DNA of 64,000 bases from Acidobacterium sp. S8 (GTDB lineage: Bacteria; Acidobacteriota; Terriglobia; Terriglobales; Acidobacteriaceae): positions 101,467 through 165,466 of the forward strand of contig NZ_LMUM01000028.1 of the NCBI RefSeq assembly GCF_009765985.1, read 5' to 3'. The first letter of the stretch is position 1. The number at the start of each line of letters is the position of its first letter. A program made the translations under genes and the position numbers. The notes under the pieces were generated by a model. The model saw only the letters and a program-made list of their open reading frames with translations. It had not been told where the DNA came from and made no database searches. Shown piece by piece: positions 1-64,000 of the stretch.

Positions 1-1251
1 CAGGTTTCCACCTTGTTTTGGATCAACGTGGCTGTCGGAGCCGCCCTGGCCGTATTTGCCGCGGCGCTTGCTCCGGTAATTGCGAATTTTTATCATGAGC
101 CCCGCTTGCGCCTGGTGACTATTGCGCTGGCGACGGGATTTCTCTTCAATGCCGGAGGCGTGCAGCATTCAGCGCTCTTGCAGCGGAACATGCGCTTTAC
201 GGCGCTCTCAGTCATCAATGTGATTGCTCTCGTCATCAGCACACTTCTGGCCGTAGGTATGGCGAAAGCTGGTTACGGCTACTGGTCATTAGTTGCGATG
301 ACCGTCGCGCTACCGCTCATTACGACTGTCGGTCTCTGGATTTCAGCGCTCTGGCTTCCAAGGCTGCCGAAGATGAGATCCGGCTTACGCTCTATCATGC
401 GTTTTGGCGGCGCCATTACTTTGAATGGTGTCGTTGTTTATGTTGCCTACAACATGGAAAAGGTTCTGCTGGGCCGTTTCTGGGGAGCCGACGCGATCGG
501 CATCTATGGGCGCGCCTATCAGCTTGCAAACATCCCTACAGATAATTTGAATTCAGCAGTCGGTGAAGTAGCGTTCTCGGCATTGTCGCGTGTGCAGGAC
601 GATCCACCACGCTTGCGCAGCTATTTTCTCAAGGGATATTCGCTTGTGCTGGCACTCACGCTTCCTATTACGATCGTGTGTGCGCTATTCGCTCACGATG
701 CAATCTTTGTGCTGCTCGGGCCTAAGTGGAAAGATGCGGCACCTATCTTCCGCTATCTTGCTCCTACCATCTTGATCTTCGCGATGATTAATCCTTTTTC
801 GTGGCTGTTGTTTGCCGTGGGAAAGGTTGGGCGAAGCTTGAAGATTGCCTTAGCGATTGCTCCGCTCGTCATGGCCGGCTATCTTATTGGATTGCCATTC
901 GGCCCGAAAGGCGTTGCGCTGGGCTATTCGATAGCGATGGGATTGTGGGTTCTTCCTCATATCGCCTGGTGTGTGCGTGGTACCTCGATCTCATTCTGGG
1001 ATGTGATTCAAACACTGAGTCGTCCCTTGATCTCGGGCGCCGTTGCATCCATCGGACCGCTCGTGTTGCAGCAGCTTTATGGTCAGTCATTGCCGCCTTT
1101 ACCCCGGCTCATTCTTGGTTCGGGCCTGTTTATCGCAGTGTATTTAGGAATGCTTCTGTTCGTGATGGGGCAGAAGAAGTTTTACATCGACCTGCTCAAA
1201 ACAATGCGAGCTCCTGCGCAGTTGGATTCTGAATCGTTGGCCACAGCCTGA
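1..1251 (+). CDS. Wzx-type polysaccharide flippase, 5' end cut by window
   Basis: The reading frame is open from base 1 (Q-V-S-T-L-F-W...), so the true start lies upstream of the window and this is the C-terminal part of the protein. About 412 residues are visible, made of ten or so hydrophobic helices separated by short basic loops. This is the pattern of the MOP-superfamily lipopolysaccharide biosynthesis exporters (Wzx/WzxC-like) that flip undecaprenyl-linked oligosaccharide across the inner membrane. The loop around residues 140-180 (VLLGRFWGADAIGIYGRAYQ) is typical of this family. It ends 17 bases before the first glycosyltransferase of the same polysaccharide cluster. The family call is confident; the exported substrate cannot be read from sequence. 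Confidence 0.85.
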   Translation, partial: QVSTLFWINVAVGAALAVFAAALAPVIANFYHEPRLRLVTIALATGFLFNAGGVQHSALLQRNMRFTALSVINVIALVISTLLAVGMAKAGYGYWSLVAMTVALPLITTVGLWISALWLPRLPKMRSGLRSIMRFGGAITLNGVVVYVAYNMEKVLLGRFWGADAIGIYGRAYQLANIPTDNLNSAVGEVAFSALSRVQDDPPRLRSYFLKGYSLVLALTLPITIVCALFAHDAIFVLLGPKWKDAAPIFRYLAPTILIFAMINPFSWLLFAVGKVGRSLKIALAIAPLVMAGYLIGLPFGPKGVALGYSIAMGLWVLPHIAWCVRGTSISFWDVIQTLSRPLISGAVASIGPLVLQQLYGQSLPPLPRLILGSGLFIAVYLGMLLFVMGQKKFYIDLLKTMRAPAQLDSESLATA

Positions 1252-1268
1252 TTAGGAAGCTGGAAAAC

Positions 1269-2288
1269 ATGTCTCAACCCGTCGTCAGCATCGTGGTACC
1301 GGCCTACAATGAGGCCAATCATATTGCCGAATGTTTAGAAAGCATTCTCGCGCAAAGCTATCAGAACTGGGAGTGCATCGTAGCGAACAATTGCAGCACC
1401 GATGCCACGGCAGAGATTGCCCGCCAGTATGCTTCCAAAGACGCAAGGATTCGGGTTTACGACAATGAAGAGTTCCTGCGTGCTGTTCCGAATTTTAATC
1501 AGGCGCTGCGCCGGCTGCCTTCGTCGGCAAAATATTGCAAAATTGTCTTCGCCGACGATTGGATTTTTCCTGAGTGCATAGAAGAGATGGTTGACGTCGC
1601 GGAAGAATATCCGTCGATCGGCATTGTAGGCGCGTATGGATTACAAGGTCGTCAGGTCATGTGGGCCGGACTGCCTTATCCCAGCCGCCTTATTTCTGGC
1701 CGAGAGGTATGCCGCAAGCTTTTTCTCGAAGATCTGTACGTCTTCGGCACGGCAACCTCTTTGCTTTTTCGCGCCGACCTTATCCGTGCCAGTCATGCTT
1801 TTTACAACGAAACGAATCTGCATAGCGACTCCGAAGCATGCTGTGCAGCTTTGAAGACTTCGGATTTTGGCTTTGTTCATCAGGTGCTCACGGTGACTCG
1901 GGTGCGCGAAGGCTCTTTGTTCGCATTCTCTACGGAGATGAATACATTCATCGCGGGTAGGCTGCACGATCTTGTCACATATGGGCGGGATTATCTGACC
2001 GCCGAAGAGTACAAGTTCTGCCTCGATTTAAAGCTGTCGGAATATTACGACTTTCTGTCGCGTAACTTGACGCATCGTCGTGGCGATAAATTCTGGAACT
2101 ACCACAAGGGAAAGCTTGCAGAAGCCGGAGTAGGTCTGAGTCGAACTCGTTTATATCGAACTTTCGCAGGAAAGTTGTTCGATGCGCTTCTCAATCCGAA
2201 AAGCACGCTGGAGCGCTTGCTGAAAAAGCCTGCCGCACACGACCCCGAATTTCTACCCGGCTTTCATGAGAGCCCGCAGGCACGTTAA
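1269..2288 (+). CDS. Family 2 glycosyltransferase (GT-A fold)
   Basis: A 339-residue cytoplasmic glycosyltransferase. The N-terminus VSIVVPAYNEANHI followed by the NNCSTDATAEIA motif (about residues 40-51) is the nucleotide-sugar binding start of GT2 enzymes, and the acidic ADD at residues 95-97 is the expected metal-binding DXD equivalent. There are no membrane helices. The ATG is preceded by an AGGAAG ribosome binding site. It sits 17 bases after the flippase and 2 bases before a second GT2, so it is almost surely co-transcribed and adds one sugar to the repeat unit of an exopolysaccharide or O-antigen. Donor and acceptor sugars are unknown. Confidence 0.9.
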   Translation: MSQPVVSIVVPAYNEANHIAECLESILAQSYQNWECIVANNCSTDATAEIARQYASKDARIRVYDNEEFLRAVPNFNQALRRLPSSAKYCKIVFADDWIFPECIEEMVDVAEEYPSIGIVGAYGLQGRQVMWAGLPYPSRLISGREVCRKLFLEDLYVFGTATSLLFRADLIRASHAFYNETNLHSDSEACCAALKTSDFGFVHQVLTVTRVREGSLFAFSTEMNTFIAGRLHDLVTYGRDYLTAEEYKFCLDLKLSEYYDFLSRNLTHRRGDKFWNYHKGKLAEAGVGLSRTRLYRTFAGKLFDALLNPKSTLERLLKKPAAHDPEFLPGFHESPQAR

Positions 2289-2290
2289 AG

Positions 2291-3253
2291 ATGAATATTT
2301 CTGTGGTTGTTTGCACTCATAACCGCTCTCAAAGCCTGGCTGTCGCCTTAGAAAGCCTGGCATGCCAGAAGCTTGTTGCGTCAGCTAACTGGGAGATTGT
2401 GGTAGTAGATAACAACTCGACCGACGATACCCGCGAGGTGGCTGAGCATTTTATCAACCTCTATCCCCATCGTTTCCGTTACATATTTGAGCCGAGACAG
2501 GGAAAGTCATACGCCCTGAATACCGGAATCGGGAACGCCCGGGGAGATATTTTTGCTTTCACGGATGATGACATAGTCGCAGAACCCGCTTGGCTGGAGA
2601 ACCTTACCTCCGCTTTTGCGAAGCAGACTTGTATGGGCGTAAGCGGCCGCACATTGCCGGAGAAGGGTTTTACATCTCCACCCTGGTTGAACGCGAAACA
2701 AGTCTATGCGATGGCTCCGGTTGCCATTTTCGATCTGGGGCTCGAACGTCACGAAATCAATGAGTCGCCTTTTGGCAATAACATGGCATATAGGAAGACC
2801 ATTTTTGAAAAGTACGGTGCCTTCCGCGTGGATCTCGGACCGCGCGCGGGCTGCTCCTCTCCACAGAAGAATGAGGACAGCGAATTTGGGTCTCGTCTGC
2901 TGTCCGCCAAGGAACAGCTGCTCTATGAGCCTTCGGCGGTTATCTATCACGCAGTGCCTGCGCGCCGTATCCAGCAAAGCTACTTTCTCGAATGGTGGTT
3001 TGATAAAGCCCGTGCGGATGTGCAGGTCTTTGGCATACCAGCCTCCGATGGAGAATGGTTCATCGCCGGTATTCCGATCCGCATGTTTCGCCGGCTCGCT
3101 GTGTGGACTATTCGCTGGATGGTGGCTATAAATCCTGCTCATCGTTTCGAATGCAAAAAAAAGGTATGGGGCCGACTCGGCGAGATGAAGGAGTGTCATC
3201 TCATTTCCCAAAAAATTCCGAAGAGAAGAGGAATGCGCAATGCCGCAATCTAG
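2291..3253 (+). CDS. Family 2 glycosyltransferase
   Basis: A 320-residue GT2 enzyme. It begins MNISVVVCTHNRSQSL, a classic GT2 start, with DNNSTDDTREVA at residues 40-51 and the metal-binding DDD at residues 92-94 (AFTDDDIVAEPAWL). Its start lies 2 bases after the previous glycosyltransferase stop, and its 3' end overlaps the next gene by 14 bases, so it belongs to the same polysaccharide operon. A basic C-terminal tail (about residues 295-320, KIPKRRGMRN) could associate with the membrane. It probably transfers one sugar to a lipid-linked precursor; the substrate is not predictable. Confidence 0.9.
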   Translation: MNISVVVCTHNRSQSLAVALESLACQKLVASANWEIVVVDNNSTDDTREVAEHFINLYPHRFRYIFEPRQGKSYALNTGIGNARGDIFAFTDDDIVAEPAWLENLTSAFAKQTCMGVSGRTLPEKGFTSPPWLNAKQVYAMAPVAIFDLGLERHEINESPFGNNMAYRKTIFEKYGAFRVDLGPRAGCSSPQKNEDSEFGSRLLSAKEQLLYEPSAVIYHAVPARRIQQSYFLEWWFDKARADVQVFGIPASDGEWFIAGIPIRMFRRLAVWTIRWMVAINPAHRFECKKKVWGRLGEMKECHLISQKIPKRRGMRNAAI

Positions 3254-4328
3254 CGCGAGCCGTTCACATCTACTGAACTTAAAGGCTGGAGAATGGGTGG
3301 AAGTTCTCAGCAAGGAAGATATTCTGAGCACTCTCGATCAGAATGGCTGCCTTGACAACCTCCCTTTTATGCCGGAGATGTTCGCGTATTGCGGTCGCAG
3401 ACTTCGCGTATACAAGCGCGCTGACAAGACCTGTGACTACATCCAGGGATGGAGCATTCGTCGCCTTACCGATGCAGTTCATCTCGAAACGTCTCGTTGC
3501 GATGGCAGTGGTCATGGCGGGTGCGAAGCGGGCTGCCTGATTTTTTGGAAAGAAGCATGGCTGAAACGTGCGGAAACTACTTTGGTCACGCTGGAAACGT
3601 CTCCAGTATGGACGAAGGGTGTTGCGTCGGTCCAGAAGACTTGCAGTGAGGCTTGCGTCTGTTCCGCAAGCGCCTCGCAAAATGCGCAGGGCGATACGAT
3701 CTATAAATGTCAGGCAACGGAAGTCCCCAGATTTACTTCGCACATGAGCTTCTGGGATCCTCGCCAGTATATACGCGATTTACGCTCCGGCAATCTCGAT
3801 ACCGGCATGGCAGGAGATTTGAGAACGCATCGCGTGCTTGAGACGGTTCTCGGTGTCTCTCGCATTGTGCACGCAACCATCATTGGTGGTTTTAATGAAG
3901 TGCAGGCACGCAGGCGAGGCAGCCGCTATCCATTTGTCGAGGGAAGCGCTGAAAAGCCTCCGATAGAGCGGCTCGATCTTCAGCCAGGCGAGCTCGTCGA
4001 GGTGCGGAGCAAAGAGGAGATCCTCGCAACCCTCGATAAAAACCAGAAGAATCGCGGTCTCTGGTTCGATTCCGAGATGCTGCCATATTGCGGCGGCATC
4101 TACAAAGTGCTTCGTCGTGTCCATCACATTATTGAAGAGAAGTCGGGCAAGATGGTGAACATGAAGTTCCCATGCATTGTTCTCGAAGGTGTTGTCTGTA
4201 AATCCGACTATCATCGTCTCTGCCCGAGGGCAATTTATCCCTACTGGCGGGAGAACTGGCTGAAGCGGGCGGCAAATGTCCAGGCCCAGCAAGACCGCAA
4301 AGAAGTTCTTGAGTTGTGCAGCAAATAA
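3240..4328 (+). CDS. Unrecognised protein with a duplicated Cys-rich domain
   Basis: I do not recognise this 362-residue protein. It contains the same module twice, at about residues 13-113 and 247-347. Each copy begins L-x-G-E-x-V-E-V-x-S-K-E-[DE]-I-L-[SA]-T-L-D, continues with a M-x-x-Y-C-G-x-x segment followed by a basic stretch, carries several Cys residues, and ends in a W-[KR]-E-x-W-L-K-R-A block. A Cys-rich linker (residues about 125-160, including SEACVCSASAS) joins them. No signal peptide or membrane helix is seen. The start ATG overlaps the upstream glycosyltransferase by 14 bases and has AGAGGA seven bases upstream, so translation is probably coupled. Its position inside a glycosyltransferase cluster suggests a role in polysaccharide assembly or regulation. 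The Cys/His pattern may bind metal, but this is inference. Confidence 0.8.
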   Translation: MPQSSASRSHLLNLKAGEWVEVLSKEDILSTLDQNGCLDNLPFMPEMFAYCGRRLRVYKRADKTCDYIQGWSIRRLTDAVHLETSRCDGSGHGGCEAGCLIFWKEAWLKRAETTLVTLETSPVWTKGVASVQKTCSEACVCSASASQNAQGDTIYKCQATEVPRFTSHMSFWDPRQYIRDLRSGNLDTGMAGDLRTHRVLETVLGVSRIVHATIIGGFNEVQARRRGSRYPFVEGSAEKPPIERLDLQPGELVEVRSKEEILATLDKNQKNRGLWFDSEMLPYCGGIYKVLRRVHHIIEEKSGKMVNMKFPCIVLEGVVCKSDYHRLCPRAIYPYWRENWLKRAANVQAQQDRKEVLELCSK

Positions 4329-4407
4329 AAAAAGGGTTTTAGTATCGAGCCTAATCGTTGATCAGTTGCTCAGGCGTCTATGGGTTGAACTTATCAGAGG
4401 TGCCTCG

Positions 4408-5615
4408 ATGAAACATTACATCCAGCAATCGGAGTTTAGGTTTCGCGGCTATATCGCTGAATTCGACGGGTTACGAGCCTTGGCAGTTATGTTGGTACTG
4501 CTAGTGCACTTCGGACCTAGTGCCCGGGCAGGATCCGTCCTTTGGAAACTGGAATCTGTCGGTTGGTGCGGTGTAGATCTTTTTTTTGTGTTGAGCGGAT
4601 TCCTGATTACGGGGATCCTGCTTGATTCACGTGACAAGGAAAACTACTACCGTCAGTTCTACTTCCGCAGAACTCTGCGTATATTCCCGCTATATTACGC
4701 GGTGTTATTTGCGGGACTTTTCGCACGGTTGGTCTTCCATGAAGGCTCGGTATTGAGGAATCTCTTCGATGTCTCATGGTTCAGCGCGTTTCTCGGCAAC
4801 TTCCTGGTTGCATTCAGGAACCGCATGTCGTCGGCTGTGTTTCTTAATCCTTTCTGGTCGCTTCAAATTGAAGAGCAGTTTTATTTACTTTTCCCCTTTA
4901 TTGTCAAAAACCTGCATCCGACTGCTCTCTTCAGGGTGCTCATTGTGATTATTGTTGTATCAACTCCCTTACGCTGGGGGCTCTATATATGGTTCCCTCA
5001 TCGAGCGCTATTGCAGTATGTCTCCACTCCGTGCCACTGCGATGGGCTCGCATTTGGGGCGCTCCTGGCGCTAAGCCTTAGGACGGCGCAGTGGCGAGTT
5101 CCGTCTGGCTATGTGACGCTCGTGACAGCCGCCTTACTTACTACTCTCGGCATGTATTTCGCGTGGGCAAAGTTTGAGTGGGACACGCCAAGGATTCGCA
5201 TTTTGGATATTCGCTCGTCGCGCTGACATTTGCTGCGACTCTCGTGTGGGTGATTCGTTTTCGCGACAAATGGCAGACGGTTTTACTAAGAGCGGGCCTT
5301 CTGCAATATTTAGGAAAGATTTCCTATGGCGTATATATTTTACAGGCGCTCGTCTATGTTCAGATCCGCAGAATTTATGGACACATGCATATTGCCTTCT
5401 TCGATGAAAACGATATGCATACCACCAGTTGGTCTCACTTCTGCATCCTTATCGCAGCTATCATAGCTGCTGCATCGTTATCTCGATTTTGCTTTGAAGT
5501 CCCGATTGCCAGGATAAGAGATGGCCGCCTTTTCGAAAAATATTTCCCCTATCTCGAAAGTTTAGGTTTATCAACAGTGAAACTTGTTCCAGCTATACCT
5601 GAAGATGCGAAATAA
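4408..5615 (+). pseudogene. Acyltransferase-3 (OafA/YrhL-like), frameshifted
   Basis: An inner-membrane acyltransferase-3 that would O-acylate a surface polysaccharide. The first reading frame (from ATG 4408, with AGAGG upstream) gives FDGLRALAVMLVLLVHF, then GVDLFFVLSGFLITGIL and FYFRRTLRIFPLYY, all hallmarks of the family, followed by multiple helices. It stops at 5226. The remaining C-terminal helices (FGYSLVALTFAATLVW onward to 5615) lie in another frame that overlaps from about 5178. Joining the frames requires adding one base: 1208 + 1 gives exactly 403 codons, the normal family size. The shift lies at about 5170-5200. It may be a real decayed gene or a one-base sequencing or assembly error; no convincing slippery heptamer is visible. 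Confidence 0.8.
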
Positions 5616-5881
5616 GAATCGATGTGAGGCCCCAGAATCCCCCTTGCCCAGCAGATCATGCCCCTTCCCTCATCCGCAAAATTGTTTGAGGTTAAGCCGC
5701 ATCGTTTCTGTTACCGGTCCTCGCCGCTCAAATGGTTGGATGTGAGAGAAGTGAACATGAAGTTTCCAGCAGCCGCACCTTCAGAAGAGGATGCTGTCCA
5801 GTATTGTCACAGTTCATAAGGACTGTGTTTGTAGTACTTGTTACCGAGGGGGCTTTGCAAAGAGGATAAGACCTAATTGCA

Positions 5882-7546
5882 ATGAAAAAGCCCTTGCAAG
5901 ATGCAAGTTTCTGGGCCCTTTTTGCGGCCGGCATAGTTACGTCGGTCGTCGTCGCGGCAATTACTTGGTCACTGCATCATCCCTATGGAACTCACTGGGA
6001 CGAGGCTGAATATCTTAGTTATTCCGGTGTAGATGTACAGCGCTTGTGGGCGGGAAAGATTCTAACTGTCGGCGGACGCATTCTAATAAAAACCTTCGGT
6101 CGTCCACCGGCATATCGCATTCTGGCCCTTCCATTTCTTGCCGTCGTTGGATTTCACACGACAACGGCCCGACTCGTCTCTTTGGCATGCTTTGTGCTGA
6201 GTGCCTGGTTCGTCTTTCTCACAGGGCGCCGTGTCGGCGGTAGAGTAGCCGGAGCATTTGCCGCACTTATATTTACTCTCTCTCCGGAAGTTGTTTCCGC
6301 CAGCGCATTCTTCGGCACTGATACTTCTCTTTACCTCGCAACCTCGGCGTTGCTCTATTATGTTGCCCTCTCATGGGAAGATAACTCCGATCGTCCCGAT
6401 CGCTGGATTGGCCTGGGAGTTGCAGTCGGCTTGGGATTTTTGGCTAAGACCACCTTTTTCCTGATTGCATGTCCGCTTCTCGCTTTCTGGTTGATTGCAG
6501 GACACTATGGCTGGCTTGGGATTCCGACTCTTGCGAAGGAGCGGAAGGCGGGTGCGCTTGCATTCCTGATAGCGGGTCCATGGTGGCTGCTGAATGCAAA
6601 GAAGTCGTTTGATTATGTCCACTACGCCAGGAATTTTGTCCGGAATTCGTTAGGAGCGCCATCGCCTGCGACGTGGATGCGATGGCTCGACACTGTGGCT
6701 CAATGTCTGCTTGGCCACGGAGTGGTGATCGCAATTGGCTTGGTCGTTGTTGCTTGTTTTGTCAAAGTTTTCGTTTTGAAGCAGAAATTACTAAGCCGAT
6801 TTCAGAAAGCAATCGCCTTTGCGTGTGCCTGCACTGGAATGCCGATTGTGCTCGCGCAACTCTCTGGCACAAATCATCTGCTGCGTCATATTTCGCCTGC
6901 CGTAATACCGCTCGCGCTTGTCGTCGGTTTGCTGGCGGAGCAGTCAGGGTGGGCATATTCGTTTCCAGGTGCTGCAGCGTTCGCACTACTCTTTAGCGCT
7001 CAACTGGCCATGCTGGTAACACCGGTGATATTTCCGAACAAGCATCCGGTGAATCTCAAATTCCCGAACGGTAGTCCGCCATGGCAGGCTCTCGTCAGAC
7101 TTGACCAGTGGGATTGGACACCGTTGGAACGCATCAGTCAAAGCTGTGGCCTGAATTCTCCCAGGATTGCTTACCTCGGCAACGGTCGCGCTTTTAATGT
7201 GCCTCAGATCGAATACTCGTGGGTTTTGAAAGACCTGCCACAACCAGACGTGACCTGGTTATGGCGATACGAAGATGGTGCATTGGACTGGCCGGCGCTC
7301 GTGAATGAGGCGGATCAGAATGACATCGTCATCACCGCGCCGGGATTTGTCGGTGAGAAGGTAATCAAAGAAGACTTAGACAACGAGCATAACCTCGAGT
7401 TTGCAGACCATCTTTCTGATGATCCACTTTTTAAGTCCCCCGTAACGCTTGCAATGGGACGATTTGAACCTGTCCAGGTTTTGGTGTTTGTAAAAAAAGC
7501 ATTCGTATGCGGCAGTCCACGGGCCCAGGTAGCAGCGCAGCAATAA
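5882..7546 (+). CDS. GT39/ArnT-like membrane glycosyltransferase
   Basis: A 554-residue polytopic membrane protein. An acidic pair in the first periplasmic loop (THWDEAEYLS, D40-E41) follows the first helix, as in dolichyl-phosphate-mannose mannosyltransferase / ArnT / PMT_2 proteins, where this acidic residue is catalytic. About ten hydrophobic segments run to residue 400, followed by a soluble C-terminal domain of about 150 residues. These enzymes use polyprenyl-phosphate sugars on the outer face of the inner membrane. The next gene encodes a GtrB-like enzyme that makes such donors, so the two probably act in sequence to decorate a polysaccharide or lipid. The ribosome binding site is weak (AGAGGAT, about 14 bases upstream). 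Confidence 0.8.
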   Translation: MKKPLQDASFWALFAAGIVTSVVVAAITWSLHHPYGTHWDEAEYLSYSGVDVQRLWAGKILTVGGRILIKTFGRPPAYRILALPFLAVVGFHTTTARLVSLACFVLSAWFVFLTGRRVGGRVAGAFAALIFTLSPEVVSASAFFGTDTSLYLATSALLYYVALSWEDNSDRPDRWIGLGVAVGLGFLAKTTFFLIACPLLAFWLIAGHYGWLGIPTLAKERKAGALAFLIAGPWWLLNAKKSFDYVHYARNFVRNSLGAPSPATWMRWLDTVAQCLLGHGVVIAIGLVVVACFVKVFVLKQKLLSRFQKAIAFACACTGMPIVLAQLSGTNHLLRHISPAVIPLALVVGLLAEQSGWAYSFPGAAAFALLFSAQLAMLVTPVIFPNKHPVNLKFPNGSPPWQALVRLDQWDWTPLERISQSCGLNSPRIAYLGNGRAFNVPQIEYSWVLKDLPQPDVTWLWRYEDGALDWPALVNEADQNDIVITAPGFVGEKVIKEDLDNEHNLEFADHLSDDPLFKSPVTLAMGRFEPVQVLVFVKKAFVCGSPRAQVAAQQ

Positions 7547-7606
7547 CGATTTATTGCTGTCGAATTTCTGACCTTTCCTGCTGAAAGAGCGGAGACAGGA
7601 TGTGCT

Positions 7607-8659
7607 ATGAGCCATACCTACATTATCTCGAGGCCAAATCCAAAGCTCTTGTCGATCGTGATGCCCCTCTACAACGAGGAAGAAATATTCTCTTTACTGC
7701 GCCCTCAACTCACTCATTTTTTGGACAGCTCACCGTATGCCTGCGAAGTGATCGCAGTCAATGACGGCAGCTCGGATCGGACTATCGATTTTCTGGTGGA
7801 GTGGAGCGCGTCTGATCCCCGCATTAAGGTTTTAAATCTGTCACGCAATTTTGGACACCAGTACGCGTCCACAGCCGGCATCGATCATGCTTCCGGAGAT
7901 GCGGTGGTCTTGATCGATGGCGATTTGCAGGATCCGCTTGAAGTGATCCATCAGATGGTCGCTCAGTATCGCAATGGTTACGATGTCGTCTGCGGCCAGC
8001 GAGTAGCGCGTACAGGAGAAAGCGTCTTCAAAAGATTCACAGCGTGGGCTTTTTACCGTGGCATGCGGGTCTTTTTCCTTAAAAGCCTTCCACAGGATGT
8101 CGGCGATTTCCGATTGATGTCTCGGCGATGCGTTGACAGCCTCACTGCTATGCGCGAGATGCATCGCTTTTTACGCGGAATGGTTGCGTGGGTGGGGTAT
8201 CCGCAAACCTGCGTCTACTATGAGCGCAATGCAAGAGCCGCCGGAACGACGAAATATCCCCTCGGGAAGATGCTTCGGCTAGCCTGGACCGCTGTTGTCT
8301 CATTTTCCCCCCTGCCTTTGAGAATCAGCTTCGTTGGGGGTGGAATGATGACCCTTCTTGCTTTGGAAGAAGCTGTTCGAGCTTTATTTGCTTATTTTTC
8401 CGGCAAAGCCGTCCCCGGCTGGACCTCGCTGATGGTTGTTCTTTGTCTGAGCAATGCTGCTCTCATGATGGTTGTAGGTATTCTCGGCGAGTATGTGGGC
8501 AGGATCTATGAGGAAGGAAAGAGCCGGCCGCTCTATCTGGTTGCGGATAAATGGAATTTTTCCTCAACACAAGGGATTTCGCCGGTCATCTTCCAGAAAG
8601 CCCTTACCGATATAGAAAGGCTCGAAAGCATCAGTGCCGGCGAGCTCATCAGTCATTAA
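7607..8659 (+). CDS. Polyprenyl-phosphate glycosyltransferase (GtrB/DPM1-like)
   Basis: A 350-residue GT2 enzyme of the GtrB/ArnC/DPM1 group, which transfers a sugar from a nucleotide donor to undecaprenyl phosphate at the cytoplasmic face. Visible motifs are LSIVMPLYNEEE, the NDGSSD motif at residues 52-57, and the metal site DGDLQDP at 104-110. Two C-terminal membrane hairpin helices follow (about 240-265 and 275-305, the latter ending GILGEYVGRIYEE), diagnostic of the group. An AGGA ribosome binding site lies 8 bases before the ATG. It follows a GT39-type enzyme that would consume its lipid-linked product. The sugar could be glucose, mannose or another hexose. Confidence 0.9.
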   Translation: MSHTYIISRPNPKLLSIVMPLYNEEEIFSLLRPQLTHFLDSSPYACEVIAVNDGSSDRTIDFLVEWSASDPRIKVLNLSRNFGHQYASTAGIDHASGDAVVLIDGDLQDPLEVIHQMVAQYRNGYDVVCGQRVARTGESVFKRFTAWAFYRGMRVFFLKSLPQDVGDFRLMSRRCVDSLTAMREMHRFLRGMVAWVGYPQTCVYYERNARAAGTTKYPLGKMLRLAWTAVVSFSPLPLRISFVGGGMMTLLALEEAVRALFAYFSGKAVPGWTSLMVVLCLSNAALMMVVGILGEYVGRIYEEGKSRPLYLVADKWNFSSTQGISPVIFQKALTDIERLESISAGELISH

Positions 8660-8660
8660 T

Positions 8661-10319
8661 ATGGTTGCTTTCCGCAGGGTCAGGTGGTGTGTACTTCTTG
8701 TTTCCACGCTGTTCATCATCGGATGTTCGAAACCCGGCCCGCTAAACATATCGTTCACGCAATCCTCTCTTACCGTCGAGGCATACGACTTCGTAGAAGT
8801 CACCGCGAATGTCTCCAGGCCGCGCGCGGCCAACCCTTTTACAGACGCTTCCTTGCATGGCTGGTTTGAGGCTGCAGATGGCAGCAGGCGTTGGAATGTA
8901 GAAGGCTTTTGCGACTCCGAAAATGGAAGTCTTTTTCGAATAAGGTTTATGCCACCGAAGGCCGGCACCTACAGATACTTCATCGAATATCGTCAGGGTC
9001 GCACTCATAGAGAATCCACCGGCACATTCACTGCTGTCGACGGCCATCGCCGCGGCCCCATTCGTGTCGATTCGAAATATCCCTGGCATTTCCAATGGGA
9101 GGGAACAGGAGAGCACTATTTTTTTAATGGGACGACAGCCTATTGGTTGATGGGATGGCAAGACGACAATGTCATTCAAGCTGCCATCGAGCGTCTCCAC
9201 AAGTTAAAGATCAATCGTATCCGCGTAACTATTGCGGGGCGCGCATTCACGCTTTATGGCGAGCCCGCGATGACCGGTCCCGCCTGGACACTCTGCATCA
9301 CCCCGTGGCCGGCGAAGAATGCTGAAGACATCTACCAGCCTGGATTCGATTACACGCGCTTTGACGTCTCGTATTGGCAAAGGTTCGAAAGAGCACTCCG
9401 CTACGCACGTGAACGCGACATGATCGTTTCGCTGGTGCTCGATATGAACGATGGCGTGGTTCATCCCAAAGCCGGAAGCGACGATGAGCGCCGGTTCATT
9501 CAGTATGCGGTGAATCGCTTCGGCGCTTATTCGAATATCACCTGGGATTTGGGCGATGACCTCGACCGCTATCGGAATGTGTGGTGGACCCATCGTACCG
9601 GCATGCTGATTAACGAATGGGATCCCTATAAGCATCTCGCCACCAGTCATCCGATAAAGAACACGCATCAGGACCGCACCTCCGACTGGTTCAGCTTCAC
9701 TTCATTTCAGGAGTGGTCAAGAGATCAGCACGCCTTCATGCTCGGCGAGCGAGAGCAACAGGAGAAGCTGGGCAGAATCATTCCTCAAACCAATGAGGAA
9801 TATGGATATGAGGATCACTACCCGTTATGGGGTCCGCCTCCGCCGGAAGAAAATGCAGATACTCTACGCCGCACTGCCTGGGATATAGCGATGGCAGGAG
9901 GCTATGGGACGACAGGAGAAACAGCGAAGCGGGGCACAAATATCTGGCCGGATACGGGCGGTGGCTGGCTGAACGGCCGTGGAGACGACACCATGACCAT
10001 GCTCAAGGGCTATGGATACATGGTCGACTTTTTCACCAGCTTTGAATGGTGGAAGACGAACCCGCACGATGAATTAGTGAACAGCGGGAACTATTGCCTG
10101 GCGGATGCAGGCAACACGTACGCTGTCTATCTCCCGAAGGGCGGCCGAGCGCACATCAAGCTGCAATCGGGGAAATACACTGTCCGATGGTTCGACGCGC
10201 AGACTGGTGAGTGGAGTCCTGAGCAGGAGATACAGACGGGCAGTATGTGGGATTCACCGTCATCACCCGATGCAGGCGATTGGGCTCTCCTCCTGCGCCG
10301 TTTATCTTCAGGCCATTAA
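8661..10319 (+). CDS. Lipoprotein glycoside hydrolase (DUF5060 + DUF4038-like)
   Basis: A 552-residue exported protein. I take ATG 8661, directly after the upstream TAA, because it gives a compact signal peptide with lipobox FIIGC (Cys22); a GTG at 8634 would also be in frame. After the lipobox comes a beta-sandwich domain of about 95 residues (FVEVTANVSRPRAANPF..., DUF5060-like). A TIM-barrel-like domain follows, with KYPWHFQWEGTGEHYFFNGT, FNRIRVT-type strands, the motif ITWDLGDDLDRY and PQTNEEYGYED, as in the DUF4038 group of putative glycoside hydrolases. The acidic residues in the last two motifs are candidate catalytic residues. As the last gene of the cluster it may trim or degrade the exported polysaccharide. 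Confidence 0.8.
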   Translation: MVAFRRVRWCVLLVSTLFIIGCSKPGPLNISFTQSSLTVEAYDFVEVTANVSRPRAANPFTDASLHGWFEAADGSRRWNVEGFCDSENGSLFRIRFMPPKAGTYRYFIEYRQGRTHRESTGTFTAVDGHRRGPIRVDSKYPWHFQWEGTGEHYFFNGTTAYWLMGWQDDNVIQAAIERLHKLKINRIRVTIAGRAFTLYGEPAMTGPAWTLCITPWPAKNAEDIYQPGFDYTRFDVSYWQRFERALRYARERDMIVSLVLDMNDGVVHPKAGSDDERRFIQYAVNRFGAYSNITWDLGDDLDRYRNVWWTHRTGMLINEWDPYKHLATSHPIKNTHQDRTSDWFSFTSFQEWSRDQHAFMLGEREQQEKLGRIIPQTNEEYGYEDHYPLWGPPPPEENADTLRRTAWDIAMAGGYGTTGETAKRGTNIWPDTGGGWLNGRGDDTMTMLKGYGYMVDFFTSFEWWKTNPHDELVNSGNYCLADAGNTYAVYLPKGGRAHIKLQSGKYTVRWFDAQTGEWSPEQEIQTGSMWDSPSSPDAGDWALLLRRLSSGH

Positions 10320-10327
10320 ACAAGAGT

Positions 10328-10370
10328 GATTGCAGGTGCTGTCCGTGTTCTCAAACGAGCACCTGCAATC
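10328..10370. repeat. Perfect 13-bp inverted repeat, first of two hairpins
   Basis: Arms GATTGCAGGTGCT (10328-10340) and AGCACCTGCAATC (10358-10370) are perfect complements around a 17-base loop. It begins 8 bases after the hydrolase stop codon and lacks a U tract, so it is more likely an mRNA 3'-end stabiliser or a backup terminator for the opposite strand than a complete terminator. Confidence 0.6.
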
Positions 10371-10396
10371 CTATTCAGTTGCCTTCCCCTGCAATG

Positions 10397-10455
10397 GAGA
10401 GGTGCGTGCCGAGCTTTCCGAACCTGAAAAGCTCAAACACGCACCTCTCTTTTTT
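10397..10455 (+). terminator. Rho-independent terminator of the polysaccharide operon
   Basis: A 12-bp stem, GAGAGGTGCGTG (10397-10408) against CACGCACCTCTC (10438-10449), encloses a second nested pairing (GAGCTTTC with GAAAAGCTC). It is followed immediately by six T residues on the + strand. It closes the + strand cluster 15 bases before the convergent gene ends. Confidence 0.85.
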
Positions 10456-10469
10456 ATTTCTAACCAACA

Positions 10470-13400
10470 TCACGGAACAGAGGCAGTAGTCACATTCGAT
10501 GGAGAACTCTCCACGCCTGTGGCATCGACACTCGTTACATAGTAGCTGTAAGTGGTGCCGCTCTGAACTGTGTTGTCCGCGTACGTTGTCGCGGTTTCTA
10601 CCGAGGAAGTCAGCAGCGAATACGTCGTGCTGCTTCCCGTTGCCCGGTATACGTGGTAGCCGACAACCGGTACAGGAGAACTGCTCGGTGCATTCCAGCT
10701 CACATCTACCTCGTGCTGTACTGCTTCGCCGGTGCCGCTCAAGCTCACCGCTGGCACAGCGTTTGCGGTTGAATTGCTGTTGATGGCCAGCGTACCCGAT
10801 GCTGCGCCCGCCGTTGTCGGTGAGAACACCACATCAAGAGTTACCGTCTGACCCGGGCTGAGCGTAAGGGGGAAGCTTGCTCCGGACACACTGAAGCCCG
10901 TTCCAGTAACGTTCACAGCGTTGATCGTGACTGAAGCGGAACCGCTGGACATCAGCGTAAGTGAAGCTAACCCTGAGGATCCTACGTTGACATCGCCGAA
11001 ACTCAGGCTGGTCGCACTTGCCAATAATCCCGGCGTTGTTGCGTCACCTGTCCCACTCAATGCGACAGAGTTTGTCGCATTCGTAGAAGAGTCGCTGGCG
11101 AAACTCATCGTGCCCGTTGAGGCTCCTGCAGCCGTTGGAGCGAACGTAACCTCCAGGGTCAGAACCTGGAGCGGTCCGAGCGTAATCGGGAAGCTTGCGC
11201 CACTAAAGCTGAAGCCGTTCCCGCTTATGTTTCCGGAATTTATCGTGACCGGCGCGGTACCTATCGAGGTCAACACCAGCCCTTGAGTTGATGAAGATCC
11301 AACCGCGACATCGCCGAAGTTTAAACTGCCGATACTGAGCGAAAGAGTAGGTATGGTTGTAGCCTCACCCGTTCCGCTCAAGCCAACAGCAGCTGTGGTA
11401 TTTGTTGAAGAATTACTTTGGATTGTGAGTTGACCGGACGCCCCCCCGGCAGATGCCGGATCGAATGTCACCTGCAACGTCACTGTTTGCTGCGGATCAA
11501 GTGTGAGCGGGAAGTTGGCACCTGACACACTGAAGCCCGAGCCCGTGATATTTACTGAGTTCACCGTCACTGTCGCCGTACCCGTCGAAGTCAGTGTCAG
11601 TGGCTGTGTCGAAGACGATCCTGTCGTGACATCGCCAAAGCTCAGACTGGCTGCGCTTAGTGACAGCTGCGGACTGGGAGCAGGCGTTCCCGTGCCGGTA
11701 AGCGTGACTGCGGCCAGAGAATTCGTTGCCGAATTACTGTTGATTGTGACAGCACCTGACGAACTTCCCGTCTGGGTAGGATCAAACGTCAACTGCACCG
11801 TGACTGCCTGCTGCGGGTTCAGAGTGAGCGGGAAGGTAGCACCCGACACGCTGAAGCCCGGCCCTACGACCGGCGCCGAGTGAACAACGACCGGCGCTGT
11901 ACCTGTGGAGGTAAGCGTCAGCGGTTGGGTAGACGACGAGCCAACAGTTATATCTCCGAAACTCAGGCTGGCCGCACTCAGCGACAATTGCGGACTCGTT
12001 GCCGCTACGGCCGTTCCGGTGAGATTGATCACCGAAGTGGCGTTCGTTGCCGAGTTGCTGTTAATTGTCACTGTTCCGGTGTCAGAGCCCGTGGCCCCAG
12101 GCGCATACTGCACTTGCAGTGTGACCGATTGGTTCGGATTCAGAGTTAGAGGGAATGTTTGATCTGCAATGCTGAAGGCTTGCCCGTCAACCGAGATCGA
12201 GTTGATGACGACGGGATTTGTTCCAGTCGAGGAGAGAGTCAGCGGTTGTGTCGAAGCTGAACCTGCCGTCACGTTGCCGAAGGTCATGCTCGAGGGATTA
12301 ATAGTGAGTTGAGAGATGTTGGCGTTGGGCGCAGAGGCTACGCCTGTGCCCGTGAGCACAACGCTTGACGTGCTGGTTGTCGCAGAGTCCGATTGTATGG
12401 AAAGTGAGCCCGTGTAACCGCTCGCTGCTGTCGGGGCAAATTGAACATTGAACGTGACAAGCTGGCCGGGCTGCAGGGTGACAGGCAGATCCGCTCCTGA
12501 AACCGTGAACCCGTTGCCGTTGATGTTGGCCGCACTCACAGTAACAGGGCTCGTGCCGGAAGCAACCACAGTTACAGATTGTGTCGCCGTCGAGTTTACA
12601 GTCACATTACTGAAGTCCAGCTCGTTAGGCGTTACGGTCAGCTGGGGAGTTTGTGCCTCTGCTCCTGTCCCGCTGACAGGAATGGCAACAGGGTTCGCGG
12701 CATTGGAACTGACGCTCAGTGTGCTGTTGACTGTGTCAGTATCAGTTGGTCTGAAGATCACATACAGTGCCACCGTCTGGCCGGGCTGCAACGTGATTGG
12801 GAACTGAGCCTTGTACAAGGTAAAGCCCGTGCCGCTGAGTGAGGCTCCCGTAATTGTCACTGGCGCAGTTCCACTTGAGCTGAGTGTGACAGGTTGCACG
12901 GTTGCTGAACCTACCGTCACATTGTTGAAATTCAGGCTCGCAGGATTGGCTGATAACTGTGGTGTTGGTGGAACTACAGCCTGCGCCGTGCCGCTCAAAT
13001 CGACCGTCGCCGCAGAGTTTGTCGCCGAGTCGCTATCGATGGTCAGCTGCCCGGTGGCTGCTCCAGGCGAGGTGGGATCGAACTGAATCTGAAGAGTTGC
13101 CGTTTGCTGCGGATCGATCGTCAGCGGGAAGCTTGCTCCCGTAACGGTAAAGCCTGTTCCGGCAACACTGGCTGAACTGATCGTGACTGGCGCAGCTCCG
13201 GTCGAGGTGAGTGTCAACTGTTGTGTGGAAGAATCTCCCACGGTTACGTTGCCGAAGTCCAGGCTCGCCGCGCTGACAGCCAGCTGAGAAGTGGTAGCAG
13301 GGGTCGCAGTAGCGGCCAGGACTACAGCAGCCGTAGGATCGGTCTTCGAATCGCTGCTGATTGCGAGTGTGCCTTGTGTCGCGCCCGGTGTGGCCGCCTT

Positions 13401-14795
13401 GAAATGCACCTGCAGAGTTGTCGTCTGGTGCGGTTTCAAGGTCAGCGGGAAGTTGTCTCCGGAAACGTCAAAGCCTGTACCTTTGATTCCCGCAGACTTC
13501 ACCGTCACGTCAGCCGTGCCGGTCGACGTGAGTGTAAGCGGCTGCGTCGACTGCGAACCCAGGGTCACATCGCCGAAACTCAGAGCCGCTGCGCTGGTCG
13601 TGAGTTGTGGCGCGGCGGATTGTTCACCCGTGCCGGCAATATTGATTGTCATTGTCGGATGGCTCACCGAATCGCTATCGACGATGAGGTGCCCCGCCAC
13701 CGCGCCCGCAGTTGTAGGCGCAAAGTTCACCTTCAGGGTCACAGTCTGGTGTGCCTTCAGGACGAGTGGGAATTTCGCTCCGGATAATGTAATTTCCGTA
13801 CCTATCAGCTTCGCGGATGCGATGGTGATAGGGGCTGTTCCCGAAGAACTGAGCGTGACTGGCTGCGTCGAAGAAGATCCCACGGTCACATTGCCGAAGC
13901 TCAGGCTTGCCGGGTTGATAGCCAGCTCAGATGCCAAAGCCGGAGCTTCTTCTCCGGTGCCCGTGAGATGAATCGTGGTTGTTGAATTTTTATAGTCGTT
14001 GCTGGAAATAGCCAATGAGCCACTGACGGCACCTTCCGCGGTCGGCTTGAATTGAACCTGAAGCGTCGCGGTCTCTTTCGGCTTGAGCGTCAGTGGGAAA
14101 CTGGCTCCTGAGACAGCGAATCCGTCACTTGCCGTGGCCGAATTTATGGTCAGTGGAGCAGTCCCTGTAGATGTCAGCGTCACAGTTTGTGTCGTGGACG
14201 CGCCAACTGCAAGACTGCCAAATGCCAGGCTTGATGGGGTAGCCGTGAGCTGAGCCTGGCTACTGGAAGACGAGATTCCCCAGCCTTTCATGTTCCACTG
14301 CGCTACGCGCCGTGCGCTCGAATCCACTGCCGTTACTGTGCCGGTATAACTCGACGCGCTCCCAGGCTTAAAGTCGAGTTGGACGGAATACGTTTTGCCC
14401 GGCGCGATAGTCACAGGCAATTGTGTTTGGGGATTCAGGAAAAAGGTCTGCCCCGCCACCGTGACCTGTGACACGCTGACCGTAGTCACGCCCTGATTGA
14501 GTAGGGTAACGGTACTCTGCGCCGTCTGTCCGACCTGCACATCGCCGAAGTCGACCGTGTCTGGTGTAACCACCAGAGAGCCTTCGGAGGCTCCATTCAC
14601 GTTATATCCGCAGCCTGTAAGAATTAGAAAAATGCCAAATGCCAGCAGAGCAATAGAACTGAAGGCGGTATGAATATCAACTCGCTTTACGCGAGGCATG
14701 AAACGGTTTGGGTTCAAAGGCGAGCTATTGCTGCCAGCAAGTGCGCCGACGTACCTATCGGCGCCCAGGGGGGGAGGAGCGCAATTTTGAAACAC
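10470..14795 (-). CDS. Giant choice-of-anchor-D repeat lipoprotein
   Basis: A 1441-residue exported protein. Twelve tandem beta-sandwich repeats of about 105 residues each open with a variant of LSxxxASLSFGDVTVGSSST followed by QPLTLTSTGTAPVTI. This is the ASH/HYDIN-like 'choice-of-anchor D' module of bacterial surface proteins. A fibronectin type III-like domain (about residues 1350-1441, VDVSWNAPSSSPVPVVGYHVYR) ends it. A hydrophobic segment with lipobox LILTGC lies at about residues 45-62. GTG 14795 has an excellent SD (AGAGGTGAAG) but leaves a long N-region; ATG 14699 would give a normal-length signal peptide but shows no SD. It is probably a cell-surface adhesin or scaffold. The long stretches that appear open on the opposite strand are codon-bias artefacts. 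Confidence 0.85.
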   Translation of the reverse strand: MFQNCAPPPLGADRYVGALAGSNSSPLNPNRFMPRVKRVDIHTAFSSIALLAFGIFLILTGCGYNVNGASEGSLVVTPDTVDFGDVQVGQTAQSTVTLLNQGVTTVSVSQVTVAGQTFFLNPQTQLPVTIAPGKTYSVQLDFKPGSASSYTGTVTAVDSSARRVAQWNMKGWGISSSSSQAQLTATPSSLAFGSLAVGASTTQTVTLTSTGTAPLTINSATASDGFAVSGASFPLTLKPKETATLQVQFKPTAEGAVSGSLAISSNDYKNSTTTIHLTGTGEEAPALASELAINPASLSFGNVTVGSSSTQPVTLSSSGTAPITIASAKLIGTEITLSGAKFPLVLKAHQTVTLKVNFAPTTAGAVAGHLIVDSDSVSHPTMTINIAGTGEQSAAPQLTTSAAALSFGDVTLGSQSTQPLTLTSTGTADVTVKSAGIKGTGFDVSGDNFPLTLKPHQTTTLQVHFKAATPGATQGTLAISSDSKTDPTAAVVLAATATPATTSQLAVSAASLDFGNVTVGDSSTQQLTLTSTGAAPVTISSASVAGTGFTVTGASFPLTIDPQQTATLQIQFDPTSPGAATGQLTIDSDSATNSAATVDLSGTAQAVVPPTPQLSANPASLNFNNVTVGSATVQPVTLSSSGTAPVTITGASLSGTGFTLYKAQFPITLQPGQTVALYVIFRPTDTDTVNSTLSVSSNAANPVAIPVSGTGAEAQTPQLTVTPNELDFSNVTVNSTATQSVTVVASGTSPVTVSAANINGNGFTVSGADLPVTLQPGQLVTFNVQFAPTAASGYTGSLSIQSDSATTSTSSVVLTGTGVASAPNANISQLTINPSSMTFGNVTAGSASTQPLTLSSTGTNPVVINSISVDGQAFSIADQTFPLTLNPNQSVTLQVQYAPGATGSDTGTVTINSNSATNATSVINLTGTAVAATSPQLSLSAASLSFGDITVGSSSTQPLTLTSTGTAPVVVHSAPVVGPGFSVSGATFPLTLNPQQAVTVQLTFDPTQTGSSSGAVTINSNSATNSLAAVTLTGTGTPAPSPQLSLSAASLSFGDVTTGSSSTQPLTLTSTGTATVTVNSVNITGSGFSVSGANFPLTLDPQQTVTLQVTFDPASAGGASGQLTIQSNSSTNTTAAVGLSGTGEATTIPTLSLSIGSLNFGDVAVGSSSTQGLVLTSIGTAPVTINSGNISGNGFSFSGASFPITLGPLQVLTLEVTFAPTAAGASTGTMSFASDSSTNATNSVALSGTGDATTPGLLASATSLSFGDVNVGSSGLASLTLMSSGSASVTINAVNVTGTGFSVSGASFPLTLSPGQTVTLDVVFSPTTAGAASGTLAINSNSTANAVPAVSLSGTGEAVQHEVDVSWNAPSSSPVPVVGYHVYRATGSSTTYSLLTSSVETATTYADNTVQSGTTYSYYVTSVDATGVESSPSNVTTASVP

Positions 14796-14852
14796 GAAAC
14801 TTCACCTCTGCAAAAACGTGCTTGCTTTCAGCGGCAGAAAATAAAAAGGTGA

Positions 14853-15274
14853 AATACGTGGTCGGTGAAGGGCCGCAGTCCTGGTGATTTTGATAACAGT
14901 CTGGCTGCAGAGCCCATTACAAGATCCGTGATGAAAAAATTCATAGCGGGCCTCTTGAATGTCCGACACGTATAAAAAGATTGAACGTAGTTGCTCTGCA
15001 GCTCAACGGGACAGCAACGTAGGAAAAGAACGTAAAACCGAAAGTCCGGGTAATTGGGTTTGTTACCCAAATGTTACCAAAGGGCGTAACTAAATTGTCG
15101 GGAAATTTTCCTTAAGGCAAGGTTTATAGCAAAATCGCCGTGCGATTCAAGCGCTAAATTACGAAATCAGGCGAATTGCGCGAAAAATAACATAACGGAA
15201 GAGGAAGGTAAGGGATTGTTATGTCACTGTTACATTTGTGAAACTGCGCTCAGATTTTTTAATCGTGAATATTA
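14853..15274. other. 422-base non-coding leader region with inverted repeat
   Basis: This A/T-rich gap lies between the end of the AddA-like gene and the anchor-D gene, both on the - strand. It contains the candidate promoter, a palindrome TTGGGT-N5-ACCCAA (15054-15070), and several GTTAC/GTAAC words around it that could be an operator. No known riboswitch or small RNA was recognised, and no credible protein was found. Confidence 0.5.
15123..15150 (-). promoter_or_regulatory. Candidate sigma-70 promoter for the anchor-D gene
   Basis: Reading the - strand, TTGAAT (15150-15145) and TATAAA (15128-15123) are separated by 16 bases. The implied transcript would have an untranslated leader of about 320 bases before GTG 14795. 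Judged by eye only. Confidence 0.35.
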
Positions 15275-18200
15275 TCATCCCGTCCAATATGTCATTCGCC
15301 GCAATCGTGGAAAATACAGGCAAAGGCGCAAAATGACGTTCTCTCCGCGAAGTTTTCGCAGCGCTTTTCCATATAAAGCGAGCTGCGGCTCGTACAGAGA
15401 TCTCTGATTTTCGATGAACCCATCCAAATCGCGTCCAGAATAAAACGAGGATTTGTAATCCACCACCCAGAAGTTTTCTGAGCTCGCATCCCGCGGCTTA
15501 TCCCCGCCGCGAAAGACGCGATCCGCCCGGATCGTTCGTAATTTGCCATCCAGCCATCCCGTCCATGAGGCCTCGCTTTGTGCCTCCGGATGCGGCCCCA
15601 GCAGCCAGCGTCCATTCTCATCCGCAACCATACTCTCGATTGCGCCCATCACATCTGCCATCGCAGCCTGTTCTGAAGCCACTGCCGTTGCGCGCAGCAT
15701 CGCCGCCGCCTGCGGCCTGATCACGCGCCGAATCTCTTCCATGGAAGCATCCGGCTTTTGTTCCAGGTATCGGCTGACCCGCTCCAGCAGCAAGTGAATG
15801 ACATTGCCCGTCATGCGGCGCAGTCGGGAACCCTCCGGACGCTCAAAATTCTCCCGCTCATCGAAAATGTCTGCCGTCGCCGAAATTGGCACATTTTTGC
15901 CTGCATATGGAATGACAACATTGGCAGGAAGCCTCCGCAGAATCAACGGCGGGTGAGCAGAATTCGAGGATGCTGCCAAATCAATCACTCCCGGCTGCCC
16001 AGGAGCAGGGAAGGGAACCACATCCCGCTTCCTGTGCTCTGCGTAAGCCGCAGCAAAATCGCTTTCCAGCGCAGACCATGCAGAAGCCAATAAGCTGTCG
16101 GTCGCGCCCGGTTTCAAATCGCCATTTGCTGCAACCGTGGCAGTGCCAAATAGATGCAGCTCGCGCCGCGCCCGCGTGCATGCAACATAAAACACACGCT
16201 TGCGTTCTTCCTCTTCACGCATGCGCCGCTGTCTTCGCACCCATTGGTAGAGCGGATGTTTGTCTCCACCCCGGCTGCCGATCGGAGCCACTAAAATCTC
16301 ATCTTCACCGGCCTCGTCGAGGCTGACCCGTTCCAGCATGCAGATCAGTTGCTGCCGGTCCTGCCCTGTGCTGCGTTCCAGACCCGGTGCCAGCACCACG
16401 TCGAAGCCAAGTCCCTTTGCCTTGTGAATCGTCATCAACTGCACGCCGAACCGCTCGCTGGCGCGGGGATCAGGCTGCGCAAACAATGCATTCAGCCGCA
16501 CGTCAAAGTCTTCGCCCATGCAGTCCGCACCATTCGCCGTTGCGTCATCGAGCATGCGGAAGAAGACGCGCACATTCCCGCGCTGAGAATCGTCCAGGCA
16601 GAGCGGGCCTCCGAGCGTATGCCAGGTCCGCTCCACCCACAATGAAAACGAAGACGGTCCTCTGTAGCGCAGTTCAGCGGCGCGTGTCAGAACAGTAAGA
16701 ACACGCCTCAAGCGCCGCTGTCCGTCATCGCTCAACAGCGACAAGCGCTCTTCTATTAGCTGTGAAATGGGAATGAAAGCAAATTGCTTGTCATCACCGC
16801 CGCTGAGGATATGAAGATCTTCAAGCATCAATCCGCACCACGGGGCGCGCAAAGCAGAAAGCCATGCGATACGATCCATCGGGTGCAGCAGCGCGCGAAT
16901 CAGAGAAAGCAAATCGCGAATCTCCTGCCGCTCTCCCAACGGCTCCAGCTCAACAGCACGAAAGGGAATACCGCGCTCGCGCAGCCTGGCGGCAATCGCA
17001 GCGAGATGCTCTTTCGCGCGTCCCAGCACAGCCACGGTATACGAGAGCTTTGGATCGGCCTCGGCAGCGGCGATCATCGGACGATGCTTCTCGATAATCG
17101 ATAACACTTCGTCGGCTTCGCGCTGCCGCGCCTGCTCCAGAGCATCCGGCTCCGCTTTGCCGCTGCCCGTGCCTTGCAAAATTTGTGGATGCAGGCACAC
17201 GGACCTTACTGCCAGTTGAGGTTCAGTAGCAATAGATCGTGTGAAAGAGACGGCAGCTGCGCCCGCGCCATGTCTGCTGGCAAAAATCTTCTCGAAGTAT
17301 CCATTGAGTGGTTCAGTCAACCCGGCATGCGAACGAAAGTTAGCCGATAGCTGCACCGGAACGCAGCCATGCACCTGCCCGGCAGCAACAATGCCGCGCT
17401 CCTGCACCTGCGCAAACAGCTCCACCTCCGCCTGGCGAAACATGTAAATCGATTGCATAGGATCGCCAACGAGGAAATAGCTCCGCTCCTCGCCCGGACC
17501 CCAAGCATGCAGCAGCCTCTCCAGCAGCTTGTGCTGACGGCGCGATGTATCCTGAAACTCATCCACCAGCAGATGCTTCACCCGCTCGCTTACCGCCAGT
17601 GACCGCTCCGTCGGATGCTGTTCTTCAAGCACTGTCAGCGCGGAAAGACCAAGCTGCACAAAATCCACCGCATTCTGTTCTGCAAACAACACGACCAGTT
17701 CTGCAACTGAGTAACGCAGCACAGTAAACAGCGCGCGCAGCGTCTCCCACTGGTCTTCGTCGTAGCGCGCTGGCGGCAGGCGCCGCAAAGCGCAAAGCGC
17801 CGGCAGCAACCCATCCATCTGCGACAGCCGATGGATAAGGTCCATCATGCGATCTTTATAGTTCTGTTCGAGCGAGCCTTTTGCCTTCGATGCAGGCTTA
17901 GGAAATCCTTCGCGCACCGTGACCTGTTTTCTCCACGAATCGCCGCTCGCCGGCAGCAGCAGACTGCACAAACATTGCCATTGCTCCAGAAACTTTTCAT
18001 TCGGCTCCGGCAGTGTTCTCAGGTGTGAAAGCGCGCGCAGATCAATCTCGGATGGATTGCTCGATGCATAATTCGCCAGCTCTACAATCTCCCGCGCAAT
18101 CACATCATGCGCCGGCAGCAATTCATGCACAGCCTTCAGTGCGCGTGTAATCGCTTCGCGGAAAGGCTCTTCCAGCTGGAGCCGGATTTCCGACCATGTG

Positions 18201-18847
18201 TCTTCCGAAATATCTCCCACCAGCGGAAACGTGTGTACCCACTGGTCGCGGCTTCCCAGCATCTCGGCAATCAGCCGCTGTGCATCTCCCAGGTTATTGT
18301 CGCGCAGCTGCAACAAGTGAAACAAGGACGCATGCAGTTCGCGATTACTTTCGCCAAGATGGGACAGCGTCCGCCGCGCCGCCTCGTGGTAGAGAGGACG
18401 CGCATCGTCCTGTGGTTGCAGATGGCCGCCCATGCGCGCCAGCAGCGGCTGTTCGTGCGCAATGCTCATGCACAGCGAATCAATCGTCTGAATGTTGAGC
18501 CGTTGCGGCTGCTCCAGCAGATTCCATCCCCGCGCTTCAGCATGCGCCAGCGCTGCGCGTGCGGAAAGCAGCATCGCATCGTCACCGCTGTGTCTTCGCG
18601 GATTGTTCCGCGCCTCCTCGAGCTTTCGCAGGATACGAACGCGCATTTCCGCAGTAGCTGCGCGTGTGAAGGTGATCGCCAGTACCTCTTCCGGATCGTC
18701 TACACGCGCCAGCAGCTTGAGAAACCGATGCGTCAGCAGCTCCGTTTTCCCTGAGCCGGCTGGAGCCTGCACAATGTACGACGAGCGGAAATCGAGCGCT
18801 TCATCGCGTTCTCTCTGGTCGGCAGACGTTACCGCAAGCTTACTCAT
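15275..18847 (-). CDS. AddA/RecB-like UvrD-family helicase-nuclease
   Basis: An ATP-dependent double-strand-break resection helicase with a C-terminal nuclease, 1190 residues. The N-terminal SF1A Walker A is YIVQAPAGSGKTELLTHRFL; AITFTRAATAEMR is motif Ia, LLVDEFQDTS motif II, FLVGDPMQSIYMFRQAE motif III, LMTIHKAKGLGFDVV motif V, and RVFYVACTRARRELHL motif VI. The C-terminal PD-(D/E)XK nuclease shows the key FWVVDYKSS motif. I choose ATG 18847 because GGAGG lies five bases upstream; it overlaps the preceding gene's stop by 8 bases, implying coupled translation. With its partner it forms an AddAB/RecBC-like recombination complex. Orthology to AddA proper is uncertain. Confidence 0.85.
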   Translation of the reverse strand: MSKLAVTSADQRERDEALDFRSSYIVQAPAGSGKTELLTHRFLKLLARVDDPEEVLAITFTRAATAEMRVRILRKLEEARNNPRRHSGDDAMLLSARAALAHAEARGWNLLEQPQRLNIQTIDSLCMSIAHEQPLLARMGGHLQPQDDARPLYHEAARRTLSHLGESNRELHASLFHLLQLRDNNLGDAQRLIAEMLGSRDQWVHTFPLVGDISEDTWSEIRLQLEEPFREAITRALKAVHELLPAHDVIAREIVELANYASSNPSEIDLRALSHLRTLPEPNEKFLEQWQCLCSLLLPASGDSWRKQVTVREGFPKPASKAKGSLEQNYKDRMMDLIHRLSQMDGLLPALCALRRLPPARYDEDQWETLRALFTVLRYSVAELVVLFAEQNAVDFVQLGLSALTVLEEQHPTERSLAVSERVKHLLVDEFQDTSRRQHKLLERLLHAWGPGEERSYFLVGDPMQSIYMFRQAEVELFAQVQERGIVAAGQVHGCVPVQLSANFRSHAGLTEPLNGYFEKIFASRHGAGAAAVSFTRSIATEPQLAVRSVCLHPQILQGTGSGKAEPDALEQARQREADEVLSIIEKHRPMIAAAEADPKLSYTVAVLGRAKEHLAAIAARLRERGIPFRAVELEPLGERQEIRDLLSLIRALLHPMDRIAWLSALRAPWCGLMLEDLHILSGGDDKQFAFIPISQLIEERLSLLSDDGQRRLRRVLTVLTRAAELRYRGPSSFSLWVERTWHTLGGPLCLDDSQRGNVRVFFRMLDDATANGADCMGEDFDVRLNALFAQPDPRASERFGVQLMTIHKAKGLGFDVVLAPGLERSTGQDRQQLICMLERVSLDEAGEDEILVAPIGSRGGDKHPLYQWVRRQRRMREEEERKRVFYVACTRARRELHLFGTATVAANGDLKPGATDSLLASAWSALESDFAAAYAEHRKRDVVPFPAPGQPGVIDLAASSNSAHPPLILRRLPANVVIPYAGKNVPISATADIFDERENFERPEGSRLRRMTGNVIHLLLERVSRYLEQKPDASMEEIRRVIRPQAAAMLRATAVASEQAAMADVMGAIESMVADENGRWLLGPHPEAQSEASWTGWLDGKLRTIRADRVFRGGDKPRDASSENFWVVDYKSSFYSGRDLDGFIENQRSLYEPQLALYGKALRKLRGENVILRLCLYFPRLRRMTYWTG

Positions 18848-21599
18848 CATCGCCTCCGGCATCTGTAATGCCAGAAACACGCTCAGTCTCCGCAATGCGG
18901 CAGAGCCCGGGAAAATCGCAATACTGGCAGGTCTTCGCGCCGCGCTTTGGATCGACAGAAGCCTCGCCTCGCAGGAACTCTTCCGCCAGCTGCAGCAGTG
19001 CCGCTTCCCACTGATCGCGCATGCTTTCGTCGTAAGGCTGGCTCGTCAGTGAGCGCAAAGCAGCCGTGTCGGCAAGCAGAGTCTGCGGCGCATTGGCAAC
19101 GCGCCCCACAAATCCCGTCTGCCCCGCGCGTATCTGCGCAAAAAGCAGGCCGCTCAAGCGCTCGATATTTCCGTAAGCCGCATACAAAGGCAGCTGCGGC
19201 TCATCAGGCCGCACTCCCTGCCACTGCGAAACCGATACATCGCCTGTCTTGTAATCAATCAGCAGATGAGAGCCGTCGTTAAGCTCGTCGATGCGATCCG
19301 CGCGCAGATTCAGCTTCAATGCACCTACGCTCACATCCAGCAGTTTCTCTTCGCGCTTCTCAACAGTGAAGGAGTGCCGCTTCGCCTCATACAACATCCA
19401 CTCTCGTAAGCGCGTGAGCAGGCGCGTCCGCTCTGATTCCAGGTACGCCCCCATCCATACATCTCCGCCATGATCTCGTACAAGATCACGGAACGCATTC
19501 TCAATGTGATACTGAAGCGCCGCGTCCAGCTGTTGTATGGCGATCATATGTTTCAGATCGTCGAGCGAAGTCATACGCCACGGCTCAGGAGTCTCCGGCG
19601 ACCAGACATTTTCAATAATCTTATGCAGCAGGTTGCCGCGCTGCGCTGCATCCAGTCCCCATTCCGTGCGGTTGAGCGGGCGTGCCTGCAGTCGTCGCGC
19701 TGCAAAGGCCTGGAAGGGACAGGCTGCCTGCCGCTTCAATGTGTCTGCACCGCCCGCGCTCAATTCCACAGGCCAGGAAATCGTCTCCGAGCGGAGCACA
19801 AGTACTTCCAGGCCGCTTCCATTCGGCAATTCGTTCGCAATATTGCTTTGCTCATGCAATGAAGAAGCGGCTTCGGCGTTCCTGGGCTCGTCAAAGAAAT
19901 TCGCAAGCAGCGGTGAAGGCCGCAGCTCGCCTTCCTTATTCTGGCGAGCGTAGCTGAAGACGCATTCCGGTGCGCTCTCCACAATGCGCTGCGTCACAAC
20001 TCGAGCCAATTCGGTGTCGGTAGCAACATCACAATGCGGCATCCTCGCGCTGCGTTGCAGCCACGCAGGAATCAGCGGGTGCGGCTTACCTGTCAGCGGC
20101 CATTGCGAGTCATCCGCGCCCAGAAACCAGATGGCATCGAACGATTGCCCCGACGACTCTAGCGCGCCCATGATCTGAACGGGAGCGTGATGAGATTCCG
20201 GCGTAAAGATCATCTCCTGCGCATGTTTTTCCAGCGCCTGCGCAAAAGCTGTAAAGGAAATGCCGCGCCCTGCGAAATCGAGCAGCGTTACTTCATCGAG
20301 AAGCCTCTGCCACCTTCGTTGCGCCTGAAACTGCACACTATCCGGGGTGCGATATCCAGGCCACGCAGCCGCCTGCAACAACGGCTCCGCCAGATCGGCC
20401 CACTGCGTATAGGTGCCACTGCCGTCGAATGCACCGTCTACCCGCGCTGTCTCCAGCAGCTTTCGCATGCGTGCGGCAAATGAAGCCGGTACTCGACTGC
20501 TCATAAATGTTTCAAGCTTCGCTTCCGGTGAAAGCGCGCCCGAATCGCGCTGTCTGAAATCGAACCGTGCCAGAGCTTCTCTCTCTGAAGCCTCCACATG
20601 CAAATATCCGGACAGCAGTAGCCACGAAATGTCTTCCTCCGGCAGCGGCTGCGTAATCCAGCGCAAAAGCAGAAGCGCCGCGCGAATCACCGGCACATTT
20701 GCCAGCGGCACTCCCAGCGAAAATTCAAAAGGCATCGGCTGGTCTTCTGCAGCAAGATCAAACGATTGCGGCATCAGCACTGTCCGGAAGGCCCGTTCAG
20801 CTTCGGCGCGAATGCTGCCCGCATCCGGCGCAATCACACCAATGCGAATCACGGGATTCGCAAGGATCTTCTCCCTGCACCACGACGCACACGCTAGCAG
20901 TTCTTCTCGAAGATCGTTCGCAACTACGAGCTTCCGCGAAGTCGCTTCCGGAGCCGCCGCCGGGCTGTCATCCGCAATCACTCCCGATTCGCGAAGATTC
21001 TGCAGAAAAATCTGCTGCGCAGGCGTGAACCGGTCAAAGCCGACCAGCAAAATCTGCCGCGGCAGTGAGAGCTTACCGGCCCGCGCCGCTCCACTGAGCA
21101 GCGGCACTAAATCACTTCGACTTGTCCATTTCCTGTCGCGACAACGCTGATCGAACGTCTTCGCCCATCGCCGAAAATGCTCCGCATCCGTCTCCAGCCA
21201 TGTCGAATTCCGCTCACCCTGCAGCCGGAAGTTGCTCAGCAGCGCATACGCGCTCTGCGCAAGCGATGCAATTCCCTCCAGCGAAACCACCAGCGGCGCA
21301 TCCACCTGCTGCACGATCTTCCAGAGCGCGCGTTCCTGCCACGGAGTCAGTAGAAGAGGCAAGTCCGGATCGACGGCCGAAAGCTGCTGCCACAATTGAC
21401 CCAGCCAGCTATCCCAATCGAAGATCGCCGGTGACGGCCACATCTCCACGCCCTTGGCGCGTTGCTGTTCGGCATATTGAAAGGTAAGCGCACGCGCCGA
21501 GCGCGCATTCGCAGTCACCACAACAGCGCCGTCTGCCAGGGCATTGCCGACCATCTCGGCTAACGGGAGTTGCGGCTGCGAGTCAAAAAGCGGGAGCAC
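18840..21599 (-). CDS. AddB-like PD-(D/E)XK nuclease / DNA repair protein
   Basis: About 919 residues, resembling the 'probable DNA repair protein' family found beside UvrD/RecB-type helicases. The N-terminal half is a degenerate helicase fold (VVTANARSARAL near the start, IRIGVIAPDAGSIRAEAERA in the middle, FDAIWFLGADDSQWP further on). The C-terminus carries a RecB-type nuclease: RADRIDELNDGSHLLIDYKT gives the D...DYK catalytic residues. A Cys cluster (one Cys in CPFQAFAARRL and a terminal CQYCDFPGLCRIA) matches the Fe-S-cluster-binding arrangement of AddB nucleases. The start is uncertain. GTG 21599 avoids overlap with the divergent gene; the frame remains open to 21734 and ATG 21554 is an alternative. 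Confidence 0.8.
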   Translation of the reverse strand: MLPLFDSQPQLPLAEMVGNALADGAVVVTANARSARALTFQYAEQQRAKGVEMWPSPAIFDWDSWLGQLWQQLSAVDPDLPLLLTPWQERALWKIVQQVDAPLVVSLEGIASLAQSAYALLSNFRLQGERNSTWLETDAEHFRRWAKTFDQRCRDRKWTSRSDLVPLLSGAARAGKLSLPRQILLVGFDRFTPAQQIFLQNLRESGVIADDSPAAAPEATSRKLVVANDLREELLACASWCREKILANPVIRIGVIAPDAGSIRAEAERAFRTVLMPQSFDLAAEDQPMPFEFSLGVPLANVPVIRAALLLLRWITQPLPEEDISWLLLSGYLHVEASEREALARFDFRQRDSGALSPEAKLETFMSSRVPASFAARMRKLLETARVDGAFDGSGTYTQWADLAEPLLQAAAWPGYRTPDSVQFQAQRRWQRLLDEVTLLDFAGRGISFTAFAQALEKHAQEMIFTPESHHAPVQIMGALESSGQSFDAIWFLGADDSQWPLTGKPHPLIPAWLQRSARMPHCDVATDTELARVVTQRIVESAPECVFSYARQNKEGELRPSPLLANFFDEPRNAEAASSLHEQSNIANELPNGSGLEVLVLRSETISWPVELSAGGADTLKRQAACPFQAFAARRLQARPLNRTEWGLDAAQRGNLLHKIIENVWSPETPEPWRMTSLDDLKHMIAIQQLDAALQYHIENAFRDLVRDHGGDVWMGAYLESERTRLLTRLREWMLYEAKRHSFTVEKREEKLLDVSVGALKLNLRADRIDELNDGSHLLIDYKTGDVSVSQWQGVRPDEPQLPLYAAYGNIERLSGLLFAQIRAGQTGFVGRVANAPQTLLADTAALRSLTSQPYDESMRDQWEAALLQLAEEFLRGEASVDPKRGAKTCQYCDFPGLCRIAETERVSGITDAGGDDE

Positions 21600-21620
21600 A
21601 TAGAAAGTGTAAACTGAGCT

Positions 21621-22535
21621 GTGATCCGCTCCACGGCCCGTACTTATCTGCTTACACTGCTTGCCTGCGCGATTGTTGTTGGAGGCTGCCGCCAGAAGCC
21701 AGCTGAGCCATCCACCCCCGCTGCGGACGCTCACTCAAAGCATTACCCCGTGCGTGGAAAGATCGTCACCGTCGATGCATCCAAGGCCGAAATCGTCCTC
21801 GACGCAGCCGCTATCCCCGGCTTTATGGAAGCGATGACGATGCCGTACAAGCTAAAGAATCCCAGCATCATCAGCGAGCTGCATCCCGGCGACAGCATCA
21901 CCGCCACCCTGATCGCGACCGATGACTCCGATCTCCTCGATGAAATCGTCATCATCGCGCAGGCCAAGCCCGACTACAAACCGAGCTACTTCTACCATCC
22001 CATCCAGCCCGGCGATCAGATTCCCGACTTCCACCTCGTCAACCAAAACGACAAGCAGATTCACCTCGCGCAATTCCGCGGCAAAGTGCTGCTCATCACC
22101 TTCATCTACACGCGCTGTCCGCTCGCAGATTTCTGCCCGCGCATGAGTCGCAACTTCGCCCAGATTGACAAGACTCTCGCCGCCGATCCCTCGCTATACA
22201 AGCGAACCCACCTGCTCAGCGTCAGCTTCGATCCCGAATACGACACGCCGCAGGTGCTGCGCAGCTACGGCAGCTCCTACACCGGCAAGTACACAAACGA
22301 AACCTTCCAGCATTGGGACTTCGCCGCACCCAGCAAAGCCGATCTGGCTCCGTTGCTGCGCTTCTTCGACGTCGGCGCAACGCCGGAAAAAGATCGCACC
22401 ATCACCCACTCCTTATCAACTCTCGTCATCGGTCCCGATGGCAAAGTCTTCAAGTGGTATCCGACAAACGACTGGACACCAGACCAGATCGTCAACGACG
22501 TAAAGCAGCTGATCGCACAGCAGGGGAAAGCATGA
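21621..22535 (+). CDS. SCO1/SenC copper chaperone with N-terminal CusF-like domain
   Basis: A 304-residue lipoprotein (lipobox VVGGC, Cys23; GTG start). Residues about 42-115 (YPVRGKIVTVDASKAEIVLD...FMEAMTMPYKL) form a CusF-like copper-binding beta-barrel with Met and acidic ligands. Residues 125-300 are a thioredoxin-fold SCO1/SenC domain (PDFHLVNQNDKQIHLAQF, LLITFIYTRCP) that delivers copper to cytochrome oxidase. The usual CxxxC is replaced by C166-x5-C172 (CPLADFC), and the third ligand is His263. It overlaps the gluconokinase gene by ATGA (22532-22535) but shares no obvious pathway with it. Confidence 0.88.
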   Translation: MIRSTARTYLLTLLACAIVVGGCRQKPAEPSTPAADAHSKHYPVRGKIVTVDASKAEIVLDAAAIPGFMEAMTMPYKLKNPSIISELHPGDSITATLIATDDSDLLDEIVIIAQAKPDYKPSYFYHPIQPGDQIPDFHLVNQNDKQIHLAQFRGKVLLITFIYTRCPLADFCPRMSRNFAQIDKTLAADPSLYKRTHLLSVSFDPEYDTPQVLRSYGSSYTGKYTNETFQHWDFAAPSKADLAPLLRFFDVGATPEKDRTITHSLSTLVIGPDGKVFKWYPTNDWTPDQIVNDVKQLIAQQGKA

Positions 22536-23044
22536 TTCTGATCGTCATGGGAGTGAGCGGTTCAGGAAAAACCACTTTGGCACGCGCTCTGGCAAAAGCC
22601 ACTGGCTGGCAATTTGCCGAAGGCGACGACTACCACAGCACCGCGAACAAAGCAAAGATGCACGCCGGCATTCCGCTTACCGACGAAGACCGCGCCCCCT
22701 GGCTCGCAACCTTGCATGACCTGATGGCCGGTTGGCATCAAAAGAGCGAAAGCGGCATCCTCACCTGCTCCGCTCTCAAGCAGACGTACCGGGAAACGCT
22801 CGTAGCCGACCTTCCAGATGACGCCTATCGCTTCGTCCTGACCGAAGCACCAAAAAAAGTCATCTCCGAGCGCATGCAGGCCCGTCATGATCACTTCATG
22901 CCCGCAGCCCTCCTCGATAGCCAGCTCGCCACCTTGGAGCCTCCGGCCAACGCGCTGCATGTCTCCGCGCAGGATCCGCCCGAAGTCTCCGTGCAAAAAG
23001 TTCTGGCTGCCATCGGCATCACTCCGTCGCCGCAAACAAATTGA
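22532..23044 (+). CDS. gntK: Gluconokinase
   Basis: A 170-residue shikimate-kinase-like P-loop enzyme that phosphorylates D-gluconate to 6-phosphogluconate. Visible are the Walker A GVSGSGKTT (residues 7-15), FAEGDDYH (gluconate-binding DDYH), PLTDEDRAPWL, ILTCSALKQTYR and the lid RQ-type segment MQARHDHFMPAALLDSQLATLE. All are highly conserved in GntK, and length is normal. The ATG overlaps the upstream stop (ATGA) and follows AGGGGAAAG. Confidence 0.92.
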   Translation: MILIVMGVSGSGKTTLARALAKATGWQFAEGDDYHSTANKAKMHAGIPLTDEDRAPWLATLHDLMAGWHQKSESGILTCSALKQTYRETLVADLPDDAYRFVLTEAPKKVISERMQARHDHFMPAALLDSQLATLEPPANALHVSAQDPPEVSVQKVLAAIGITPSPQTN

Positions 23045-23123
23045 GTCCCGCAGATTTTTGCCGCGTCAGAAAAGACAGCCTCGAATGCACTATGCTTGAA
23101 GCAGCGGAGGCGCACTTTCTCAC

Positions 23124-23498
23124 ATGGCAAAAACTACCGTTATGTTCGGCGTGGTACTCATTCTCCTGGGTGTCTTTGGATTCGTCGCCACAGGCAGCCA
23201 CGCTCCAACGGCTCTCATTCCCGCCTTTGTTGGCTTGATTCTCGGTATCCTGGGCTTCCTCGCCATCACTGGCGTCGCGAAAAAGCGCATGCTCCTCATG
23301 CACATCGCCGTCACCCTTGGCCTGCTCGGCTTTCTCGGAACAGCCAAAAGTATCTATGACTACATCCGTCTTCTTCAGGGCGTACAGTTTCCTCATCCCA
23401 TCGCCGTAGAAGAGAAAGCAGCCATGTCCGTTCTGCTTCTCATCTTCGTCATCCTCTGCGTGCGGTCTTTCATCGCGGCGCGCAGAGCGCGAGTTTAG
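23124..23498 (+). CDS. Small four-helix membrane protein, unknown function
   Basis: A 124-residue protein with four predicted helices (about residues 5-22, 29-49, 58-78, 100-118) and a basic C-terminus (ARRARV). No motif was recognised. It stops 5 bases before the MsbA-like exporter and may be its co-transcribed accessory. The SD is weak (GGAGG about 13 bases upstream). Confidence 0.75.
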   Translation: MAKTTVMFGVVLILLGVFGFVATGSHAPTALIPAFVGLILGILGFLAITGVAKKRMLLMHIAVTLGLLGFLGTAKSIYDYIRLLQGVQFPHPIAVEEKAAMSVLLLIFVILCVRSFIAARRARV

Positions 23499-23503
23499 AA
23501 ATT

Positions 23504-25375
23504 ATGCGACCAGGTTCCATGACGTCGATGAGATCTGAGCGCAGCGGCGGCCATCGCAGCGCCATTCGCGCCGATCAGCCAAAGAAGAAGGCTGACCTCA
23601 AAAAAGTCATGCCGGAGATATGGAGGCTGGTCCGCCCGCGTCGATGGCTGCTGGCCTTCGGCCTCGTCCTCATGGCCATCAATCGCGTTGCCGGATTAGT
23701 CCTGCCGCTCTCAGCAAAGCCTTTCATCGATCAGGTATTGCGACACCACCACGCAGAGAAGCTCCTCCCCCTCGTCGGCGCAGTCTTTGGCGCGACAGCC
23801 ATTCAGGCCATCACTTCTTTTTCTCTTACCCAGCTCTTGTCAAAAGCTGCGCAGCGCATGATCGCCGACCTGCGCAAGCAGGTACAGCAGCACATCGGAT
23901 TGCTTCCCGTCAGCTTTTATGACAGCAACCGCACCGGCGTCCTCGTCTCGCGCATCATGACCGATGTCGAAGGCGTCCGCAACCTCATCGGCACCGGCCT
24001 CGTCGAGTTCGTCGGCGGACTGCTCACCGCCACCCTCGCATTTATATTGTTGCTGCGCAGCAGCCATCGCATGACGCTGATTGTCTTCGCCGTCGTTGCC
24101 GTCTTCGTCATCGTCCTCTCCAACGCCTTCAGAACCATCCGCCCCATCTTCCGCGAACGCGGCAAAATCAGCGCCGAAGTCACCGGCCGTCTCACCGAAT
24201 CCCTCGGCGGCGTACGTGTCGTAAAGGGCTACCACGCCGAGACACGTGAGGCCGGAATCTTCGCGCAGGGCGTTCAGCGCCTGCTTGACAACGTTATGCG
24301 CTCGCTCACCGCCACCAGCGCGCTCTCCTTTGCCGCAACCACCGTCCTCGGCGTTGTCGGCGGAATGGTGATGCTCCTCGGCGGTCATGCTGTTCTCGGC
24401 GGAGCCATGACCGAAGGCGCTTACGTGCAATACACCATGCTGCTCGCCTTCATGATCGCGCCCGTCTTCCAGATGGTGAACATCGGAACGCAACTCACAG
24501 AAGCCGTCGCCGGTCTCGATCGCACCATGGAGATTCTCAGCGAAAAAGACGAATTCAGCGATCCGAACCGCACCGTTGCGCTCGGCGAAATCCGCGGAGA
24601 CGTTGCCTTCGAAGATGTCCGCTTCAGCTACGAACCCGACAAGCCGGTGCTGCACGGCATCTCATTCGAATCGCGCCCCGGCACCGTCACCGCGCTCGTC
24701 GGCTCCTCTGGCTCAGGCAAATCCACCATCATCAGCCTCATCTGCGGATTTCATAATCCTGACTCGGGCCGCATCCTGGTCGACGGCGTCGATCTCTCCA
24801 CCGTCAAGCTCGACAGCTTCCGCAGCCAGCTTGGAGTCGTGCTGCAGGAGTCGTTTCTCTTCGATGGCACCATCCGCGAGAACGTCGTCTTCTCTTATCC
24901 CGACGCAACCGAAGCGCAATTCCTCGACGCGTGCCGCATCGCCCGCGTCGATGAGTTCGCCGAACGCTTTCCCGAAGGTTATGACACCATCGTTGGCGAG
25001 CGCGGCGTAAAGCTCTCCGGAGGTCAGCGCCAGCGCCTCTCCATCGCCCGCGCCATCCTCGCCAATCCGCGCATTCTCATCCTCGACGAGGCCACATCCT
25101 CGCTCGACTCCGAATCCGAGCAGATGATCCAGCACGGCCTCAGCTACCTCATGCAGGGCCGCACCACCTTCGTCATCGCGCACCGCCTCTCCACCATCCG
25201 CCGCGCCGACCAGATCCTCGTCATCGAATCCGGCTCCATCCTCGAACGCGGCACCCACGACACCCTCTACGCCCTCGGCGGTCGCTACTACGACCTCTAC
25301 ACTCGTCAGCACGGCCTCGAAACCAACCTCTTCCTCGCCCCCGGCGAAGGCGACACCGTAGAAGAAGTCAGCTAA
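23504..25375 (+). CDS. MsbA-like ABC exporter (fused TMD-NBD)
   Basis: A 623-residue half-size ABC exporter, acting as a homodimer in the inner membrane. Residues about 40-350 hold six helices of a type I ABC exporter domain. The nucleotide-binding domain has Walker A VGSSGSGKST, Q-loop VLQESFLFDGTIREN, signature LSGGQRQRLSIARA, Walker B ILILDEATSSLD and H-loop VIAHRLST; all are intact. It is the first of two MsbA-like genes in the window. Lipid A, a lipid-linked glycan or a xenobiotic could be the cargo; the sequence does not decide. In-frame ATGs at 23504, 23519 and 23528 are possible starts. Confidence 0.88.
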   Translation: MRPGSMTSMRSERSGGHRSAIRADQPKKKADLKKVMPEIWRLVRPRRWLLAFGLVLMAINRVAGLVLPLSAKPFIDQVLRHHHAEKLLPLVGAVFGATAIQAITSFSLTQLLSKAAQRMIADLRKQVQQHIGLLPVSFYDSNRTGVLVSRIMTDVEGVRNLIGTGLVEFVGGLLTATLAFILLLRSSHRMTLIVFAVVAVFVIVLSNAFRTIRPIFRERGKISAEVTGRLTESLGGVRVVKGYHAETREAGIFAQGVQRLLDNVMRSLTATSALSFAATTVLGVVGGMVMLLGGHAVLGGAMTEGAYVQYTMLLAFMIAPVFQMVNIGTQLTEAVAGLDRTMEILSEKDEFSDPNRTVALGEIRGDVAFEDVRFSYEPDKPVLHGISFESRPGTVTALVGSSGSGKSTIISLICGFHNPDSGRILVDGVDLSTVKLDSFRSQLGVVLQESFLFDGTIRENVVFSYPDATEAQFLDACRIARVDEFAERFPEGYDTIVGERGVKLSGGQRQRLSIARAILANPRILILDEATSSLDSESEQMIQHGLSYLMQGRTTFVIAHRLSTIRRADQILVIESGSILERGTHDTLYALGGRYYDLYTRQHGLETNLFLAPGEGDTVEEVS

Positions 25376-25381
25376 GCAAAG

Positions 25382-25440
25382 GTAGAAGCACCGGCCTTCA
25401 GGCCGGTGAAATCAATCTGCGATCAACGGGCCTTCAGGCC
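25382..25440. repeat. Dispersed REP-like palindromes, copy 1
   Basis: GTAGAAGCACCGG leads into a perfect palindrome CACCGGCCT-TC-AGGCCGGTG (25389-25408), followed by a second short one, GGCCT-TC-AGGCC. A diverged copy with the same GTAGAAGCACCGG lead lies at 28289. The pair brackets the hydrolase gene. It may also act as a transcription terminator for the ABC exporter. Confidence 0.75.
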
Positions 25441-25479
25441 AGGGCCGTTCTGTGATCGATTGATCTTAAGAAAAAATGC

Positions 25480-25620
25480 CGTCATCCTGAGCGGAGCGCA
25501 AAGCGCGCAGTCGAAGGACCCGCACGAACAACGTTCGTGCGAAGTGCTGGCAAAGCCAGCACCCACCTCTAAAACATAGGAGACCTCATTCTGACGACCA
25601 ACGGGAGGAAAGAGTCCCAA
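25480..25620. repeat. Mosaic of dispersed repeat fragments
   Basis: Three elements abut here. The first is GTCATCCTGAGCGGAGCGCA plus its GTCGAAGGACC extension. The second is a pair of perfect hairpins (CACGAAC-AAC-GTTCGTG, and GTGCTGGC-AAA-GCCAGCAC). The third is CATTCTGACGACCAA with GGGAGGAAAGAGTCCC (25587-25620), which recurs at 27974-28006. With the flanking elements this fills the 306-base gap between genes. Confidence 0.7.
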
Positions 25621-25628
25621 ATCAACCC

Positions 25629-25664
25629 GCAAAAACAAAAGGGCGCATCCGAAGACACGCCCTT
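25629..25664 (-). terminator. Terminator of the hydrolase gene, UUCG tetraloop
   Basis: On the - strand AAGGGCGTGTC pairs with GATGCGCCCTT (two G-U pairs) around a TTCG tetraloop and is followed by TTTTGTTTTTG. It lies 18 bases after the hydrolase stop codon. Confidence 0.9.
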
Positions 25665-25681
25665 CACAACAATTAACAAGC

Positions 25682-27688
25682 CTACCGCGGAACCACCGTC
25701 AACGTAACCGTGCTCGGATACTCCGATGAATGATGAATCGACGTATGCGCCACCACGCTCGTCGTCTCGTCGTAATTATTCCCGCCCGTATTCAAATTGC
25801 GATCGAAGCGCGGAAAATTAGACCCCGCCACTTCCAGCCGAATCCGATGCCCGGCAGCAAACCAGTTGGACGTATTCATCGGCGTCAGCGTCACTTTATA
25901 AACCTTGCCCTTCTCCAGCCACACCATGTGGTCGTCGCCATCGCGATACCGCAGCCGCTGAATCGTCTCATCCAGGTTGTAGGCCGTGCCATCTGGCTGC
26001 ACGTCAATCAGCTTCGCCGTCACGTCCGTGTCCTTCACATCGGCAGAGACGTAAAGCGTAACTGTGATCGGCCCGGAAACCTCAATATCCTTCGTCAACG
26101 GCTCTGACGTGTAAACGACAATGTCCTGCCGCTCTTCCATCTTGCGCTGGTCGAGCGCGCCGCCGTTGCCCGGAATCGTATTGGCCGCGCAGCACACATT
26201 GCCCCCGTAAGAAGGAGTTGGATGCATCGGATCATAAGTAAACGTGTCGGCAAGATCAGCCTTCAGCGCCTTCTTATCCAAAGTCGAAGTGAAATTCAGC
26301 AGATCGCCTTTTGTGGTCGACGCAAGCGCGCCATCGCCATGCAGCGTGTTCGCATGTCCCTGGCTGGTCAGCGTCAGCGTCACAGGCTTCGCGCCCTCGG
26401 GCGGCCATGTATCCGAGTGCTGCCACTTGTTCAGACCCATCGTGTAGTACTGCACTTTGGGCGTCTTCTGCAGCATGCCGTTGTCCTCACCCTTCAAAAA
26501 GTGATCGAACCAGGCATACGTGATCTCGTCATAATCCAGCCGCGCATCGCCCATGTCGCGCTCACCCACTACGGTATGTTCGCTCGCGCGCTTGTACTGG
26601 CAATGCAGCGTCGGCGCAATAACCGCATATTGCTCGTTCGCCGCTTCGCCCTTCGCATGCTCGCGAACAAAATTGTAAGCAGCAAGATTCGGCCCCGTGG
26701 AAACGTCATACCAGGTCATAAACCAGAGTCCCGGAATATTGATCGGCATCGTATCCGACTGCCACAATCCGCCCTTCCGCCATGCCGGATCGTTGGGCGT
26801 TCTCTGAATCATTGCGCCGCCCGTCGTGTTCGGCATCACGTCGCTGTAGATACCCTTCGGCCCATCCACCGCCGAGATAAAGTCTTTCTCCGGCAAATGC
26901 TCAAAGGCCTTCGCCCAGTCCACAGGCGGCATCTGCGCTGCGAGATCAAACATCTTCGATGCCTTGATCAAATCAGCCTGCGAAGTGTCCGGAGGAAACA
27001 TCGGCCGCACCTGATTCTGCTCGCCATAAAGCCAGTCAATAAACAACATCTGCACCGCGCCCCCGCGATACCAGTTGCCCTGCTCGTTATACGGGCCAAC
27101 CTTGCCCACACCTGCGCCAAAGCTCTGCGGAATCATCGTCGTCAGCGCCTTATTGCCCAGCGAAGCCGCCGCCAGCTGCCACTCGGCGGTAGAAGAGCAG
27201 CCAATCAGCCCGATCTTGCCGTTCGACCACGGCTGCAGGGACATCCAGTTGAGCTGGTCATCGGCATCGGCCAGCGGCGCGCCCAGAATGTCGTAGTTGC
27301 CCTCGGAAAAGAAGTGTCCGCGCTCATTCATCTCCACCAGTACATAGCCGCGCTTCACCGCGTCCAGTTCCGTCGACATGTCGCGGTAGGTGCCCATCCG
27401 CACATCCCAGAAGTTGAAGTTGTAGGGCGTGCGGCTGAAGATAATCGGATACTTCTTCGACGTATCCTTCGGCCTGTAGATATCGGCAGCCATCCGCTTG
27501 CCATCGCGCATCGGAACCATCACCTTGCGGTCAATAATGGCGACGTCTTCTAGCTGCTTTTCAATGGACTCGCGCTTGGCAATCAGCGCCTGGCGTTCTT
27601 CAGGAGTAAGGTTTTGCTGTGGGCGCTGCGCGAAGAGAACGGGCGAAAGAACAAAGAGTAGGGATGCTGCGACACGACAATAGCGCAT
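25682..27688 (-). CDS. Secreted CocE/NonD-type X-Pro dipeptidyl-peptidase-like hydrolase
   Basis: A 668-residue exported alpha/beta-hydrolase. ATG 27688 gives a clean signal peptide ([20 protein letters not shown], cleaved near AQR). The catalytic domain shows [18 protein letters not shown], the usual CocE/NonD start, oxyanion-region FSRTPYNF, and nucleophile elbow [13 protein letters not shown] (serine after Cys). The C-terminal jelly-roll domain includes [20 protein letters not shown], typical of X-Pro dipeptidyl-peptidase C-terminal domains. It may cleave esters, beta-lactam-like acids or X-Pro peptides; activity is not predictable. It stands alone between repeat-rich gaps with its own terminator. 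Confidence 0.85.
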
Positions 27689-27776
27689 TCTGTGGTTTTG
27701 GCTCCAGTGGAGCATTTTTCCTGTAGAGATAAACCGCCATCATTTGAAAGACCGCCTCAGCCGCGAACGATCACCT

Positions 27777-28006
27777 CAGCCGAGCCATACTGACGACTTA
27801 ACTTCAGCCGCCGTCATTCTATGACCACACTCAGCCGCCGTCATCATTCAGCCGCCGTCATCGTAGTACTGACGACCAACTCAGCTGCCGTCGTACTGAC
27901 GATCGCGTATGCTGCGTGATACTAACGACCGCCTTCGATTGCCGTCATCTTGACGACCACCCCTCAACGCCGTCATTCTGACGACCAAAGGGAGGAAGAA
28001 TCCCAA
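27777..28006. repeat. Degenerate tandem array of a ~26-33 bp unit
   Basis: At least six imperfect copies of CAGCCGCCGTCAT...GACGACCA follow each other, at about 27806, 27832, 27849, 27882, 27937 and 27965. Each carries the small palindrome CGTCA-TTC-TGACG or a variant. The last copy runs into GGGAGGAAGAATCCC, the same combination found at 25587-25620. Unit lengths vary and no unique spacers exist, so it is not a CRISPR array. Confidence 0.7.
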
Positions 28007-28019
28007 ACCAGATCGGTAT

Positions 28020-28288
28020 AGGATTTTGGCCCACCCCAAATGACATGTAGATCTAAATCACAGGAAAATCTGCTCTGAACTTGTTTTCTGCAAGATAGCA
28101 GAAAGCGCCCCGGTTCTCGCCAGCAGAAATAGCTGTCAAGCCCCCTAACCTCAATTTTCCTGCTAAACCACACATTCCAAAGGGAAGAAAACCGCCGCTC
28201 TTTGGCCGGTTATATTGCAGAAATCACTACAATAGAAATAGGGACAAAAAACTGAGCGCACCCGGTTTCCGAGGATTCTGTCTTTAGG
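28020..28288. other. Non-coding stretch, possible dispersed repeat, no gene seen
   Basis: No plausible protein or RNA gene was found here. Words such as AGCTGTCAAGCCCCCTAACC give it the look of a dispersed intergenic repeat, but no second copy lies in this window. Confidence 0.4.
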
Positions 28289-28375
28289 GTAGAAGCACCG
28301 GGGCTTTAGCCCGGTGAATACAAACGAAGTCAAAGAGGGCTTTAGCCCTGGGTTTCACCCAATAAACTGAGTCAG
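28289..28375. repeat. Dispersed REP-like palindromes, copy 2
   Basis: GTAGAAGCACCGG is followed by CACCGGG-GCTTTA-CCCGGTG-type pairing and then AGGGCT-TT-AGCCCT. It is the diverged partner of the 25382-25440 element (lead identical; inner loop GCTTTAGC replaces GCCTTCAGGC). Confidence 0.7.
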
Positions 28376-28474
28376 ACGAGACACTTACCCACAACGGCTC
28401 TGCTTTCAAACACTTGCGAGATTCGCAAGAAACAGCCTTTATTCCCAGCAATTTAGCCTACCCGGGGGGTGGGG

Positions 28475-29533
28475 CTATGCCGGCTGCTGCTGCGTCATGC
28501 AATGCAACGCTCCAAGCCCCCAGATAAATTCGCCGCAATGAATACCAACCACCTCTCGCCCCGGAAATAACTCCGCAAGAATATTCAGAGCCTTACGGTC
28601 GTTAGGGTCATTGAAGGTCGGCACCAGCACCAGACCGTTAGCAATATAGAAGTTGCCATAGCTCGCCGGAAGCCGCTGACCCTCGAAGATCACCGGAGAA
28701 GGCATCGGCAGCTCCACAATCCGATACGGCTGACCGGAAAGATTGCGAGCCGTTTTCAACCGGTCCAGATTCTCAGCCAGCGGCAGATGGTTATAATCCT
28801 CGCGGTTCGGCTCGACAACCGTAACGATAGTGTTCTCATCGACGAAACGCGTGATGTCGTCCACGTGTCCATGAGTATCGTCACCAGCGATGCCGCGGTT
28901 CATCCAAAGCACCTGATCGATACCCAGATAGTCGTGGAAGAGCTTCTCCAGTTGCTCGCGGCTGACGCCGGGATTCCGCTGCTGCACCGTGCTGAGCAGG
29001 CACTCTTCCGTCGTAATCAACGTGCCCATGCCGTTCACATCAATCGACCCACCCTCGAGCACCACGCGGTGGTCGCCAATCATCGGCGTCCACTGTTTCA
29101 ACCGCAGCTCATCAGAAACATGATTCGGAATCTCATTATCGAACTGCCAGTTGTCATACTTCGCCCAGCCGTTGAACTTCCAGTTGGTGACGGCAATCGA
29201 GTCCGCATTCTTCACGAAAATCGGTCCCGAATCGCGTGTCCACACGCGATTCGTCGGCCACTCGTGAAAGTGAACCCGAGCAAGATTCGCGCCCGACCGC
29301 CGCAGTATGCTCCGAGTCCGCGAAGCCGCAGCAGCGTCGTTCACCAGGATGTGCACATCCTCCACGCGCGAGAGATGCCGCACGATATCGGCATACACCC
29401 ATGGAATCGCCTGGAATTTGCCCGGCCAGTCATTCGCATTGTGCGGCCATGCAATCCATGTGGCCGCGTGCTTGTGCCACTCCGCAGGCATGCGGTAGCT
29501 GTGATCTCGAGGAGTACCTTCCATCGCGCTCAT
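28475..29533 (-). CDS. aguA: Agmatine deiminase
   Basis: A 352-residue member of the peptidylarginine-deiminase-like guanidino-modifying family that converts agmatine to N-carbamoylputrescine and ammonia. Motifs seen are MPAEWHKHAATWIAWPHN near the start (substrate-binding tryptophans), RVWTRDSGPIFV, NGWAKYDNWQFD, VVLEGGSIDVNGMGTLI, GDDTHGHVDD with the catalytic His, and the nucleophile Cys345 in LGALHCMTQQQ. Length is normal. The ATG overlaps the stop of the upstream aguB by one base (TAATG) with GGAG just upstream, so the two are coupled. It is step two of arginine-to-putrescine conversion. Confidence 0.95.
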   Translation of the reverse strand: MSAMEGTPRDHSYRMPAEWHKHAATWIAWPHNANDWPGKFQAIPWVYADIVRHLSRVEDVHILVNDAAAASRTRSILRRSGANLARVHFHEWPTNRVWTRDSGPIFVKNADSIAVTNWKFNGWAKYDNWQFDNEIPNHVSDELRLKQWTPMIGDHRVVLEGGSIDVNGMGTLITTEECLLSTVQQRNPGVSREQLEKLFHDYLGIDQVLWMNRGIAGDDTHGHVDDITRFVDENTIVTVVEPNREDYNHLPLAENLDRLKTARNLSGQPYRIVELPMPSPVIFEGQRLPASYGNFYIANGLVLVPTFNDPNDRKALNILAELFPGREVVGIHCGEFIWGLGALHCMTQQQPA

Positions 29534-30456
29534 TACTTCTCCAGGGTTGTCGAGTCGAGAAAGCGATGCACAATCGGAGAATACGCATCGATGCGGCGGT
29601 CGCGAAGGAACGGCCAGTTGCGGCGCACATCTTCCATCGACCGCAGATTGACCTCGCCGATCAGGATCTCTTCCTTATCATGCGAAGCCTTGGCAATGAT
29701 GCGTCCGAACGGATCGGCAATAAACGAGCCGCCCCAGAACTCAAGCCCCGCACCCTCGACACGGTTGCCGCGCACATCGCCCTGCTCATGGCCGACGCGA
29801 TTCACCGCGCCGACAAAGACGCCGTTGGCAATCGCATGCGCGCGCTGAATCGTCTGCCACGCTTCATACTGCGCCGCGCCGAACTCATCCTTCTCCGACG
29901 GATGCCACCCAATTGCCGTCGGATAAAACAGAACATTCGCTCCCTGCAGAGCCGTAATGCGAGCGCCTTCCGGGTACCACTGGTCCCAGCAGACCAGCGT
30001 GCCGATCTTGCCGAATGCGGTGTCGAAAGCCTTAAAGCCGAGATCGCCCGGTGTGAAGTAAAACTTCTCGTAATAAAGCGGGTCGTCCGGAATATGCATC
30101 TTCCGGTACAGCCCGGCAAGCGTGCCATCCTGCTGCAGAATGGCGGCCGTATTGTGATAGAGCCCGGCAGCGCGCCGCTCAAAGAGGGAAGCGATCACAA
30201 CGACTTTCTCCTCGCGAGCGATAGCGCTCAAACGCTCGGTACTTGGGCCCGGAATCGGCTCGGCCAGATCAAAAAGCGCAATATCTTCGCGCTGGCAGAA
30301 ATACTGCGCGCGGAACAGCTCAGGCAGGCAAACAACGTTTGCGCCTTCACGGGCAGCTTCGCGGACGCGGTCAGCTGCCTTATCAAGATTGGCATCAGGG
30401 TCGGGGCTGCATGACATCTGCACCAGACCGATTCGGTAATTGGGATTGGATGGCAT
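29533..30456 (-). CDS. aguB: N-carbamoylputrescine amidase
   Basis: A 307-residue nitrilase-superfamily enzyme that hydrolyses N-carbamoylputrescine to putrescine, CO2 and ammonia. The catalytic triad is complete: Glu46 in LPELFRAQYF, Lys119 in LYRKMHIPDDP, and Cys156 in TLVCWDQWYPE. The segment ALQGANVLFYPTAIGWHPSE is typical of AguB rather than of other nitrilases. It is coupled to aguA and lies downstream of the arginine decarboxylase gene, behind a weak intervening terminator. Confidence 0.95.
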   Translation of the reverse strand: MPSNPNYRIGLVQMSCSPDPDANLDKAADRVREAAREGANVVCLPELFRAQYFCQREDIALFDLAEPIPGPSTERLSAIAREEKVVVIASLFERRAAGLYHNTAAILQQDGTLAGLYRKMHIPDDPLYYEKFYFTPGDLGFKAFDTAFGKIGTLVCWDQWYPEGARITALQGANVLFYPTAIGWHPSEKDEFGAAQYEAWQTIQRAHAIANGVFVGAVNRVGHEQGDVRGNRVEGAGLEFWGGSFIADPFGRIIAKASHDKEEILIGEVNLRSMEDVRRNWPFLRDRRIDAYSPIVHRFLDSTTLEK

Positions 30457-30499
30457 AAATTTCTCTCAACGACACATATACATAAGTTTTGCTAAAGGA

Positions 30500-30534
30500 C
30501 AGAGAAAAGGCGCAGGCACCTGCGGCCCCGCGCC
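30500..30534 (-). terminator. Candidate terminator/attenuator after the arginine decarboxylase
   Basis: On the - strand GGCGCGGG pairs with CCTGCGCC (8 bp, one G-U) around a 10-base loop, followed by TTTTCTCTG. It lies 58 bases after the decarboxylase stop and 44 bases before aguB, so it could set relative expression within the pathway. Confidence 0.5.
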
Positions 30535-30591
30535 TCGATTGCTCCCCGCGGCAAAAGCCGCTCACAACTTAGATACGCTTCTTATGTAATT

Positions 30592-31149
30592 TTATTCAAA
30601 AATCAGGATTGCTGCTGCAATCGTCGTCGTCCAAAGTCCGCGTTTATCGCCGATAGCCGACTGCGTCACGTTAGCGGTGCGAACGATCTTATTCGAGATG
30701 CGGTAAATTTCCTTTTTCTCGTCCCAGCTTTTGTCAGGATCGAATTCGAGATCGAGGGTCGTCGCCAACATTTCTGCGGCTAATTCTTCTGCGTATTCCC
30801 CGGCCTGTTCTTCGGTTTCTCCAAAGCTGTGGTGCTCGCTCAAATAGCCATAAGAGTTGCGATCTGCCGGGATCGCTACCCCGATACTCGATGCCACCAA
30901 CCGATGCGGCTCACGCGTGGAGTTCTCCGCCACAACCGCGAAAACAACCTCTCCCGGATGCAGATACTTCAAACCTTCTTTACGAGGAATCAGCTTTGCC
31001 TGCGGCGGGAAAATAGACGACACGCGAACAAGATTCTGCGCAGCAATTCCAGCGTCGCGTAGCGCCAATTCGAATGAAGTGAGGCGTTCTTTGTGCTTGC
31101 CCACACCCTTGGTAAAGAACAACCGCCTGGGAACCATGCTCTTGCCCAA
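30592..31149 (-). CDS. Pyruvoyl-dependent arginine decarboxylase
   Basis: A 185-residue proenzyme that removes CO2 from arginine to give agmatine. It is self-cleaved between two serines to create the pyruvoyl cofactor. The cleavage site is Ser44-Ser45 in [13 protein letters not shown], and [19 protein letters not shown] supplies the conserved active-site Glu. Length and layout match the archaeal/chlamydial PvlArgDC family. A TTG start at 31149 is favoured because GGAGG lies eight bases upstream; ATG 31137 is 20 bases from that site. With aguB and aguA just downstream it completes putrescine synthesis from arginine. Confidence 0.93.
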
Positions 31150-31234
31150 TTCAGAATCCTCCGCGCAGAACGCGTCTCTGCCTCAAGTTTGATGCAGAAA
31201 GATCATACGGCATCGCAGAGGAATCTGCAGTTGC

Positions 31235-32827
31235 TTAGTGTCCCATCGCCTCGCCAGCAGGCTTCTTCATCGCCGGCGGCTTCCGCATAACGAACGGCAG
31301 CGGAATGAGGCAGGCGATCATCACGCTCAGCCACCAGAATGCGTTCATGTAACTCAACATCGAAGACTGCTGCAGAAGCGCTTGATAAGCATGTCCCACC
31401 GCCGCCTGTGCCGCCTGGTCAGAGCTTTGCCCGAGGCGCATCAAGGATGCCTTGGTCGAATCAAGAAACTGTTGGTACTGGGTGCTTCCGGCTATGATAT
31501 TAGCGCCCAGCGTGGACTGATGTGTCTGCTGCGTCCTTTGCAGGAATGTCGTCAGCATCGCCGTACCTACGCTGCCGCCAAGATTACGTGCGAAATTCGA
31601 GAAGCTCGAAATCTGGTTGTTCTTGTTGAATGGAACGCCGACATAGTTCAGCGTACTGATCGGAATGAAAACAAACGCAAGTCCGCTCACCTGGAACATT
31701 CGCCAGAGCACAATGCTGCCAAAGCTGGTTTGAAGATCGAGGCGCGTGAGATTGTAAAGGCCAAGAGCCGTAATGGCGTAGCCGATAGAAACCAGCAGAC
31801 GCGCGTCCATCTTGCCGATCAGTCGTCCGGCAATCGGCATCATCAGCATCATCATGAAACCAGCAGGCGAGAGAGCTTCGCCCGCCCGTTCCGCCGTGTA
31901 GCCCATCAGCACCTGTAGAAACTGCGGAATCAGCACGGTTGAGCCGAAGAGCACCATTCCGAGAATGAACTGCAGAAAAATAGCCGTGCCGAAGTTTCGG
32001 TTCTTGAGCAGTTTGAGATCGACGACGGGGTCTTCATGGTTCCACTCCCAGATCACAAACGCGACCAGAGTACAGGCGGCAAGTATGGCGAACGTTGTGA
32101 TCATGTTGTCGCCGAACCAGTCTTTCTCCTGCCCTTTATCGAGCACAAATTCGAGGCAGCCGACACCAATCGTAATCAAGCCAAGCCCCATCGTGTCGAT
32201 CTTCCCGACCTTCTTGCGCTGTTCCTGCAGATACGGAGGATCTTCCACCATGCGCTGGCTCAAAAAGATCGACAATATGCCGATCGGAATGTTGATAAAG
32301 AAAATCCAGTGCCAGTTGAAGTTGTCGGTAATCCAGCCGCCCAGCGTCGGGCCAATGGCAGGCGCAACCACCACTGCCATTCCATAAACAGCAAAGGCCT
32401 GCCCGCGCTTGCTTACAGGAAATGTGTCCGCCAGAATCGCCTGCTCACTCGGAGCCAGGCCGCCGCCACCTGCACCCTGCAGAATGCGGGCGAAAATCAG
32501 CATCGGCAGCGACTGCGCAATGCCGCACAGAAACGAGCAGACCGTGAACATAACCACGCAGGTCATGTAAAAGCGCTTGCGACCGTAGCGCGTCGCCAGC
32601 CAGCCTGAAATCGGCAGAACAATCGCGCTAGACACCAGGTAGCTGGTCAGAACCCAGGTCGCCTCTTCCTGGCTCGCTCCAAGCGAACCCGCCATATGGG
32701 GCAGGGCGACGTTGGCAATCGAGGTGTCCAGCACCTCCATAAACGTGGCCAGGGTAACCGTCAGCGCTACCAGCCAGGGGTTATGTTTTGGTCTCCAATT
32801 GTGATAGTCGGTCTGGTGATCAGGCAC
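31235..32827 (-). CDS. DHA2-family drug:H+ antiporter (EmrB/QacA-like)
   Basis: A 530-residue, 14-helix major facilitator. Motif D1 (FMEVLDTSIANVALPHMAGS) in helix 1, motif A (GWLATRYGRKRFY), motif B-like RILQGAGGGGLAP and motif C (VAPAIGPTLGGWI) are all present, which is diagnostic for the 14-TM DHA2 antiporters. The start is GTG 32827. It is encoded upstream of the putrescine genes in the same direction, with an 85-base gap. A polyamine or drug efflux role is possible but unproven. No adjacent membrane-fusion protein (EmrA) gene is visible. Confidence 0.9.
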   Translation of the reverse strand: MPDHQTDYHNWRPKHNPWLVALTVTLATFMEVLDTSIANVALPHMAGSLGASQEEATWVLTSYLVSSAIVLPISGWLATRYGRKRFYMTCVVMFTVCSFLCGIAQSLPMLIFARILQGAGGGGLAPSEQAILADTFPVSKRGQAFAVYGMAVVVAPAIGPTLGGWITDNFNWHWIFFINIPIGILSIFLSQRMVEDPPYLQEQRKKVGKIDTMGLGLITIGVGCLEFVLDKGQEKDWFGDNMITTFAILAACTLVAFVIWEWNHEDPVVDLKLLKNRNFGTAIFLQFILGMVLFGSTVLIPQFLQVLMGYTAERAGEALSPAGFMMMLMMPIAGRLIGKMDARLLVSIGYAITALGLYNLTRLDLQTSFGSIVLWRMFQVSGLAFVFIPISTLNYVGVPFNKNNQISSFSNFARNLGGSVGTAMLTTFLQRTQQTHQSTLGANIIAGSTQYQQFLDSTKASLMRLGQSSDQAAQAAVGHAYQALLQQSSMLSYMNAFWWLSVMIACLIPLPFVMRKPPAMKKPAGEAMGH

Positions 32828-32920
32828 GCCTTTACCATCGCTTCATTCTGGGGGAATTGAGAAATTGTCTGTGTTGTTAACTCCAGAGTAACAGCTTGCC
32901 GCCTGCATTAAGATGGCGGT

Positions 32921-33007
32921 ATGTACATTCATTGCTTTGCTTTTCGCTGGAAACCTGGAGTGAATGAAGAACAGATGGAACGCGTCGCCCGGGAGATTCA
33001 AAATTGA
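32921..33007 (+). pseudogene. Dabb (stress-responsive A/B barrel) gene, 5' half
   Basis: ATG 32921 encodes MYIHCFAFRWKPG followed by VNEEQMERVAREIQN and then a stop formed by the inserted element. This is the N-terminal beta strand and first helix of a Dabb-domain protein. Residue N28 continues exactly with LQGQIPGLIETYVG at 41806 on the far side of the 8.8-kb element. Truncated by integration and presumably non-functional. Confidence 0.85.
32996..33004. other. Left attachment core (att)
   Basis: ATTCAAAAT occurs here and at 41797-41805, each at the broken edge of the Dabb gene. Excision between the two copies would restore the codons I-Q-N-L-Q of one uninterrupted frame. The true core could be slightly shorter. 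Confidence 0.8.
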
Positions 33008-33072
33008 CAGAGTTTTATTTCTTGGTGGTTTCAAAACCGCTTCAAAAGTCAATAAAATCAACGACTTAAAAA

Positions 33073-34329
33073 TTATTGGATGGTCGGCCATTCATTTTTG
33101 ACACCCACTTTGACACCCACTGGAATTTCGGCACCCACTTTGACACCCGCTTTTAGCCTCGACGAGTACCGGTCGTTCACCTTCTGGAGACCCTCACGCA
33201 TGGCATCCGTTTTACCGCGCATGTAGAACTTTGCCGTGATCTGGAAGTTCGAGTGACCGAGGACCGTCTGGATCACCTTCAGGTCGACGCCTGCGTTCTG
33301 CAAGATGTCCGCGGTCGTGTGCCGAAGGTCATGGAAACGGATGGCTGCGATCCTGTCAGGGCTGAACCTGGCTGCTGCCATTTGCTTTTTTAGGGTTACC
33401 AGAGGTTCTTCAGACATGACCCGATGGCCGTGCCTCGATGTGAAGATATACCCTTCGTCCTGCTTCCACTTGGAGCCGGCAGCCAAACGTTCGGCCTGTT
33501 GGCGGTCCCGTCTACGCTTCAGCGCTTCTGCTGCAATGGGCATCAGCGGTATGGTGCGGTCAGAGGCTTCTGACTTCACGCCGAGCTTGACCACGCCCTC
33601 ACCCTTGACGCGCTGCAGTACTTCGCTCACTGTCAGGAGATTCGCTTCGAAGTCGATCTTCGACCATTGCAGGCCGATGACCTCGCCGCTTCGCAGACCC
33701 TGAAACAAACCCATGTAGAAAAAAGCCTCGAACCGGTGATCGCGCACCGCGTCGAGAAGCGCAATCGATTCGGCCTCGGTCAGCGGATGGGTTTGGTATT
33801 TCTTCTGTTTCGGCGGCTGCGCGTTTTTCGCCACGTTGCGGTCGAGAATCTCCCACTTGATTGCACTGGTCAGGGCGGTTTTCAGAGTCGCGTTGAGGTT
33901 CTTTATCGTCGTCGGACTCGGCACGTTCCGGGCAACCTCGTCGAGCAGGTCCTGCACATGCTTTGGTTGTAGCTTGTCCAGTCGAATGTTCCAGATCGCC
34001 GCCTTATAGTTCCGGTTCAGTAGATGAACTCTTACGTTCTGCTCATAGTTGCGATAGGTGCCGGGCGCCTTGTTGGTTTTTACGAAGGGCAGCCAAGAAT
34101 TAAGAAACGACTCGACTGTGTGGTTCTGATTCAACGCATGACGACCACCGCGCTCAAATTTCTTTCGTAAGTTCTTGACCTCTTGCAAGACTTCTGCCGC
34201 TGTTGGCCTCGTCACGTATACGCGCTTACCGGCGAGTCGGATCTTTGCCTGATAGTTTCCACTCGCCAGTTTCTTCGGCTTCGAGCCTTCGCCATTGCCG
34301 CGTTTATATCCCGTCCTGTCCTCTGTCAT
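33073..34329 (-). CDS. int: Tyrosine recombinase (phage-type integrase)
   Basis: A 418-residue integrase catalysing site-specific insertion and excision of the element. The N-terminal arm-binding domain (residues about 20-60, SGNYQAKIRLAGKRVYVT) is followed by a SAM-like core-binding domain (70-170) and the catalytic domain with all active residues: Arg213 (GLRSGEVIGLQW), Lys252, His333 and Arg336 (FHDLRHTTADIL), His359 (VLGHSNFQIT) and nucleophile Tyr369. The C-terminal tail is an unusual run of VGVK-type repeats, because the DNA there is made of GACACCCACT repeats that probably serve as recombinase arm sites. Its 3' end is 69 bases from the left core. It overlaps the upstream RHH gene by ATGA. 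Confidence 0.95.
   Translation of the reverse strand: MTEDRTGYKRGNGEGSKPKKLASGNYQAKIRLAGKRVYVTRPTAAEVLQEVKNLRKKFERGGRHALNQNHTVESFLNSWLPFVKTNKAPGTYRNYEQNVRVHLLNRNYKAAIWNIRLDKLQPKHVQDLLDEVARNVPSPTTIKNLNATLKTALTSAIKWEILDRNVAKNAQPPKQKKYQTHPLTEAESIALLDAVRDHRFEAFFYMGLFQGLRSGEVIGLQWSKIDFEANLLTVSEVLQRVKGEGVVKLGVKSEASDRTIPLMPIAAEALKRRRDRQQAERLAAGSKWKQDEGYIFTSRHGHRVMSEEPLVTLKKQMAAARFSPDRIAAIRFHDLRHTTADILQNAGVDLKVIQTVLGHSNFQITAKFYMRGKTDAMREGLQKVNDRYSSRLKAGVKVGAEIPVGVKVGVKNEWPTIQ
33098..33150. repeat. Left-end GACACCC direct repeats
   Basis: Three copies of TTTGACACCC[AC]C-type words plus one GGCACCCACT variant lie inside the integrase 3' end, 95-150 bases from the left core. Two similar words occur near the right end. 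They are likely arm-type binding sites. Confidence 0.6.
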
Positions 34330-34523
34330 CGGGTCGACCTTTCTGTTTTATCTAACGGCACTGGCTTCGCCTCGAGCGCGTGGCGCATAAGCCACCGTGC
34401 AGTTTCGCTCTGTGAAGTGAAGCGGTGTTTGAATCGAAAATTCTCGATTTGCTTGGCAAGCTCTGCGTCCACGTAGATGTGGATCATTTTCATTGGTTCC
34501 GGTTTTGGTTTCTGTTTTGGCAT
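34326..34523 (-). CDS. Ribbon-helix-helix protein coupled to integrase
   Basis: 65 residues. After a Lys/Pro-rich lead, MIHIYVDAELAKQIENFRF and TSQSETARWLMRHALE form the beta strand and two helices of an Arc/CopG-type RHH DNA-binding protein. It overlaps the integrase start by 4 bases (ATGA) and so probably autoregulates int or helps build the recombination complex. The start may be ATG 34523, or ATG 34493 behind GGAACCA. Confidence 0.75.
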   Translation of the reverse strand: MPKQKPKPEPMKMIHIYVDAELAKQIENFRFKHRFTSQSETARWLMRHALEAKPVPLDKTERSTR

Positions 34524-34531
34524 ATAGCCCC

Positions 34532-34537
34532 ATTATA
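34532..34537 (-). promoter_or_regulatory. Candidate -10 box of the RHH-integrase operon
   Basis: A perfect TATAAT on the - strand lies only 8 bases before ATG 34523 and sits in an A/T palindrome-like stretch (TATACGTTATA) suitable for an RHH operator. If used, the mRNA would be leaderless at 34523 or have a short leader to ATG 34493. No good -35 is visible. Confidence 0.4.
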
Positions 34538-34818
34538 TACGTTATAGGTGCCACAGGTCGGAATGCTGAAGGTGGGCGAAACAACTATGCGCCAAACTTG
34601 TACCCATCCGCAAATATCGCCTGTGGAAAACAAGCGCTTTCTTCAGCTTTTTTAGGAGTGCGAAATTTTCCATATCGACCGGAATTTTCTATACAGTGCG
34701 ATATTTTTAGCGAATCTGGGGTCGTTTGGGACACCTGCGACCCGCAAGCAGCTAACTCGAAAAGTCGATGTCGTAAAACTATTCACAACGGCATTGTGAG
34801 ATGGAGGTTACGCATCCG

Positions 34819-35106
34819 ATGAAACGCAATAACAACGCTGATCTAACCAAGCACGCTACCGCGGTGCTAGAAGCAAAGCCACAACCAGAGCCGAAGAGAA
34901 TGCGTCGCAGAAAAGACCCTCAGCTGGAATTCTGCTTGACGCCCCGCCAGGTTGCGCGCGACTGCGGATTCGGAGTCAGCAACACCTATCGAATGCTGGC
35001 GCAGGGCATCCTGCCTTCGATTCGTGTAGGAAATCGCTATTTTGTTCCTCGCTTGGCTCTGGCGAGATGGTTGGAGAATTGCGGTCGGATGTCACAGCAG
35101 CAGTAA
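34819..35106 (+). CDS. Excisionase-like HTH protein (MerR/Xis fold)
   Basis: A 95-residue basic protein. FCLTPRQVARDCGFGVSNTY and GILPSIRVGNRYFVPRLALARWL form the winged helix-turn-helix typical of excisionases/AlpA-type regulators (HTH_17). The basic N-terminus (PKRMRRRKD) would contact DNA. ATG 34819 follows GGAGG (11 bases away); an in-frame ATG at 34801 lacks an SD. Transcribed divergently from int-RHH, as expected for a directionality factor or early-gene activator. Confidence 0.75.
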   Translation: MKRNNNADLTKHATAVLEAKPQPEPKRMRRRKDPQLEFCLTPRQVARDCGFGVSNTYRMLAQGILPSIRVGNRYFVPRLALARWLENCGRMSQQQ

Positions 35107-35269
35107 GACAAAGGGACGCTCCAGCGTGCCGTTAGAGGCGCAGAGCTAAACGATCAAACACCTGAACTTTTCCAAAACGAAGAAAAGCGGTTTCCCTTAG
35201 TTGGCATAGGCGGACATGAAAAAGCCGCCAGCAATAATGCCGACGGCTTAGACACCAGTGGAGGATGTC

Positions 35270-35359
35270 ATGAACCCTTGCCAACAGATTACGCCTGTTC
35301 CTTACGTCGCGCTCCAAAAAAGTGATGCCACGCACCACAGAAATAGCGGTGCGCGATGA
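35270..35359 (+). CDS. 29-residue ORF coupled to the replication-like gene
   Basis: MNPCQQITPVPYVALQKSDA and nine more residues. It has a near-perfect SD (GGAGG, five bases from ATG 35270) and its TGA overlaps the next ATG (ATGA at 35356-35359). The downstream gene lacks its own strong SD, so this tiny ORF probably drives its translation by coupling. No function was recognised. Confidence 0.55.
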   Translation: MNPCQQITPVPYVALQKSDATHHRNSGAR

Positions 35360-36333
35360 AGCGTGAAGCGCCCACGAACACGAAGTTAAAGCGGCTGTGC
35401 TGGATGCTCGATCTTCCTCTCTACGTGGTGGTCGGCATTCTCGAGCTCCTGTGGCATATGACGGCGCGTGAACGGCCAAGAGGCGATATCGGCAATAACC
35501 ACAGCGACGAAGACATTGCCCTGGGCATCGATTATCGAAATGATCCGACCAAGCTGATTGAGGCACTCGTGGAGTGTCGCCTGTTAGATCGTCATCCGAA
35601 ATACCGCCTCGTGGTTCACGATTGGAACGAGCATGCCGAGGACTCGATAGACATCAAGCTGGCACGCGCAGTGCTCACCTATGCAAGCGGTCATTGGCCA
35701 CGCATGACGCGACTCAACAAGAACGAACGCAAGCAACTGGAGCCGCAATTCAGAGACAAATACGGGTCACGTCCGGATGCAAAAATGCATGAGCAAATCG
35801 AGCGTGCGCACGACGAGCGCACAAAAGCGCACGAAACACCACTACCAAGCCTTGCCTTGCCTTGCCTTACCTTGCCTTTGCCAAACCAGAACCAAGACAC
35901 ACACGCGCCGCTGGTGCGGCGCAATGCATCGTCTGGCGACGAGTCGGCTGGTGCCGACGAAACGCACACGTCTGGCGACGTGTCGAGTGTGTGTGTCCTT
36001 TCTTCACAGCCGCTAGAACAAAATACAGAAGGCGTCTTTGAATCAATCATTCAAACATGGAACAACAACTGCCTTCCAGAGTTCCGACAGGTGAAAGACA
36101 CACCGACGCGCAGGAACTTTCTACGAATCTGCATCAAGCGCCACAAACTGACGCCGGCGATGATGCTTGAGGCAGTTCGGTATTTGAAGAGTACTTACGG
36201 TTCCGGATTGACCTTCGACCAGCTGATCCAGCACGACACCATCGTCAAAACACTTGAGAAAGCGGCGTATAGAAAGGCGAAGCCGATGCCGGCATTTCGC
36301 GACCTCACACTCGCCGGGAGGAAGCCACAATGA
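35356..36333 (+). CDS. Phage replication-like protein (weak homology)
   Basis: 325 residues. The N-terminal ~110 residues look like a winged-helix replication-initiator or DnaD-like domain (YVVVGILELLWHMTARERPR, then GDIGNNHSDEDIALGIDY, then YRLVVHDWNEHA). A low-complexity linker (about 160-220) follows, encoded in part by a CCTTG pentanucleotide repeat (35850-35882). The C-terminal ~100 residues (TWNNNCLPEFRQVKDTPTRR and FLRICIKRHKLTPAMMLEAV) resemble the C-terminal segment of phage replisome organisers. I infer a role in element replication. No helicase or primase motif is present. Confidence 0.6.
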   Translation: MKREAPTNTKLKRLCWMLDLPLYVVVGILELLWHMTARERPRGDIGNNHSDEDIALGIDYRNDPTKLIEALVECRLLDRHPKYRLVVHDWNEHAEDSIDIKLARAVLTYASGHWPRMTRLNKNERKQLEPQFRDKYGSRPDAKMHEQIERAHDERTKAHETPLPSLALPCLTLPLPNQNQDTHAPLVRRNASSGDESAGADETHTSGDVSSVCVLSSQPLEQNTEGVFESIIQTWNNNCLPEFRQVKDTPTRRNFLRICIKRHKLTPAMMLEAVRYLKSTYGSGLTFDQLIQHDTIVKTLEKAAYRKAKPMPAFRDLTLAGRKPQ

Positions 36334-36611
36334 CCAAGAGCAACATGATTTCGTCTGTAAACAACCTGTCGGTAGCGGTCGAGAATGGTGAAGTCGTGCT
36401 TGAGCAAGATGGCTTCGATAGGAACGTCGAGTTCACATGTAACCGCATCAGCGTCACCGCGCAGCAAGTAGCGCAGCTCGTCGAATCTCTGTTGGAGGCC
36501 GCAGCTGAAATCGGTGAGAGCGACTTCATGGAGTTTCCATGCGGTTGTTTCGCGGACCTGAAGCTGAGACGCGAAAAGAAAGCCGAGCGAGCCGCACATG
36601 CGCACAGCTGA
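36330..36611 (+). CDS. Small element protein, unknown
   Basis: 93 residues, overlapping the upstream gene by ATGA and the next by 14 bases. An acidic, Val-rich body (VAVENGEVVLEQDGF, QQVAQLVESLLEAAAEIG) ends in a basic tail. No recognised fold; expressed by coupling in the element's early operon. Confidence 0.65.
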   Translation: MTKSNMISSVNNLSVAVENGEVVLEQDGFDRNVEFTCNRISVTAQQVAQLVESLLEAAAEIGESDFMEFPCGCFADLKLRREKKAERAAHAHS

Positions 36612-36816
36612 GCAGATCGCTGAAGACAGCCGAAGGCTTTCGATCTGCGCGGCGATTGAAGCGAAGATCGCGCGGATCGCGAAGAAGCATCCTGGGCTGC
36701 CATTGCTTGAGCTTGCCGAGAAGCTGCCGGCGGATGAAGGCGAGCGGTTGTTGCAGATGATCGATGAGTTGGAGATTCAATCTCAGGAGACACGGGCGGT
36801 CGAGGTGGAGCGATGA
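36598..36816 (+). CDS. Small helical element protein, unknown
   Basis: 72 residues, almost entirely charged helix (RTAEQIAEDSRRLSICAAIE and LLQMIDELEIQSQETRAVE). It starts inside the 3' end of the preceding gene, so it is translationally coupled. Function not recognised. Confidence 0.6.
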   Translation: MRTAEQIAEDSRRLSICAAIEAKIARIAKKHPGLPLLELAEKLPADEGERLLQMIDELEIQSQETRAVEVER

Positions 36817-36837
36817 GCGCGCTAGGTTTTGGCTTAG

Positions 36838-37107
36838 GGTGAGAATCTCGCCCTAAAGTATCAGCCACCGCCTTTATGTCCTCGATCATGCGCCGCGCTG
36901 CCGCTGATCGAGCAGGAAGCAGCGCAGCGACAAGTGGAAGCTGGCAAGCATGGAAGCAAGGGTGGTCGCGGAAAGAAGAAAACCCTTACTCAAAAAGTTG
37001 AGCAAGGGTTTTCAGATCGCAACGAGACGACGGCAGCAGCCGAAGCCGCAGCGATCACTGGCACGAATCGCCAGTACGTGTCTGGCGGTAAGAGCGCGGG
37101 TCGTTAG
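36838..37107 (+). pseudogene. ParB-like/plasmid-type protein remnant without start codon
   Basis: Open from just after a TAG to TAG 37107 but with no ATG, GTG or TTG near its beginning. The readable part (LPLIEQEAAQRQVEAGKHGS, then GGRGKKKT, then AITGTNRQYVSGGKSAGR) resembles the segment of plasmid ParB-like proteins that ends in TGTNxxYVSxAK. It looks like a decayed 3' fragment. Confidence 0.5.
36979..37012. terminator. 15-bp hairpin inside the ParB-like remnant
   Basis: AAAACCCTTACTCAA (36979-36993) pairs with TTGAGCAAGGGTTTT (36998-37012), with one mismatch and a four-base loop. The arms end in TTTT on one strand and begin with AAAA, so it could terminate transcription in both directions between the early and capsid-gene blocks. 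Confidence 0.55.
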
Positions 37108-37239
37108 CAAAGCAGGGGGGGAGGGTACCTCAAATCTCTGTGGAGGGGGCCTCGGTACCACAACGGACCCCGAGTAAAAAAAATCGCAGGTTTTGGTATT
37201 TTTCTGAAAAATTGACCAGCATTTTGAGGGTTTTTCCAA
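37108..37239. other. G-rich then A/T-rich gap before the antitoxin gene
   Basis: Runs of G (37112-37145) are followed by oligo-A/T tracts. No gene or clear promoter was recognised. Confidence 0.4.
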
Positions 37240-37431
37240 ATGAGAGTAGGAGTTGCAGCCGCAAAAAGTCGCTTTTCGGAACTGCTTCGACTCGCCTCGC
37301 AAGGTCGACGCGTTGTCATCACGAAATACGGCAAACCCATCGTCCGCCTGCGTGGATTTCCGAACCAGCGGAGCCACGAGGGCGACGATCCAATTGCCAG
37401 ACTGCTAGCAAAGATCGCGCGGGATAACTGA
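37240..37431 (+). CDS. Orphan Phd/YefM-family antitoxin
   Basis: 63 residues. VGVAAAKSRFSELLRLASQG then RRVVITKYGKPIVRL is the standard N-terminal DNA-binding fold of Phd/YefM antitoxins (AKxxxSELL, VVITKxGKPxxRL). No RelE/Doc/VapC-like toxin is adjacent; the next two small ORFs do not look like toxins. It could be a lone repressor, an anti-addiction or anti-defence gene, or the survivor of a lost pair. Confidence 0.8.
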   Translation: MRVGVAAAKSRFSELLRLASQGRRVVITKYGKPIVRLRGFPNQRSHEGDDPIARLLAKIARDN

Positions 37432-37450
37432 GGGAAGGGAGTGTACGCAG

Positions 37451-37705
37451 ATGGATGATGAAATGCAATTGCAAATGTGGAGTGTCGTAAAGAGCCTCTC
37501 CGGTCTGGTGACGCGGCATCAGGAGTTGATCGCGGCGCTCTACAAGCACAATGGCGAGCTCACAGCAGCACTGGCATCGCAATTTGGCTGGGAGCCGCCA
37601 GTGACGCAGCCTGAGCCGACTGTCGATGAATTAGAGGCCGTGAAACGTGGCGTCGCCGAGTTGGAGGAGATGTTCGGCAGCGAACCCGACAAGGAGCAGA
37701 AATGA
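37451..37705 (+). CDS. Small element protein, unknown
   Basis: 84 residues, acidic, with two helical segments (MWSVVKSLSGLVTRHQELIA and PTVDELEAVKRGVAELEEMF). It overlaps the next ORF by ATGA. No domain was recognised; position upstream of the capsid gene might fit a structural or scaffold-like helper. Confidence 0.6.
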   Translation: MDDEMQLQMWSVVKSLSGLVTRHQELIAALYKHNGELTAALASQFGWEPPVTQPEPTVDELEAVKRGVAELEEMFGSEPDKEQK

Positions 37706-37914
37706 ACTCGATCACCGAACGCAATCAAGCGATGCACGCCAAAGTGAAAGCTGTGATGGATGAGTACGAAGCCTTCATCGACTTCATGCGTGCAGTAGCC
37801 ACCGCTTTCTTCGAGAGAACCGGTCGTGAGCTTCACCCGAACGAAGAGTTCCTGCCCGAAGACGAAGGACGCGCAAAAGAAATTTTGGCATCACCAACGA
37901 GAGTAGTGCAATAA
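37702..37914 (+). CDS. Small element protein, unknown
   Basis: 70 residues, acidic and helical (MHAKVKAVMDEYEAFIDFMR, PNEEFLPEDEGRAKEI). It is coupled by ATGA to the upstream ORF, and its TAA overlaps an in-frame ATG of the capsid ORF by one base (TAATG). Function not recognised. Confidence 0.6.
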   Translation: MNSITERNQAMHAKVKAVMDEYEAFIDFMRAVATAFFERTGRELHPNEEFLPEDEGRAKEILASPTRVVQ

Positions 37915-38027
37915 TGCGACAGGACACTCGCACGACGCGCCGCCAAAAGCACCCGTCGTCAGAGCCGCCCGGCCCGCTCACAGCCGCTCTACAAGGCACT
38001 GTGAAGCTAAGCATGGAGTGTCCCATC

Positions 38028-39227
38028 ATGGATAGCGAGACGAAATCCTTTCTTGAAACCATTGACAGCGCGGTAAAGGCTATCGCTGAGCAACAGCGCC
38101 AGCAGGGGCGGCAACTCGATGCGATTGACGTCGTCAACCAGCGCCGCCTTTCCGCGGCAATTCTCAACGAAGACGTTTTGCAAAAAGCACTGGCCGAAAG
38201 CGACGACTTGAGGCGCGTGATCGGCGTGAGCAAAGGCCGAGCGAGCATCCGTGTGAACGACCTGAATCAGATCCCGCTGGGCCGCAAGATGATCACCGGC
38301 ACAAGCCCGGGTATGGCGGGAACACCGGGCGTCATTGCACCGCAACAAGTAGGCACAATTGTCCCGCTGGCGCAGCGCCGTTTGTTCTTGAGGGACCTGC
38401 TCTATCGCGGCAACACGACGACAGGGAACGAGGTTTATTTCGTTCGAGAACAAAGCTTCGTGAACAGCGCTTCACCGCAGCCCGGCGAAGGCAATCTGAA
38501 AGCTGAGAGCACGATTACATTCACGACCGTTAGCCAGTCCGTTGTAACCATCGCCCATTGGCTTGCCGCGAGTCGTCAGGTGATGGACGATAGCCCCACG
38601 CTGGCCGCCTTCATTCAACAGAAACTGCTCTACGGTTTGCGTTACAAAGAAGAAGTAGAGATTCTCGCTGGCGATGGTACGGGAAATCACCTGACCGGGC
38701 TTCTCACCATCGCGGCGCAGTTCGACCCGGCGTTGCTTCCCACTGGTGCGACGACGGAAATCGACACTCTCAGAGTCGCTTTAGAACAAGTCGAATTAAG
38801 TGACGAGACGCCTGCCGGATTTTTCGTTTTGAATCCAACCGACACAGCGAAAATCGACTTGATCAAAACCACCTTCGGCACCTACGTCGTCGGTGATCCG
38901 GGTGCGCCCGCCGCGACGCAAACCCTCTGGGGTAAGCCTGTTATTTCGACGACTGCGATTTTACCGGGCACATTCTTGGCTGGCAGTTCTGAGAGCGCCG
39001 AATTGATCGATCGCATGGATGCCGTTGTCGAAATCAGTTTCGAAGATCGCGACAATTTCATTCGCAATGCCGTCACGATTTTGTGCGAAGAGCGCACCAC
39101 GCTTTGCACCTATCGGCCGAACGCATTCGTCACGGGAAGCTTCGCATCGGCGTTGTCATCGCGGCTGTCTTCACCGCTCAACAGCCCGTCGAATGGCCGA
39201 ACCTTGCCAGTGTCTCCGCAGGGGTGA
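38028..39227 (+). CDS. HK97-type phage major capsid protein
   Basis: About 399 residues from ATG 38028, which has GGAG nine bases upstream; the frame is open to ATG 37914. Residues 1-70 are a coiled-coil delta-like domain (SFLETIDSAVKAIAEQQRQQ). The core then shows IVPLAQRRLFLRDLL, FTTVSQSVVTIAHWLAASRQ, QKLLYGLRYKEEVEILAGDG, TGLLTIAAQF, FFVLNPTDTAKIDLIKT, LWGKPVISTTAILPGTFLAG and VTILCEERTTLCTYRPNAFV. This is the full P-domain/A-domain sequence of HK97-fold capsids. It should assemble into procapsids. The unusual point is that it precedes the protease and no portal or terminase is nearby. Confidence 0.93.
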   Translation: MDSETKSFLETIDSAVKAIAEQQRQQGRQLDAIDVVNQRRLSAAILNEDVLQKALAESDDLRRVIGVSKGRASIRVNDLNQIPLGRKMITGTSPGMAGTPGVIAPQQVGTIVPLAQRRLFLRDLLYRGNTTTGNEVYFVREQSFVNSASPQPGEGNLKAESTITFTTVSQSVVTIAHWLAASRQVMDDSPTLAAFIQQKLLYGLRYKEEVEILAGDGTGNHLTGLLTIAAQFDPALLPTGATTEIDTLRVALEQVELSDETPAGFFVLNPTDTAKIDLIKTTFGTYVVGDPGAPAATQTLWGKPVISTTAILPGTFLAGSSESAELIDRMDAVVEISFEDRDNFIRNAVTILCEERTTLCTYRPNAFVTGSFASALSSRLSSPLNSPSNGRTLPVSPQG

Positions 39228-39230
39228 TCG

Positions 39231-39866
39231 ATGCAGACGAAGGATTGCGCTTTCCGCGTCAAAAGCCTCGATGATGGGGCTCAAGGTTCGTTTGTTGGCT
39301 ACGGCTCGACTTACAACAACACGGACCTGGGCGGCGACGTGGTTGCGCCGGGAGCGTTCACAAAGACGCTGCAGAGCTCTGGTGGGACCATTCCTCTGCT
39401 CTGGCAGCATGATAGTCGTGAGCCTGTTGGCACTGTGAAGGCGACGGACAGCGAATATGGCCTGAAGGTTGCCGGTCAGCTGCTGATGGAGTTGCCAGTC
39501 GCACAGAAGGCGCACGCGCTTTTGAAAAGCGGCATCATTCGCGGCATGAGCATTGGCTACGACACGATCCGGTCGACCGACACACCCGATGGCGGCAGGC
39601 TGTTGCAAGAGCTCAAGTTGTGGGAGCTGTCGCTCGTCACGTTCCCGATGAACGAAGCCGCGACAGTTCTCGGTGTGAAGTCTTTGGGCGACGTCGAGAG
39701 CATATTGCGAGGTATCAGGGACGCTGGTGATCCAGAGGTCAAAGCCCATCTGCGAAAGATCGCTGCCGAGTGTAAACGGCTGTTACCGGCGGACGTGGAC
39801 GACGCAGAGCGGCGGGCAATCGCCGAGCTCGCGGCGAAGATTCGCAGTTACGTGGTGGTCCAGTGA
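39231..39866 (+). CDS. HK97-family prohead protease
   Basis: 211 residues of peptidase family U35/S78. It matures the capsid by removing the delta domain. VGYGSTYNNTDLGGDVVAPG begins the fold; catalytic His60 (LLWQHD) and Ser107 (IIRGMSIGY) are present, and LWELSLVTFPMNEAA is a family hallmark. The C-terminal ~60 residues are helical. It starts 3 bases after the capsid stop in the same reading frame, so stop-codon readthrough would fuse it to the capsid. In most HK97-like phages the protease lies upstream of the capsid gene, so the order here is reversed. Confidence 0.92.
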   Translation: MQTKDCAFRVKSLDDGAQGSFVGYGSTYNNTDLGGDVVAPGAFTKTLQSSGGTIPLLWQHDSREPVGTVKATDSEYGLKVAGQLLMELPVAQKAHALLKSGIIRGMSIGYDTIRSTDTPDGGRLLQELKLWELSLVTFPMNEAATVLGVKSLGDVESILRGIRDAGDPEVKAHLRKIAAECKRLLPADVDDAERRAIAELAAKIRSYVVVQ

Positions 39867-40096
39867 TCGTCAACCCTGAGAAGTTCGCCGAACGGCATCG
39901 CCTCATCTGCACGAACGCCGAGCGGGAGTTCGCTCGCAAGCAAGCTGATCATCGCAAGCATACGCTCGAGGCCGAGGTCCGCAGCTTGGCGGCCGATGTA
40001 GTTTTCCTGATCAAGCGAGGCAGCACGAGCCGAGCGGAAGTTGTCGCGATCCGGTGTGCGCACCTGGGTCTTAAATTAGCTAGCATCGCAAAATGA
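39863..40096 (+). CDS. Small element protein, unknown
   Basis: 77 residues from GTG 39863, overlapping the protease stop (GTGA). Basic and helical (FAERHRLICTNAEREFARKQ, EVRSLAADVVFLIKRG). Possibly a virion or DNA-binding accessory; no family recognised. Confidence 0.55.
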   Translation: MIVNPEKFAERHRLICTNAEREFARKQADHRKHTLEAEVRSLAADVVFLIKRGSTSRAEVVAIRCAHLGLKLASIAK

Positions 40097-40130
40097 CGCC
40101 TTCGTGACGATCTGCCTGTAACTCAACTCT

Positions 40131-40445
40131 TTGAGTAACAGGCTGGCGGTCGAGCAGGGCATGACGCTGCGCGCGTATGCCGACCGCATCGGCGTGAACG
40201 AGCAGACCGTTCACCACTGGAAACATGCGGCTGAGGTCGCAGTTATCGGCGCCGATAACTTTTCCAAACTGACAGGCAAGATCGAGCATCTGGTTGCGAT
40301 CCACGCCGCGCCGAAAGAGACGTGGAAGGGGTGGTCTCGAGTCACCCCGAGTTCAGGCAATGTTGGTGAAGAAAACGCTGTCGACTTACCCGACACCGTT
40401 TTATTTCCGCTGCGTATAGACCGCCAGACGCATCAGTCTTCCTGA
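40131..40445 (+). CDS. Small HTH protein, ParB-like
   Basis: 104 residues from TTG 40131, or 94 from ATG 40161. MTLRAYADRIGVNEQTVHHW is a clear helix-turn-helix, and LVAIHAAPKETWKGWSRV resembles the region following the HTH in plasmid ParB-like proteins. It may be related to the remnant at 36838-37107. It overlaps the convergent - strand gene by 13 bases. Confidence 0.55.
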   Translation: MSNRLAVEQGMTLRAYADRIGVNEQTVHHWKHAAEVAVIGADNFSKLTGKIEHLVAIHAAPKETWKGWSRVTPSSGNVGEENAVDLPDTVLFPLRIDRQTHQSS

Positions 40446-40648
40446 CAGTCCGGACAGCTTCCCACATGCCGCACCAGCGGTATCAGAGCCGCATCCAGCC
40501 GCTTCTTCAGTTCAAGGACATTCAAAGCATGCACGTGTTTCAGAACGTCGTGTGAAGCGTCCAGAAACGCGAGCGCGAGCCTGTTGCCGATGTCGCAAAA
40601 CTGGAACTCGCCGTTGAGAATGATCGGCTCATTCAGATCCATTTGCAT
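40433..40648 (-). CDS. Small protein with terminal CxxC
   Basis: 71 residues (EFQFCDIGNRLALAFLDASH, NVLELKKRLDAALIPLVRHV) ending GSCPDCQED. It overlaps the upstream zinc-ribbon gene by 20 bases, suggesting a coupled cassette. Function unknown. Confidence 0.5.
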   Translation of the reverse strand: MQMDLNEPIILNGEFQFCDIGNRLALAFLDASHDVLKHVHALNVLELKKRLDAALIPLVRHVGSCPDCQED

Positions 40649-40841
40649 CCGACCTTTCGATGGGAACTGCTGTGTTCATCGTCCCGATGCCCTTCATCGG
40701 TATCACGACGTCCTGCTTGCAGTTCGGGCAGCGCATGCGTTCGCTGTCGATGCGCAGGAGCTCGTGCGGCTGAACCTTGTAGCCGCACTCAGGGCAGGTC
40801 GTCGACAGATCGAATGATTTTGGATCGACTCTATTTCGCAT
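40629..40841 (-). CDS. Small zinc-ribbon protein
   Basis: 70 residues with two zinc knuckles: TTCPECGYKVQPHELLRI and RMRCPNCKQDVVIP. The CPxC...CPxC layout is a simple zinc ribbon for nucleic acid or protein binding. Part of a run of overlapping tiny genes on the - strand. Confidence 0.6.
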   Translation of the reverse strand: MRNRVDPKSFDLSTTCPECGYKVQPHELLRIDSERMRCPNCKQDVVIPMKGIGTMNTAVPIERSDANGSE

Positions 40842-40953
40842 GATCGGATGCTGCGGCGCGCGGCGCTGACTTCAGTTCATAGATCGCGACCAGATACCGC
40901 GTTTTCCACATTCGGTCACACTCGACACCCTGCTTACAATAATCGGCATGCAT
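40831..40953 (-). CDS. Possible 40-residue ORF, unknown
   Basis: MHADYCKQGVECDRMWKTRY and 20 more residues. It overlaps the zinc-ribbon gene start and abuts the divergent + strand gene at 40948, completing a chain of overlapping - strand ORFs. Support is only positional, and the frame stays open further upstream. Confidence 0.3.
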   Translation of the reverse strand: MHADYCKQGVECDRMWKTRYLVAIYELKSAPRAAASDHAK

Positions 40954-41184
40954 TTCCCGCAGACGTTTAACCAGATGGAAGCGGCACGATATCGCTTCGG
41001 TGGCCTTTCCGTTTGCTCCGAATGCGGAAAGAAGATCGAGTATTGGACCGCGCCGGGAGAACAGCGTGCGGCCTTCGACTTGATGGCTGGGCCGGAAAGC
41101 CCTGTCGTCAAGCATCGCTGTCACTCGCATCCTGAACCGACCGCTCGATCTGTTGCGCGCAAGGCAGCGATGGGCTGGAGATAA
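40948..41184 (+). CDS. Small Cys-containing (zinc finger-like) protein
   Basis: 78 residues. YRFGGLSVCSECGKKIEYWT then FDLMAGPESPVVKHRCHSH gives a CxxC...HxCxxH zinc site. Encoded divergently from the - strand tiny genes. Function unknown. Confidence 0.5.
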   Translation: MHFPQTFNQMEAARYRFGGLSVCSECGKKIEYWTAPGEQRAAFDLMAGPESPVVKHRCHSHPEPTARSVARKAAMGWR

Positions 41185-41207
41185 GCCCGGCGACGCGGTA
41201 AAAAATC

Positions 41208-41426
41208 GTGGTTATTCGGCTTCGAAACGGTGAAGCTGAAGACATGCCACACACAACAGAACAGCGCCTCACAGTCGACCAGACCGACGAGATTATCCGG
41301 ACCGCTTCGCCCTGGGACGGAGCTATCGAAGACTGCGAAGAGGATCGCAACGAGGTCCGCTACTTTTTCGAGACTGGCAGGACAGGACGAGTTTGCCGGC
41401 AGACCGGGACCGTCACGATCAGCTGA
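41208..41426 (+). CDS. Possible small acidic ORF
   Basis: 72 codons from GTG 41208 (or ATG 41244). The product is acidic (TVDQTDEIIRTASPWDGAIE, DCEEDRNEVRYFFETG). There is no SD and no recognised domain, so it may be spurious. Confidence 0.3.
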   Translation: MVIRLRNGEAEDMPHTTEQRLTVDQTDEIIRTASPWDGAIEDCEEDRNEVRYFFETGRTGRVCRQTGTVTIS

Positions 41427-41572
41427 CCTTCGACATCATCAGCCCACCACCGACCGGAGCCGACCAGCTCCGGTTTCTCTTGCTCCACAATGCCCGGCAA
41501 TCGCTCAGAATTGGCCTATAGGCGATTTCCTCGAAAACAGGCGACCTTTCACACCCACTGGAAATCAGAAAG

Positions 41573-41633
41573 CCGTTCTTGGCCAATCCAGATCAGGGTT
41601 TTTTGACACCCATTTGACACCCACTGGAATTGA
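41573..41633. repeat. Right-end GACACCC direct repeats
   Basis: TTCACACCCACTGGAA (from 41573), then TTTGACACCC twice ending ACCCACTGGAATT (41609-41633). The second block matches the left-end repeat at 33105-33126 apart from a short indel. It lies 165-220 bases from the right core: likely arm-type sites, or a relic of another integrase 3' end. Confidence 0.6.
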
Positions 41634-41745
41634 AACTATAGAAAATTCGTGTCAATTTGGAAAATATAGAACGTTCCATTCTGCACAGGTCGACATGTAC
41701 AAAACGTGCATGAACATTGACGATCATGCTATTCAGAACAAACAA

Positions 41746-41784
41746 AAGGCCTTGAAGCTGTCACGCCTCAAAGCCTTGTTTTTT
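41746..41784 (+). terminator. Terminator at the right end of the element
   Basis: AAGGCCTTGAAGC (41746-41758) pairs with GCCTCAAAGCCTT (41765-41777) with two mismatches, followed by GTTTTTT. It would insulate element transcription from the host gene fragment 13 bases beyond. Confidence 0.65.
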
Positions 41785-41796
41785 GTGCCCCTGAAA

Positions 41797-41805
41797 ATTC
41801 AAAAT
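41797..41805. other. Right attachment core (att)
   Basis: Second ATTCAAAAT copy, directly preceding codon L29 of the reconstructed Dabb protein. Confidence 0.8.
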
Positions 41806-42012
41806 CTTCAGGGACAGATCCCCGGATTGATCGAAACCTATGTCGGGAAAAATATTTCTCCGCGCGGACAGGGCTATACCTTTGGCGGCGTGATGAAGTT
41901 TACCGACCAGGCCAGCCTCGATGCCTACGGTCCGCACCCGCTCCATCAAGAACTGCTCGAATGGCTGGTGCCCTTAATCGATCCCATCGAGTTGGATTTC
42001 GAACCTCAATAA
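41797..42012 (+). pseudogene. Dabb (stress-responsive A/B barrel) gene, 3' half
   Basis: After the shared IQN codons it reads LQGQIPGLIETYVGKNISPR, GQGYTFGGVMKFTDQASLDA, YGPHPLHQELLEWLVPLIDP and ends IELDFEPQ. This is the rest of a Dabb-domain protein whose first 28 residues are at 32921. Joined, the protein is about 97 residues, the normal family size. Upstream the frame continues open into element DNA (for example ATG 41695), but no native start or SD exists. Confidence 0.88.
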
Positions 42013-42207
42013 GCGACTCGAAATCCGTCGTCTGGGTGCCGCAGGGCTCAGCCTTTGTCCATTTTTGAACGCAGATGAGCGAATCCGGACAATCTCACGT
42101 CTGCTATAGCATCCGGCGTGATGGAGAAAATCGCCTCGAATGAGCGATATACCGGCACTCTCGAGTTGGAATACCACGTGCACCCGGGAAGATCGGAAGG
42201 GTGTGTC

Positions 42208-44718
42208 ATGTCATCGATCATTGGAAATCTGCGTTACGCTCTGCGGCAGCTGAAAAAGTCCCCGGGGTTCACCGTAACTGCCATTTTGACCCTGGCGCTC
42301 GGAATCGGCGCAAGCACTGCGATCTTCACCCTCTTCGATCAGGCACTCCTCCGCAGTCTGCCCGTAAAAGACCCGCAGCAACTGGTGCTCCTCCGTTTTT
42401 CCGGCGATCGTGTAGGACATATCAACGATCAGGGTGGCGACCATGATGATGCGCACGTCTACCTCACCTACCCTATGTATCGCGATCTGCGCGATAAAAG
42501 CTCCATCTTTGAGGGGTTAATCGCAACATCGGCCGCATATGCGGGCGTTAGCTGGCACAACAGCGCCGAATCCGTTTCTGCCGAGATCGTAAGCGGAAAT
42601 TATTTTGACGTACTCGGAATTCACCCCGCGGCCGGAAGACTCTTTGCCTCGAGCGATGAGACGGCGCCCGGAGCCAATCCAGTTGCGGTCCTCAGCTTCG
42701 ACTACTGGAAGCGGCGCTTCAACGAAGATCCAACCATCGTAGGGCAAACCGTCTCATTAAATGGAACACCATTCACCGTCATCGGCGTCGTCGCCCCGGG
42801 CTTTCACAGCGCCGTCTGGGGAGACGAGCCGCGCGTCTTCGTACCCATGACGATGCAGCGTACACTCTCTCCGCTCAATGACCTGACCGATCGGCAGTCC
42901 TATTGGCTCAAAATCATCGGACGTCTCCCCGTCGGAGTAACGACAAAACAGGCCGATGCGGCCCTGGCGCCGCTATGGCACTCGCTCCGCGAGATGGAGT
43001 TCAAGAATATTCACGACCAGTCCGAACGTGAACATCAACGCTTTGTCACCACTTCGCATCTGAGCGTCGCTGACGCTGCCAGAGGGTTTTCCCCCATGCG
43101 CGAAGAGGTCGAGACCCCGCTGCGTATCTTAATGGGCATGGTTCTGTTGCTCGTCGCTATGGCTGCGGTCAACATGGCGAGCCTGCTTCTGGTTCGTGCC
43201 GCTGCCCGTGTGCGGGAATTTTCCATGCGCTACGCCCTGGGCGCAAGCAGGGCCGATATCGTGACGCAGCTGCTGACGGAAGGCCTGCTGCTGGGCATCG
43301 GCGGAGCAACGCTGGGTGTTCTCTTCGCCCCGCAGATGGTGCGGCTTCTGATTGCGTGGCTCTCCGCGACTTCCCCCGACACACCGTTTTCTGCCCAGAT
43401 GGACACCCCGATTCTCGCGTTTGCTTTGTGTGTCACTCTGCTCGTCAGCGTCGTCTTCAGCCTCGCTCCAGCCGTACAGTTCTTTAAGCCGAACCTCGTC
43501 GATTCGCTCAAGCAGCAGAGCGGTACGGGCACCGGCGGATCCATCAAATTCCGCAGAAGCTGCGTTGGCCTGCAGATTAGTTTCACCCTGCTCCTTCTTG
43601 TGGGCGCTGGCCTTTTCATGCGGACCATCCAGAAGCTTCACTCCGTGGATGCTGGATTTCCCACCGATCATCTTCTCCAGTTCGATATCTCGCCTCAGAT
43701 GGCCGGCTATCAGGGAGACTCCATTTCTAATGTCGAGCTGCGCATCCTTGATGCCGTCGCCGCCCTGCCCGGAGTTCGCGGCGTGGGCGCCACCAACGAT
43801 CCCGAATTGGCAGATGAAGGAACAAACGGCAGCGTGGATATCGCCGGATACACACCGAAGCCCGACGAAGAAGTGGACGCCGAGGTGCCGTGGGTAAGCA
43901 AGGACTACTTCTCCGCGATGGGCATTCCCCTCATCACGGGGCGGGGATTCACCCGGGCCGATGCACTCGGAGCGCAGAAGGTCTCGGTGGTGAATGAGTT
44001 ATTCGCTCGTAAATACTTTGGCTCTGCAGCCAACGCGGTGGGCCATCATGTAAGCCGCAGCCGCCGTCCGGAAACAGATACCGTCATTGTTGGCGTAGTC
44101 CGCAACATTAAGCATGAATCAGTGCGCGAGCAGACCACGCCTACGGTTTTCCGCCCATTTGTGCAAAACGACAAGCCTGTTTCGCTGACATATTATGTGC
44201 GCACCTGGCAGACTCCCGAATCGACCTCGCATGCCATCCAGGCTGCGGTGCAGGGCATCGATCCTAAGCTGATCGTCGACAGCACGCGCACCCTGCAGGA
44301 CGCGATCAACCAGACCATCAGCTCCGAGCGCATGATCGCCCTCCTGGCTTCGGTCTTTGGCGCGCTGGCGGCGCTGCTGGCTGGCATCGGACTTTATGGC
44401 GTGCTGGCCTATTCAACGGAGCAGCGCACGCGCGAAATCGGTATCCGCATGGCGCTGGGCGCGCAGCGTTTCACCGTCGCCCGCTTGATTCTGCGTGAAG
44501 TCATGGTGCTCTCCGCCGGAGCCGTACTGGTCACCCTGCCGATAGCCTTTCTGCTCACCCGAACTTTGCGTGAACAGCTCTTCGGCATCTCACCCGCCGA
44601 CCCGCTTGTCTATGGCGGCGGTATCCTGATGATCGGCATCGTCGCTTCGCTGGCAGCACTGCTACCCGCACGCCGAGCCGCATCCGTCGAGCCGGTAAAA
44701 GCATTGCGCGCCGAATAG
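42208..44718 (+). CDS. ADOP/MacB-FtsX-type permease, first of tandem pair
   Basis: 836 residues from ATG 42208 (GGAAGG upstream; the frame is open to 42118). The N-terminal [20 protein letters not shown] is the signature of Acidobacterial Duplicated Orphan Permeases. It is followed by helix 1, a large periplasmic MacB-PCD domain (about 70-270), three helices (270-420), then a repeat of the whole unit: helix, second periplasmic domain (about 490-690) and three C-terminal FtsX helices (about 700-830, including [20 protein letters not shown]). There is no ATPase gene beside it, consistent with 'orphan'. Its role is probably mechanotransmission or transport of an unknown substrate. Confidence 0.9.
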   Translation: MSSIIGNLRYALRQLKKSPGFTVTAILTLALGIGASTAIFTLFDQALLRSLPVKDPQQLVLLRFSGDRVGHINDQGGDHDDAHVYLTYPMYRDLRDKSSIFEGLIATSAAYAGVSWHNSAESVSAEIVSGNYFDVLGIHPAAGRLFASSDETAPGANPVAVLSFDYWKRRFNEDPTIVGQTVSLNGTPFTVIGVVAPGFHSAVWGDEPRVFVPMTMQRTLSPLNDLTDRQSYWLKIIGRLPVGVTTKQADAALAPLWHSLREMEFKNIHDQSEREHQRFVTTSHLSVADAARGFSPMREEVETPLRILMGMVLLLVAMAAVNMASLLLVRAAARVREFSMRYALGASRADIVTQLLTEGLLLGIGGATLGVLFAPQMVRLLIAWLSATSPDTPFSAQMDTPILAFALCVTLLVSVVFSLAPAVQFFKPNLVDSLKQQSGTGTGGSIKFRRSCVGLQISFTLLLLVGAGLFMRTIQKLHSVDAGFPTDHLLQFDISPQMAGYQGDSISNVELRILDAVAALPGVRGVGATNDPELADEGTNGSVDIAGYTPKPDEEVDAEVPWVSKDYFSAMGIPLITGRGFTRADALGAQKVSVVNELFARKYFGSAANAVGHHVSRSRRPETDTVIVGVVRNIKHESVREQTTPTVFRPFVQNDKPVSLTYYVRTWQTPESTSHAIQAAVQGIDPKLIVDSTRTLQDAINQTISSERMIALLASVFGALAALLAGIGLYGVLAYSTEQRTREIGIRMALGAQRFTVARLILREVMVLSAGAVLVTLPIAFLLTRTLREQLFGISPADPLVYGGGILMIGIVASLAALLPARRAASVEPVKALRAE

Positions 44719-44733
44719 CACAGGAGAAACCGC

Positions 44734-47262
44734 GTGTTGAATCTCTGGAACGATCTTCGTTACGCCCTGCGCCAGCTGAGAAAATCTCCAGGTTTCGCGC
44801 TGACGGCAGTGCTGACCCTGGCGCTGGGCATCGGTGTCAACGCCGCCATTTTCACTATCTTCAATAAAGTCCTGTTGCACACCATGCCGGTACAAAAGCC
44901 GGGTGAGCTGGTACTGCTGCAGGATCACTCGCAATACGAAACCGGATCGATTTCGACCCAGGGTGGCGATAACCACCTTTACTTTTCATATTCCACTTAT
45001 CGCTATCTGCACGACAATAACCGCGTCCTCAGCGACCTGGCGGCAGATGTTCCCGCATCAGCGAACCTGGTCAGCACCAGGGATGCGGACCACGTTAACA
45101 TCGATCTCGTCACCGGCAATTATTTCAACGTGATGCAGTTGCAGCCTGTCCTTGGACGCCTGCTGGCTCCCTCCGACGATGTTTACCACGCCGGAAATCC
45201 AGTCGCAGTCATGAGCGAGGATTACTGGAAGAGCAAGTTCGGCAGCGATCCCAACATCCTCAATCAGACAGTCAAAATCAGCGGCACATTGTTCACCGTA
45301 GTGGGCGTCGTGCGACACAGCGGCCTGTTGGATTCAACGCAGCCTGCCATATTTCTCCCCTTGTCTTTGGAACAAGCGGTCATACCTGGCGGGGGAGACC
45401 GCCTCAGCGATCCACTCTATAGCTGGGCATTATTGGTAGGCCGTCTGCGCCAGGGAATCACCCGAGCCCAGGCAGAGACGCAACTGAATACAGCCTGGTG
45501 GAACTGGCGCCGCGACACGCTTCAGACAGAGAGCCATAAGATCGGCGATAAATCCGGCTGGCTAAGGACGCATCTTTCGCTGATCAGCGGCTCGCGCGGA
45601 GTACCCGTGTTAGAGCAGACGTTGGGCGAACCTCTCAAATCCCTTGAAGCCATGGCGATCGTCGTATTGCTCATCGCCTGTGTGAACGTAGCCAACCTTC
45701 TGCTGGTAAAAGCCGCGCGCAAACATGCGGAGCTGGCTGTTCGCGGCGCGCTCGGCGCAAGCCGCAAACGTATCTTTCAGCAAGTTGTCGCCGAAGGATT
45801 ACTGCTCGGCCTGATGGGAGCCATTTCGGGATTAGTCTTAGGCTGGTTAAGTCTTGAGCTGGTCGTCAAATCCATCCCTCAGACAAACTACCTGCACGAC
45901 CTTCTCAACGCACCCATGGATTGGAAGGTAGCCGCGTTTTGCATCTTCGCTGGCATTGCCACCAGCCTCGTATTCAGCATTGCGCCAGCGCTGATGAGCA
46001 CACGAGTAAACCTGATGCGCGCCCTGCACGGCCAGTCCGGGTCGGTCGCCGGCAGCGGAAACTGGCTCCGCAATCTCTTTGTCGGTGCGGAGACCGCACT
46101 CAGCCTCGTTCTCCTCATGGGCGCAGCCATCCTCAGCTGGAGCCTCTATCAGCTTCATCAGATCAATCCCGGCTTCTCCACCAGCCACGTGCTTACATTC
46201 CGCATCGATGCGTCCGCCCTCGGTAAGAACGACACGCAGGTAAGAGAAGAATACGAAACACTCACCAGTAAGATTCTGCATGAGCCGGGCGTGCAGCGCG
46301 TGGTATACGCCGGAAATGGGCTGATGACCGGGAATGAGTCCGGCAGCAACGTTACGGTGGCAGGCTATAAGGACACCCGAGATGAGCCTGTGCCCGATAA
46401 CGATAACGCCAGCGCTGGTTTCTTCTCTACCATGCAGATTCCGCTGCTCGCCGGGCGCGAGTTCAACGCGCAGGACACGCTGACATCTCCAAAAGTAGCC
46501 ATTGTCGATGAAAAATTTGTGAAGCACTACTTCGGTGGCGATGCGCAAAAAGCGCTGCGCGGCCAATTCGGATTCGGTTCGGGAGATGTAAAAACCGATA
46601 TTCAGATCGTGGGTGTCATCCCGACAATCAGTGCCATTCGTCTCTCCGATCCCACCAGTCAGCCCTTTATTTACCTTCCCTATGCTCAGTCCTTCAGTAA
46701 AGACGGAAGTGCGAAGGGTTCGCATCCTGCCAATTTTTATGTGCGCACAAGCGGCGATCCGGCAGCGCTGGCCGGCACATTGCACCCTCTGCTCCACCGT
46801 CTGGATCCTGATCTGCCCATGCCCGACTTCGAAACCATGAATGAACATATCAACGGCACAATCTTCGAAACAAAGTTGATGGCGCTGCTGGCTTCATCCA
46901 TGGGTGCACTGGCCTTGGCCCTCGCCGCCATCGGACTCTACGGCGTATTGGCCTTTGCTGTTGCCCAGCGCACCCGCGAAATCGGTATCCGCATGGCACT
47001 GGGAGCAGGTAAGAGCAACATTTCGACGCTGGTTTTGCGGCAGGTCAGCCTCGTCGTCACCGGCGGATTGTTCGCTGGCGCGCTGCTGGGCTGGGGGGCC
47101 ATCCGGCTTCTCATCGGCAAAACAGAAAACGTACATACCGCTCCCTTGTGGGTACATCTGCTGACAGCCTTTGTACTAGTGGCAGCCATGTTCCTCGCCA
47201 GCTACCTTCCCGCCCGGCGTGCCGCCTCGGTTGACCCCATGGAAGCATTGCGTGCCGAATGA
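44734..47262 (+). CDS. ADOP/MacB-FtsX-type permease, second of tandem pair
   Basis: 842 residues from GTG 44734 with AGGAG eight bases upstream, 15 bases after the first copy. The same architecture is present: [20 protein letters not shown] at the N-terminus, two MacB-PCD periplasmic domains, and two FtsX units, the second ending [20 protein letters not shown] and [19 protein letters not shown]. It is clearly a paralogue but diverged, with only scattered identity in the periplasmic domains, so the pair may form a heterodimer. The partner ATPase is not in this window. Confidence 0.9.
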
Positions 47263-47298
47263 GCCGTATCCGGTCCAAAAGCCATCTAAAATGGTGAG

Positions 47299-47913
47299 AT
47301 GGCTGACCAACTTTACCTGAGCCTGTGGTACCCGAACTTTCGCTTAACCTCACTTGGCCCCGCGCTGCTGGGCGTCATTCGCCAGTTCACCATTGTCGGC
47401 GGCTCCAGCTTCATCAAGGCCGCCAACGCCTATCCCATTTCGTGGAACGAGACTCCCGCATACCAGCGCATCTATGACGAGGATGAAATCGAAGCCGCCG
47501 CGCCGGAGCAGGCCGTCTCCGCGGCTCTCGAACTGCTGCACGAGGACTTTGCCTACGAATTTGAGCTGACCTGGGAACTCTGGGTGCCGGAGCAGGCAGG
47601 CGACCTCGATCCTATCTGGCGCAAGGAGCCGCGCGTTGTTCGCATCACCGGCTACGGCCCGGAGTTTGACGAAGGCTCTTACGAGCAGAACGGCCAGATC
47701 CGCATTGACTTCGGCACCGACACGCCGTTCCTGCAGGAAAGCGTCGATCTAGACGCCGAGGCCGCCGAGCACGTCAAACAAAATGTGCAGATGCTGGTCG
47801 ATTTCACTAACGGTGTACAACAACACTGCGGCATTTCCTCGCGGCTGCTCTGGTCAGAATCAGGCGAAAGCCTGGCGCAGAAGCTCATCGCGCGTCTGCA
47901 GCAGGTGAACTGA
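47299..47913 (+). CDS. Conserved hypothetical protein
   Basis: 204 residues, soluble, no signal peptide, rich in aromatic and acidic residues (LYLSLWYPNFRLTSLGPALL, EFELTWELWVPEQAGDLDPI). No domain was recognised. It ends directly against the LptC-like gene, with the stop TGA abutting its TTG, so it heads the LPS-transport/rpoN operon; a link to envelope biogenesis is only positional. Confidence 0.75.
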   Translation: MADQLYLSLWYPNFRLTSLGPALLGVIRQFTIVGGSSFIKAANAYPISWNETPAYQRIYDEDEIEAAAPEQAVSAALELLHEDFAYEFELTWELWVPEQAGDLDPIWRKEPRVVRITGYGPEFDEGSYEQNGQIRIDFGTDTPFLQESVDLDAEAAEHVKQNVQMLVDFTNGVQQHCGISSRLLWSESGESLAQKLIARLQQVN

Positions 47914-50292
47914 TTGCGCATTACCGTCAAGCGGCTGCGGTATCTGGTTGCTGCCCTCGCCTGCCTGCTCGTTGTCGTGCTCGGGGGCTTTCTTCTGTAC
48001 GCGCGCTACCGCATCCGCCATTTCGGGAAGGATCTTCCCGGAAAGCTGGGAGTCAATATTCAGCAGACGGCGAATGGCTTCACATATTCGCAATCGGACA
48101 AAGGCCACACTATCTTCACCATTCACGCTTCCAAGCTGGTGCAGTTCAAGGGTGACGGCCACGCCACGCTGCATGATGTATCCATCACCCTATACGGCCC
48201 TCCTGGCTCCAACCGAGAAGACCGGGTCTACGGCAGCGACTTTGATTACGACCAGAAGAACGGCATCGCCTCCGCTACCGGCGACGTTCAGATTGATCTC
48301 CAGTCGCCGCAGCGCTCCGTCAGCCAGCCCGCTTCAAAAGACAGCCCTCCGGCTGAAAAAGACACCATCCACGTAAAGGCAAGCGGAGTCGTCTTCACTC
48401 AGAAGACAGGCCTCGCGACCACCAACCAGCTCGTCCAGTTCCGGCTGCCCAATGCCTCCGGAGAGGCGGTAGGCGCCACCTTCGATTCGAAACAGGGCGT
48501 GCTTGTTCTCGATAAGCAGGTTGTGCTGACCAGCAGCTCCAACGGAGAGCCTTCGACCGTACACGCCAGCCATGCGCAGATCGACCGCGATACGCGGCAG
48601 GTATTTCTGCTCAACGCGCAAAGTGACTTTAAGAACGAGCGCAGTTCTGCCGATCAGGCTACCGTCTACCTTCGTGAGGACGGCTCAGCCCAGCGCATCA
48701 CCGCCAAAGGAAATGTTCACACGGTACTCAGCGGAGGAGCGCAGAGCACCTCGCAGGCCGCCGATGTAGCGCTCGATAATCAAAGCCAGCCCACTCAGGT
48801 CCAGCTCGCAGGTGGCGTAAACTTCATCGACAGCGATGCCGAACAGAGCATGCACGGAAACGCCGTAGAAGGCACGATCACCTTCACCCCCGGCGCTGTT
48901 CTGCACCACGCGCAGTTTCGAGACGCAGTTAGTTTTGTCGACCAGCAGTTGAAGCTCCCGAATGATCCTCATGGCTCGGCAACCCGTCAGATAACCGCAT
49001 CCAAACTCGACATCGATTTCGCACCCGGTCCGGACAAGAAAGCAACAGCCCAGAAAGCTCTGGCCACCGGCGGTGCGGTGGCGACGCTTCGCACCATTTC
49101 GTCCAAAGCGCCCGAGGAAAATACGACAATCCGCGCCGACCAGCTGCTGGCCACGCTGGCCGGCGGCCGCGCCATCCGTCAACTCGATGGCTCAGGACAT
49201 ACCCAGATCACCGAAGCAGCTCAGGACGGTTCATCGAACGTAAGCACAGGAGACGTGCTGCATGTTCTCTTTACTCCGCAGGCTGCGCCCGCAAAGGCCA
49301 GGGTTCCCAGTCAGCTCGCTGCGCAGACCTCGCAAATCGACACCGCCGGGCAGGAAGGCAACGTAACGCTCGCGCAGACTCCCGCCAAAAACGCGAAAAT
49401 GAAGGATGGAAGCTCCCCGCTGCCTCTGCATGCTACAGCAGTGCGTGCGGAGTATAGCGCCGGAAGCCAATTGCTCAAGCTCACCGGCAATCCGCGTATC
49501 AACAACGGTGCCGTGGACCTCACTGCCCAGACCGTCGATTACCACCGCGACACCGGCGACGCCACGGCTCAGGGAGATGTGAAGGCTACCTATCTCCACG
49601 CTGAAAGCCAGCGGAGCGCATCCGCTGGCTCCGTCTTCGGTGGACAGGGTCCGGTGCACATCATCGCAGCGCAAGCCGATCTGCAGCATTCAACCGGAGA
49701 CAGCATCTTCCGGGGACAGGCTCGGATGTGGCAGAACGCCAACGCCGTGACTGCGCCCGTCATTGAGCTCTCCCGTACCCAGCAGACCCTCAAGGCTCAC
49801 GGCGATTCCAAAGGTGGCGCTCAATCTGTGGGCACGACGATCTCCTCCCTCATGGGAACAAAGCGCCGTCAGAGCGTCGTCCGGGTTCAGAGCCGCACCT
49901 TGAACTATGCCGATAGAGACAGGCGCGGCGACTTCGACGGGGATGTCACCGCCGTCGCCCCTGATGGCACCATCCGTTCCGACCGCGCCCAGTTCTTCCT
50001 CCAGCCGGAGGGGCCGCAAAAGGCGGGCCAGTCGCAGATCGACAAGATCATTGCCAAAGGCCGCGTCGTGCTTTCCCAACCGGGGAGAAAAGGCGAGGGT
50101 GATCAGCTGGTCTATACCTCCACCGACGGACGCTACGTCCTCACCGGAACCGCCGCCAGCCCGCCCCGCATTTCCGATGCGGCCCACGGCACAACCACCG
50201 GTTCTGCGTTGATTTTCAATGATCAGGATGATAGCGTCGAGGTGAGTGGGGGGCAGTCGGCCGCTGTCACCAAGACGCGGGCTCCGAAATAG
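47914..50292 (+). CDS. LptC-like protein fused to OstA/LptA-type repeats
   Basis: A 792-residue single-pass membrane protein. A helix (about residues 8-30) anchors it. Residues 31-140 form an LptC-like beta-taco (NIQQTANGFTYSQSDKGHTI, then FTIHASKLVQFK). Then follow two or three OstA/LptA-type blocks recognisable by repeated 'DxQ...GNV/GDV' strands, such as RITAKGNVHTVLSGGAQSTS, ATAQGDVKATYLHAESQRS and DRDRRGDFDGDVTAVAPDGT. In E. coli LptC and LptA are separate proteins bridging LPS from LptBFG to LptD; here they appear fused, and lptB follows with no gap. The start is TTG, directly adjacent to the upstream stop. Confidence 0.8.
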   Translation: MRITVKRLRYLVAALACLLVVVLGGFLLYARYRIRHFGKDLPGKLGVNIQQTANGFTYSQSDKGHTIFTIHASKLVQFKGDGHATLHDVSITLYGPPGSNREDRVYGSDFDYDQKNGIASATGDVQIDLQSPQRSVSQPASKDSPPAEKDTIHVKASGVVFTQKTGLATTNQLVQFRLPNASGEAVGATFDSKQGVLVLDKQVVLTSSSNGEPSTVHASHAQIDRDTRQVFLLNAQSDFKNERSSADQATVYLREDGSAQRITAKGNVHTVLSGGAQSTSQAADVALDNQSQPTQVQLAGGVNFIDSDAEQSMHGNAVEGTITFTPGAVLHHAQFRDAVSFVDQQLKLPNDPHGSATRQITASKLDIDFAPGPDKKATAQKALATGGAVATLRTISSKAPEENTTIRADQLLATLAGGRAIRQLDGSGHTQITEAAQDGSSNVSTGDVLHVLFTPQAAPAKARVPSQLAAQTSQIDTAGQEGNVTLAQTPAKNAKMKDGSSPLPLHATAVRAEYSAGSQLLKLTGNPRINNGAVDLTAQTVDYHRDTGDATAQGDVKATYLHAESQRSASAGSVFGGQGPVHIIAAQADLQHSTGDSIFRGQARMWQNANAVTAPVIELSRTQQTLKAHGDSKGGAQSVGTTISSLMGTKRRQSVVRVQSRTLNYADRDRRGDFDGDVTAVAPDGTIRSDRAQFFLQPEGPQKAGQSQIDKIIAKGRVVLSQPGRKGEGDQLVYTSTDGRYVLTGTAASPPRISDAAHGTTTGSALIFNDQDDSVEVSGGQSAAVTKTRAPK

Positions 50293-51021
50293 ATGCAAAA
50301 GCTTTCAACCGACGAGATCGGAAAATCATACAAAGGCCGCCAGGTCGTTCGGGGCGTCAGCCTCGAAGTTTCGCAGGGTGAAGTCGTGGGCCTTCTTGGC
50401 CCCAACGGCGCCGGAAAAACTACCAGCTTTTACATGATCGTTGGTCTGGTGACGCCGGATACCGGCCATATTCTCGCCGACGGCGCCGATATTACGCGCG
50501 TTCCCATGTATCTGCGGGCACGTCAGTACGGTATCAGCTATCTGCCGCAGGAACCCTCAGTCTTCCGCAAGCTCACGGTCGAGGAAAACATCCTCGCCGT
50601 GCTCGAAGTGCAATCCATCCCCCCGCAGCAGCGGCGGGCGCGCACGGAAAAGCTCATTGATCAGCTCAGCCTTGGCCATATCCGCAAAACCCGCGGCTAT
50701 GCACTTTCCGGTGGTGAGCGTCGCCGTGTCGAAATCGCCCGGTGCCTCTGCATCCAGCCGTCATTTATTTTGCTCGACGAGCCCTTTTCGGGAATCGATC
50801 CCATTGCGGTACTCGACCTTCAGGAGATTATTTATGACCTGAAAGCGAGCGGCATCGGTGTGTTAATTACTGATCATAACGTTCGTGAGACGCTCTCGGT
50901 AACGGACCGCGCCTACATCATTAATGAGGGGCGCATCTTCCGGCACGGAACACCGGAGCAGCTGGGTAACGATCCTGATGTTCGCAGGGTCTATCTGGGC
51001 GAGGGCTTCTCCCTGAACTGA
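50293..51021 (+). CDS. lptB: LPS export ABC transporter ATPase LptB
   Basis: 242 residues. Walker [12 protein letters not shown]-loop [18 protein letters not shown], signature [15 protein letters not shown], Walker [17 protein letters not shown] and H-loop [18 protein letters not shown] match LptB closely. It powers LPS extraction from the inner membrane with LptFG (not in this window). It starts immediately after the stop of the LptC/OstA gene with no SD, so translation is coupled. Confidence 0.95.
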
Positions 51022-51109
51022 GGTCGTAATAGCTGTCGAATTGACATAGGCGCGTGTAGACTTAGGGAAATCCCCAACTTATTTGTTGATGGTTTTGTAA
51101 GCAGGCAAA

Positions 51110-52810
51110 ATGGCACTTCTCCAACCAAGACTCAGCTTGAAAGTATCGCAGCGGCAGATACTCACGCCTGGCCTAATGCAGATGGTCAGCGTGCTGGCTC
51201 TCAACAAGCTCGAGTTGAAGGAGATGATTCAATCCGAGATCGCCGAAAATCCCATCCTCGAAGAGCTGGAAGAGAATGTACCGCTGCTCGACGACGTGGC
51301 CGGGCGCGAGGAAATGCTCGATCGTCCTGTCGAAACCCAGCAGGCCGAAGCTGCCGCCGAGGACAAGAAAGACCCGTTTGACGAGATCGACTTCGGCTCA
51401 TATTTTCAGGACTATTTAGACCCCGGTTTTCGCACTCCAAACAGCTTCGAAATCACCGAAAAGCCCTCGATTGAGAACTTTCTTTCGCAGCCGAGCACGC
51501 TTACGGATCATCTTTTCTGGCAGCTTGGCTCTCTCAGCGTCTCTCCTGCTCTTCGCGATGCTGCAGAATATATTATCGGTAACCTCAATGAAGACGGATA
51601 TTTAACGGCTACCGATGAAGAATTACTTGATGGTTATCTGCGCGAACAACTGGCTCCTGAAACAGAAGCGGAATACGAAGCCAGTCATCTCGAAAGCGCC
51701 GAAATTCCCGCAGCACTGAAAGACCGTGCCGCTGGTCATCTGGCCGCCGCCATGAAAATCGTGCAGCATCTTGACCCCGTTGGAGTGGCGGCAAGAGATC
51801 TGCGTGAGTGTCTTTTAGTGCAAATTGATGCGCAACAGCGCGAATTTGAGCTCATTTATGAGCGCCAGAAGCGCTCGGTTTACCCCAACGGCTCGAGCCG
51901 CGCCGAGGCCGCCGATTCCCTGTTGAGCGACGAACCGATGCACGTGAATGGGACCCAGGTGAATGGTTCCGTCGCGCATCCCGACAAGACGGCGCAGAAA
52001 GCGGGGGTGTTTGAAGACGCCCGCAATATCGTCGACAAGCATCTTTCTTTGCTTCAGAAGCGCGATTTGCGCGAAGTTTCCAGGGTATTAGGGCGTTCCC
52101 CGGAAGAAACCCAGCAGGCCGTCGATTTGATCCGCACCCTTGATCCTCGCCCCGGTCAGCGCTACAACCGTGTCGATGCACGCCTGATTGAGCCGGACGT
52201 AGCCTTCGTGAAACGCGGCGACGAATATGTCGTCGTCATGAACGAGGAAGACCTTCCCAGCCTGCGCCTCAATCAGGGCTACCGCCGCATGATCACCCAG
52301 GAGGGTACGGAAAAGGACGTCAAGGACTACGTGAAGGAGCGCTACCGCTCCGCCATCCAGCTCATGCGGAACATCGAGCAGCGCAAGAACACCATTCTCC
52401 GCACCTGCGAGGCCATCATCCGCCGTCAGACAGACTTCCTTGAAAAGGGCGTCGAGTCGATGAAACCGATGATGATCAAGGAAGTCGCCGAAGAGATCGG
52501 CGTCCATCCATCCACAGTCAGCCGGGCCGTATCCAATAAGTATGTGCATACGCCGCAGGGGGTTTACGAGCTGCGCTTCTTCTTCTCCGAAGGTGTCAAT
52601 GGTCCGGAGGGAGCAGGCACGCCGCTCATGCTGCTTAAGCGCAAGGTGAAGAAGCTGATCGAAGACGAAGATCCGCGCAAACCGCTTACCGATGACCAGA
52701 TCGCTGCCATGCTTCAGTCGCAGGGCATCGACGTCACCCGCCGCACCGTCGCCAAATATCGGGAGGACATGCGTATCCCCAGCACCCATCAGCGACGCGT
52801 CCGCGGTTGA
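51110..52810 (+). CDS. rpoN: RNA polymerase sigma-54 factor
   Basis: 566 residues. Region I (LQPRLSLKVSQRQILTPGLM, LELKEMIQSEIAENPILEEL) binds activator and core. The core-binding domain follows; then HPSTVSRAVSNKYVHTPQGV and the RpoN box RRTVAKYREDM contact -24/-12 promoters. It is about 80 residues longer than typical RpoN because of a low-complexity insertion at about residues 250-305 (RQKRSVYPNGSSRAEAADSL...HVNGTQVNGSVAHPD). The lptB-rpoN-hpf order is the classic one. Confidence 0.95.
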   Translation: MALLQPRLSLKVSQRQILTPGLMQMVSVLALNKLELKEMIQSEIAENPILEELEENVPLLDDVAGREEMLDRPVETQQAEAAAEDKKDPFDEIDFGSYFQDYLDPGFRTPNSFEITEKPSIENFLSQPSTLTDHLFWQLGSLSVSPALRDAAEYIIGNLNEDGYLTATDEELLDGYLREQLAPETEAEYEASHLESAEIPAALKDRAAGHLAAAMKIVQHLDPVGVAARDLRECLLVQIDAQQREFELIYERQKRSVYPNGSSRAEAADSLLSDEPMHVNGTQVNGSVAHPDKTAQKAGVFEDARNIVDKHLSLLQKRDLREVSRVLGRSPEETQQAVDLIRTLDPRPGQRYNRVDARLIEPDVAFVKRGDEYVVVMNEEDLPSLRLNQGYRRMITQEGTEKDVKDYVKERYRSAIQLMRNIEQRKNTILRTCEAIIRRQTDFLEKGVESMKPMMIKEVAEEIGVHPSTVSRAVSNKYVHTPQGVYELRFFFSEGVNGPEGAGTPLMLLKRKVKKLIEDEDPRKPLTDDQIAAMLQSQGIDVTRRTVAKYREDMRIPSTHQRRVRG

Positions 52811-52873
52811 TGTACAATCACAACTCCTCGCCGCCACTCTGGCAGGGACTTCTTCAGGAAGGGAGCTTTCACC

Positions 52874-53536
52874 ATGCAGGTTGAGTACACAGGCAGGCAG
52901 GTGACCGTGACCCACGCACTACGCGACATAGCCGAAGAGGCGATTGCGCGCATTGTGAAGATTCTGGGTAAGACTACTGGTGCCCACGTTATTCTCACGG
53001 CAGAAAAATACAGGCAGACGGCTGAAATAACCGTCAATACCCGTCTGCACAGCATCGTCGCTACGTCCGAATCAACCAATATGGAGACGGCCCTCCGCGC
53101 CGCTCTCGATAAGGCGGAAACCCAGGCGATCCGCTGCAAGAAGAAGCTCCAGACCAAGAAGCGGCTACCCAAGGAAGAAAAACTTACCACCGAGCCTGCC
53201 CTTACCCGGCCCAAACGCGCCAATCGTACCGCTGCTGCTGCCAAAGAAGAGCCAGCTGCCGAGACGGCTGCGAAGAAAACCAACGGAAACGGCAACGGCC
53301 GAGGGAAACAGGTCTTGCCTGTTACCGTACATTCCTTCCCGGCGAAGGTGCCGATTCAGGAACCGCACGTTGTTCGCTCGGCGGACTCAGTTGCCCTGCG
53401 CCCCATGACGCTCGAAGAAGCCGTAAAAGAGGCGGAATTCCGCGACCGCGAAGTATTTGTATTCCGCGACCACCAGGGACAAGTAAAGGTTCTTCACCGC
53501 AAACGCGATGGCAAAATGGAACTGATCGAAGCCTAG
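52874..53536 (+). CDS. hpf: Long-form ribosome hibernation-promoting factor
   Basis: 220 residues. The N-terminal S30AE domain (MQVEYTGRQVTVTHALRDIA, then AEITVNTRLHSIVATSESTN) occupies the 30S decoding region. A Lys/Pro/Ala-rich linker (105-165) leads to the C-terminal dimerisation domain (VVRSADSVALRPMTLEEAVK, EVFVFRDHQGQVKVLHRKRD) that pairs 70S ribosomes into 100S. It lies 63 bases after rpoN with SD GGAAGGGAG; the name follows domain content. Confidence 0.94.
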   Translation: MQVEYTGRQVTVTHALRDIAEEAIARIVKILGKTTGAHVILTAEKYRQTAEITVNTRLHSIVATSESTNMETALRAALDKAETQAIRCKKKLQTKKRLPKEEKLTTEPALTRPKRANRTAAAAKEEPAAETAAKKTNGNGNGRGKQVLPVTVHSFPAKVPIQEPHVVRSADSVALRPMTLEEAVKEAEFRDREVFVFRDHQGQVKVLHRKRDGKMELIEA

Positions 53537-53584
53537 ACTTGCGATCTCCACTCCGATTTTGCAGTGAAATGCTAGGATGGGCGC

Positions 53585-54514
53585 ATGGCCCCCAAAGCTG
53601 CGCCCAAACCTGCTGATCGATCCAAGAAAAAAAAGGCCAAATCCACCGGCAAAGATGGTGAAAACCGCGCCCTGGTCATCATTACCGGACTTTCTGGTTC
53701 CGGGAAATTATCTGCCCTCAAAGCCTTTGAAGACCTCGGCTACTATGCCGTCGACAATATGCCTATCGAGCTTGTCCCGCGTTTTGCCGAGCTCATTGGC
53801 AGTTCTGCGACAACGCGGCGCGCCGCTCTGGTCGTCGATGTGCGCGAAGGCGAGGGCCTTGAGCGCTTTCCTTTCATCCTGAAACAGATACGCCGCACGC
53901 TTTCGACCACCGTTATCTATCTCGAAGCCACGGAAGCTGCGCTCGTGCGCCGCTTCTCCGAGACGCGTCGTCCGCATCCTCTTGGCCGCGAAGAAAGAGT
54001 CGCCGGGGCGATCAAGTCCGAGCGTAAGCTCCTCGATCCCATCCGCAATGTTGCCGACATCATCATTGATACCTCAAGCTTCAACGTGCACGAGCTTCGC
54101 ACCCACGTGCAGAACAAGTTCGCCAGCGGGAGCACCGGGAAAGATCTGCTGATCTCCACACTTAGCTTCGGATATAAAAACGGAGTGCCGCTCGAAGCCG
54201 ATCTGATCTTCGATGTGCGCTTTCTGCCCAATCCGCATTTCATCCCGGAGTTCCGGCCGCTCACCGGCAAGCACCCAAAGCTGGTTGCTTATCTGAACCA
54301 ATTCGCTCAAACGAAAGAGTTTCTCGATCGTGTCTCGAGCCTCCTGCTCTACCTGCTTCCGCACTACATTCACGAAGGCAAGAGCTATCTGACGGTAGCC
54401 TTTGGCTGCACCGGCGGCCAGCACCGCTCTGTCATGATTGCCGAAGAAATCAGCAAGCGGCTGGCGAAAGAAGGCTATCGCGTAAAGACCGACCACCGCG
54501 ATATGCCACGCTGA
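53585..54514 (+). CDS. rapZ: RNase adapter protein RapZ
   Basis: 309 residues with a basic 28-residue extension. P-loop-like VIITGLSGSGKLSALKAFED, VDNMPIELVPRFAEL, VYLEA-type strand, FSETRRPHPLG, and the C-terminal SFGYKNGVPLEADLIFDVRF plus FGCTGGQHRSVMIAEEISKR are the RapZ/YvcJ hallmarks. The Walker A ends GK-Leu42 instead of GK-Ser/Thr. In E. coli RapZ tunes GlcN6P synthesis and cell-envelope precursor supply. The usual neighbour ptsN is absent here. Confidence 0.93.
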   Translation: MAPKAAPKPADRSKKKKAKSTGKDGENRALVIITGLSGSGKLSALKAFEDLGYYAVDNMPIELVPRFAELIGSSATTRRAALVVDVREGEGLERFPFILKQIRRTLSTTVIYLEATEAALVRRFSETRRPHPLGREERVAGAIKSERKLLDPIRNVADIIIDTSSFNVHELRTHVQNKFASGSTGKDLLISTLSFGYKNGVPLEADLIFDVRFLPNPHFIPEFRPLTGKHPKLVAYLNQFAQTKEFLDRVSSLLLYLLPHYIHEGKSYLTVAFGCTGGQHRSVMIAEEISKRLAKEGYRVKTDHRDMPR

Positions 54515-54566
54515 AACGGTAAAATAGCAGAATGGCATATCGATGGCAGATCCGCAGGCAAGGTAA

Positions 54567-56423
54567 ATGAAGCGAATTCTGCGTCTGCTCTATTACATGC
54601 GCCGCTACTGGTGGCAGGCTCTGGCGGCTGTCTTCTTCATGGCAGGCGTTGGCCTGCTCGAAGCATTCCGCGTATTGCTGGTCAAGCCGATCTTCGACCA
54701 TGTGTTAAGCCCTGGCGGCCCGAACGAGGCAATTCCGCTTTATAAAATCCCCGGAACGCACTATCAGTTCACGCTTCAGCAATTCGTCCCCCATTACTTT
54801 CACAACGAGTGGACGATCGTTGCCTTCGCCCTCGTCGTCTCCACTCTGCTTAAGAGCGTCTTCGACTACGCCGGAACCTACCTGGTGAACTATGCCGGTT
54901 TCGGCATGATCACCGATCTGCGCGACGACCTCTACGAAGCCGTCCTGCGACGCTCCGTCTCATTCTTCCAGAAACACGCCACCGGCACGCTGCTCTCAAC
55001 GCTGATCAATGACATTGAGCGCGTGCAGTACGCCATGTCGTCCGTGCTATCGGAATTTCTCCAGCAGTTCTTCACCCTGATTTTTACCATGTGCGTGGTG
55101 ATCGCACTCGGTGGCAAGCTTGCCTGGGCATTGTTGATTTTTGTCCCCATCGTCATCGGCTCCATCCGCCGTATCGGACGCGATGTGCGCCAGACCACGC
55201 GCAAGGGGCAGGACCGCCTCGCCGAAATCCAGAACATCCTGCACGAGACCATCACCGGCAACCGCATTGTCAAAGCCTTCAACATGGAGTTCTGGGAGCT
55301 GCTCCGCTTCCGCGACGCCGCCAAGCGCCTTTTTAAGGCGAACCTGCGCTCCGTACGTGCGCAGGCCATCAGCTCGCCGCTCATGGATTCCATCGGCGCC
55401 ATCGCCATAGCGCTGCTGCTCTTAGTCGGCCGAGGCCAGATCAAGAGCGGAGCCATGACCGAAGGCGCCTTTTTTGCCTTCATCGTCGCCCTCTTCAAGC
55501 TCTACGATCCCGTCCGCCGCTTCGCCCTCTTCTATAACAATTTCCAGCAGGCGCTCGGCGCATCATCCGCTATCTTCTCCTTCATGGACGACCAGGATGA
55601 GCTGGTCGAAAAGCATCGCGCCTACACCCTCAAAGGCTTCCGCGAATCCATCAAGCTTGAGAATGTCGGCTTCGCCTATAGCGATGAAGAAGGCGAGAAG
55701 CAAGTCCTGCACGACATCAATCTTGAGATTCACTGCGGTGAGGTCGTCGCTCTTGTCGGCCCCAGCGGAGCAGGGAAGTCGACCCTCGTCAATCTCATCC
55801 CGCGCTTCTTCGACGTCACCTCCGGCCGCATTCTCATCGACAGCCACGATCTCCGCGACGTCAGCATGCGCTCGCTGCGCGAACAGATCGGCAAGGTCAC
55901 GCAGGAGACCATCCTCTTCAATGACACCGTCCGCAACAACATCGCCTACGGTCAGCCCGACGTGCCCATCGCACGCGTGGAGGATGCAGCGAAGGCCGCC
56001 CTTGCGCACGACTTCATCATGCGGCTTCCGGATGGCTATGACACCCTGATCGGCGAAAAAGGATTTCGTCTCTCCGGTGGAGAGCGTCAGCGCCTGGCCA
56101 TCGCGCGCGCTCTGGTCAAGGATGCCCCGATCCTTATCCTCGACGAGGCCACATCCGCCCTCGACACCGAGAGCGAATCGCTCGTGCAGGCTGCGCTCAG
56201 TAACCTTATGGCGGGGCGCACTGTCGTCGTCATCGCGCATCGCCTCTCGACCGTGCGCCGTGCCACGCGCATCGCCGTACTCGAGCGGGGGCGCATTACT
56301 GCCATCGGGTCGCACGACGACCTGATGCATCAATCGCCTATTTATCAAAAGCTGTATCAACTACAGTTCATGGATGTGGCGAACCTTCCCGAACCGGTAA
56401 CGACTGGAAGACCGGAGCTATGA
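54567..56423 (+). CDS. MsbA-like ABC exporter
   Basis: 618 residues, fused six-helix transmembrane domain and nucleotide-binding domain. Walker A LVGPSGAGKSTLVNLIPRFF, Q-loop VTQETILFNDTVRNNIAYGQ, signature LSGGERQRLAIARALVKDAP, Walker B ILILDEATSALDTESE and H-loop VIAHRLSTVRR are intact. Position beside LPS-transport genes makes lipid A flipping (MsbA proper) the best guess. It overlaps yicC by ATGA. Confidence 0.88.
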   Translation: MKRILRLLYYMRRYWWQALAAVFFMAGVGLLEAFRVLLVKPIFDHVLSPGGPNEAIPLYKIPGTHYQFTLQQFVPHYFHNEWTIVAFALVVSTLLKSVFDYAGTYLVNYAGFGMITDLRDDLYEAVLRRSVSFFQKHATGTLLSTLINDIERVQYAMSSVLSEFLQQFFTLIFTMCVVIALGGKLAWALLIFVPIVIGSIRRIGRDVRQTTRKGQDRLAEIQNILHETITGNRIVKAFNMEFWELLRFRDAAKRLFKANLRSVRAQAISSPLMDSIGAIAIALLLLVGRGQIKSGAMTEGAFFAFIVALFKLYDPVRRFALFYNNFQQALGASSAIFSFMDDQDELVEKHRAYTLKGFRESIKLENVGFAYSDEEGEKQVLHDINLEIHCGEVVALVGPSGAGKSTLVNLIPRFFDVTSGRILIDSHDLRDVSMRSLREQIGKVTQETILFNDTVRNNIAYGQPDVPIARVEDAAKAALAHDFIMRLPDGYDTLIGEKGFRLSGGERQRLAIARALVKDAPILILDEATSALDTESESLVQAALSNLMAGRTVVVIAHRLSTVRRATRIAVLERGRITAIGSHDDLMHQSPIYQKLYQLQFMDVANLPEPVTTGRPEL

Positions 56424-57343
56424 GCCAGAAAAAAGAGACGGTTGTCTCACCTATCTATTCCATGACCGGATTCGCGCGTGCGTCCGGGCCTGTCACCGAA
56501 ACTCTCGGATACACGGTCAGCCTGAAAAGCGTCAATCACCGCTTCCTTGACCTGCACATGCGCTTGCCCGGCGGCACGGAATCGCTCGAAATGCGTCTGC
56601 GCAAGCTTTTGAAAGAGAAGATCGCGCGCGGCCACGTCGAGGTTTCGCTTTCCATCGACCGCAGCGCCAGCAGGGAGGCGCAATATAACGGCGAGATTGT
56701 CGCCGAATATATCGCCGCCTTTCGCAGCGCCGCCTCTGAGCACAGGCTGAAGGGTGAGCCCGATCTGAACGCCGTCTTCCGATTGCCCGGTATTTGGAAT
56801 GGCGAATCGCGCACTTCTGAAGAAGATATGCAGGCCATCGAAGCGGCGGTCATGGAGCGTATTGAGCCGCTGATCGCCGAGTTGAACACGATGCGCTCCG
56901 CAGAAGGGAAGTCGCTCGCCGGTGAGCTTCGCAGCGGACTTCGACGCCTCGGCGAGTTCGTGGAAGAGGTGAGCGGCCTCCGGCAGGATGTGCAGAAGGT
57001 CTACTTTGAGCGCATCAGCCAGCGCATGGCCGAGATGCTGAACGGTAATCTCGACAACGAACGCCTCCTGCAGGAGGCCGCGCTTCTCGCCGACCGCAGC
57101 GATGTCGAAGAAGAAATTGCCCGCATGCGCACTCACATCGCGCACTTTGAATCGCTTCTTGATCAGGGCGGCGAGCTCGGCAAGAAGCTTGATTTTCTTT
57201 TACAGGAGATGAACCGAGAGGCCAACACTCTCCTGTCCAAGACCAGCGGACTTTCCGGGAACGGCACGCGAATTACGGAACTGGGTCTGGGCATAAAATC
57301 GGAGATCGAAAAAGCGCGTGAGCAGGTACAAAACCTCGAATAA
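56420..57343 (+). CDS. YicC/YloC-family endoribonuclease
   Basis: 307 residues. SMTGFARASGPVTETLGYTV, then SLKSVNHRFLDLHMRLPGG and the C-terminal GKKLDFLLQEMNREANTLLS and EIEKAREQVQNLE are diagnostic of YicC-like proteins (N- and C-terminal DUF1732-type domains), shown in other bacteria to cleave RNA. It precedes gmk, as in many genomes. The first codons (MSQKKETVVSPIY) extend the usual start slightly; ATG 56462 is an alternative. Confidence 0.92.
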   Translation: MSQKKETVVSPIYSMTGFARASGPVTETLGYTVSLKSVNHRFLDLHMRLPGGTESLEMRLRKLLKEKIARGHVEVSLSIDRSASREAQYNGEIVAEYIAAFRSAASEHRLKGEPDLNAVFRLPGIWNGESRTSEEDMQAIEAAVMERIEPLIAELNTMRSAEGKSLAGELRSGLRRLGEFVEEVSGLRQDVQKVYFERISQRMAEMLNGNLDNERLLQEAALLADRSDVEEEIARMRTHIAHFESLLDQGGELGKKLDFLLQEMNREANTLLSKTSGLSGNGTRITELGLGIKSEIEKAREQVQNLE

Positions 57344-57376
57344 AAGGGCCAAAAGGCAAGGGAAAATCGACCAGGT

Positions 57377-57409
57377 GCCCCAGGTTCGCGAAGCTAACCT
57401 GGGCTTTTT
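57377..57409 (+). terminator. Rho-independent terminator after yicC
   Basis: CCCAGGTT (57379-57386) pairs with AACCTGGG (57396-57403), loop of nine, followed by CTTTTT. It ends the lpt-rpoN-rapZ-yicC operon, so gmk must have its own promoter or rely on readthrough. Confidence 0.85.
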
Positions 57410-57524
57410 GAAATCCTTGTTTTCATGAATTTAGCACTTGGATCATTTCTCTATCCGGTTTTTTATGAGTAATTTACCGATAATAAGAGTAGGGCGCCAG
57501 ACCGGCAGCATAAAGGAAATAGAT

Positions 57525-58217
57525 TTGGCAGGAATACTTTTCATCATTTCGGCGCCGTCAGGATCGGGCAAATCGACGCTCGTCAATCAGCTCCGCTCCC
57601 TCGTCGATAATCTGGAATTCTCCGTCTCTTACACCACGCGGGCTCCGCGCGGATCGGAAGAAGAGGGGCGCGAATACCACTTCACTACGCACGAAGAGTT
57701 CGAGCGCATGGTGCAGAATGACGAATTTCTGGAGCACGCCGAAGTTTTCGGCAACTACTATGGCACATCACGCCGTTCCCTCGCAGACGCAAAGGCGCAT
57801 GGCAAAGACCTGCTGCTCGATATCGATGTGCAAGGCGCGTTGCAGGTCCGGCAGCGTGTGCCGGACGCCGTCAGCATTTTTGTGATGCCGCCCACGCCGG
57901 ACATTCTGGCCACCCGGCTGCGCAACCGCAGCCGCGCCGAAGGTGGTGTGGAGGGAGAAGTTATCCAGCGGCGGCTGGCCAAAGCGAAGCAGGAGATTGA
58001 GAATTATCGAGAATACAGCTATATTCTCGTCAACGATATCTTGGCTCAAGCTGAAGAAGAACTTTCCGCAATCGTCACCTGCGAACGCATCCTGCGCGAT
58101 GAACATCACGTCACCGCGGAGGAAGATCGACTGATGACTCTGGCGAAAGGTTGCAGGCAGGAGAATGCGGAAAATCGCCTCCGGCCCGTGCTCGCTGCCT
58201 TTGGATTGCCTGACTAG
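57525..58217 (+). CDS. gmk: Guanylate kinase
   Basis: 230 residues. Walker [21 protein letters not shown]-binding SVSYTTRAPRGSEEEGREYH and FLEHAEVFGNYYGTSRRSLA, and LLLDIDVQGALQVRQRVPDA are standard. It phosphorylates GMP to GDP. I choose TTG 57525 because AAAGGAAAT lies just upstream and the protein then begins (M)AGILFIISAPSG like other Gmk. The frame is open further upstream (ATG 57465). The C-terminal ~25 residues extend beyond typical Gmk. rpoZ follows 48 bases later. Confidence 0.95.
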   Translation: MAGILFIISAPSGSGKSTLVNQLRSLVDNLEFSVSYTTRAPRGSEEEGREYHFTTHEEFERMVQNDEFLEHAEVFGNYYGTSRRSLADAKAHGKDLLLDIDVQGALQVRQRVPDAVSIFVMPPTPDILATRLRNRSRAEGGVEGEVIQRRLAKAKQEIENYREYSYILVNDILAQAEEELSAIVTCERILRDEHHVTAEEDRLMTLAKGCRQENAENRLRPVLAAFGLPD

Positions 58218-58265
58218 GATACGCAGAAGAAAGAGCAAGTTGCAGTTCTTATTTGGAGGATACTC

Positions 58266-58499
58266 ATGGGTATTGAGCAGTCGTTCGACAGCAACTTTCG
58301 CTACGTCCTTGTGGCCGCCCGCCGCGCACGTCAACTTCAAAATGGCTCCGCCCCGCTCGTCGATTCCCGCTCCCGCAAGGCGTGCAAGATAGCTCAGGAC
58401 GAGATAGCCGCCGGCAAGGTGAGCTATGTAAAGAGCAACACTCCCATCCTTAAGCCTGAGGTGCCTGGCGCAGAAATTCCCAAGTTTGCAATTTCGTGA
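58266..58499 (+). CDS. rpoZ: RNA polymerase omega subunit
   Basis: 77 residues with GGAGG six bases before the ATG. SNFRYVLVAARRARQLQNGS, then DSRSRKACKIAQDEIAAGKV is the omega core that clamps the beta-prime C-terminus. The gmk-rpoZ order is widely conserved. The C-terminus is short and unstructured. Confidence 0.9.
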   Translation: MGIEQSFDSNFRYVLVAARRARQLQNGSAPLVDSRSRKACKIAQDEIAAGKVSYVKSNTPILKPEVPGAEIPKFAIS

Positions 58500-58560
58500 C
58501 GGTGATCAGAGAAGTCGCTCTGACCTGTACTGATTGAGGACTTTGCACTCACTGTGGCTG

Positions 58561-58606
58561 CTCGTCATCCTGACCGAAGCATTTCCGTCTCGCTCAGGAT
58601 GACGAG
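58561..58606. terminator. 13-bp inverted repeat between convergent genes
   Basis: CTCGTCATCCTGA (58561-58573) and TCAGGATGACGAG (58594-58606) pair perfectly; an outer TGCACTC/GAGTGCA pairing can extend it. The GTCATCCTGA core is shared with the dispersed repeat at 25481. It probably works as a bidirectional terminator or REP-type element between rpoZ and the convergent gene. Confidence 0.65.
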
Positions 58607-58617
58607 TGCATTCCAGG

Positions 58618-59067
58618 CTAGTGCCGGAAGACCTGCATCATCAGTTCGGATTGAATCTGGTCCAGCTGCTTCAGCGTAGATTGAAGCGTTGGCCGGTCAT
58701 CGAGCGATGCGTTGTGCAGGATTTCGTTCAAACGATAGGCAGTATGCCGCATCAGAATCTCTGCGTTTTTCAGCTTCCGCGTGTCGGCGGCCATGCCCAT
58801 ATGAATTTTCTCCGCATAGGCCTGAACAGACTTCAGTGTTTCTGAGGCATGACTGTAATCCCCGGACGAGAGTTCCTGTCCGGCGATTTCGGTCATATCG
58901 TGAACGATCTCTGCATAGAGAAAGCATTGCTCTTTGGGAGACGCCTGGTCTGCCTTTGTTTCAAGGAGAAGAAGGGCCTGGGCATCTACCAGCTTTTCGC
59001 TCGCGCCGTATGCGTGAGCACAGGGAATAAGGAGAGCGGCTGCTGCTGCGATTGCTACGAACCTCAT
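58618..59067 (-). CDS. Small secreted helical protein, unknown
   Basis: 149 residues with a clear signal peptide (MRFVAIAAAAALLIPCAHAYG). The mature part is helical with a single Cys (QCFLYAEIVHDMTEIAGQEL, ILMRHTAYRLNEILHNASLD). No family recognised. The SD is a perfect AAGGAGGTG, but it lies in a small hairpin (CACCT-AAGG-AGGTG), which might restrain initiation. Confidence 0.8.
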   Translation of the reverse strand: MRFVAIAAAAALLIPCAHAYGASEKLVDAQALLLLETKADQASPKEQCFLYAEIVHDMTEIAGQELSSGDYSHASETLKSVQAYAEKIHMGMAADTRKLKNAEILMRHTAYRLNEILHNASLDDRPTLQSTLKQLDQIQSELMMQVFRH

Positions 59068-59106
59068 GGGACACCTCCTTAGGTGCCACGGGAACGTTAT
59101 CGGCCA

Positions 59107-60438
59107 TTATTTACCAAGCGTGATCAGCCGATGCTTTGCCTGCCACTCCTGGTCGGGGAATCCGCCATTGGACGCGGTCAGGAACTTGTGATAGTAATCG
59201 GCCGCTTCCTTTGTGTGATGTAGATTATCGTAAGCCGTCGCCCAAAGGAAGTAGGTTGCTGGTGTTTCTGCAAGATATTTTGATCGGGCGGAAAGAGAAT
59301 CGATCTCTAATTGGTACTGATGCGTCTCGGAAGCGGCAAAAGCAAGGCTGCTCCAGGCGTTTCCATTATCAGATTTAAGGCTCACCGCTTTTTGCAAAAC
59401 TGTAACCGCTTCCAGATACCGCTGCTGTCGGATCAGATTCTCCCCTCTGGCCGTCAACAGGTCGGGATCATTCGGGATTTTACTGAGCAATTGCACGTAA
59501 ATGGGGTCGGCTTTGGTCGCTGCGCCGGACTGAGTGTATGCGTCCGCCAACATGCCGCCGATCATGGCGTCATTCGGTTGCGCTGAATACAGTTTTTCTA
59601 AAGCGCTAATCGCCTCATTCTGCTTGCCTTCGGCGTTGAGAACGATAGCAAGCTGGGTGTTAAGCGCCGGATCGTCGGGATCGCGCGCCAACGCCGTTTT
59701 GATGAGAGGTTCGGCATCGGAATATTTCTTCTGGGCAATCAGCACGTGAGCGAGCCCAGCTGTAGCGGCCGAAGAATCCGGCTGTTGATTCAAAACGCGC
59801 CGGTAGGCAGTTTCAGCCGTAACCGGGTCGTCTTCGGCCTCGGCAATTTCTCCGGTCAGCAGCGTATCGGCCGGAGTTTCGGGGCTGAGCGAGAGCGCTT
59901 GCAGAAGCTCCTGCTTTGCGGCATCGGGATCTTTGATGCGATCAAGCTGTGCCAGCGCACGGAGCGCTTGCGCACGGGCTGCAGGGTTCGGCGGATTTGG
60001 TGTCAGCTTCGATGCCGCCTCCAGTTGCTCATGTGCTTCTTGAGCCTTTCCCTGGCGAGCAAGGATCAGACCCAGCGCCAGACGCGGCTCAAACTGGTTC
60101 GCGTCCGAAGCGATGGATTTCTGGTAATAGCCGGCAGCCGCCTCATCGTGGCCTTGCGCGTCTTCTACATATCCGCGGTCGAAGAGTGCGCGAGCATCGT
60201 TGGCATGAACGGAGAGAAAAGTATCAAGCAGGCTGCGGGCATGGTCGAATTCCTTTGCCTCGATGGCAGCTTCCGCCTCTGTCAACGGGCTGGCAGAAGA
60301 AGACGATGCCCCGTGGTTTGAATCATCGATGCTGGTGCCCGGCGGCAGCGGAGCTGACTGTGCATAAGCGGAAAGCGCAACAAGCAATACACCTGAGGCA
60401 GGGAACAACTTAAGAGAAGAGTGAATCCATGACGTCAT
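59107..60438 (-). CDS. Secreted tetratricopeptide-repeat protein
   Basis: 443 residues. N-terminal signal peptide (LKLFPASGVLLVALSAYAQS). A Ser-rich linker is followed by about ten TPR helix pairs (EFDHARSLLDTFLSVHANDA, DEAAAGYYQKSIASDANQFE, PDDPALNTQLAIVLNAEGKQ and others). Likely a periplasmic scaffold. The ATG overlaps the uvrA stop (ATGA), so it is translated with uvrA; no functional link to excision repair is known to me. Confidence 0.88.
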   Translation of the reverse strand: MTSWIHSSLKLFPASGVLLVALSAYAQSAPLPPGTSIDDSNHGASSSSASPLTEAEAAIEAKEFDHARSLLDTFLSVHANDARALFDRGYVEDAQGHDEAAAGYYQKSIASDANQFEPRLALGLILARQGKAQEAHEQLEAASKLTPNPPNPAARAQALRALAQLDRIKDPDAAKQELLQALSLSPETPADTLLTGEIAEAEDDPVTAETAYRRVLNQQPDSSAATAGLAHVLIAQKKYSDAEPLIKTALARDPDDPALNTQLAIVLNAEGKQNEAISALEKLYSAQPNDAMIGGMLADAYTQSGAATKADPIYVQLLSKIPNDPDLLTARGENLIRQQRYLEAVTVLQKAVSLKSDNGNAWSSLAFAASETHQYQLEIDSLSARSKYLAETPATYFLWATAYDNLHHTKEAADYYHKFLTASNGGFPDQEWQAKHRLITLGK

Positions 60439-63389
60439 ACAGCTATTTCGTTTTCCGTTTCCTGCAATGGACCGCGTTCCTGCATGGACTCGCGCCTCTG
60501 CGTCAGTACTTTCGCCAGCCAGTAGCCGGTGTGAGACAGTTCATTGCGTGTAATCTCTTCCGGAGTGCCGATCGCCACCACTTGCCCACCCTTTGAGCCG
60601 CCCTCCGGCCCAAGATCAATCACCCAATCGGCTGACTTGATAACGTCGAGATTGTGCTCGATCACCAGCAGCGATCCACCGCCATCGATCAGCTTGCGGA
60701 AGGCGGTAAGCAGCTTGCTGACATCATCGAAATGCAACCCGGTAGTGGGTTCGTCGAGAACATAAAGAACCCGGCTTCCGCCTTTTTTCGCCGCGGCATT
60801 TCCCGAACGCACCGTAGCAAGGTGCGCGGCCAGCTTCACGCGCTGCGCTTCGCCACCCGAGAGCGTCGTCGCCGACTGGCCAAGTCGGACATAGCCGAGA
60901 CCGACCTCATCGAGCACGGCGAGCTTTTCAAGAATCTTCTGCTGGCCAACAAAAAAGCGCAGAGCTTCTTTCACCGTAAGGCTCAGAACTTCGTGGATGC
61001 TCTTGCCCTTGTACTTGATTTCCAGCACGCTGGCTTTATAGCGCGTGCCGTTGCATTCTTCGCAAGGCAGCTCTACGTCGGCCAGAAACTGCATCTCCAC
61101 CGTGACCGTGCCATCGCCCTCGCAGACGTCGCATCGACCGCCCGGAACATTGAACGAAAAATGCCCGGCAGCGTACCCGCGTCGCTGCGCCTCAGGTTGG
61201 GAGGCGAACAGCTCGCGGATCGCATCGAACGCCTTAATATAGGTCACTGGATTCGAGCGCGGCGTGCGCCCGATTGGATTCTGGTCCACCAGAACAATAT
61301 CGTTCAGCCGTTCCACGCCCTTCAGCTCTTTATATAGCCCAGTCGGATCGGCACCTTCACCCTTGCCAAGCTGGTGGGCGATTGCGCGGTAGAGAACATC
61401 ATGTACGAGAGTCGATTTGCCCGACCCGGAAACCCCAGTAATGCAGACCAGCATATTCAGGGGAATCTCTACATCGATGCTCTTGAGATTATGCGAACGT
61501 GCGCCACGCAGCCTGAGCCACTCTTTACCAGGCTCGCGACGGCGTGTAGGAACAGGAATGGTAACTTGCCCATTCAGATAACGGCCGGTAATCGAATCCG
61601 GATTTTTCTCAACTTCTTCGACTGTGCCGGCGGCTAAAACCCGTCCGCCGAACTCGCCTGCTCCGGGACCGAGATCGAGCAGGTAATCAGCGGAGCGAAT
61701 TACATCCGGATCATGCTCGACCACAAGGATGGTGTTGCCCAGGTCGCGCAAGTCTTCGAGGATGTGAATAAGCTTAGCCGTATCCCGCGTATGCAGGCCA
61801 ATCGAGGGTTCATCGAGCACATAAAGTGCGCCAACAAGCCGCGAACCAAGAGAAGTCGCTAATTGAATGCGCTGCGATTCGCCGCCGGAAAGAGTTGAAG
61901 CCAGACGGTCGAGCGTGAGGTAGTCGAGCCCGACAGCGTTGAGAAAATGCAGGCGCTGTTGGATCTCGTGCAGAATGCTGCCTGCGATTTCCTCGTGCAT
62001 TGGCGTAAGCTTCAAGTTCGAGAAAAACCGGTGCGCGTCGCTGATGGTAAGTGCCGATGCCTCGCAGATGTTCTTGTCCGCGATGCGAACAGCACGTGCC
62101 TCCGCGCGCAGCCGCTGCCCTTTGCATTCAGGGCAAAGCGCATAGCCGCGATATTTGCTGAGCATCACGCGCACGTGGAGCTTATATTTCTTGCGTTCGA
62201 GCAACGAAAAAAATCCATGCACGCCGACGAATGAACCACGTCCGTCGAGCACAAATTCCTGCTGATCGAGAGTGAGGTCGTGCCACGGCACATCCATGGG
62301 AATGCCATGCTGCTTTGCTGCCTTCTTCAATTCGCTGAAGTAAGGGCGATATTTTGGCCGATTCCAGGGATCGATCGCGCCATCATCCAGGGTCTTAGAT
62401 TTATCGGGAATGATGAGGTCAAGATCAAAGTCGATCGTGTTGCCAAAGCCCTGACAGCGCGGGCAGGCGCCGAATGGATTGTTGAATGAAAAGAGTCGCG
62501 GTTCCGGATCGCGATAAATGCGGTGACAATTCTTGCACTCAAAAGCTGCAGAGAAGCGAAGCCGCTCGCGTTCGATCGTCTCCGAATCGCGCGGAACAAT
62601 TTCATACAGAATTTCACCAGATTCGCGGTAGCCAATCTCTGCTGCATCCACGATGCGGGCCCGGTTGTCGGCGCTGACGACAATACGATCGACAAGGACG
62701 AAAACCGGCAGCGTAAAGTCGATTTCAAGCAATGACTCGGGTGTAGAAAATTCGTAAATGTTGCCGTTCTGGTAGAGGCGGTTAAAGCCACGTTTTCTTA
62801 GATCGGTGAGTCGCTCTCTGAGTGCGTCGGTGAGCGGCGATTCCTGCGTTTTCTTGATGGTCGGTTTGCGCCCCCGCTTTACCGGCTTTTCCGGTTCTGG
62901 CGAAACAGGCTGTTCCTGCTGCTTTACTACTGGAAAAAGCGCGTGCAGGCGCGTACCTTCACCCAGAGCCAGAACCCCCGCAGCGATTTCATCCACCGTA
63001 TCGCGGCGCACGATGCCGTTGCAGACAATACAGTGCACAACTCCGCAGCGCGCGTAGAGCAGGCGCATGTAGTCGTAGATTTCTGTAGCCGTGGCGACCG
63101 TCGAGCGTGGATTTCGAGTGGAATTCTTCTGCTTGATGGCAATAGCGGGCGCCAGGCCGTCGATCAGGTCAACATCCGGCTTCTCGATGCGCTCCAGAAA
63201 CTGCCGCGCGTAAGCCGAAAGCGATTCGACATAGCGCCTCTGCCCCTCGGCGTAAATGGTATCGAAGGCAAGCGAGGACTTACCCGAGCCGGACACGCCG
63301 GAGACGACCGTCAGTTTGCCGTGCGGGATGTTGCAGTCGATATTTTTGAGGTTGTGCACCCGCGCGCCGCGGATGATGATCTGGTCCAT
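60435..63389 (-). CDS. uvrA: Excinuclease ABC subunit A
   Basis: 984 residues. First Walker [21 protein letters not shown], signature [20 protein letters not shown], zinc finger CxxC ([22 protein letters not shown]), second Walker [21 protein letters not shown], second zinc finger [20 protein letters not shown] and [11 protein letters not shown], and second signature [20 protein letters not shown] are all intact. It scans for bulky DNA lesions with UvrB. The protein is about 40 residues longer than usual, with a Lys/Pro-rich insertion at about 140-175 and a short C-terminal tail. No LexA-type box was recognised upstream. Confidence 0.97.
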
Positions 63390-63436
63390 CGAAAGAGTGC
63401 GCTCCGGGAGAAAAGAGTACAGGCGTCCCCAGTTTG

Positions 63437-63442
63437 ATTATA
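63437..63442 (-). promoter_or_regulatory. Candidate -10 box upstream of uvrA
   Basis: TATAAT on the - strand, about 50 bases before the uvrA ATG. No matching -35 was found, so support is weak. Confidence 0.3.
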
Positions 63443-63564
63443 AATCTGCCCATCGGTCTCGTGCCCGGCGGATGCAACCCCCGGGCTCATGTCGAAAAGG
63501 GATATTTTGGGGCGATCGCGTTAAATCCTTGACTCTGTTCGCCTACTGGTGTGATTGGGCTGTG

Positions 63565-64000
63565 TTACCAATCCGTCAGCGTCCCATCCAGCTTGCGATT
63601 CACCGGCAGGTACGCGCGCTCATACGGATACTTCGCGGCAAGTTTTTCATCAAGCTCGACGCCCAGCCCCGGTGCATCGCCCGGATACATATACCCCGCT
63701 TTGAACGAATAGCCGTGCGGAAAAACCGCATCCGTTTCTTCGCAATGCGCCATATGTTCCTGAATGCCAAAGTTGTGAACAGCAATACCAAAGTGCAGTG
63801 CGGCTGCCATAGTTACCGGAGATAGATCCGTAGCCCCATGGCACCCGGTGCGCACATGGTAGAGAGAAGCAAAATCCGCAACCTTCTTCAGGTGCGTGAA
63901 GCCGCCCGCATGCACAATCGACATCCGAATGTAGTCGATCCATTGCCGTTGGATCAGCTCCTGCCCATCCCAAATTGTGTTGAATACTTCGCCGGTGGCA
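63565..64000 (-). CDS. ManD-type D-mannonate/altronate dehydratase, C-terminal part
   Basis: The last ~145 residues of an enolase-superfamily sugar-acid dehydratase; the 5' end is beyond the window. [80 protein letters not shown] and the ending [20 protein letters not shown] match the ManD/RspA subgroup, including its conserved active-site-region HGATDLSP. It would remove water from D-mannonate to give 2-keto-3-deoxygluconate, in line with the gluconokinase gene elsewhere in the window. It could instead be a low-activity RspA-type homologue. Confidence 0.88.

Follow-up and report, generated by a model that had tools for sequence, protein, structure and literature searches.

A compact integrated element of Acidobacterium sp. 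S8 with its own HK97-type capsid and maturation protease is a probable phage satellite

The soil bacterium Acidobacterium sp. S8 carries an 8.8-kb mobile element (element A, positions 33,005-41,796 of the window, the whole 64-kb stretch of DNA that was analysed) encoding an HK97-type capsid protein and a prohead protease. Its status as a phage satellite integrated in an Acidobacteriaceae genome is well supported by sequence comparison, and it probably builds a small shell of its own and borrows the portal, the packaging motor and the tail. Relatives of similar size are found in other species, which suggests that these elements make their own small shells and obtain the rest from a helper virus.

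The clean ends proposed in the initial annotation are exact. The plus strand of the window has exactly two copies of the 9-bp att core ATTCAAAAT, at 32,996-33,004 (attL) and 41,797-41,805 (attR). The 5' part of a host Dabb (PF07876) gene (32921..33004, plus strand) terminates in the left core and the 3' part (41806..42012, plus strand; PF07876, 3.5e-7) follows the right core; joining the flanks without the element yields an intact Dabb ORF of 96 aa, and the site is empty in two congeneric genomes (G001 and G003), with contiguous flanks and an uninterrupted Dabb gene. Direct repeats resembling GACACCCACT (families D1 and D2), candidate arm-type integrase sites, form a left cluster (33096..33155) overlapping the 3' end of the integrase gene and a right cluster (41546..41629).

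The framework of integrase, excisionase and replication-like genes is confirmed by profile matches. On the minus strand lie a tyrosine integrase (33073..34329, 418 aa; PF00589, 9.2e-24) and a small repressor-like protein (34326..34523, 65 aa; phrog_4738, transcriptional repressor, 7e-6), and on the plus strand an excisionase- or regulator-like HTH protein (34801..35106, 101 aa; phrog_66, 1.4e-8; PF12728, 1.1e-8) and a replication initiation-like protein (35356..36333, 325 aa; phrog_9474, 1.6e-10). The stop codon of the replication gene is overlapped by a 93-aa ORF without a family match (36330..36611, plus strand), followed by a 72-aa ORF (36598..36816, plus strand) that, by protein clustering, is common to locus L044 and to element B, a second, diverged element with the same gene order in the same genome; the DNA of this ORF is 91% identical to that of element B over 137 columns. 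Element B also has a clustered counterpart of the Phd/YefM antitoxin-like protein (37240..37431, plus strand, 63 aa), whose match to PF02604 (5.5e-6, 26.5 bits) does not reach the cut-off of 29.8. With an integrase, an excisionase or regulator, a replication gene and an incomplete virion set, element A has the genes expected of a phage satellite in the broad, PICI-like sense.

The claim that the element has its own capsid and prohead protease is substantiated by both Pfam and PHROG profiles. The major capsid protein, with a delta-like domain, is encoded on the plus strand at 38028..39227 (about 399 aa) in an ORF that opens at 37914; alignment with relatives makes Met39 of the listed ORF (38,028) the likely start. 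It matches PF05065 (E = 1.4e-44) over positions 4-279 of 280 and the PHROG major head protein family (1.1e-50). The S78 prohead maturation protease (39231..39866, plus strand, 211 aa) matches PF04586 (E = 5.2e-27) and the PHROG head maturation protease family (2.8e-55), with His60 and Ser107 conserved; the HK97 crosslink triad and the protease His and Ser are invariant in all 11 aligned members. A structural model of the capsid with 85 input sequences (pLDDT 82.2), preferred to an earlier one from 11 sequences (pLDDT 50.8), has HK97 gp5 as its nearest structure (Foldseek TMt 0.81-0.93 against gp5 chains). In fold and sequence, HK97 gp5 and gp4 are the closest to the head genes of element A, with 44-47% core identity and aligned crosslink residues, but they belong to a complete phage with a portal. 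The HK97 gene order is portal-protease-capsid.

The remaining genes beside the capsid and towards the right end are small. Upstream of the capsid, a helical 84-aa ORF (37451..37705, plus strand), noted for its position and its heptad score (matched by 7 of 200 shuffles), is a candidate assembly or size factor, and a 70-aa ORF directly upstream of the capsid (37702..37914, plus strand) has, by protein clustering, relatives in L117 and L219. Downstream, a 77-aa ORF (39863..40096, plus strand) overlaps the protease stop codon and, by inspection, resembles an ORF in the equivalent position of element B; an HTH protein of 104 aa follows (40131..40445, plus strand; PF13384, 2.8e-4, under the cut-off), with weak, non-significant matches to small terminases (E = 0.03-0.07). 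A zinc-ribbon-like protein (40629..40841, minus strand, 70 aa) has weak zinc-ribbon matches, none above the cut-off among the best 25. A 78-aa cysteine-containing ORF (40948..41184, plus strand) belongs to a right-end region common to elements A and B (78% DNA identity over 491 columns), and a 72-aa ORF near the right end (41208..41426, plus strand) has relatives in element B, L037 and L044.

The absence of portal, terminase and tail genes from element A, also claimed initially, held in profile scans of its ORFs: none of the 19 proteins scanned, nor the Dabb remnant, significantly matched a portal, large terminase (TerL), connector or tail family, nor was a significant small terminase (TerS) or HNH match found in the element itself. 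Only the integrase, the replication protein and the capsid exceed 260 aa among ORFs on both strands with ATG, GTG or TTG starts, so none of the others has the length of a usual portal or TerL.

A search of Acidobacteriota genomes for syntenic islands, suggested in the initial annotation, showed that elements of this layout recur. Members were recognised by having the capsid gene ahead of the protease gene, the reverse of the phage order, which gave 18 clean members, from Acidobacteriota genomes and a single viral contig (counts from IMG/VR, where scans were limited to 80 loci, are lower bounds). One member, L039, is carried by the cultured species Edaphobacter aggregans. The 18 derive from 23 capsid-protease rows after leaving out L045, which shares its contig with L037, the decayed L054, the truncated L094 and L145 with their tail-like genes, and L221, whose capsid lies within a fused ORF of 694 aa; 19 rows that had no protease assigned were counted in neither order. 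Since membership was chosen by gene order, the common order is a selection effect; the absence of portal and TerL is not. Neither gene was found in any of the 23 rows, including the 18 with at least 2 kb of upstream DNA; among 130 protease-capsid (phage order) rows with at least 2 kb upstream, 129 have a portal and 102 a TerL. An independent PF04860 search of the 19 genomes that hold 11 clean members agrees with the absence of a portal, and single scans of 30 larger ORFs of these loci against PHROG revealed no portal and no TerL; for the clean members L217 and L219, whose contigs extend just 0.7 kb beyond the capsid on the upstream side, portal absence refers to the downstream side.

An integrase is present in 17 of the 18 clean members, the other being a plasmid-like circle, and the members occupy different integration sites. 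Lengths are 8.8-10.2 kb in the nine members with mapped ends, which were set by the att cores in element A and otherwise by a tRNA-repeat search of 12 loci; for L047, the 26-bp repeat copy (10,152 bp) was used and not the 27-bp copy (12,744 bp). For L040, L217, L219 and element B, whose right end meets an assembly gap, the search turned up no convincing long repeat, and L037, L220, L221, L223 and L117, where no tRNA was found, lie outside the tRNA-repeat mapping. The capsids of elements A and B, 41 kb apart, are 38-41% identical. A Terminase_4 protein is encoded in L052 and, just under the cut-off, in L220, and an HNH protein in L218. Some members are not free of other structural-like genes, given that a 319-aa ORF of L047 matches PHROG tail and virion structural families (5e-29 and 9e-26) and an ORF of the odd locus L221 matches a tail assembly chaperone family (4e-22). 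By inspection, the two truncated IMG/VR contigs L094 and L145 combine the capsid-protease order with tape-measure-like genes, so that the group is not definable by gene order alone. The idea that a strict coiled coil upstream of the capsid is a hallmark was rejected: the heptad signal is weak (in 5 of 18 ORFs, fewer than 10 of 200 shuffles did as well), and the upstream ORFs of element A fall outside the profile families fam1 and fam2, hence we speak only of small helical ORFs upstream.

The missing portal, terminase and tail genes could be taken to mark a defective prophage that chanced to retain its capsid and protease, and one relative, L054, is clearly decayed. This is very improbable given that the same reduced set in reversed order recurs in 18 clean members with open capsid frames, similar lengths where mapped and different integration sites, and that element A has exact ends and an empty site. 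In close pairs of relatives, dN/dS is 0.10-0.21, which indicates purifying selection; these figures describe the relatives and not element A, as the values for distant pairs (A with L040 or L041, A with B) were saturated or unreliable and were not used. Element A itself has neither a portal with a large terminase nor random loss with broken genes. The random decay in related islands that would speak against a maintained element was seen once, in L054, and the view of a compact, maintained unit is upheld by purifying selection among relatives, similar lengths, recurrence, and conserved crosslink and catalytic residues.

According to the capsid phylogeny, the satellites acquired or swapped their capsids repeatedly. 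A single origin was rejected: the AU test excluded one clade of satellite capsids (p = 4e-59) in a set of 37 rows, 18 satellite (L221 included; L094, L145, L220 and L054 left out) and 19 phage, the phage rows having been picked after the first tree was seen. Capsids of acidobacterial phages, relatives of L123 and L118 among them, lie near those of the members. Several member capsids nest among phage capsids, as might be expected if the satellite capsid and protease co-assembled with helper capsids, or disturbed them, to give small hybrid shells. Such redirection is known from SaPIbov5, whose capsid homologue redirects helper assembly (as described in part of PMC8569155), and is the authors' own explanation for TG93, a plasmid satellite of Vibrio that carries Capsid E, a protease and a small terminase (available text of PMC13230959). 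We nevertheless regard it as rather unlikely here, because the capsid retains its delta-like domain and crosslink triad and is accompanied by a dedicated protease that looks active, which seems more than a redirector requires; because the capsid clade of element A has a long stem and no phage member in the sampled rows; and because the HK97 major capsid protein makes shells unaided (PMC10275583, in the text available).

Repeated capsid exchange could also track the phages met by an interference island, in which the shell parts would mainly sabotage incoming phages and transfer would proceed otherwise, for example by generalised transduction. Some known satellites do lower helper yield, but the similar length near 10 kb and the TerS or HNH genes of a few members point to packaging, and we consider this reading improbable.

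Lack of an encoded portal had raised the further idea of a domesticated capsid compartment, in which an encapsulin-like nanocompartment or storage shell would work for host or element and no DNA would be packaged. An encapsulin is an HK97-fold shell protein with cargo, lacking a delta domain, a protease and mobile-element genes; element A has a delta-like region, a protease and the genes of a mobile element. A portal-less HK97-type shell is physically possible (accessible text of PMC10275583), but the idea is disfavoured, and is the least probable of those considered, by the integrases of 17 clean members and the plasmid-like circle of the other, the retained delta-like domain and protease, the similar element lengths and the TerS or HNH genes in a few members; no conserved cargo enzyme stood out in a search that was not systematic.

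Of the initial proposal of a capsid-forming satellite that borrows from a helper, the compact satellite therefore stands on recurrence, empty site, lengths, selection and the TerS or HNH genes of a few members; the proposed borrowing of portal, terminase and tail is consistent with the missing genes. In the favoured satellite cycle, helper infection or induction would lead to excision by the integrase and excisionase and to replication from the element's own initiator. Capsid and protease would then assemble, cleave and crosslink a small shell for about 9-10 kb, a size that we infer solely from element length. The helper would provide the terminase, the tail and the portal, set into one vertex, and satellite DNA would exit in chimeric particles; the small ORFs beside the capsid, and TerS or HNH in the few members that have them, probably adapt the borrowed machinery. 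The HK97 capsid protein by itself makes correct shells, and virions need the portal, according to the part of PMC10275583 available. A resident helper was considered and rejected for the host genome, whose single PF04860 portal (C29) lies in a conserved TerL-portal module beside purE/purK rather than in anything recognisable as a complete prophage; three genomes with a clean member (G180, G368 and G427) have no PF04860 portal, so residence of a helper is not a general feature.

The evidence seems to us evenly balanced on whether these elements follow a strategy between those of satellites that steal capsids (PICI, P4) and satellites that make complete heads (cf-PICI), in which a satellite's own HK97-type shell would be built, cleaved and crosslinked around a stolen portal and filled by the helper motor, the reversed-order cassette having been loaded several times with different phage capsids. 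If so, the satellite shell must accept a foreign portal, and the coupling of portal, shell size and capsid identity would become testable with a two-gene shell. The findings extend capsid-bearing satellites to Acidobacteriota and offer a simple search signature for elements that readily pass for defective prophages: an integrase, a capsid gene preceding the protease gene, a length of about 10 kb and no portal.

Related kinds are already in print, namely cf-PICIs, phiRv1-like elements and the Vibrio PISP. The cf-PICIs, as far as covered by the available text of PMC10690885 and PMC10803314, average about 14 kb and encode a portal, connectors, TerL, TerS and HNH, with tails coming from the helper; element A shares with them its own capsid and maturation protease, but at 8.8 kb it lacks a recognisable portal, head-tail connectors and TerL, which belong to the definition in PMC10690885; its TerS-like matches are non-significant and no HNH match is significant, and the capsid of the cf-PICI EcCI2 bears just a distant likeness to its model (15-16% identity). 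Comparable in size are phiRv1 (9.3 kb) and phiRv2 (10.8 kb); in the related phiBN42_1, functions are assigned only to an integrase, an excisionase, a primase, a prohead protease and a major capsid protein (part of PMC3986857). The phiRv elements are candidate PICIs, and otherwise dissimilar candidates have related capsids; element A has the integrase and major capsid by which phiRv1-like candidates are recognised (PMC10654092, in part). It differs in host phylum and from phiBN42_1, listed with the protease before the capsid, and some of the mycobacterial elements listed retain portal and terminase. SaPIbov5 Ccm likewise is a phage capsid homologue in a satellite, but it redirects the helper capsid, unlike the full capsid of element A with its delta-like domain and protease (PMC8569155, in part). 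The Vibrio PISP study describes two episomes of 15.8 and 11.1 kb; the episome TG93 encodes a capsid, a head maturation protease and a small terminase, and the text available reports no integrase detected in it (PMC13230959). Its Capsid protein E and Vibrio host set it apart from element A, which has a PF05065 capsid and is integrated, without the episomal ParA/RepA character of a PISP. TG93 is closest to L220, the sole circular member, a closed contig of 9,156 bp that carries ParA-like and RepA_C genes.

The window is part of contig C23 of a 5.44-Mb genome, and element A, the integrated element at 33,005-41,796, lies between copies of a 9-bp core, ATTCAAAAT, at 32,996 and 41,797, so that with one core copy it measures 8,801 bp core to core. 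The element splits a Dabb-domain gene, and joining the flanks restores an intact 96-aa ORF. Four genomes were searched for an empty site, namely the genome itself, the congeners G001 and G003, and G002, which gave no match; in both congeners, the two flanks align contiguously across an intact Dabb orthologue (72-73% identity), with the element absent. Direct repeats resembling GACACCCACT occur close to both ends and look like candidate integrase arm sites. The genes comprise a tyrosine integrase, a repressor-like small protein, an excisionase-like HTH protein, a replication initiation-like protein, several overlapping or closely spaced small ORFs, then the capsid, the S78 protease, and small ORFs up to the right end. 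The initial annotation described an element with its own capsid and protease and without portal, terminase or tail genes, and the scans bear this out: no scanned ORF of element A significantly matched a portal, large terminase, connector or tail protein, and the one packaging-like signal, from a 104-aa HTH ORF whose terminase matches reach E 0.03-0.07, is weak and was not counted.

The same genome contains a second, diverged element, element B, which adjoins a tRNA-Pro gene, has the same gene order and carries its capsid 41 kb from that of element A. The two capsids are 38% identical over the whole alignment (41% in the matched part) and the proteases 48-51%, and elsewhere the elements share stretches with 78-95% DNA identity. 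Both keep a Phd/YefM-like antitoxin gene with no evident toxin partner (window 37240-37431; 9134-9337 in L003, the locus holding element B). At its right end, element B meets an assembly gap of Ns (L003 13458-13467), beside sequence like the right end of element A, and the right att site of element B is unreadable.

Capsid searches yielded matches in 2 of 61 relatives, 17 of 399 class genomes, 15 of 398 family genomes and 8 of 396 phylum genomes, these being overlapping sets that each count the own genome. A scan of genome contigs identified 7 loci, and two IMG/VR scans at least 80 each, three common to both; the capsid loci recovered include ordinary phages. The search for similar islands in Acidobacteriota, suggested in the initial annotation, showed that reduced capsid-protease loci recur. 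After L045 (duplicate), L054 (decayed), L094, L145 and L221 (an odd fusion) were dropped, 18 members chosen by gene order were retained as clean: elements A and B, L037, L039, L040, L041, L044, L047, L049, L051, L052, L217, L218, L219, L220, L223 and two in the IMG/VR contig L117. Decay among relatives, which would have spoken against a maintained unit, was seen in one copy, L054. Judged by sequence, element A belongs to a family and is not a lone relic.

Each capsid locus was scored with capsid, protease, portal and large terminase (TerL) profiles built from these loci. Where the capsid precedes the protease, none of 23 rows (22 loci) has a portal or TerL in the fetched DNA; the reverse, phage order comprises 155 rows (154 loci, 143 distinct capsids), with a portal in 138 and TerL in 102. 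Among rows with at least 2 kb upstream, portals number 0/18 in capsid-protease order versus 129/130 in protease-capsid order, and TerL 0/18 versus 102/130; with at least 5 kb upstream, 0/18 compares with 62/63 for the portal and 59/63 for TerL. L211, the sole phage-order row without a portal given at least 2 kb upstream, has TerL. Because the contigs of L217 and L219 end 0.7 kb upstream of the capsid, the upstream portal was tested in 16 of the 18 clean members, the closed circle L220 included. The phage-order genes are tightly spaced (median gaps of -3 bp for portal-protease and 22 bp for protease-capsid, 138 rows), and the reversed order is therefore a real rearrangement.

Since the portal seeds came from seven phage-order loci and one locus of the own genome, an independent check was made with the Pfam family PF04860 in 19 genomes. 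Portals were located within 1.5 kb of phage-order capsids of G198, G339 (two), G295, G253, G360 and G033; the capsid-protease loci of the 19 genomes, 11 clean members among them, had none nearby, and G180, G368, G427, G200 and G127 had none anywhere. When the 118 ORFs of nine capsid-protease loci were compared with PHROG, 9 matched head, 9 protease and 8 integrase families, with portal and TerL absent among the best 25 of 99 families, and 30 ORFs scanned singly, mostly the largest unidentified ones in these loci, included no portal or TerL.

Of the 18 clean members, 17 have an integrase gene no more than 7.5 kb from the capsid (by clusters, ten ORFs being checked by Pfam). The exception, L220 (G664:C20), is a contig of 9,251 bp whose two ends overlap exactly over 95 bp; closed into a 9,156-bp circle, it encodes a 407-aa capsid that reads intact through the junction, together with a ParA-like ATPase, a RepA_C protein and, just below the cut-off, a Terminase_4-like protein. 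Being circular with RepA_C and ParA-like genes, L220 represents a plasmid-like form. Among 12 loci tried, eight (L039, L041, L044, L047, L049, L051, L052 and L218) repeat a tRNA 3' end at a distance of 9,526-10,152 bp, although a second copy in L047 would give 12,744 bp. The ten known lengths, with element A and L220, span 8.8-10.2 kb, from which we infer a packaging limit; PICIs in general have a mean length of 9.5 kb (PMC10803314).

Other gene content may differ between members, given several misfits. The clean member L047 has a 319-aa ORF (7448-8407) downstream of the protease that matches PHROG tail (5.4e-29) and virion structural (9.1e-26) families, and a spanin-like match in L218 is weak (0.006). 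In L221, the capsid ends a 694-aa ORF (8636-10720) with an unrelated N-terminal part, between an upstream serine-integrase-like gene and a downstream ORF of 248 aa that matches a family of tail assembly chaperones (3.6e-22). By inspection, the short, incomplete IMG/VR contigs L094 and L145 carry capsid, protease and then tape-measure-like genes; they may be phages, or satellites of a different kind that share this gene order. L117 contains two diverged, oppositely oriented capsid-protease modules (421-1587 and 9992-11140) separated by two integrase genes, and possibly represents two adjacent satellites.

The capsid and protease of element A look functional from sequence and model. A capsid profile from 11 members matches HK97 gp5 (chain 3qpr_A, E 5.7e-104) over positions 6-377 of the 380 in the profile, and the alignment takes in the scaffolding delta domain. 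The element A capsid model, built from an 85-sequence alignment, has a mean pLDDT of 82.2 and a pTM of 0.71, and among solved structures it comes closest to HK97 gp5 states (TMt 0.81-0.93, 44-47% identity), those of phages phiXacJX1 and D3 also being among the nearest. K169, N356 and E363, which we take to be the HK97 crosslink residues, correspond in the alignment to K196, N385 and E392 in the capsid ORF as listed; the triad is invariant in 11/11 aligned members, and in the 85-row alignment 80 rows keep K, 84 keep N and all 85 keep E. His60 and Ser107 of the protease, which from their position are presumably the catalytic pair of S78 enzymes, are likewise invariant in 11/11, these residue alignments holding 11 of the 18 clean members. 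The dN/dS check proposed in the initial annotation gave low NG86 values, 0.11-0.21 in four capsid pairs and 0.10-0.21 in six protease pairs, all close relatives at least 69% identical and none including element A or B.

On a 125-row capsid tree with 20 satellite (capsid-before-protease) rows, L094, L145 and L221 among them, the satellite label has to change 8 times, and well supported branches force 5 or more of these changes. A single clade of satellite capsids was rejected on a 37-row tree (log-likelihood 311 lower, p-AU 4e-59). Proteases are more clustered: on 120 rows, 21 of them satellite, the label changes 5 times, 3 or more of these changes being forced. Between L040 and L218, capsid identity is 88% and protease identity 49%, whereas L040 and L049, from the same genome, have proteases 85% and capsids 42% identical; these conflicting identities indicate that the two genes were swapped separately with their order kept. 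The capsid clade of element A (with L040, L041 and L218) is phage-free in this sample. Two small-ORF families, fam1 and fam2, with profiles seeded from members, begin 380-850 bp before the capsid start in 9/18 clean members and are absent from the phage-order loci searched (18,862 ORFs overall); element A has small ORFs in the same zone, outside both families.

Taken together, element A is very probably a satellite. Capsid-forming PICIs also carry portal, connectors and terminases (PMC10690885), and by that measure element A is not one of them. In mycobacteria, phiRv1-like elements show a comparable gene list (PMC3986857; PMC10654092), and in one of them, phiBN42_1, the protease precedes the capsid (PMC3986857). 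The open-access literature, so far as its available text extends, yielded no report of such satellites in Acidobacteriota.

We consider it fairly probable that element A would build its own shell from its own capsid and protease, with a helper supplying the missing portal, motor and tail. HK97 major capsid protein (MCP) expressed alone from plasmids forms correctly shaped shells, the portal being needed for virions (PMC10275583), and a D3 study tested MCP and protease with and without portal, its authors noting that the HK97 pathway was worked out without portal (PMC12749128); capsid and protease together are thus plausibly enough to build a shell. L052 has a Terminase_4 protein, L051 a similar ORF (by inspection; two ORFs match phrog_83), L220 the near-threshold protein and L218 an HNH gene; all fit redirected packaging, the first three as small terminase (TerS)-like genes. 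Co-assembly with helper capsids, or their disturbance, was proposed by the authors of the report on the capsid-protease-TerS Vibrio satellite-plasmid TG93 (PMC13230959). For element A this seems rather unlikely, and an own shell with borrowed parts is favoured because capsid and protease plausibly suffice, the lacking parts are helper-made, and the TerS-like and HNH genes fit.

Three loci with distant capsid genes (L053, L057 and L059) had no detected protease or portal in 20 kb; L053 has integrase and excisionase-like genes nearby. Elsewhere in the own genome, on contig C29 (L008 16418 to L009 8246), a TerL-portal module (phrog_2, PF04860) adjoins purE/purK, with no integrase among its scanned ORFs. 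TerL, portal and three neighbours are matched in 7/7 other Acidobacteriaceae genomes, picked because they have such a portal, and purE/purK in 5/7; the module is possibly a vertically kept gene-transfer-agent-like locus.
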